Source: a virus. From it: a DNA stretch of 22,831 nt. The notes under the pieces were generated by a model, which was not told the DNA's origin, did no database searches, and saw nothing but the letters and a program-made list of their open reading frames with translations. Within the stretch, counting starts at the first letter, position 1; each line of letters begins with the position of its first letter. Where the stretch lies: IMG/VR virus record IMGVR_UViG_3300032020_000051, positions 1 to 22,831 of that record, one strand, 5' to 3'. The translations under genes and the position numbers were made by a program. Of this stretch, positions 1-22,831 are shown piece by piece.

Positions 1-213
1 ATATTTATTGAGGGTGTTCCGGATTACATTGATTTTTATATTCAGACTCTCTGTAATCACAATATTATGGCAAATTCTACCTTTTCCCGATGGGGTGCGT
101 ATTTTAATGAGAATCCTGATAAGATAGTTTGCGCTCCTGCTGTCTGGTTCGGTGGCACTATTGCAAATGAGATAACAGATGTATTTTTAAATGACTGGAA
201 CTTTATATCATGA
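1..213 (+). CDS. Alpha-1,2-fucosyltransferase-like protein (GT11), C-terminal part only
   Basis: Frame 1 is open from the first base to a TGA at 211-213, giving the last 70 residues of a protein that starts outside the window. Residues 20-36 carry a run with HNIMANSTFSRWGAYF and then NPDKIV.AP..WF, which matches the conserved C-terminal block of glycosyltransferase family 11 (NSTFSWWGAWL ... W). That family transfers L-fucose from GDP-fucose in alpha-1,2 linkage to a sugar acceptor. The stop overlaps the next start codon (ATGA), so the gene is translationally coupled to the GT10-like gene behind it. The N-terminal GDP-fucose-binding part cannot be seen. The acceptor is unknown: virion glycan, host surface polysaccharide or protein are all possible. 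The family call is fairly safe; the exact linkage is inference. Confidence 0.72.
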   Translation: MFIEGVPDYIDFYIQTLCNHNIMANSTFSRWGAYFNENPDKIVCAPAVWFGGTIANEITDVFLNDWNFIS

Positions 214-1040
214 AAGTTAAATTTCATTACAACTATCCGATTAACTTAGATATTGACTGTAATAAAGAGGTTAATGTTTATATAGATCAATTCACACTGG
301 AAGACATCCCGCCGGATTCATTAAGGATTGTCATCTTACAAGAGCCGTGGCGGTCGCCTATGGTCCCGCTGGTGCAGAAGTACGAAGGTTATTATAATTA
401 CGTCCTGACCTATCAGGAAGAAGTTTTATTGACTAATCCAAAAGCTCGGTTATTTCATTTTCCGAATACATGGGTTAAAGGTTATGAGCCGAAAAAAGAG
501 TTCAGTGTTTCAACAGTTGTCGGAGGAAAAAACATACCTATATTGGAGGGTCACGAATTAAGGCATGAACTATGGAGAAACAAGGATATGATAACTATTC
601 CAAAGAAGTTCTATCTTAGTGGGAACGCAAAGCATTTTCATACGTTTGTTCCGTGGAGTGAGGCGGATTATACCGGACAACTTGTTTTAGGTGCTTCAAA
701 AACTCCTTTATTCGATTCAATGTTTCATATTGCGATTGAAAATACTTCAATAGCTAATTTCTTCACTGAGAAACTTGTTGATTGTTTTCAAACCCGGACG
801 GTCCCGATTTATTATGGATGTAGGAATATTGGTGACTATTTCAATATTGAGGGTGGTATGTTTCGGGTGAATAGTGTTAATGAGATTATTGAGATATGTA
901 ACCAATTGACCCCTGATATTTATGAAAGGATGTTACCGGTTTTAAATAATAATTTTGAACGGTCAAATAAATGGTGCGATCAGATAGAGCAATTAAAAAA
1001 TGGCTTAACTTTGCTACTGAAAAATGAGGGATATGTTTAA
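210..1040 (+). CDS. Fucosyltransferase-like glycosyltransferase, family 10 (GT10)
   Basis: This 276-residue protein shows the diagnostic block of alpha-1,3/1,4-fucosyltransferases in its C-terminal half: FHIAIENTSIANFFTEKLVD, then a VPIYYG segment and a D-Y-F motif at about residues 170-210. Known GT10 enzymes have an equivalent IAxEN ... TEK ... PIYWG pattern that binds GDP-fucose. A GH-x-LR element at about 114-118 also fits the family. There is no signal peptide or membrane anchor, so it should act in the cytoplasm of the infected cell. It overlaps the GT11-like gene by 4 bases and is followed by small head-module ORFs, so it would be expressed with virion genes. That placement, plus the recurrent ASG tripeptide in the structural proteins, makes virion proteins a candidate acceptor. 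Modification of host capsule or lipopolysaccharide is the main alternative. Confidence 0.78.
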   Translation: MKVKFHYNYPINLDIDCNKEVNVYIDQFTLEDIPPDSLRIVILQEPWRSPMVPLVQKYEGYYNYVLTYQEEVLLTNPKARLFHFPNTWVKGYEPKKEFSVSTVVGGKNIPILEGHELRHELWRNKDMITIPKKFYLSGNAKHFHTFVPWSEADYTGQLVLGASKTPLFDSMFHIAIENTSIANFFTEKLVDCFQTRTVPIYYGCRNIGDYFNIEGGMFRVNSVNEIIEICNQLTPDIYERMLPVLNNNFERSNKWCDQIEQLKNGLTLLLKNEGYV

Positions 1041-1194
1041 TATTTTACCTATAAATGATTTAAAAGAACATTCAGAAGATTCGACCTGTGAATGTAAACC
1101 AAAAGTTATTTATGCAAATGGCGAAATGATTATTGTTCATAATTCATTTGATGAGCGGGAATTTATTGAAGAACTTTTAAAAACTGAAATGTAA
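1033..1194 (+). CDS. Small conserved-type head-module protein, 53 aa
   Basis: A 53-residue ORF starting at ATG 1033, inside the end of the GT10-like gene, and ending at TAA 1192-1194. It begins MFNILPINDLKEH, has a Cys-x-Cys pair (residues 19-21), then a segment KVIYANGEMIIVHNSFDERE and an acidic tail. The pattern 'LPxNDLxEH ... C.C ... VVHNSxDxRE' is one I associate with small proteins encoded near portal and MuF genes of tailed phages. Their function is not known. The overlap with the gene before it and the TAATG junction after it indicate translational coupling. No signal peptide or membrane segment is seen. Confidence 0.7.
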   Translation: MFNILPINDLKEHSEDSTCECKPKVIYANGEMIIVHNSFDEREFIEELLKTEM

Positions 1195-1256
1195 TGCCAG
1201 ATAAAATCAAAGATAATGGCAAAATTTTGATACTTAAAGCGGAGGGATATATATGA
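1194..1256 (+). CDS. Very short coupled ORF, 20 aa (tentative)
   Basis: ATG 1194 overlaps the stop of the 53-residue gene (TAATG), and its TGA at 1254-1256 overlaps the ATG of the next ORF (ATGA). The product MPDKIKDNGKILILKAEGYI has no recognisable domain. The only support is the tight coupling at both ends, which closes an otherwise untranslated 58-base gap. It may be a coupling peptide that passes ribosomes to the next gene, or simply not a gene. Confidence 0.33.
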   Translation: MPDKIKDNGKILILKAEGYI

Positions 1257-1423
1257 AAGATCATGTAATAAAATTTCTAAGGTGGGTAAACAAAAACGCC
1301 ACTCCACGAACAACTTCACGTAATAATATTTACAGGGCTTACTGGAAGCTTAATGATACGGGAGTTTTATATACTGATGAGGAACTATATGATTATTGGA
1401 TTGAAATAACTAAACATGCCTGA
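1253..1423 (+). CDS. Hypothetical small protein, 56 aa
   Basis: The ORF runs from ATG 1253 to TGA 1421-1423 and overlaps the start of the MuF-like gene by 8 bases. The product is basic in its first half (several Lys and Arg) and rich in aromatic and acidic residues in the second (YRAYWKLNDTG, then YTDEELYDYWIEI). I recognise no family. The overlaps on both sides and the lack of any other gene here make it likely real. A role in head assembly is suggested by position only. Confidence 0.62.
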   Translation: MKDHVIKFLRWVNKNATPRTTSRNNIYRAYWKLNDTGVLYTDEELYDYWIEITKHA

Positions 1424-2459
1424 TACAAGCCTTGAATATCGCAATAAGTTTTTAAAACGTCAGTTGCAATATGACCGTAAATTCCGGGAAATATTCAATA
1501 AAGTTGCTGATGACTTTGCAAAATTAAGCAATGATCCGAATATTCGATTTTCAAAAGCTTTTAAATATAACAGCGCAATAAATAAAAAGATTGACATTAT
1601 AATCGAGGCTTTTCATAAAGACGTTTTGGATTTGACTGAATTAGAAATTGAAAAGAGCTGGGGACTAAGTAATTCTAAAAATGATCAGATAGTCAAAGAT
1701 TACCTTTCTACTATTGGCAAAATTAAGGCAGCGCAAAAGGCCGCATATTTTATGCCTAATATCCCGGCACTCAAAGCATTTATTTCCGGCAAGCACGGCA
1801 CGGAGACACTTTCCGATTCAATTTGGCAGATAGCAAAACAGGCAAGGAATGAGTTAAAAATCCACCTCGGAATTGGCATTTCTCAAGGTGATTCAGCTCA
1901 GGTAATTTCAAGGCGTATTCGTCAATACCTCCGGGATCCAAATGCACTCTTCCGCCGTGTACGTGACAATAATGGAAGATTAATTGCAAGCAAAGCAATG
2001 ATTGAAAACGCACCAGGCCAAGGAGTTTATAACAGTGCTTTCAAAAATGCTATGCGGGTGACACGTACAAATGCGAACCAGTCGTTCCAATTAGCTGACT
2101 CGATCCGTTGGAGACAATTAGACATGGTTATAGGTATCGATATTAGATTGAGTGCGCAACATCCTGAGTATTCATTCCCCGAGATATGTGAAGAACTTGC
2201 AGGAATTTACCCGAAAACATATATATTCATAGGCAATCATCCGCAATGTTTATGTATAGCAGTTCCGATATTAATGCCAAAATCTGATTTTAATGCATAT
2301 TTAAAAGGAAATGAACCGCTAAAAGCAAAACAAATAACGGAATATCCGCCAAATTTTAAAGAGTTCTGGAAAGAGAATTTTGATAAGTATTCAAATTATA
2401 AGCAAATGCCGTTTATCATGGAAGAAAATTTGGAGGCAATAAAAAATATCCTGAAATAG
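1416..2459 (+). CDS. MuF-like phage head morphogenesis protein (minor capsid)
   Basis: A 347-residue protein with a helical N-terminal half and a C-terminal MuF-like region at about residues 205-290. In order this shows RVTRTNANQSFQLADSIRW, then WRQLDMVIGIDIRLSAQH, then an H-P-Q-C-x-C element followed by VPIL. These fit the R..TE/N..A....R...W..L....G...RLS..H...C pattern of head morphogenesis proteins encoded just after the portal gene. MuF-type proteins sit in or near the portal vertex and are minor components needed for head assembly, with roles in DNA packaging or ejection. No toxin domain is visible in the C-terminus. Position before the scaffold and capsid genes is normal, although a minus-strand cassette separates them here. 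Confidence 0.75.
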   Translation: MPDTSLEYRNKFLKRQLQYDRKFREIFNKVADDFAKLSNDPNIRFSKAFKYNSAINKKIDIIIEAFHKDVLDLTELEIEKSWGLSNSKNDQIVKDYLSTIGKIKAAQKAAYFMPNIPALKAFISGKHGTETLSDSIWQIAKQARNELKIHLGIGISQGDSAQVISRRIRQYLRDPNALFRRVRDNNGRLIASKAMIENAPGQGVYNSAFKNAMRVTRTNANQSFQLADSIRWRQLDMVIGIDIRLSAQHPEYSFPEICEELAGIYPKTYIFIGNHPQCLCIAVPILMPKSDFNAYLKGNEPLKAKQITEYPPNFKEFWKENFDKYSNYKQMPFIMEENLEAIKNILK

Positions 2460-2510
2460 GTTGATTATTCAGAATATTGATTAAATGAACGGCCAAAGCA
2501 TTGAAATATT

Positions 2511-2534
2511 TAAAAAATAAGTTTATTTTTTTTC
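2511..2534. terminator. AT-only palindrome between convergent genes
   Basis: Between the MuF-like gene and the methyltransferase, which converge, there is a run of six A then TA, a short AGTT loop, and the matching TA plus T-run. It forms a weak hairpin flanked by A and T tracts on the two strands. This layout suits a bidirectional terminator, but with no G-C pairs the stem is weak and the match could be chance in an AT-rich spacer. Confidence 0.33.
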
Positions 2535-3419
2535 TTTATTATATTCCTTTATTCTTTTTACAGCATCCAATACAAAATCTTTATTTATATCACATCCTAT
2601 AAATTTCCTATTGTACTGCAAACATAAATCTAATATAGTGCCTGATCCTAAAAATGGTTCAAAAACAATGTCATTTTCGTCAGTTGTTGCCAATAACAGC
2701 CTTTTGACAACCCTACTTGGAAATGTTGCAGTATGATTTTCTTTTGGTTCTGTGGGTATTACCCATACCTGATTATCTAATCGCATTTTACCACTTCTTC
2801 CTTTCACCATGATTGCTTCTGGATTGAATTTATATTTACCTTCTTTTGTAAAATGGAAAATATATTCAGCACTCTGCCTAACTCTGTCTTTTATATTTTC
2901 TGGCATTGGATTTGGTTTTTCCCATATAATTTGTTCTCGCCAGATATAACTCATATCCACTAATTTTAATGCTATTCTATAAGGTATTCCACTTAATGAT
3001 TTGTTTTTTATTGTATTATGTCTTGCGGTAACGCTACTTATATTTCCCTGTTTCTCACTATCAGTTCCTACTCTTTTGTATGATGGATTTTTATTATTTT
3101 CCCAATGATTATGATGTGAACGTGATACACCACTTCCCATGTAACTATCTTGTATTACAAAAAATAATGAACCCTCTTTTTTCATTAAACTTAATAATGA
3201 CGCATAAAGATTAACATTTTTATCAACATATTCTTCCAATGTTTCGCTACCAAACTCTTTTTTATCTCCTGTAAAATTTCTTTTCCCCCAATACGTAGGA
3301 CTTGTTATAACAGATTGTATGAAATTTATTGGTAAATACTTTAAACACTCAAAAGCATCACCATAAAATAATGTTATATTTTCGTCAGAATATACTTTTT
3401 TTATTTTATTCATTTTCAT
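2523..3419 (-). CDS. Orphan site-specific DNA methyltransferase (beta-type N4-cytosine/N6-adenine)
   Basis: A 298-residue protein when started at ATG 3419; a TTG three bases upstream is in frame but less likely. The catalytic motif comes first (residues 39-45, TSPTYWG) and the S-adenosylmethionine-binding motif comes late (about 253-261, FEPFLGSGT, followed by GCDIN). This is the beta order of exocyclic amino methyltransferases. The usual SPPYW has Thr in place of the second Pro. A target-recognition stretch lies between (about 90-200), and WVIPTEPKENHTATFP precedes motif I as in this family. No restriction nuclease is recognised nearby, so it probably protects phage DNA from host restriction or alters regulation. 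It is on the opposite strand to the virion genes, like a moron. Its start overlaps the end of the small frame-disrupted gene upstream. Confidence 0.88.
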   Translation of the reverse strand: MKMNKIKKVYSDENITLFYGDAFECLKYLPINFIQSVITSPTYWGKRNFTGDKKEFGSETLEEYVDKNVNLYASLLSLMKKEGSLFFVIQDSYMGSGVSRSHHNHWENNKNPSYKRVGTDSEKQGNISSVTARHNTIKNKSLSGIPYRIALKLVDMSYIWREQIIWEKPNPMPENIKDRVRQSAEYIFHFTKEGKYKFNPEAIMVKGRSGKMRLDNQVWVIPTEPKENHTATFPSRVVKRLLLATTDENDIVFEPFLGSGTILDLCLQYNRKFIGCDINKDFVLDAVKRIKEYNKEKK

Positions 3420-3659
3420 CAAATAACCCTGGTTGATATGATTGCCCCATTAATCTTTTATAGTTATTTTCAAATGTTCTTTTGCCGGATGAGGTTTTTA
3501 ATACTCCAACAACTTGCCAAATTTGTGATTTTATAGCTGGCAAACCAACATCTTCGCTTGTTGCTGAATGGTGTCTATATTTTCTATAACCCTTATTGTT
3601 TCAAAATCGCTTATTTTGAACTGACCTTTACCCCATAATTTTAGTATTTTTTTACTCAT
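3406..3659 (-). pseudogene. Small gene upstream of the methyltransferase, read in two frames (frameshift or pseudogene)
   Basis: On the minus strand, ATG 3659 opens MSKKILKLWGKGQFKISDFE and continues to a stop after 42 residues. A -1 shift gives a second coding-like stretch of about 64 residues with GYRKYRHHSATSEDVGLPA, then IKSQIWQVVGVLKTSSGKR, ending GLFDENE at TAA 3408-3406. The second frame has no ATG of its own and ends 14 bases inside the methyltransferase, the usual overlap of an operon. The simplest reading is one gene of about 85 residues broken by an indel between roughly 3600 and 3550. I see no classic slippery heptamer there, so programmed frameshifting is less likely, and sequencing error is possible. 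I do not recognise the family. Confidence 0.5.
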
Positions 3660-3866
3660 AATAAATTGATTTATTGTTGATTAAGCGACTGAGCTATCTA
3701 TCATAAATTTACTGCCTTTATCTATGACATTACCGATTATATTTGTACCAGGTAACATACAAATGAAATTAGAATATGACTAAATTTGGTGTAAAGTTGT
3801 ATATCATTACCTAAAGAATTACATAATCACCACATTTAAGCTCTGGATTTATTCAGGGTTTTTTTA
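3660..3866. other. Non-coding spacer inside the minus-strand cassette
   Basis: About 200 AT-rich bases separate the HTH gene from the frame-disrupted gene. Only ORFs of about 20 codons occur and none looks real. The minus strand before ATG 3659 has no convincing TTG ... TAnnTTTG pair. The one structured element is the hairpin with a T-run at its right end, listed separately. Confidence 0.5.
3838..3866 (+). terminator. Hairpin with T-run, plus-strand orientation
   Basis: AAGCTCTG (3838-3845) can pair with CAGGGTTT (3854-3861) around an 8-base loop, with two G-T pairs, and is followed by more T. On the plus strand this resembles a rho-independent terminator. It would stop transcripts that read from the MuF-like gene antisense through the methyltransferase before they enter the HTH gene antisense. 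On the minus strand the stem has mismatches and no T-run, so it should not serve the HTH gene. Confidence 0.4.
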
Positions 3867-4115
3867 TTATCTGAAACTGTAATATTTCCTATTTAGTGAT
3901 TTTAAATCCGGTTTTGGCGGATTTAATTTTGTTGCAATTATTTCTGACGGAGTTTCGTCCGCAATTTCGATAACCCAGTCACCGCCGGGCAATTTCCGTG
4001 CGTGGTGATGCGAGGGAAGCATCCCTTCGTCACAACGTCTAATTACAGTTTTTACAGATACTTTTTTCCCTTTAAAGAGAAATTTTTCTGAATACTCTTG
4101 AGGTGTAATTATCAT
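3867..4115 (-). CDS. Small helix-turn-helix DNA-binding protein (excisionase/MerR-like)
   Basis: An 82-residue protein with YSEKFLFKGKKVSVKTVIRR, then CDEGMLPSHHHARKLPGGDW and VIEI. The order 'V S x x T V x R x x x x G x L P ... G G x W x I' is that of small winged-helix proteins of the excisionase/MerR type, in which a recognition helix is followed by a beta-hairpin wing. The C-terminal 25 residues are probably unstructured (Pro-rich). It is divergent from the scaffold gene and its promoter overlaps the structural promoter back to back, so it could regulate both. Excision and autoregulation are both possible. No integrase is visible in the window. Confidence 0.65.
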   Translation of the reverse strand: MIITPQEYSEKFLFKGKKVSVKTVIRRCDEGMLPSHHHARKLPGGDWVIEIADETPSEIIATKLNPPKPDLKSLNRKYYSFR

Positions 4116-4134
4116 AATACTGTCTATTGAAAGA

Positions 4135-4164
4135 CAAAGTTACAACTTCCAAATGAATTGACAA
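4135..4164 (-). promoter_or_regulatory. Bacteroidetes-type promoter for the HTH gene
   Basis: On the minus strand, TTG (4164-4162) is followed after 19 bases by TAACTTTG (4142-4135). This fits the Bacteroidetes -33 TTG / -7 TAnnTTTG pattern with normal spacing. The -7 box ends about 20 bases before ATG 4115. Confidence 0.6.
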
Positions 4165-4184
4165 TATACTTTAGATTAATTTTG
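4158..4184 (+). promoter_or_regulatory. Bacteroidetes-type promoter for the scaffold/capsid operon
   Basis: TTG (4158-4160), a 16-base spacer and TAATTTTG (4177-4184) match the -33/-7 pattern, though the spacer is slightly short. The -7 box ends 17 bases before the scaffold ATG at 4202, leaving a short AT-rich leader without a Shine-Dalgarno site. Its TTG and that of the divergent promoter form the palindrome TTGACAA. Confidence 0.58.
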
Positions 4185-4201
4185 TCAAAAATATATTTTT
4201 T

Positions 4202-4912
4202 ATGAAAGAGAAAATTTTGGCGTTCCTGAAAACCAAATTAATTGGGGTTCCGGACAGTTATTTAAATGGGGTTGCAGACACATTTAGCAAAACCATAAAA
4301 GAAGAAAAAGATATTGAGGCCACCTTTACGGATGGAATCATTGAGACACTTAAATATTCTGCTTCTCAACTTCAAATTGAAGGGGACAAGAGAATTAATC
4401 AGGCTAAATTAGACCTGAAGACATGGCAAAAGGAACACGGACTTGATGAAAATGGCATACCAATTAAAAAACCTGTTGGCAGGCCGCCGAAGAAGGACGT
4501 TGATTCTGATGATTCGGATGAACCAGATGAGAAAATAACTGCATGGGCAAAGAAAATACTCGCTGATTATACCGAATTAAAACAAAAAATTGATGCGCAA
4601 ATTCAGGAAAAGACTTTAGCTGCATTATCCGAAAAGGTAAGTAAACATGTAAAGTTAAAGGATGTTGATCCTGATTGGCTTGTAGGACGTAATCTGATAC
4701 CAAAATCAGAGGACGAAATTGAACAACTTGCTACCAATGTTTCTGAACAATGGAACACTTATAAACAAAAAAAGGCTGAGCAAGGGGTCATTATTTCAGT
4801 ACCGCCAACGGGAGGCGGACAGCAAAGTGAGAAGTCAACGATTGATGCTTACCTTGATGAGAAGTTACCGTTACCGAAAGAGCCGCAAGGCAAAATATTA
4901 ATTAAAAAATAA
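4202..4912 (+). CDS. Probable capsid scaffolding protein with an AT-hook-like motif
   Basis: A 236-residue, highly charged, mostly helical protein directly before the decoration and major capsid genes, the usual place for a scaffold. The N-terminal 75 residues are helical. A linker at about 84-107 holds KKPVGRPPKKDV followed by an acid-rich run (DSDDSDEPDE). A coiled-coil-like region follows (about 110-155), and the C-terminus is short and basic after a Pro/Gly/Gln-rich linker, which suits scaffold contacts with capsid protein. GRPPKK with flanking basic residues resembles an AT-hook core (GRP), which binds the minor groove of AT-rich DNA. A maturation protease fold is not evident. The call rests on composition and position. 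Confidence 0.6.
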   Translation: MKEKILAFLKTKLIGVPDSYLNGVADTFSKTIKEEKDIEATFTDGIIETLKYSASQLQIEGDKRINQAKLDLKTWQKEHGLDENGIPIKKPVGRPPKKDVDSDDSDEPDEKITAWAKKILADYTELKQKIDAQIQEKTLAALSEKVSKHVKLKDVDPDWLVGRNLIPKSEDEIEQLATNVSEQWNTYKQKKAEQGVIISVPPTGGGQQSEKSTIDAYLDEKLPLPKEPQGKILIKK

Positions 4913-4918
4913 TTTATT

Positions 4919-5512
4919 ATGCAAACTTCTAAATCAACAGATACCGAAAGGAATTTAGCCGTTGAGCTTATCCTTGAGGATGTTCCTGGTGGGGGGACGA
5001 TTGCGATAAGTGATCTACCTACTGCACAGACCGAGCTAAAGGCTGGGACGCTGGTAGCAGAGGATTCCGACGGGAAATGGCACGTCTCAAAAACTGCTTT
5101 GGTAGCAGGTGCATTACCGGCATCAGGAATTACAACTATAAGGGTTTATAATAACCACACATTCAAAGCAGGTGATCTACTTGGCACAGCAAGCGGAATT
5201 GGTGCATCAGGCGTTAGGATTACAACAATCGCTGCTTCAGGTGCAGGATATGACGTATTCACAATTAGTGCTTCAATGTCAGCAGTTATTCCTGTAAGTG
5301 GAATCTTAATTGAAAGTGCTACATCCGGATTTCCAAATGCTACTGCATGGCGTTATTCCCCGACTGCCGTCACTACTAATACCATTGATACAAATGCATC
5401 GGGTAATCTGGGATGCGGATTAGTAGTACGTGGCCGTGTACGTGAAGGCGAAATGCCTTATCCGATTAATGCAACTGTCAAAGCGTTGCTTCCTTTAATT
5501 CGTTTCGTTTAA
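4919..5512 (+). CDS. Probable head decoration protein, rich in ASG tripeptides
   Basis: A 197-residue, Thr/Ala/Ser/Gly-rich beta-type protein immediately before the major capsid gene. The segment KAGTLVAEDSDGKWHVSKTA and the ending VREGEMPYPINATVKALLPL resemble capsid decoration or head-stabilising proteins of Bacteroidetes phages. It would be displayed on the capsid exterior in high copy. The middle section contains five ASG tripeptides (codons beginning at 5120, 5189, 5204, 5234 and 5396) plus related VSG and TSG, the highest density in the window. Serine codons there are TCA, AGC, TCA, TCA and TCG. If ASG is a modification site, this would be the most modified surface protein. No signal peptide. 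Confidence 0.6.
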   Translation: MQTSKSTDTERNLAVELILEDVPGGGTIAISDLPTAQTELKAGTLVAEDSDGKWHVSKTALVAGALPASGITTIRVYNNHTFKAGDLLGTASGIGASGVRITTIAASGAGYDVFTISASMSAVIPVSGILIESATSGFPNATAWRYSPTAVTTNTIDTNASGNLGCGLVVRGRVREGEMPYPINATVKALLPLIRFV

Positions 5513-5531
5513 CCTTTAAAAAATAAAAGAA

Positions 5532-6617
5532 ATGGAAAGATCAATTTTAAAAGAGTTAACGAAAATAAATGTTGAGGCATACGTTAACCGTCAGCGTGAA
5601 CTGTTTTTGCAGAAACTTTACTGGCAGCAGTTCTTCCCACTAAAATATACCACTCAGTTAACATGGGAATCCCTTGCCGGGTCTGGTGGTAATCCTGTTA
5701 TGGCAGATGTTATTGAATATAACTCATCTGCTCCTCTCAAGTCCCGCAGGGTCATTACCAAAACAACCGGGGATATTCCAAAGATCGCCCTCAAAAGGCA
5801 GATGGATGAAAAGGATATGAATGACTATAACATCCTGAAAGCATTATCAACAGGTGATGCAAACAGAAGTGCACTTCTTGACCTCGTGTTCAATGATATT
5901 GATTTCTGTTATACAGGAGTCATGGCACGTACCGAGTATCTTGCAATGCAGGCTCTTAGCTATGGGTCAATATCACTCACAACTTCCAATAACAATGGAA
6001 TTGTAACCGAGGTTGCTTGTGATTTTGGCATCCCTACCGGGAATAAGACAGCAGCCGCACAGCTCTGGTCGGTTGCTTCGGGTACTCCGATGACTGACAT
6101 CAGAAACCTTACAGATAATGCAAGGGCTTCCGGCTTCCCGCTTGAGTATATGTGTATGGATAGAACAGCATTTACAAGACTGCAGGCATCTACACAGGTG
6201 CAGGAAGAATGGGCTGTGCTCCGTAATACGACTACAAAAGCAACTCCGACTTTCGCAGATTTGAATAATCTATTTGAATCCAGACTTCTTCCGAAGATCA
6301 TACTTGTCGATTCAAACGTGAGGTTTGAAAATGAATTGCATGCATTAAGCAACGTTGCAGCATGGAAAAATGGCTATGTGACCTTTATTCCGGATATAAA
6401 AGTCGGGAACATACTTCACGGTCCGATCGCCGAGGAAACCAGCGAATCAATTAGCAAGAAAGCCATTCAGGTCAAGCGTGATCATATACTTATCTCGAAA
6501 TGGGCAGAATTGGAGCCCTTCGGCGAGTTTACCAAAGGTCAGGCAAATGCTTTTCCGAGGTTTACCGATGTGGATGGTATCTTCATCATGAAGGTTGACG
6601 CAGTTTCGTGGTCTTAA
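5532..6617 (+). CDS. Major capsid protein (lambda gpE-like family)
   Basis: A 361-residue protein in the right position and of the usual size for a major capsid protein. The N-terminal part has VNRQRELFLQKLYWQQFFPL. The middle has SSAPLKSRRVITKTTGDIPK followed by IALKRQMDEKDMNDY, the 'I P K ... R . M . E . D' signature I associate with the major capsid protein E family (HK97 fold). The C-terminal part includes a domain with KIILVDSNVRFENE and a GPIAEET loop. It contains two ASG tripeptides (near 6075 and 6126). A hairpin terminator follows immediately. Confidence 0.78.
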   Translation: MERSILKELTKINVEAYVNRQRELFLQKLYWQQFFPLKYTTQLTWESLAGSGGNPVMADVIEYNSSAPLKSRRVITKTTGDIPKIALKRQMDEKDMNDYNILKALSTGDANRSALLDLVFNDIDFCYTGVMARTEYLAMQALSYGSISLTTSNNNGIVTEVACDFGIPTGNKTAAAQLWSVASGTPMTDIRNLTDNARASGFPLEYMCMDRTAFTRLQASTQVQEEWAVLRNTTTKATPTFADLNNLFESRLLPKIILVDSNVRFENELHALSNVAAWKNGYVTFIPDIKVGNILHGPIAEETSESISKKAIQVKRDHILISKWAELEPFGEFTKGQANAFPRFTDVDGIFIMKVDAVSWS

Positions 6618-6626
6618 TCATATTTT

Positions 6627-6659
6627 AACAGGGGAGTGGGATATTCCTGTTCCCTTTTT
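6627..6659 (+). terminator. Rho-independent terminator after the major capsid gene
   Basis: AACAGG (6627-6632) pairs perfectly with CCTGTT (6646-6651) across a 13-base loop, followed by CCC and five T. It lies 10 bases after the capsid stop and before the next start. Partial termination here would favour capsid mRNA over the connector genes. Confidence 0.6.
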
Positions 6660-6671
6660 AATAAAATTAAG

Positions 6672-6983
6672 ATGACAAATTTGGAGGCAATAAAGGCAAA
6701 GTTGAATTATCCACTTTCGGAAAATGCTTTTATTCTGGCATTACAAGATAGGGGACTTACTTCAGCCGGTATCTATTCAAGTTGTGAAGCCTTTGATCTG
6801 GCTTATGCTGATGCGATCACTACATTGGTAACAGCTCCGAATGTCACTGAAGGGGGTTATCAGATCAGTTTAACTGACAAGACATCTCTTTTAAATTTGG
6901 CAGCCGGGATTTATATAAAATACGATAAAGTGAATCCGATTAGTTCTTTGAAAAAAACGGCAACTTTTGTACAGCGATTCTAA
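6672..6983 (+). CDS. Probable head-tail connector (adaptor) protein
   Basis: ATG 6672 gives 103 residues. An upstream in-frame GTG at 6636 is rejected because it lies inside the terminator hairpin. The protein begins MTNLEAIKAKLNYPLSENAF and is mainly helical, ending LKKTATFVQRF. Size, helical content and position directly after the major capsid gene match the adaptor proteins that bind the portal. The stop overlaps the next start (TAATG). Sequence recognition is weak, so the call is mostly positional. Confidence 0.52.
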   Translation: MTNLEAIKAKLNYPLSENAFILALQDRGLTSAGIYSSCEAFDLAYADAITTLVTAPNVTEGGYQISLTDKTSLLNLAAGIYIKYDKVNPISSLKKTATFVQRF

Positions 6984-7297
6984 TGAATCAATATCCTGAT
7001 AGTATTGTCGTAACTACTTCCGCATCCGGTTCGCAAAATGCAAGCGGGGTGTGGACGGCGGGGGCAACAACTGATTATACTTTCGATTGCCGGGCAGAAG
7101 TGAACGGCACGGGGAAAAAGATAGCCGGGTCTGATGGGTCATTGACAGAATATTCATTTGATGTCTTTATGCCTGTTACAACGGTCATAATACCTCCGGG
7201 GTCTGATTTTGTTCTTACTGCACTTTCAAATTGTTCGATTACGGGTAAGGTAAAACGGGCTTCAAATGGTCAGTTAAATTCAAGATTATGGCTTTAA
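6983..7297 (+). CDS. Probable head-closure (stopper) protein
   Basis: A 104-residue beta-rich protein between the putative adaptor and the tail-completion protein, which is where head-closure proteins of siphophages lie. The middle (TDYTFDCRAEVNGTGKKIAG, then a Tyr/Phe-rich strand and VIIPPGSDF) fits a small SH3-like or stopper-like barrel. Two ASG tripeptides lie close together near the N-terminus (SASGSQNASGVW), a region likely exposed on the neck. Overlaps its neighbours by 1 and 10 bases. Function by position. Confidence 0.5.
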   Translation: MNQYPDSIVVTTSASGSQNASGVWTAGATTDYTFDCRAEVNGTGKKIAGSDGSLTEYSFDVFMPVTTVIIPPGSDFVLTALSNCSITGKVKRASNGQLNSRLWL

Positions 7298-7755
7298 AGA
7301 GTAATTTCAACGAGGCTAAGTCGATGAAGGATGTTGAAAAACAGGCCGATACGTTATATCAGAAGATCATCAATGCATTTATTTATGATGCAGAGGCTTT
7401 TATAGCCAATGCACGCGGACAGATGCAGGATCATGCAATGGGGACTTATAAGGATCAGACGACAAACCTTCGTAATTCAATCGGTTATTTTATTTTCCAT
7501 AATGGAAAATTAGTACATGAAAAGAATGAGATTGTTACAAATAAATCAAAGGTGGAGGAACTTATCAAGCCTTCGGGATTTCAGATGATTCTTATTGCAG
7601 GTATGAATTATGCATCGTACGTTGAGTCGAAAGGATATAATGTTATTTCTTATCAGGCAGATGTTTGTATGATAGATTTGGCGTTACATCTCGAAAAGTT
7701 AGAAATAATCAAAGAAGAAACTGCGGCACAGATGGAAGAGACTTTTAATCCTTAA
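7288..7755 (+). CDS. Tail completion / neck protein (HK97 gp10-like)
   Basis: A 155-residue protein starting 10 bases inside the previous gene. Residues 50-70 read GTYKDQTTNLRNSIGYFI and later GMNYASYVESKGYNVI. Together these resemble HK97 gp10-type neck proteins, which have a 'D.TGNLRNSI ... YA..VE..GY.V' pattern. Such proteins join the head-tail interface and are needed to complete the tail end. No ASG is present. Confidence in the family is good; the precise position in the neck is inferred. Confidence 0.68.
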   Translation: MALKSNFNEAKSMKDVEKQADTLYQKIINAFIYDAEAFIANARGQMQDHAMGTYKDQTTNLRNSIGYFIFHNGKLVHEKNEIVTNKSKVEELIKPSGFQMILIAGMNYASYVESKGYNVISYQADVCMIDLALHLEKLEIIKEETAAQMEETFNP

Positions 7756-7759
7756 ATAA

Positions 7760-7891
7760 ATGAGAAAAGGTACGAAAATTTACCATTGCCACGGCAAGGA
7801 TAAAGGCAAGATTTTGAGCAAACATAAAACTGTTGTGAAGGCTAAGGCAGCACATAGGGCAATAATGGCTAATAAGAAAAAAAAGAGATAA
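7760..7891 (+). CDS. Small, very basic 43-residue protein
   Basis: ATG 7760 to TAA 7889-7891, filling the gap between two neck/tail genes; the next ATG follows directly. The product starts MRKGTKIYHCHGKDKGKIL and ends with NKKKKR. Of its 43 residues about 15 are Lys or Arg and four are His, so it is strongly cationic. A Cys flanked by His (HCH) could bind metal, but one Cys alone is weak evidence. I know no function. It could bind nucleic acid or be a minor virion or assembly factor. Tight spacing makes it a likely real gene. Confidence 0.65.
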   Translation: MRKGTKIYHCHGKDKGKILSKHKTVVKAKAAHRAIMANKKKKR

Positions 7892-8287
7892 ATGTCTGAT
7901 TATAAAACAACAGATTATATAATAGGGGTTATTTATTCACTTTTGGGATCGATTACGAAACCAAAATTCCTGAAAACAAAACCATCAAAATCAACTGCAC
8001 CGGAATACGTGGTTATTAATTCTCTGTCTATAAATGCTAATGTAATGCAAAAGTGTTATGTCAATGTGAATTATCATGTTAAAGATATAGATGGGGGACC
8101 GGGAATAGGATTTATGCAGGATGCTACAAAACTTGAGGCCGGATCAGCATTAGTTCTGGCGGCATTAAAAGAAGTTTCAACAACTGCTTATCTCATTGAT
8201 TTTGAAAGTCAGGAGACAATTCGAGAAGAAGGACTTGGAGAACATTATTCAAATTTAAGATTTAGTTTCAAAAACATTAATAATTAA
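7892..8287 (+). CDS. Probable tail terminator protein
   Basis: A 131-residue protein between the neck gene and the tail tube gene. Its core has EYVVINSLSINANVMQKCYV followed by NVNYHVKDI, and it ends with SNLRFSFKNINN. A short alpha-beta protein with 'EYVVIN ... VNVNYHV' before the tube protein is typical of tail terminator proteins, which cap the tail and bind the head neck. No ASG tripeptide. Called by position plus this pattern. Confidence 0.6.
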   Translation: MSDYKTTDYIIGVIYSLLGSITKPKFLKTKPSKSTAPEYVVINSLSINANVMQKCYVNVNYHVKDIDGGPGIGFMQDATKLEAGSALVLAALKEVSTTAYLIDFESQETIREEGLGEHYSNLRFSFKNINN

Positions 8288-8291
8288 AAAT

Positions 8292-8786
8292 ATGGCAGTT
8301 TATTTATTTGGAGTAAAATCCGTCAAATACGGAACAGCAGCAACAGGAAGTAATATGCCTTCTGGTACAGCATTGACGTCATTACCGGACACAGTAAAAG
8401 GAACAGTAAGTATTGAGGAAAGTACGGGGGCTACTGAAAAATTTTTTGTCGATCAAAAAGCAGCACCTATTAAAGTTATAAAGACTGAAGAGAGTGAAGT
8501 GTTGGCAAAGATGCAATTTTATGATTTGACATTTACAACAGTTGCAGCGCTCAAGGGTGGTACGGGAAATAGCTCAGAATACATTCCCGCAACCGGGTTT
8601 TCGCAGATTGAACTGGCTCTTGAGATCGAGACAAATTCGGGGCATAAGTTTCAATTCTATAATGCTTTTATCGAGGCTCATCTCACAGGAGGTGGTGGCA
8701 GGGATAAGATGTTCGCTTTGGAATTGAATGCTATCCCGCAGATGACATTAGACAATACTGGTAGCTGGAAGATTAGAGTGGTTTAA
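8292..8786 (+). CDS. Major tail (tube) protein
   Basis: A 164-residue, beta-rich protein (LPDTVKGTVSIEESTGATEK, then FYDLTFTTVAALKGGTG) directly before the tail-assembly chaperone, the usual place of the tube subunit. Size and strand-rich pattern fit tube proteins of siphophages. It is followed by the strongest terminator in the window, consistent with high, separately tuned expression. It has no ASG, though it has PSG, unlike many of the other virion proteins here. Confidence 0.65.
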   Translation: MAVYLFGVKSVKYGTAATGSNMPSGTALTSLPDTVKGTVSIEESTGATEKFFVDQKAAPIKVIKTEESEVLAKMQFYDLTFTTVAALKGGTGNSSEYIPATGFSQIELALEIETNSGHKFQFYNAFIEAHLTGGGGRDKMFALELNAIPQMTLDNTGSWKIRVV

Positions 8787-8788
8787 TT

Positions 8789-8816
8789 AAGAGCCTCTGA
8801 ATAAGAGGCTTTTTAA
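8789..8816 (+). terminator. Rho-independent terminator after the tail tube gene
   Basis: AGCCTCT (8792-8798), a GAATA loop and AGAGGCT (8804-8810) form a perfect 7-bp stem, extended by AAG/TTT pairs, followed by T's. It is the clearest terminator seen. It sits between the tube stop (8786) and the chaperone start (8818), so downstream genes must depend on read-through or another promoter. Confidence 0.82.
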
Positions 8817-8817
8817 G

Positions 8818-9228
8818 ATGAAACAGCAAGTTTCAAATATCCTACTCGGACGTCCCGGCCCAGCTGATTCATTCCGTTTAAAATGGGGTTGGTTTACTTT
8901 TAAATTGTCTATACGGCCAATATCAACAAGACGGTTAATTAAAATCAGCGGAGAGATATGCCAGATAAGAGACTTTGAAGATGAGAACGTATCTTATTTT
9001 CAGGCACTCATGGAACATGCCAAAGATGCTGAATTTATCAGTCGGGCTATTGCGATTGCAACAGGAACACGGTTTGTCAGAATAGTGACACATGCAATAT
9101 CCAAACTTCCGAATAAAGATCAAAATACTCTCTTTAAGATTGTCATCAAAAATTCAGATGCGGAGATTTTTTTTTGGAATATGGCATTGGCCAGAAAGAT
9201 AAATATACTGAAGAAGAAACCGGAGTAG
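8818..9228 (+). CDS. Tail assembly chaperone (gpG-like)
   Basis: A 136-residue protein between the tail tube and tape measure genes. In siphophages this slot almost always holds a tail assembly chaperone, which coats the tape measure and recruits tube subunits, made in a short and a frameshifted long form. The protein is mostly helical (FQALMEHAKDAEFISRAIAI). Near its end, after AEIFF, the mRNA has nine consecutive T (9167-9175), and an open -1 frame continues from there. The zero-frame product ends WNMALARKINILKKKPE. Confidence 0.7.
   Translation: MKQQVSNILLGRPGPADSFRLKWGWFTFKLSIRPISTRRLIKISGEICQIRDFEDENVSYFQALMEHAKDAEFISRAIAIATGTRFVRIVTHAISKLPNKDQNTLFKIVIKNSDAEIFFWNMALARKINILKKKPE
9168..9174 (+). 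other. Candidate -1 ribosomal frameshift site (T TTT TTT)
   Basis: In the zero frame the codons read ATT TTT TTT TGG, giving the slippery heptamer T TTT TTT at 9168-9174. After a -1 slip, reading resumes as TTG GAA TAT, in the frame that is open to 9425. All slip-site pairings are retained in the -1 frame. No stimulatory stem was worked out. Confidence 0.65.
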
Positions 9229-9425
9229 CAAAAGGAGGTGTTAGTCTTTTTGGTCGCCTTGCAATGTACCGGACAAAATTACATTTAACCGAAGAAGAAG
9301 TCATGAATAAAAGTTGGATTGCATTGCAGATTGAAAGTGCTGATTTACCCTGGTGGGATTTTAAGGGGAAGAAAGTGATTATTGGCAAAGAGGCAAATGA
9401 TTATCTTGAAAAATATATAAAATAA
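9174..9425 (+). CDS. -1 frameshift extension of the tail chaperone (gpT-like part)
   Basis: An open -1 frame of 83 codons follows the slippery run and ends at TAA 9423-9425, which overlaps the tape measure ATG. It has no ATG before its Met codons deep inside; only a TTG within the slip site could start it, so it is best read as the C-terminal part of a fusion. The fused protein would have 119 residues from the first frame plus 83, about 202. Features seen: EEETGVAKGGVSLFGRLAMY, then a helical region and a Trp-Trp pair (LPWWDFKGKK). In known G/GT systems the extension binds the tape measure. Confidence 0.7.
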   Translation: MEYGIGQKDKYTEEETGVAKGGVSLFGRLAMYRTKLHLTEEEVMNKSWIALQIESADLPWWDFKGKKVIIGKEANDYLEKYIK

Positions 9426-12106
9426 TGTCAGAAATTCACTTTTCCGCCGATTTAGACTCCTCCAAATTAGAGGCAACCATCAAACAATCAAATAAAACTA
9501 TTTCCGATTGGTCTAAAGATGTTGAAAAGGCAGGGGGTCAAGTTGACCAATCCTTTAATAAGCTCGGTAAGTCTTTTAAAGATACAATCAGGGAACAAAA
9601 AGAGCTCATTAAATCTATCGAACAGGATGTTAAGGCTTTGCAGAAGGCGTATGATGATGCGGCGGCTGGACGGGCAAAACAAGCTGTGGGTGCTGAATTA
9701 AGATCGGCAAAAAAAGCACTGGCTGAAGAGCAGGGAATTTTACTTGGATTACAAAAACAGCAGATAGCAGCAAATGAAAAAGAAGCTGAATCACAGGAAG
9801 GGATCATCGGAAAGTTAAAAGGATGGGCTTTAGGACTCGTGACTGTTGGCGCTGCATTGAAAATTGCAAAAGGTATAATTGATTCAACTGAAGCATCAGC
9901 AACCGCATTTGAAAAAGTAATTGCCGGAGCCACTTCAGCAGTCGGATATTTTTTTAAAGCGATTGCATCCGGCGACTGGACTAACTTTTTTAGCGGTCTG
10001 GGGAATGCCGTGAAAGGTGCAGTGGAGTTTGTCGATACGATGGAGAGGCTTAATAACAGGCTGAATGAACAACAAATAAAGTCCTCTGAGATTGATATAC
10101 AGATAGCGGAACTGCGGGATAAGACTTACGATAAAGATGAGGCAAATAATGAAGAAAGAAAAAAAGCATTAGCGGAGATTGTTAGATTACAAGAGAAGAA
10201 ATATAAAGCTGAAGCAAAATTAGCAGAGGAAACCTATAATGCGAACCTAAAAAGAGCTGCCAGCGATAGCGGATTATCAGAACAGCAGATTAAGAATTTC
10301 ATCAAAGAATACAGTTCATTTGAGGACTTGATTGAAATAGGTGAGAAGTATAATAAGCTTCAAAGGTTAATGTTTATGCCGGGGGTAACTAACATGTTTC
10401 TGGATGAACTGGAAAAAGAAGTGAAACTGCTTGGACCAGGTGCTGCAGAGGCGGGGAAATATGTAAAGCAGGTTGGAAAAATAACAATAGAAACAAGAAA
10501 GCAGTTAGCTGATTTTGCAGTCAAAGCAAATGAAGCAGAAGCAGCATTTGGTCAGAAGAATCGGAGGGATAAGATGCAACTGGCCGAAGTTACTAATAAA
10601 ATAAATTCCGAAGCAGAGGCAGCAGCAAAAAAAGCACAGGAAGATACTGAAAAACAAGCAGATTTAAACTTTCAATTAGTCGAACAGAAAAAATTACTGG
10701 AAAAGGCAGTTGTTTCCGGCAATGAAAATGAAATAAAGGCTATTGCTGCAAAGATTGTTTTATTACAGCAAGAATTGGCATTAAGAGAAAGGCTCACAAC
10801 TCAGGCTATTGGAACTGCAATAATTAGGGAAGCTACGATTTCAAAGATAACAGGATTTAAAATACCAACATTGTTACCTGGAGGGATAAAAGCTCCGAGT
10901 ACTTTGGCTGAAGTTTCGCCATATGATACAGGAGCAGGAGATTATATCCCAGGTACAGTAATGCTTTCTAAGCAAGGATGGGCTAAACAGAAAAAGGATT
11001 CTGATGAATATAATAAAAATGCGGAAGAATCTCTTAAAAGACAATTAGAATTAAGGAATCAAATAGTTAATGCCGCTGCTAATTTAGTTTATCAGATCGG
11101 TCAGGCAGTAGGTTTGCAGGATAAAGAACTCGCTCAATTAGATAGTTATCTGAATGCATTTTCTCAATTTGCATCTGGTGATGTTGTCGGAGGTGTAATG
11201 AGCATGGTATCTTCTGTAATAATGTCATTTCCGAGTGCTGCTGAAAAATATGCCAATGAAATAGAAAGACTTAACGGGTTGTTAGAGGAACAGCAGAGAT
11301 TAATCGAATTATCGGAACGTAAAGGAGGCAAAGGAACAGCCCTTGCAGGTGTCACTGATATAGCACAACAGACATTAAAAGAAAATGAAGAAGCTCTTGC
11401 ACAGGCAGAATATAAATTAAGGCATTCCCGTGGAGGGATATTTTTCAGTAAGAGGTGGAAGGACGTTGAGGAGTTAACTCAGGCCGTTAAGGAATCAAAA
11501 ATAGCAGTTGAAGAAGCACAGCAGGCTTATGATGATTTCATTACAGGCGGAATAACTGAAAATACCATTGCCGATGTTATTGCTCAGGGATTTCAGGAAG
11601 GGAAAACATCAGTTGATGACTTTGCCGATTATATGAACCAGGTACTTATAGATGCTGTAATGAATGTATTTACAGATACATTGCTTTCAAGTCCTAAAAT
11701 GAAAGATTACATGGAGTGGCTTAAGGGTGCAATGACGGGGGGTATCACTGATGCAGAAAAAGAAGAAAATGCCCGAAGGATAGCAGAGATAGCAGCAGAG
11801 AATAAAGCAGCTTATGAAGCGATGACAAGCGGGTTAGATATGAGAGGGAATATTGCAAATATAGGAATGGTAGGAACACTTCAAAGATCGATTACGGAAG
11901 AGACCGGAACGGAACTTGCAGGGCTTTTTAGAAGATTTGCGGACGATAATCGTACAACAAAAGATTATACTTTGGCAGGATTAAACCATTTGGTCGGGAT
12001 AGAGAAAAATACTTATGGCAGTTGGCAAGAACTTTTAATAGTTAATACAAAATTAGATTCTGTTATAGCAAATACAAGAGCGCAATATACTTCACCACTT
12101 TCTTAA
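9425..12106 (+). CDS. Tail tape measure protein
   Basis: An 893-residue protein, the second longest in the window, following the frameshifting chaperone pair. It has long Lys/Glu/Ala/Gln-rich coiled-coil stretches (about 20-125 and 225-460) and hydrophobic segments near 130-150, 165-180 and 585-605. Tape measure proteins set tail length and move into the host envelope at injection. At the usual rough figure of 1.5 angstroms per residue, a tail of about 130 nm is inferred. Two ASG tripeptides (AIASGDW, QFASGDV) lie next to hydrophobic segments and may be chance. No peptidase domain recognised. Confidence 0.85.
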   Translation: MSEIHFSADLDSSKLEATIKQSNKTISDWSKDVEKAGGQVDQSFNKLGKSFKDTIREQKELIKSIEQDVKALQKAYDDAAAGRAKQAVGAELRSAKKALAEEQGILLGLQKQQIAANEKEAESQEGIIGKLKGWALGLVTVGAALKIAKGIIDSTEASATAFEKVIAGATSAVGYFFKAIASGDWTNFFSGLGNAVKGAVEFVDTMERLNNRLNEQQIKSSEIDIQIAELRDKTYDKDEANNEERKKALAEIVRLQEKKYKAEAKLAEETYNANLKRAASDSGLSEQQIKNFIKEYSSFEDLIEIGEKYNKLQRLMFMPGVTNMFLDELEKEVKLLGPGAAEAGKYVKQVGKITIETRKQLADFAVKANEAEAAFGQKNRRDKMQLAEVTNKINSEAEAAAKKAQEDTEKQADLNFQLVEQKKLLEKAVVSGNENEIKAIAAKIVLLQQELALRERLTTQAIGTAIIREATISKITGFKIPTLLPGGIKAPSTLAEVSPYDTGAGDYIPGTVMLSKQGWAKQKKDSDEYNKNAEESLKRQLELRNQIVNAAANLVYQIGQAVGLQDKELAQLDSYLNAFSQFASGDVVGGVMSMVSSVIMSFPSAAEKYANEIERLNGLLEEQQRLIELSERKGGKGTALAGVTDIAQQTLKENEEALAQAEYKLRHSRGGIFFSKRWKDVEELTQAVKESKIAVEEAQQAYDDFITGGITENTIADVIAQGFQEGKTSVDDFADYMNQVLIDAVMNVFTDTLLSSPKMKDYMEWLKGAMTGGITDAEKEENARRIAEIAAENKAAYEAMTSGLDMRGNIANIGMVGTLQRSITEETGTELAGLFRRFADDNRTTKDYTLAGLNHLVGIEKNTYGSWQELLIVNTKLDSVIANTRAQYTSPLS

Positions 12107-12124
12107 TATTTTGTATCTTTGATT

Positions 12125-12793
12125 ATGAAAAATTCAGGAATATATAAAATTCAGTCAGTCATAAAACCGGAACGATTTTATATTGGCAGTGCTGTTAATT
12201 TTAAAGATCGTTGGAATAATCATATAAGTCAATTAAGAAAAAATATCCATCATTCTAAAAAACTCCAAAGGCATTATAATAAGTATGGTGAATTGGATTT
12301 AGTTTTTATAATCACTGAACCATGTTTCCCTCAATTCTTAATTATTCGTGAACAATATTATATCGATACATTAAAACCTTATTTTAATATTTGTCCAAAA
12401 GCTAATAGTCAATTAGGAATCAAACGATCAAAAGAGGTATGCAGAAAAATGAGTATATCGATGCAAGGGAAAAATAAAAGTAAGGGTAGGATAATGAATG
12501 AGGAGACAAAACAAAAAATAAGCATAGCTAACAAAAATAAACATTTTGGGCCACTTTCAGAAGAACATAGAAAAAAACTAAGTATGGTAAAAATTGGAAT
12601 GAAACTTTCAAAAGAACATTGCAATCGTATAAGTGAATCTAAAAAGGGATATATAATGTCAGAAGAAACAAAGCGAAAGATAGGAAAGGCAAATAATGGT
12701 AATAAAAATTGGTTTGGGAAACGTCATTCAGAAAAAGCGAAACAAAATATGAGGGATGGATGGGTTTTGAGAAAATTAAAAAAGGCATCATAA
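12125..12793 (+). CDS. GIY-YIG homing endonuclease with NUMOD3-like repeats (copy 1)
   Basis: Starting at ATG 12125 (an in-frame TTG at 12119 is less likely), the protein has 222 residues. The nuclease domain shows GIY (5-7), YIG (19-21), Arg29, Glu76 within REQYYID and Asn88, the same order as catalytic residues of I-TevI-type enzymes. The rest is basic with repeated 'G.K.SEE..+KIS' segments like NUMOD3 DNA-binding modules. It lies between the tape measure and distal tail genes and disrupts neither. Such enzymes cut phage lacking the insertion and spread by repair. It is clearly related to the copy at 18.4 kb. Confidence 0.9.
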   Translation: MKNSGIYKIQSVIKPERFYIGSAVNFKDRWNNHISQLRKNIHHSKKLQRHYNKYGELDLVFIITEPCFPQFLIIREQYYIDTLKPYFNICPKANSQLGIKRSKEVCRKMSISMQGKNKSKGRIMNEETKQKISIANKNKHFGPLSEEHRKKLSMVKIGMKLSKEHCNRISESKKGYIMSEETKRKIGKANNGNKNWFGKRHSEKAKQNMRDGWVLRKLKKAS

Positions 12794-12797
12794 TAAT

Positions 12798-13682
12798 ATG
12801 TACAAACTTGACGGATTGGACTTATACAATACTTACAATATACGGGCAGGTCATGCACCGGGTTCAAATATTGCGATTCAGAATTGTTTTAATATGCCGG
12901 AAAGAACAGGGGATTGCTTTCATGAATGGGGGGATACTGATGGCATAGAGCCTTATACCGATTCAGAAGATATAATGTTTAATGGAAGAGATATTTTTTT
13001 CTCAGGCTCAATTATCGGCACAAATTCAGTTGTCAATGATAATATAAAAACATTTTACAAAGCCATTAATGCAGCAACGGGGCTGAGTGTATTTGAAACG
13101 CCCTATATGAGTGCTTCCGGTTATGTTAAGTCAGTAATCCCTGAAGTATTAAACGGCGGTGCTAAGATTGTAATGACTTTCCGGGAACCGGTAGTAACAC
13201 TGACAGGGATACTTCCGGCATCAGGTTTGAGTAACTGCACTATTGACAAAATACCTTTTTTATCTTTTGGATTTTATTTGTCCAAAGCAGAGGCACTTCA
13301 TGACTTACCAGAATTAAAAGAACAATTTTTCACGAAATACGGAGCAGAGAGTTATCAGATCGTAAAACGTAAAAATAAGACATTGGACTTTAATGGTTTT
13401 ATTATGGGAACTTCACTGGCTGATTTTAAGACTAAAATATCAGCATTATATAAATTATTTTCTTCATCCGGGACCAGAAATATAAAGATCAATGATGAGA
13501 TAAATGTGGATTGTTTTGCTACTGAGGGTTTTAAGGTCAGCGGGATATATCTTTATAATAATCTTACAATTGCAAATTTTATGGCAAATTTAATGGCTGT
13601 AAATGTGAATTATATCAATGAATTAGCTAATGAAGACGGGGTATTAATTACTAATGAAGACGGTGTACAAATTTTAATTTAA
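12798..13682 (+). CDS. Probable distal tail protein (Dit-like)
   Basis: A 294-residue protein located after the tape measure (and the inserted endonuclease) and before fibre and tail-tip genes. The N-terminal part (MYKLDGLDLYNTYNIRAGHA, then FNGRDIFFSGSI) resembles the tail-tube-like domain of distal tail proteins, which form the ring joining tube and tail tip. The second half has a domain with FYLSKAEALHDLP. The end is a repeat of the kind NEDGVLITNEDGVQILI, common at the ends of tail proteins in Bacteroidetes phages. Two ASG tripeptides (MSASGYV, LPASGLS). Confidence 0.6.
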   Translation: MYKLDGLDLYNTYNIRAGHAPGSNIAIQNCFNMPERTGDCFHEWGDTDGIEPYTDSEDIMFNGRDIFFSGSIIGTNSVVNDNIKTFYKAINAATGLSVFETPYMSASGYVKSVIPEVLNGGAKIVMTFREPVVTLTGILPASGLSNCTIDKIPFLSFGFYLSKAEALHDLPELKEQFFTKYGAESYQIVKRKNKTLDFNGFIMGTSLADFKTKISALYKLFSSSGTRNIKINDEINVDCFATEGFKVSGIYLYNNLTIANFMANLMAVNVNYINELANEDGVLITNEDGVQILI

Positions 13683-13687
13683 AAATC

Positions 13688-14236
13688 ATGGCAACCAAAA
13701 AGTTTTCTTCCGAGTTAAATAGTCGGGGTACTGTAAAGATTACCGATAAACTCATGATACAGAATATTGACACGGGAGTTGTTGAATATACCACAGTTCA
13801 AGAGTTACTTGCTGCACTTGCTATTTATGGCAACGTCGGCATCGGGACGACTGCACCAGGAAAAAAATTACAAGTGGGTGATGGTACTGCAGGAGTTGAA
13901 CGAATAAGAATTTATGGAAATGCTACCGCAGTACTTGATTTAAATGTTGCGGTGGATGATGCCGCATCTCGTAATTGGAGTTTAGTTACAAATATTGATG
14001 ATTATGGAGATTTTGCAATTAGTCAAAGTACTGCAAAATGGGGGGATGGATATGGTGGGACACAAAGATTGCATATTAAACCTAATGGCAACGTTGGCAT
14101 CGGGACGATTATACCTACTTCAAGATTGCATGTTGTGGGATTGCCAGAATATAATGACAATGCTAATGCTGCTGCCAGCGGACTTACAGCCGGAGCATTT
14201 TACAGAACAGGTGATTTGTTGAAGATTTGCCATTAA
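13688..14236 (+). CDS. Short tail-fibre-like protein with GNVGIGT repeats
   Basis: A 182-residue protein with two copies of the fibre repeat G-N-V-G-I-G-T..P...L.V (about residues 53-67 and 135-149), which is widespread in phage fibres and often precedes an S74-type chaperone domain. No chaperone domain is present. It ends GLTAGAFYRTGDLLKICH, a complete, familiar type of fibre end. The N-terminus (KFSSELNSRGTVKITDKLMI) looks like a virion-binding part. One ASG (AAASGLT) lies in the final segment, where related fibres that I recall have Ala/Gly. The two GNVGIGT copies are also almost identical in DNA. Confidence 0.62.
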   Translation: MATKKFSSELNSRGTVKITDKLMIQNIDTGVVEYTTVQELLAALAIYGNVGIGTTAPGKKLQVGDGTAGVERIRIYGNATAVLDLNVAVDDAASRNWSLVTNIDDYGDFAISQSTAKWGDGYGGTQRLHIKPNGNVGIGTIIPTSRLHVVGLPEYNDNANAAASGLTAGAFYRTGDLLKICH

Positions 14237-14240
14237 GAGA

Positions 14241-14255
14241 AGTTGTATGACAACT
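14241..14255. repeat. Small hairpin in the fibre / tail-tip spacer
   Basis: AGTTGT (14241-14246) and ACAACT (14250-14255) form a perfect 6-bp stem with a 3-base loop. There is no T-run after it, so it is not a standard terminator; it might protect mRNA ends or be chance. Confidence 0.3.
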
Positions 14256-14292
14256 CTAACTCTATATCATTAAAAACTAACAAGAAAGTAGC

Positions 14293-17244
14293 ATGAATAC
14301 TTTGGAAATTTTCAGACCGCCGACTACTTCGATTGTAGTTATTCAAATTGACGAGAAAACGGTATTTTCTAAAAAATTGATGGGCGAACATATTATAGTT
14401 TCTGAATTTATTTCATCATCTATTTTACCAATTCAGATTGGAGATTATATAATTTTTTTAGCCGAGAATTATTATATCAATAGACTCCCTTCGATTGAGA
14501 AGATAAATAACAATACTTACAAGTACCAAATTCAATTTGAATCTACCGTTTATAATCTTAACAAGAAACTGATTATTTCCAGTGATTTATTGGCGGATTT
14601 TTCATACAATGGTACGGCATCTGATTTTATTACGTTAATAATTTCAAATATCAATGAGATTGACGGTACTCCGGCTTGGTCATTGGGGACAATTGACACT
14701 ACAATAGAGAGAACGCTTAGATTCACAAATGAATCCTGTCTGGCGGCACTTAAAAGAGTAGCTGAGGCATTTGATAAAGAGTTTGAAATAGCCAGTAAAT
14801 CAATAAGTTTAAAATCATCAGTTGGTGCAGATACCACATACCGTTTTGAATATGGCAGGGATTTGGGACTTTATAAACTTGAACGCCAGCAAGTACAGGA
14901 TCAGAATATAGTTACAAAAGTCTATGGATTTGGAGGTGAAACGAATATACCGTCCGGTTATCGCGATGGAGCAAAACGATTAAAATTTACAGCCGGCAGC
15001 GGGACATTAACAAAGAATACTACTTTATACGGGACTATTGAAGGACAGTTTACAGATAATGATATTTACCCTAATCGGACAAGTACATTAACGACGGTGA
15101 ACTATGCTGCTGCCAGCGGATGGAACGCAAATACGGATTATCTGGTCGATTCTGCAATGAATTTCAATCTGAATAATAATATTATTGCAGGGCAGACAGC
15201 AAAAATAGTATTCAAGTCGGGCGATATTGAAGGAGTAGAATGTGAGATTTGGAAATATGATAATAATGCTTCGGGATTTTACATTACTCCATTTACTGAT
15301 TCAGACGGGTATGTTCAGCCGAATGCAATCGCACATCCGCACGCGGGAGACAGTTACACGCTTGTTAATATCTCACTGCCTCAATCTTATATAGACACGG
15401 CAGAGACAACTTTGCAAGTGGCTACACAGGCATATTTGGATGAGAATTGTATTCCGATGGTAGTGTATGCCATTGAGATTGATCCTAAATATGCAAGCAG
15501 TATCACTCTTGATCTGGATGCCGGGGATAAAGTTACAGTTGTAGATACCGCTTTAGGAATTAATTCCCTTATCCGGGTTAATAGTATTGAATTTCCACTG
15601 GTTGATTCTTATCAGATAAAAGCTACTATTGCCGACTTTATTCCTTATACGCTCCAGGAAAGACTTATAAAGTCTGCAATTTCCACACGCAAAGAAACCG
15701 TATTTGTTGATCGGAGAGTATCTGAGCAGGCCCGTAGAAATACTGTCAACCAGAAATCATTAAGAGACCTGCTTTTCGATACAGATATGTATTTTGATCC
15801 TGTAAACTTAAAACCATTAAGTATTGAGACGGCTTACCTGGCAGTAGGTACAAAGTCGAGAGATTTCTGGCTCTCAAATGTAACTATTAAAGCAAATTAT
15901 CTGTCAGATGCGAATAGAATCTATATCAGTGCAGGATCGCTGATACATCTGCAAATAGAGATTACCGGACTTGGTTATACGTGGGTAATTGGATCGGCAC
16001 TGGATCAGGCTTCACTTACTCCTGCTTCAGCTTATTATCTTTATGCAAGATGTTCAAAAGCAGCATTAACAGGTAATTGGGTTTTATCAACAAGTCAGAT
16101 AACAGTTGAACAAGAGACTGGTTATTATCATTTTCTTGTAGGAATGCTTTTTGCCGTCGCTGATGGATGGAGAAATTTTGACTTTACTAATGGCATGACT
16201 TATATAAATGGGAATACAATCACTACTGGAAAGATACAGTCTATTGACACGAATAATTACCTTGACCTTACCAATAATAAATTTAAAATCGGCAATGCGA
16301 GCGGATTTGTTGACTGGAATGATAGTGCTTCTGGCGTGTTGACAGTAAAAGGAGCTGTTGTATCAGATCTCGTGATGGCTGAATATGCTACTATTGAAAA
16401 TCTGGCTGTGCAGTATTTCAACGGTATCCCTGTCCTTGCTGGTGATCTGGACGGGACAGTTGTAAATACCCAGGCTAATTATCCTTTATCTGCTCAATGG
16501 GACTCTGGTTTTTATTATGTGATAGATGATAAATGTTCTAATGTTGCTATTAATTATATATCAAATGCTTCTGGCGTAAATCACGAACCTCCGAATGTCG
16601 AATATTGGGATGTTGATCCAAATCAGCCAGTAGCTCGCATTGATACAGTTACATTAAATACAGGGACATCAGGAACAGCGAATATCCTTTGTGACGGCGT
16701 TACTAAGTTAGCTACTTTCTTTAACTCATATACTGAAACTGCTACTGCATTTGCAGTCTTATATGCAGCTGATTATCTAACAGGTGGTGTTGTGGTTACT
16801 TCATCCGGGGCAGATATTATTTTCACAGCTCAAACAGCTGGAGTGAATTTTACAGGTAACACAACAATAACTAATGTGGCAAATAAATGGAAAGGAGCTG
16901 TTAATATAGAAGGTAATGATATTTGGGAGAATGAGGAAGATAATGATGATTATGGGGTGGTTAAAATTAACCAGAAAGGATATCATGGAGGAGTTACAAG
17001 AAGAAGAATAACAATAATCGGCGGGGGACTTGGTTATTCGGTTGCTATCTTTAGCCCTACAGAAAAACCAGCATTTGCACTTCGACCCGGATTAGATATT
17101 AGAGTTGGTGCATTATCAGTCCCTCGATTGACGACTGCTGAAAGAGATGCTTTTACTGGAGAAAATGGTATGATAATTTATAATACCACAACCGGACATT
17201 TTCAGGGTTATGATCAAAATTGGTATAATATAACATTAAGTTAA
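14293..17244 (+). CDS. Large tail-tip / tail-associated protein with fibre-like C-terminus
   Basis: At 983 residues the largest protein in the window. The N-terminal 470 residues (for example FEYGRDLGLYKLERQQVQDQ followed by NIVTKVYGFGGETNIP) resemble the baseplate-hub-type domain of tail-associated proteins of siphophages. The middle (about 480-720) is beta-rich, and the C-terminal end LTTAERDAFTGENGMIIYNT ... W is a common fibre ending. It probably caps the tail and contacts the host surface. Five ASG tripeptides occur, including a pair 8 residues apart (NASGFVDWNDSASGV). Peptidase activity, sometimes present in this class, is not evident. Confidence 0.65.
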   Translation: MNTLEIFRPPTTSIVVIQIDEKTVFSKKLMGEHIIVSEFISSSILPIQIGDYIIFLAENYYINRLPSIEKINNNTYKYQIQFESTVYNLNKKLIISSDLLADFSYNGTASDFITLIISNINEIDGTPAWSLGTIDTTIERTLRFTNESCLAALKRVAEAFDKEFEIASKSISLKSSVGADTTYRFEYGRDLGLYKLERQQVQDQNIVTKVYGFGGETNIPSGYRDGAKRLKFTAGSGTLTKNTTLYGTIEGQFTDNDIYPNRTSTLTTVNYAAASGWNANTDYLVDSAMNFNLNNNIIAGQTAKIVFKSGDIEGVECEIWKYDNNASGFYITPFTDSDGYVQPNAIAHPHAGDSYTLVNISLPQSYIDTAETTLQVATQAYLDENCIPMVVYAIEIDPKYASSITLDLDAGDKVTVVDTALGINSLIRVNSIEFPLVDSYQIKATIADFIPYTLQERLIKSAISTRKETVFVDRRVSEQARRNTVNQKSLRDLLFDTDMYFDPVNLKPLSIETAYLAVGTKSRDFWLSNVTIKANYLSDANRIYISAGSLIHLQIEITGLGYTWVIGSALDQASLTPASAYYLYARCSKAALTGNWVLSTSQITVEQETGYYHFLVGMLFAVADGWRNFDFTNGMTYINGNTITTGKIQSIDTNNYLDLTNNKFKIGNASGFVDWNDSASGVLTVKGAVVSDLVMAEYATIENLAVQYFNGIPVLAGDLDGTVVNTQANYPLSAQWDSGFYYVIDDKCSNVAINYISNASGVNHEPPNVEYWDVDPNQPVARIDTVTLNTGTSGTANILCDGVTKLATFFNSYTETATAFAVLYAADYLTGGVVVTSSGADIIFTAQTAGVNFTGNTTITNVANKWKGAVNIEGNDIWENEEDNDDYGVVKINQKGYHGGVTRRRITIIGGGLGYSVAIFSPTEKPAFALRPGLDIRVGALSVPRLTTAERDAFTGENGMIIYNTTTGHFQGYDQNWYNITLS

Positions 17245-17246
17245 CT

Positions 17247-17462
17247 ATGAAAAAACTATTATCAATTTGTCTATTAGTTATTTGTCTTTTCAGTTGCGAA
17301 AGAAATGATTGTCAAATATGTACAGTATATGCGCCGGAAACATTAATTATACGAACCTTTATAGTTTGTGGAGATGAAGTTGTCGAATATCAAAATAAGA
17401 AAAACATCGAAATAATTGACGGGGTAAATATAATAACAAAAACAACTTGTATAAAATATTAA
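17247..17462 (+). CDS. Small Cys-rich lipoprotein
   Basis: A 71-residue protein with a lipoprotein signal: MKKLLSICLLVICLFSC, in which LFSC (residues 14-17) is the lipobox, so Cys17 would be lipidated. The mature part is about 55 residues with four more Cys (about 22, 25, 42 and 68), so two disulphides are possible in the periplasm. It starts 3 bases after the tail-tip gene. Phage lipoproteins among tail genes (such as T5 Llp) block the receptor or genome entry of later phages; by that analogy this is a superinfection-exclusion candidate. Nothing in the sequence identifies a target. Confidence 0.6.
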   Translation: MKKLLSICLLVICLFSCERNDCQICTVYAPETLIIRTFIVCGDEVVEYQNKKNIEIIDGVNIITKTTCIKY

Positions 17463-17497
17463 TATTTTGACAAATAAAGTATAACTGTAATAAAATT

Positions 17498-17851
17498 ATG
17501 GCAACAGCATTAAATATAAAACGAGGCAATCCGTACGATGCTACGATAACAGTCACAAATGCATCCGGTAATCCTTACGATCTGACTGATAAGACTGTAT
17601 TTTTCACAGTTAAAAAATCAATAGATACGGGAACAGATGATTCATTGGCAGTGATTACTAAGAACATAACATCTCATACTAACGCCAGTGGGGGAATAAC
17701 TACATTGGCATTGACAGCATCACAAACAAATATTGTTCCCGGCGATTATAACTGGGATTTAAGAATATATGCCGGGTCTCCTTTGGTGCAACTTAATACA
17801 ACTTCAGGGGCTTGTAACATCATAGAAATTATAACTAAAAGAACTTCATAA
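17498..17851 (+). CDS. Baseplate upper protein-like (BppU-type) domain protein
   Basis: A 117-residue beta-sandwich-type protein: GNPYDATITVTNASGNPYDL, then TDKTVFFTVKKSIDTG, then TTLALTASQTNIVPGDYNWD. This is the familiar 'G.p.dLtg.tv.f.vr ... l.p..T..l.pG.Y.yD' pattern of BppU N-terminal-like domains in receptor-binding complexes. ASG occurs at two loop positions (TNASGNP, TNASGGI) where related domains that I recall have Asp/Gly-type turns. The stop overlaps the next ATG (TAATG). It probably anchors the following appendage proteins to the tail tip. Confidence 0.6.
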   Translation: MATALNIKRGNPYDATITVTNASGNPYDLTDKTVFFTVKKSIDTGTDDSLAVITKNITSHTNASGGITTLALTASQTNIVPGDYNWDLRIYAGSPLVQLNTTSGACNIIEIITKRTS

Positions 17852-18339
17852 TGGCAGACAATATAAGTGTACCAATAACAGAAGAATCCATCACAGTAAT
17901 TATATCAGAAGGCGTTACATGGGACGGTATTTCCGGCAAACCTACAGCCGTTGCTGAAAGTAGTTTTATAGTTAGTGATGCGACTCCATTCAGTTGGTTT
18001 GTTAAGACACTTGCTCAGGTTAAGACAATACTCGGATTAAACTTAGCAGTCCAGACAATCCCTTTTGCTATTCCGCTGGCTATTGATGTCACGACTTATA
18101 AAGATTGGAAGTGTACCACTGCATCAGGTGATACGACTCTTAATATAACAGGTGAAGCAGACGGCGAGGCTGGCATGGTTGAAATCTATAATTCTGCCAG
18201 TGGTGTTATTACTTTAGGTACGATGTTTACAAAGAACGCAGGAGGTGGAACGATGGATTCAGCAGCCAGCGGTGATAATATTATTGCTTGGACAAAAAGC
18301 GGTAGTGATATAATTTTTTCAATCAGTCAAGTATCTTAG
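17851..18339 (+). CDS. Tail appendage protein, ASG-containing
   Basis: A 162-residue protein coupled to the BppU-like gene. The N-terminus (MADNISVPITEESITVIISE, then WDGISGKP) looks like a short virion-attachment segment. The C-terminal half has the beta-strand pattern DTTLNITGEADGEAGMVEIY, then ITLGTMFTKNAGGGT, which resembles the small beta domain found in many phage fibre proteins. Three ASG tripeptides fall there, each in a likely turn (TTASGDT, NSASGVI, SAASGDN). A homing endonuclease gene follows after about 20 bases. Function is inferred from position and pattern. Confidence 0.55.
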   Translation: MADNISVPITEESITVIISEGVTWDGISGKPTAVAESSFIVSDATPFSWFVKTLAQVKTILGLNLAVQTIPFAIPLAIDVTTYKDWKCTTASGDTTLNITGEADGEAGMVEIYNSASGVITLGTMFTKNAGGGTMDSAASGDNIIAWTKSGSDIIFSISQVS

Positions 18340-18361
18340 ATAAATTGAATATCTTTATATT

Positions 18362-19048
18362 ATGAAGATCAGTGGCATATATAAAATACAGTCAAAGATT
18401 AAGCCAGAACGATGTTATATCGGAAGTGCTGTTAATATTGATTATAGGTGGAAAGTTCATTTATATGATTTTAAAAAAAATAAGCATCATTCAATTAAAC
18501 TTCAAAGGCATTACAATAAATACGGTAAACAAGATTTAATATTTATTATTGTTGAGCTTTGTTTTCCTGAATTTCTAACAGCCAGAGAACAATATTATAT
18601 TGACACATTGAATCCATTTTTTAATATTTGCAAAATTGCAGGCAGTTCTCTTGGGATAAAAAGATCAGAAGAAACTAAGCAAAAATTATCTATTGTTAGA
18701 AGAAGAAGAGATCCACATTCAATTGAAACTCGTAAAAAAATGAGTTCATCTAATATAGGAAAACATTATAGAGTGGCATCTAAAAAGACAATATTAAAAT
18801 TGAGTGAATCTCATAAAGGTAAAATACCTTGGAATAAGGGTATTAAGACAGGACTTCATCCTAAGAATACATTTCAAAAAGGACATGTGCCTTTTAATAA
18901 AGGGAGAAAGATGTCTGAAAAACAAAAGGTTAATAGTGGTAGAAAAAAAGGTTTCATTCCTTGGAATAAAGGGAAAAAACTTTCTCCCGAATCTATAATA
19001 AAAAGAGAGAAAACAAGAGCAATTAACAGAAAATTAAAAATTGCATAA
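18362..19048 (+). CDS. GIY-YIG homing endonuclease with NUMOD3-like repeats (copy 2)
   Basis: A 228-residue protein with GIY (5-7), YIG (19-21), Arg29, Glu76 (REQYYID) and Asn88 at the same positions as copy 1. The N-terminal nuclease domains of the two are strikingly alike (GIYKIQS.IKPER.YIGSAVN), while the C-terminal parts differ: this copy has three 'P-W/F-N-K-G' elements (IPWNKG, VPFNKG, IPWNKG) among NUMOD3-like segments. That suggests different DNA targets. It lies between two appendage genes and disrupts neither. The 15 bases before both ATGs are also similar (TATCTTT ... TTATG). Confidence 0.9.
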   Translation: MKISGIYKIQSKIKPERCYIGSAVNIDYRWKVHLYDFKKNKHHSIKLQRHYNKYGKQDLIFIIVELCFPEFLTAREQYYIDTLNPFFNICKIAGSSLGIKRSEETKQKLSIVRRRRDPHSIETRKKMSSSNIGKHYRVASKKTILKLSESHKGKIPWNKGIKTGLHPKNTFQKGHVPFNKGRKMSEKQKVNSGRKKGFIPWNKGKKLSPESIIKREKTRAINRKLKIA

Positions 19049-19052
19049 CTGT

Positions 19053-19256
19053 ATGAGAAAAGATCAGTTCATAAAACGGTGGATAGCATCTGCTTTCTCC
19101 TGGTCGTCATGGTGGGCGAAACAAACCGGTAATATTGCCGCATCATGGGTTGAAAGTAACAGAGAAGGAGAAGGATGTATGTATTATCTTATCACTCAGA
19201 ACATAGATAACGATTATAAGAATTTTTTAATGTATAACTTATTAATAAATATTTAA
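19053..19256 (+). CDS. Hypothetical Trp-rich small protein, 67 aa
   Basis: The likely start is ATG 19053; an in-frame TTG at 19041 would add four residues and overlap the endonuclease gene. The product begins MRKDQFIKRWIASAFSWSSW and has Trp-rich amphipathic character, then Asn/Tyr-rich residues to NLLINI. It has no signal peptide. No family is recognised. It lies between the second endonuclease and the next virion gene, so it could be an unrelated passenger or a remnant. A later Met would leave only a very short protein. Confidence 0.45.
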   Translation: MRKDQFIKRWIASAFSWSSWWAKQTGNIAASWVESNREGEGCMYYLITQNIDNDYKNFLMYNLLINI

Positions 19257-19667
19257 ATGGCAAACGCACCACGATTTACAAAGACAATCGTAGCAGTCCC
19301 TATCGTCAAGATAGCCGACACTACAAGAGTAACTATTTACGCTGCAAATTCAACGTATGATACTCGTATTACAGGTATTAATATTTCGACTGATGATACC
19401 GCACCGGGAAATGCAAAGTTGGAGATATATGATGGTATTAATTATTACCCGGTCAGGACTACTGTTGTACCTTTAGGTTCCGGGGTTACAGTATCAGTTG
19501 AACCTGTTGGTTTAATAGCACTTGCTCCTATTGTATTCAGAGAACGTGATGCCAATGGAGTGACTATTTTAAACTTACCAAAAGGAAATAGTTTACTGAT
19601 TACAATGAGTGCTGTTACTGCTGGTAAGTTTTTCTGGGTACTTGTTAAAGCAGAATTATACGACTAA
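19257..19667 (+). CDS. Probable virion appendage or fibre-associated protein, 136 aa
   Basis: A beta-rich 136-residue protein (YDTRITGINISTDDTAPGNA, then VSVEPVGLIALAPIVFRERD and a C-terminal strand pair). The regular alternation of short hydrophobic strands and Asp/Gly turns is typical of small virion adhesion proteins, and similar short proteins are seen next to fibre genes in Bacteroidetes phages. It has no ASG. The next gene starts 2 bases after its stop. No specific domain is assigned. Confidence 0.48.
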   Translation: MANAPRFTKTIVAVPIVKIADTTRVTIYAANSTYDTRITGINISTDDTAPGNAKLEIYDGINYYPVRTTVVPLGSGVTVSVEPVGLIALAPIVFRERDANGVTILNLPKGNSLLITMSAVTAGKFFWVLVKAELYD

Positions 19668-19668
19668 A

Positions 19669-20703
19669 ATGAACCCTATGCAAGAATCAGGTAATCATAC
19701 TGGATTAAAAAGTAATGATAATCTTTCTCTTTGCCGATTCCCCGCATGGCAGAATACCGGTAATTTTGAAAGGATAAGAAAGGCATGTAATGGATTGCCG
19801 GGAGGGGGGACAGATATAATCACTACACTCGGTGCTGCAACGGGTTATTATGGCGGTGTTCTTGCCCCTAATGGCTCTATTTATCTTATACCTTATAGTG
19901 CTACTACAATTAAGAAAATAGACACCAATACAGATGTGATCACTACATTCGGTGATGCAACTGGTTATGCCGCCGGTGTTCTTGCCCCTAATGGCTTTAT
20001 TTATCTTATACCTCTTAATGCTACTACAATTAAGAAAATAGACACCAATACAGATGTAATCACGACTCTTGGTGCAGCTACCTTGTATGCCGGAGGTGTT
20101 CTTGCCCCTAATGGCTCTATTTATCTTATACCTCTTAATGCTGCTACAATTAAGAAAATAGACACCAATACAGATATAATCACTACACTCGGTGCTGCAA
20201 CGGGTTATTATGGCGGTGTTCTTGCCCCTAATGGCTCTGTCTATCTCATCCCTCAAAGTGCTACTACAATTAAAAAGATTGATCCTCAAACAGATGTAAT
20301 CACTACACTCGGTGCTGCAACTGGTTATATTGGCGGTGTTCTTGCCCCTAATGGCTCTATTTATCTTATACCTCTTAATGCTGCTACAATTAAGAAAATA
20401 GACACCAATACAGATGTGATCACTACATTCGGTGATGCAACTGGTTATAGGGGTGGTGTTCTTGCCCCTAATGGCTCTGTCTATCTCATCCCTCAAAGTG
20501 CTACTACAATTAAAAAGATTGATCCTCAAACAGATGTAATCACTACACTCGGTGTTGCAACTGGTTATATTGGCGGTGTTCTTGCCCCTAATGGCTCTGT
20601 CTATCTCATCCCTCAAAGTGCTACTACGATCAAGAAAATAAATGTTTCTAACAATAATGTTGACCAAAATATGTGTCTTTCACGATATTTTAATAAATTT
20701 TAA
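19669..20703 (+). CDS. Repeat-built putative adhesin, seven 40-residue units (beta-propeller-like)
   Basis: I choose ATG 19669 (344 residues); an earlier in-frame ATG at 19609 lies inside the previous gene. After about 47 N-terminal residues come seven units of 40 residues: 'D-V-I-T-T-L-G-A-A-T-G-Y..GGVLAPNG(S)-Y-L-I-P...(A/T)TIKKID'. A 40-residue unit repeated seven times with 'GGVLAPNG.IY.IP' is what a seven-bladed propeller would need. Similar 'LAPNGKIY.IP' repeats occur in proteins of Bacteroidetes and their phages. The C-terminus (DQNMCLSRYFNKF) is unique. Location after the tail-tip genes and before lysis supports a receptor-binding role. Confidence 0.6.
   Translation: MNPMQESGNHTGLKSNDNLSLCRFPAWQNTGNFERIRKACNGLPGGGTDIITTLGAATGYYGGVLAPNGSIYLIPYSATTIKKIDTNTDVITTFGDATGYAAGVLAPNGFIYLIPLNATTIKKIDTNTDVITTLGAATLYAGGVLAPNGSIYLIPLNAATIKKIDTNTDIITTLGAATGYYGGVLAPNGSVYLIPQSATTIKKIDPQTDVITTLGAATGYIGGVLAPNGSIYLIPLNAATIKKIDTNTDVITTFGDATGYRGGVLAPNGSVYLIPQSATTIKKIDPQTDVITTLGVATGYIGGVLAPNGSVYLIPQSATTIKKINVSNNNVDQNMCLSRYFNKF
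19811..20640 (+). repeat. Tandem 120-bp repeats, seven units, two alternating types
   Basis: Units of exactly 120 bases recur with the invariant core CTTGCCCCTAATGGCT at 60-base offset. Two sequence types are mixed: one reads IPLNAATIKKIDTNTD, the other IPQSATTIKKIDPQTD. The order is A-like, A, A, B, A, B, B. Even synonymous sites are nearly identical, so the copies are recently expanded or homogenised. Confidence 0.92.
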
Positions 20704-21182
20704 TGAAAAAATTAATCTTAATATTTCTTTTAATTGATTTGTTCCTTTCACTTTCAGGGCAGACTTTTGATAATATTTATGTTAAAGAAAGAAAGATTCC
20801 TGAAGCAGTAAAAGTTATTACTGTTTATACAAGTTCAATAATTCTTAATGCGGTGGGTGACGGGTTGAATGATTCCGGTGAGAAACAATGGGGACATCTT
20901 TGTAATGCTGTTTCAACAGGATTATTGCTTGCTTCACCTTTTATTATTGACTATGAAAAGGCAAAATGGTTGTGGTATTTAACAAGTTATACAAGTCTCA
21001 GAATTGCGTTCTTTGATTACAGTTACAATTTAACAAGGGGCTTACCGCTTAATTATATCGGTGGTACAAGTACGTGGGATAAGATTTTGGGAAAGATGAA
21101 TCCGCCGAATACCTATTTAGGCAGAGGAGTGGTTTTGATTGTTGGTATATCAATTCCTATAAATGAATTAAAACGAAAATGA
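20703..21182 (+). CDS. Exported membrane protein of unknown function, 159 aa
   Basis: The start overlaps the adhesin stop (TAATG). A hydrophobic N-terminal segment (MKKLILIFLLIDLFLSLSG) works as a signal peptide or anchor. Further hydrophobic stretches (about residues 37-50, 68-84 and 143-156) suggest a membrane protein. The middle has TSYTSLRIAFFDYSYNL and NYIGGTSTWDKIL. No family is recognised. It leads into the lysis genes, so envelope disruption or superinfection exclusion are possible, but not shown. Confidence 0.52.
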   Translation: MKKLILIFLLIDLFLSLSGQTFDNIYVKERKIPEAVKVITVYTSSIILNAVGDGLNDSGEKQWGHLCNAVSTGLLLASPFIIDYEKAKWLWYLTSYTSLRIAFFDYSYNLTRGLPLNYIGGTSTWDKILGKMNPPNTYLGRGVVLIVGISIPINELKRK

Positions 21183-21230
21183 AAGAATCTGAAATACATA
21201 ATCTGGTTGACAGAAAGCAGATAAAGTAAA

Positions 21231-21539
21231 ATGACAAAACAGGAAGATAGCATAATCATCAGCCTTGTGGACAGGGTTTCAAGAGTAGAGGAAAAAGTCG
21301 GAAATCTTGTCGTAACAGTTAATGAAAACTCACAAGAAATCAAAGCTAATACGACTGTAATAGCAAATCTTATTACGAGTCTGACAAGAGAAGAAGGACA
21401 AAAGAAAGGGATAAAAAACGAGCGGAACAGGATTGAGAAAAAGCAGTTGACTAATTGGCAAAAGACTGCAATAATAATTTCTGCAATTCTTGGCATTACC
21501 ATTGTTTCATCGAGTTGGATTTTACATTTTATTAAATAA
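21231..21539 (+). CDS. Coiled-coil protein with C-terminal TM (holin/XhlA-like)
   Basis: A 102-residue protein. The N-terminal half is a heptad-like coiled coil (LVDRVSRVEEKVGNLVVTVN, then ENSQEIKANTTVI), followed by a basic linker and one C-terminal hydrophobic helix (about residues 77-98, TAIIISAILGITIVSSSWIL). This coiled-coil-plus-one-TM design is that of XhlA-type proteins encoded beside endolysins. It ends 5 bases before the endolysin gene. Probably a holin partner or membrane anchor. Confidence 0.55.
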   Translation: MTKQEDSIIISLVDRVSRVEEKVGNLVVTVNENSQEIKANTTVIANLITSLTREEGQKKGIKNERNRIEKKQLTNWQKTAIIISAILGITIVSSSWILHFIK

Positions 21540-21544
21540 ATATC

Positions 21545-21997
21545 ATGTCTCAATTTAGTACAATATCCAAAGAACGATTAGATACATGTCATTTGGAATT
21601 ACAATTATTATTCAATTATATTATTCAGTTTTATGATGTCTCCATTATTTGTGGTTTCAGGAATAAAGTTGATCAGGAGGCAGCTTTTAATGCAGGAATA
21701 TCAAAAGTTCATTATCCTGGCACTCATTCAACAAAACCCTCTATTGCTGTTGATGCAGCACCTTATGAAAAAAATAATATTGATTGGGGCAAGCTGCAAT
21801 CTGCTTTTTTTGCGGGATATGTAAAAGGATTTGCCGATATGCTTTATAAATTCGGAATTATGAAACATAGGATTCGGTCAGGCGCAGATTGGGATAATGA
21901 TTATGACATTGATGATACGACTTTCTGGGATGCTTGTCATATGGAGTTGATACTATCAGATGAAGAAAAATCACAATTAAAATATTACGAAAGTTGA
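21545..21997 (+). CDS. Endolysin, peptidase M15-like (L-Ala-D-Glu / D-Ala-type peptidase)
   Basis: A 150-residue protein with the zinc-binding pattern of M15 peptidases: His61 and Asp70 in THSTKPSIAVDAAPY and His132 in WDACHMEL, with an FRNKVDQEAAF segment near the N-terminus as in VanY/T5-endolysin-like phage enzymes. The H...D...H set and the Glu two residues after the last His fit the catalytic centre. It cleaves a peptide bond in peptidoglycan. There is no signal peptide, so it depends on a holin for release. The coiled-coil/TM protein precedes it and a terminator overlaps its stop. Confidence 0.8.
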   Translation: MSQFSTISKERLDTCHLELQLLFNYIIQFYDVSIICGFRNKVDQEAAFNAGISKVHYPGTHSTKPSIAVDAAPYEKNNIDWGKLQSAFFAGYVKGFADMLYKFGIMKHRIRSGADWDNDYDIDDTTFWDACHMELILSDEEKSQLKYYES

Positions 21998-22014
21998 GAA
22001 TCTCGACTATTTTT
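21992..22014 (+). terminator. Rho-independent terminator after the endolysin gene
   Basis: AGTTGAG (21992-21998), AAT loop, CTCGACT (22002-22008; one G-T pair) and then ATTTTT. The hairpin begins at the endolysin stop codon (21995-21997). It would end the late structural-lysis transcript. Confidence 0.68.
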
Positions 22015-22054
22015 AAACTATATTTAATACTGAAAAAAATAAAAATATTTATCT

Positions 22055-22062
22055 TAAATTTG
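22055..22062 (+). promoter_or_regulatory. Possible -7 promoter box (TAAATTTG) before the holin-like gene
   Basis: TAAATTTG matches the Bacteroidetes TAnnTTTG box and lies 17 bases before ATG 22079, just after a terminator, where a new promoter is expected. No TTG is present at the expected -33 distance, so the site is weak. Confidence 0.35.
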
Positions 22063-22078
22063 TTTAAAATTAAATGAT

Positions 22079-22300
22079 ATGAAACTTTATAAAAATTATG
22101 ACATTCATCCGGCGAATTATGACAAACCGACTCCAAGATTATTAAAACGAATTGCAGATTTTCTTCTGGCTACTATTTTAGTAGTTAATCCTTTAATATT
22201 TTCTATTCCTGATTTCCAGGGCAAAGAATGGATCATTTGGAGTTGGAATGTATTTATTATTCTTTTTAAATTTGCTACCAAAACAGTAACAAAAAAATGA
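22079..22300 (+). CDS. Two-TM small membrane protein, holin candidate
   Basis: A 73-residue protein with a short polar N-terminus (MKLYKNYDIHPANYDKP), two hydrophobic helices at about 27-44 and 50-66 (IADFLLATILVVNPLIF; WIIWSWNVFIILFKFA) and a Lys/Thr-rich tail. Small size, two membrane helices, a charged end and position between an endolysin and a spanin-like gene are what a class II holin shows. It overlaps the next gene by 4 bases (ATGA). Confidence 0.55.
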   Translation: MKLYKNYDIHPANYDKPTPRLLKRIADFLLATILVVNPLIFSIPDFQGKEWIIWSWNVFIILFKFATKTVTKK

Positions 22301-22831
22301 AAAGTATTAAACAATATCTTATTGTCTTTGTAATTATATTCATTTTTGCTTTTGTTGCCGGATTGCAAAATAAACGAATAAAGATACAAAATGATAAAAT
22401 CGTAAGATTGACTAACAATATAGAGCAATTATTGCAGGAGAATGTTACGCAAACAACCCTGTTTTTAATTCAACAGGAAGTGATGGGGCAAATCAAGTTT
22501 AAAAGAGACAGTCTTGCAAACCTTCTTAAAATACGTCCTGCGACTATAATAAAATATATTGAAACAGTAATTATTCAACATGATACTTCTCTTATTGAAG
22601 TGCCTGTTTTGATTGCCGGACAGAATTTTTGGAAGATTTCCGATATTGATAAATGCTTTACCTGGAAGGCAGATGCATTTCTTAAAAATGATTCTCTTAG
22701 TGTGCAAAGAACCTTATTCAATTATCATAATAAAATTTATGATATTTTCTGGTGGAAACGTAAATTTCCGCTGATAGGTAAAAAGAAATATTATCAAAAA
22801 TCTATTCCCGAATGTGGTGAAGTTCAGGAAA
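22297..22831 (+). CDS. Membrane-anchored coiled-coil protein, i-spanin-like (3' end outside the window)
   Basis: ATG 22297 overlaps the holin-like stop. The reading frame is open to the window end (178 residues so far). It starts MKSIKQYLIVFVIIFIFAFV, a single N-terminal TM helix, followed by a helical region (about 25-95, coiled-coil-like) and then a region with FWKISDIDKC and a Trp-Trp pair (FWWKRKFPLIG). An N-terminal anchor with an outward coiled coil in a lysis cassette resembles inner-membrane spanins of phages of Gram-negative hosts. Whether an outer-membrane partner follows is not visible. Confidence 0.5.
   Translation, partial: MKSIKQYLIVFVIIFIFAFVAGLQNKRIKIQNDKIVRLTNNIEQLLQENVTQTTLFLIQQEVMGQIKFKRDSLANLLKIRPATIIKYIETVIIQHDTSLIEVPVLIAGQNFWKISDIDKCFTWKADAFLKNDSLSVQRTLFNYHNKIYDIFWWKRKFPLIGKKKYYQKSIPECGEVQE

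Follow-up and report, generated by a model that had tools for sequence, protein, structure and literature searches.

The virion proteins of an uncultured siphovirus-like phage are strikingly rich in a tripeptide, Ala-(Ser/Thr)-Gly (A-(S/T)-G), that is well supported as a sequon; it probably serves as an acceptor site at which enzymes encoded by the phage O-glycosylate these proteins in the cytoplasm of the host, although there is no chemical evidence for this. Modification of the Ser/Thr residue itself is likely, whereas the glycan nature of the attached group is inferred; glycosylation by the products of a phage-borne cassette is the best reading, with the assignment of enzymes left open. The window—that is, the whole stretch of DNA analyzed, a 22.8 kb (22,831 nucleotides) record of an uncultured virus—contains a siphovirus-like head and tail gene module. 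No near match for it was found among phage records, where the closest capsid protein is only 39% identical to the major capsid protein of the window. The host is inferred to be probably a member of the Bacteroidota, because one relative (L076) sits within a Bacteroidota metagenome-assembled genome and more distant relatives were found in Bacteroides, Parabacteroides, and Proteiniphilum genomes.

The original prediction, made from the window alone, held that Ala-Ser-Gly (ASG) recurs 24 times in nine virion proteins as a candidate modification sequon. Both the total and the count for each protein were found to be exact, with all copies lying within positions 5120–18273:

4919..5512, plus strand: decoration/head-fibre-like protein (PHROG 20501); five ASG, at 5120–5128, 5189–5197, 5204–5212, 5234–5242, and 5396–5404
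5532..6617, plus strand: major capsid protein (HK97/lambda fold); two ASG, at 6075–6083 and 6126–6134 (Ser183 and Ser200)
6983..7297, plus strand: head closure protein; two ASG, at 7022–7030 and 7040–7048
9425..12106, plus strand: tape measure protein; two ASG, at 9965–9973 and 11171–11179
12798..13682, plus strand: distal tail protein; two ASG, at 13113–13121 and 13218–13226
13688..14236, plus strand: short fibre-like protein; one ASG, at 14174–14182
14293..17244, plus strand: tail tip protein (Prophage_tail, PF06605); five ASG, at 15112–15120, 15268–15276, 16297–16305, 16327–16335, and 16567–16575
17498..17851, plus strand: BppU_N-like protein; two ASG, at 17561–17569 and 17684–17692
17851..18339, plus strand: appendage protein; three ASG, at 18121–18129, 18196–18204, and 18265–18273

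Together, the nine proteins comprise 3,293 residues (9.6% Ala, 7.1% Ser, 7.7% Gly), a composition from which 1.71 ASG are expected, in line with the one or two that had been estimated. ASG occurred 1.7 times on average and at most 9 times in 2,000 within-protein shuffles, and 6.6 copies are expected under a first-order Markov model; it is by far the most frequent tripeptide in the set, the runner-up occurring 7 times. The other orders of the same residues had been put at two to five copies each, which holds for AGS (5) and SGA (3) but not for SAG, GAS, or GSA (1 each). The Ser codons are distributed as had been claimed (TCA 5, TCC 5, TCG 3, TCT 3, AGC 6, AGT 2), and a DNA-level repeat is ruled out because all six are used and the Ala and Gly codons vary as well. 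Equally in keeping with the earlier claim, no protein of the window outside the nine contains ASG, whether transferase, methyltransferase, HTH protein, homing endonuclease, or lysis protein. Overlooked in the original prediction was Thr at the central position: ATG is also enriched, 4-fold across relatives.

Relatives were collected via the capsid protein, with ASG counted contig by contig. Those with at least approximately 70% identity in the major capsid protein show ASG enriched approximately 4- to 20-fold, with 17–24 copies in long loci. Below 64% capsid identity, ASG was at background except for two or three intermediates with a weak excess and some small counts (weak exceptions being L035, 7 vs. 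1.9 expected, and L036, 4 vs. 1.1 expected), and sister lineages with homologous virion proteins show no excess. In the capsid tree, the enriched contigs form one clade (support 100/98), inside which the intermediate L076 falls. Judged from the alignments, ASG is gained repeatedly within this clade, because it occupies 57 distinct columns over 13 proteins, half of them (29) confined to a single contig; ATG occupies 22 columns, 12 of which are never Ser. Most sites in the tip protein are unshared between relatives, and in the decoration protein a clade-conserved ASG turn stands where the sisters have polar turns. Retention of ASG in homologues only where alignment forces it would have refuted the prediction; instead, close relatives show the excess again, with the sites shifted to other places.

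The residue requirement was resolved by comparing an enriched set of 118 virion proteins (13 contigs, 29,031 residues) with a poor set of 88 homologues from 22 ASG-poor contigs. The enriched set contains 166 ASG against 15.2 expected (10.9-fold) and 65 ATG against 16.1 expected (4.0-fold), with other A-x-G tripeptides near background (AAG 24 vs. 18.5, ADG 15 vs. 10.8, ANG 4 vs. 11.3, and ACG 0), whereas the poor set contains 12 ASG against 12.3 and 14 ATG against 13.6. Central residues other than Ser and Thr all occur at near 1 per percent of composition, Ala being the highest at 1.7. Among x-S-G tripeptides, PSG is raised too in the enriched set, but it is also raised in the poor group. Flanking preferences are for Ala, Pro, and Asn at −1 and for Tyr, Ile, and Leu at +1. 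A sequon is expected to be an over-represented motif in which one position is always Ser/Thr, as is observed here, and the centre of the motif must be a hydroxyl residue, a requirement that fits the trace of an O-linked acceptor and not that of turn propensity.

A sequon for virion proteins should also be confined to them relative to the other proteins of the same genomes. In three genomes, the virion proteins contain 24, 22, and 23 ASG against 2.0, 2.2, and 2.2 expected, and the non-virion proteins 2, 1, and 1 against 2.0, 2.1, and 1.2, respectively. The prediction would likewise have failed had host proteins shown the same rate, but the surface/secreted-type loci of the Bacteroidota genome bearing L076 show no excess (13 vs. 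12.7 expected). The general O-glycosylation motif of the Bacteroidota, D(S/T)(A/I/L/V/M/T/S/C/G/F) (PMC8698959), was rejected as a candidate, with 25 copies against 21.0 expected in the virion proteins of the window, in none of which does Asp directly precede ASG. Among the ASG-poor phages tested, no other tripeptide was comparably prominent, the one exception being a low-complexity stretch of GGG in L132.

In an AlphaFold2 model of the decoration protein (pLDDT 84), all five ASG serines were placed outside strands and helices, in loops, and in that of the capsid protein (pLDDT 71, approximately 90 at the sites) both serines lie in loops flanking helix 186–199. The capsid model matches HK97/lambda capsids; a fold search with the decoration model against solved structures gave no match at E ≤ 0.001. 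Thus, all seven modelled serines are in loops or turns, as had been supposed, although solvent exposure was not computed. Because approximately 54% of residues in the decoration model and 42% in the capsid model are coil, the predicted loop placement is merely consistent with exposed sites and is no proof of exposure. Furthermore, the ASG sites of the tape measure protein, and some others, may be inside the particle.

The enzymes proposed to act on these sites are encoded next to the head genes, the window retaining only the end of their cassette:

1..213, plus strand: GT11 fucosyltransferase, truncated by the contig end to its C-terminal part (PF01531, E 1.5e-7)
210..1040, plus strand: GT10-like fucosyltransferase, the last cassette gene (PF00852, E 4.7e-5, 23.6 bits)
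1416..2459, plus strand: MuF-like head morphogenesis protein (PHROG 7625/1657), the right border of the cassette

The GT11 gene is complete in four relatives (L002, L003, L018, and L023). The GT10-like match falls just below the curated Pfam cut-off of 23.9 bits, and the gene shows 56–86% conservation in ASG-rich relatives covering that place. In longer contigs, a cassette of 10–14 kb lies between the portal and MuF genes, with GT11 and GT10 forming its end; its genes encode a 326-residue transferase (PHROG 7162, without a Pfam match), three GT2-like transferases, DegT/RfbH aminotransferases, an epimerase, transketolase halves, a methyltransferase, GT11, and GT10. Some members add nucleotidyltransferase, CDP-glucose-dehydratase-like, and RfbH genes, and some add GDP-mannose dehydratase (GMD) together with a GDP-fucose-synthase-like epimerase, or GT32; cassette content differs much between close relatives. 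Phage-encoded glycosyltransferases, which the glycosylation reading requires, are thus present both in the window (GT11 and GT10-like) and in relatives (GT2, GT11, GT10, and GT32). The cassette is observed throughout the clade: GT10 is present in every one of the 12 enriched contigs that extend this far, the window included, and is absent from the intermediate L076, whose cassette is a different one and whose ASG excess is only partial. Of 36 ASG-poor loci showing both portal and MuF genes, some of which represent one phage present in two collections, 35 lack any cassette homologue at this junction, and the remaining one (L071) has the 326-residue transferase alone.

This association has little phylogenetic replication, because motif and cassette each appear once, together at the base of one clade in the capsid tree. 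An unrelated lineage (L108, L202, and L205; terminase PHROG 6681, portal PHROG 6547) carries homologous GT2a/GT2b/GT2c genes, plus GT10 in L108, with no ASG excess in the visible virion genes, leaving GT2a/b/c and GT10 unsupported as the sole determinant. The 326-residue transferase is likewise unsupported in that role, with relatives in L071 and L151 (44–47% identical), L132–L134, and coliphage PaulScherrer that lack the excess, which is also absent from the distant GT10 carriers L110–L119. Since the L108 lineage, L071, and L151 carry homologues without excess, no single transferase predicts ASG, and no one gene of the cassette tracks it across lineages; either the combination does, on present evidence, or the enzyme that determines the motif has yet to be identified.

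Several further features of these loci were observed. In L108, L202, and L205, the GT2/GT10 cassette lies just upstream of the terminase gene and is a glycan cassette common to unrelated phages. Relatives of the 326-residue transferase occur in glycan cassettes adjoining virion genes of other phages (L132, L133, and L134) and in Justusliebigvirus coliphages (MZ501100, 47580–50756; annotated as a putative disaccharide synthase). The gap between the MuF and scaffold genes (2459–4202 in the window; 18430–23102 in G001) is a cargo site, holding a methyltransferase gene in the window, a ParB-like gene in G002, and genes for an acetolactate-synthase-like enzyme, PanB, an epimerase, and an aminotransferase-like protein in G001. 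Two GIY-YIG-like homing endonuclease genes (12119–12793 and 18362–19048) lie among the tail genes, with similar ones elsewhere in the tail region of relatives and in unrelated phages (L197 and L211). Short lipoprotein-like reading frames with an LLSCEK-type lipobox, at 17247–17462 in the window and also in L019, L023, G001, and G002, vary in position within the clade and perhaps encode superinfection-exclusion lipoproteins. A reading frame at 19609–20703, overlapping the end of the preceding gene, contains approximately eight repeats of approximately 34 residues (TLGAATGYYGGVLAPNGSIYLIPLNAATIKKIDTNTDVIT) and has no homologue among the related contigs compared.

Virion proteins remain in the cytoplasm. 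In the mechanism proposed, a sugar would be attached there to the Ser/Thr hydroxyl and then lengthened by cassette enzymes—the three GT2-like transferases, the 326-residue transferase, GT11, and GT10—using donors supplied by the deoxysugar and GDP-fucose enzymes, and selection would have put sequons into the loops of proteins from head, tail, and tip, spreading the glycan over the whole particle. Four elements of this scheme are inferred: modification of the hydroxyl, the glycan nature of the added group, its attachment by cassette enzymes, and a role of the glycan in shielding or receptor binding. It is quite possible, if somewhat less likely than not, that a general cytoplasmic phage-encoded O-glycosylation system recognises A-(S/T)-G wherever it lies in an exposed loop and lays a fucosylated deoxysugar coat on head, tail, and tip; its starter would be a protein O-glycosyltransferase of a new type, perhaps the 326-residue transferase or one of the fucosyltransferases acting directly on protein.

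Explanations without cassette glycosylation were also weighed. ASG might simply be a favoured beta-turn or loop tripeptide of the clade, unmodified and propagated by drift and by selection for folding, as the loop placement of all modelled sites and the replacement of polar turns (DG, NG, GG) of relatives at some of them would allow. This is unlikely, given that turn formers are not enriched at the centre (ANG 0.35-fold, ADG 1.4-fold), that other orders of Ala, Ser, and Gly are not enriched, and that sister-clade homologues with the same folds show no excess; turn propensity as the sole cause is ruled out by the spectrum of central residues. It is also improbable that a real Ser/Thr modification (phosphate, acyl, or host glycan) is made by a host enzyme or a non-cassette phage enzyme, with the cassette altering the host surface like seroconversion genes. 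The known Bacteroidota sequon is not enriched (25 vs. 21), the surface proteins of the one relative-holding Bacteroidota genome lack the excess, and the annotated cassette genes include no recognisable integral-membrane Gtr trio, even though cassette homologues do occur in an ASG-poor phage lineage and cassette content is variable between close relatives, as in O-antigen loci. Finally, the methylidene-imidazolone (MIO) group of histidine and phenylalanine ammonia-lyases arises from Ala-Ser-Gly. Its formation by cyclisation here can be virtually dismissed: the identical tripeptide, and thus only the ASG count, stands behind it, whereas ATG is enriched too, the sites occur across proteins of unrelated folds, and the capsid protein is modelled with the HK97/lambda fold and not that of an ammonia-lyase. 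The modification proposed in the original prediction is therefore supported, none of the refutation tests that were run having gone against it, but modification itself remains unshown.

Phage seroconversion (gtr) cassettes, whose target is the host O-antigen, resemble the present cassette in that glycosyltransferases are carried by phage; we know of no sequon left by them in virion proteins. To our knowledge, phage virion glycosylation systems are few and none has a tripeptide sequon, and literature searches of partial coverage returned no such phage system. Virion glycosylation has been reported for mycobacteriophages (Freeman et al., 2023, Cell Host Microbe, as cited in PMC11256854), where phage-encoded glycosyltransferases are likewise involved and glycans are on virion proteins; the present case differs in that a tripeptide sequon extends over nine virion proteins, with many sugar-nucleotide enzymes in the cassette and the chemistry unproved. 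Chlorovirus PBCV-1 makes its capsid glycans with its own enzymes, including the GDP-fucose enzymes GMD and GMER (PMC5408694), and is similar in its virus-encoded glycosyltransferases and in having sites outside the host sequon, but its glycans are N-linked, on one major protein of a eukaryotic virus. General O-glycosylation in the Bacteroidota shares the O-linkage, a three-residue motif, and a fucosylated glycan (inferred here), but is a cellular system with a D(S/T)(A/I/L/...) motif (PMC8698959). Virion glycosylation is thus already known, whereas a tripeptide sequon across a phage virion appears to be new.

If the glycosylation reading is true, glycosylated virion proteins and their sites would be predictable from sequence alone, a new O-glycosylation motif and enzyme would become available for glycoengineering, and a tripeptide census could uncover other such systems among uncultured viruses. 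Overall, this would be a phage whose entire particle has evolved to match the glycan machinery that it encodes.
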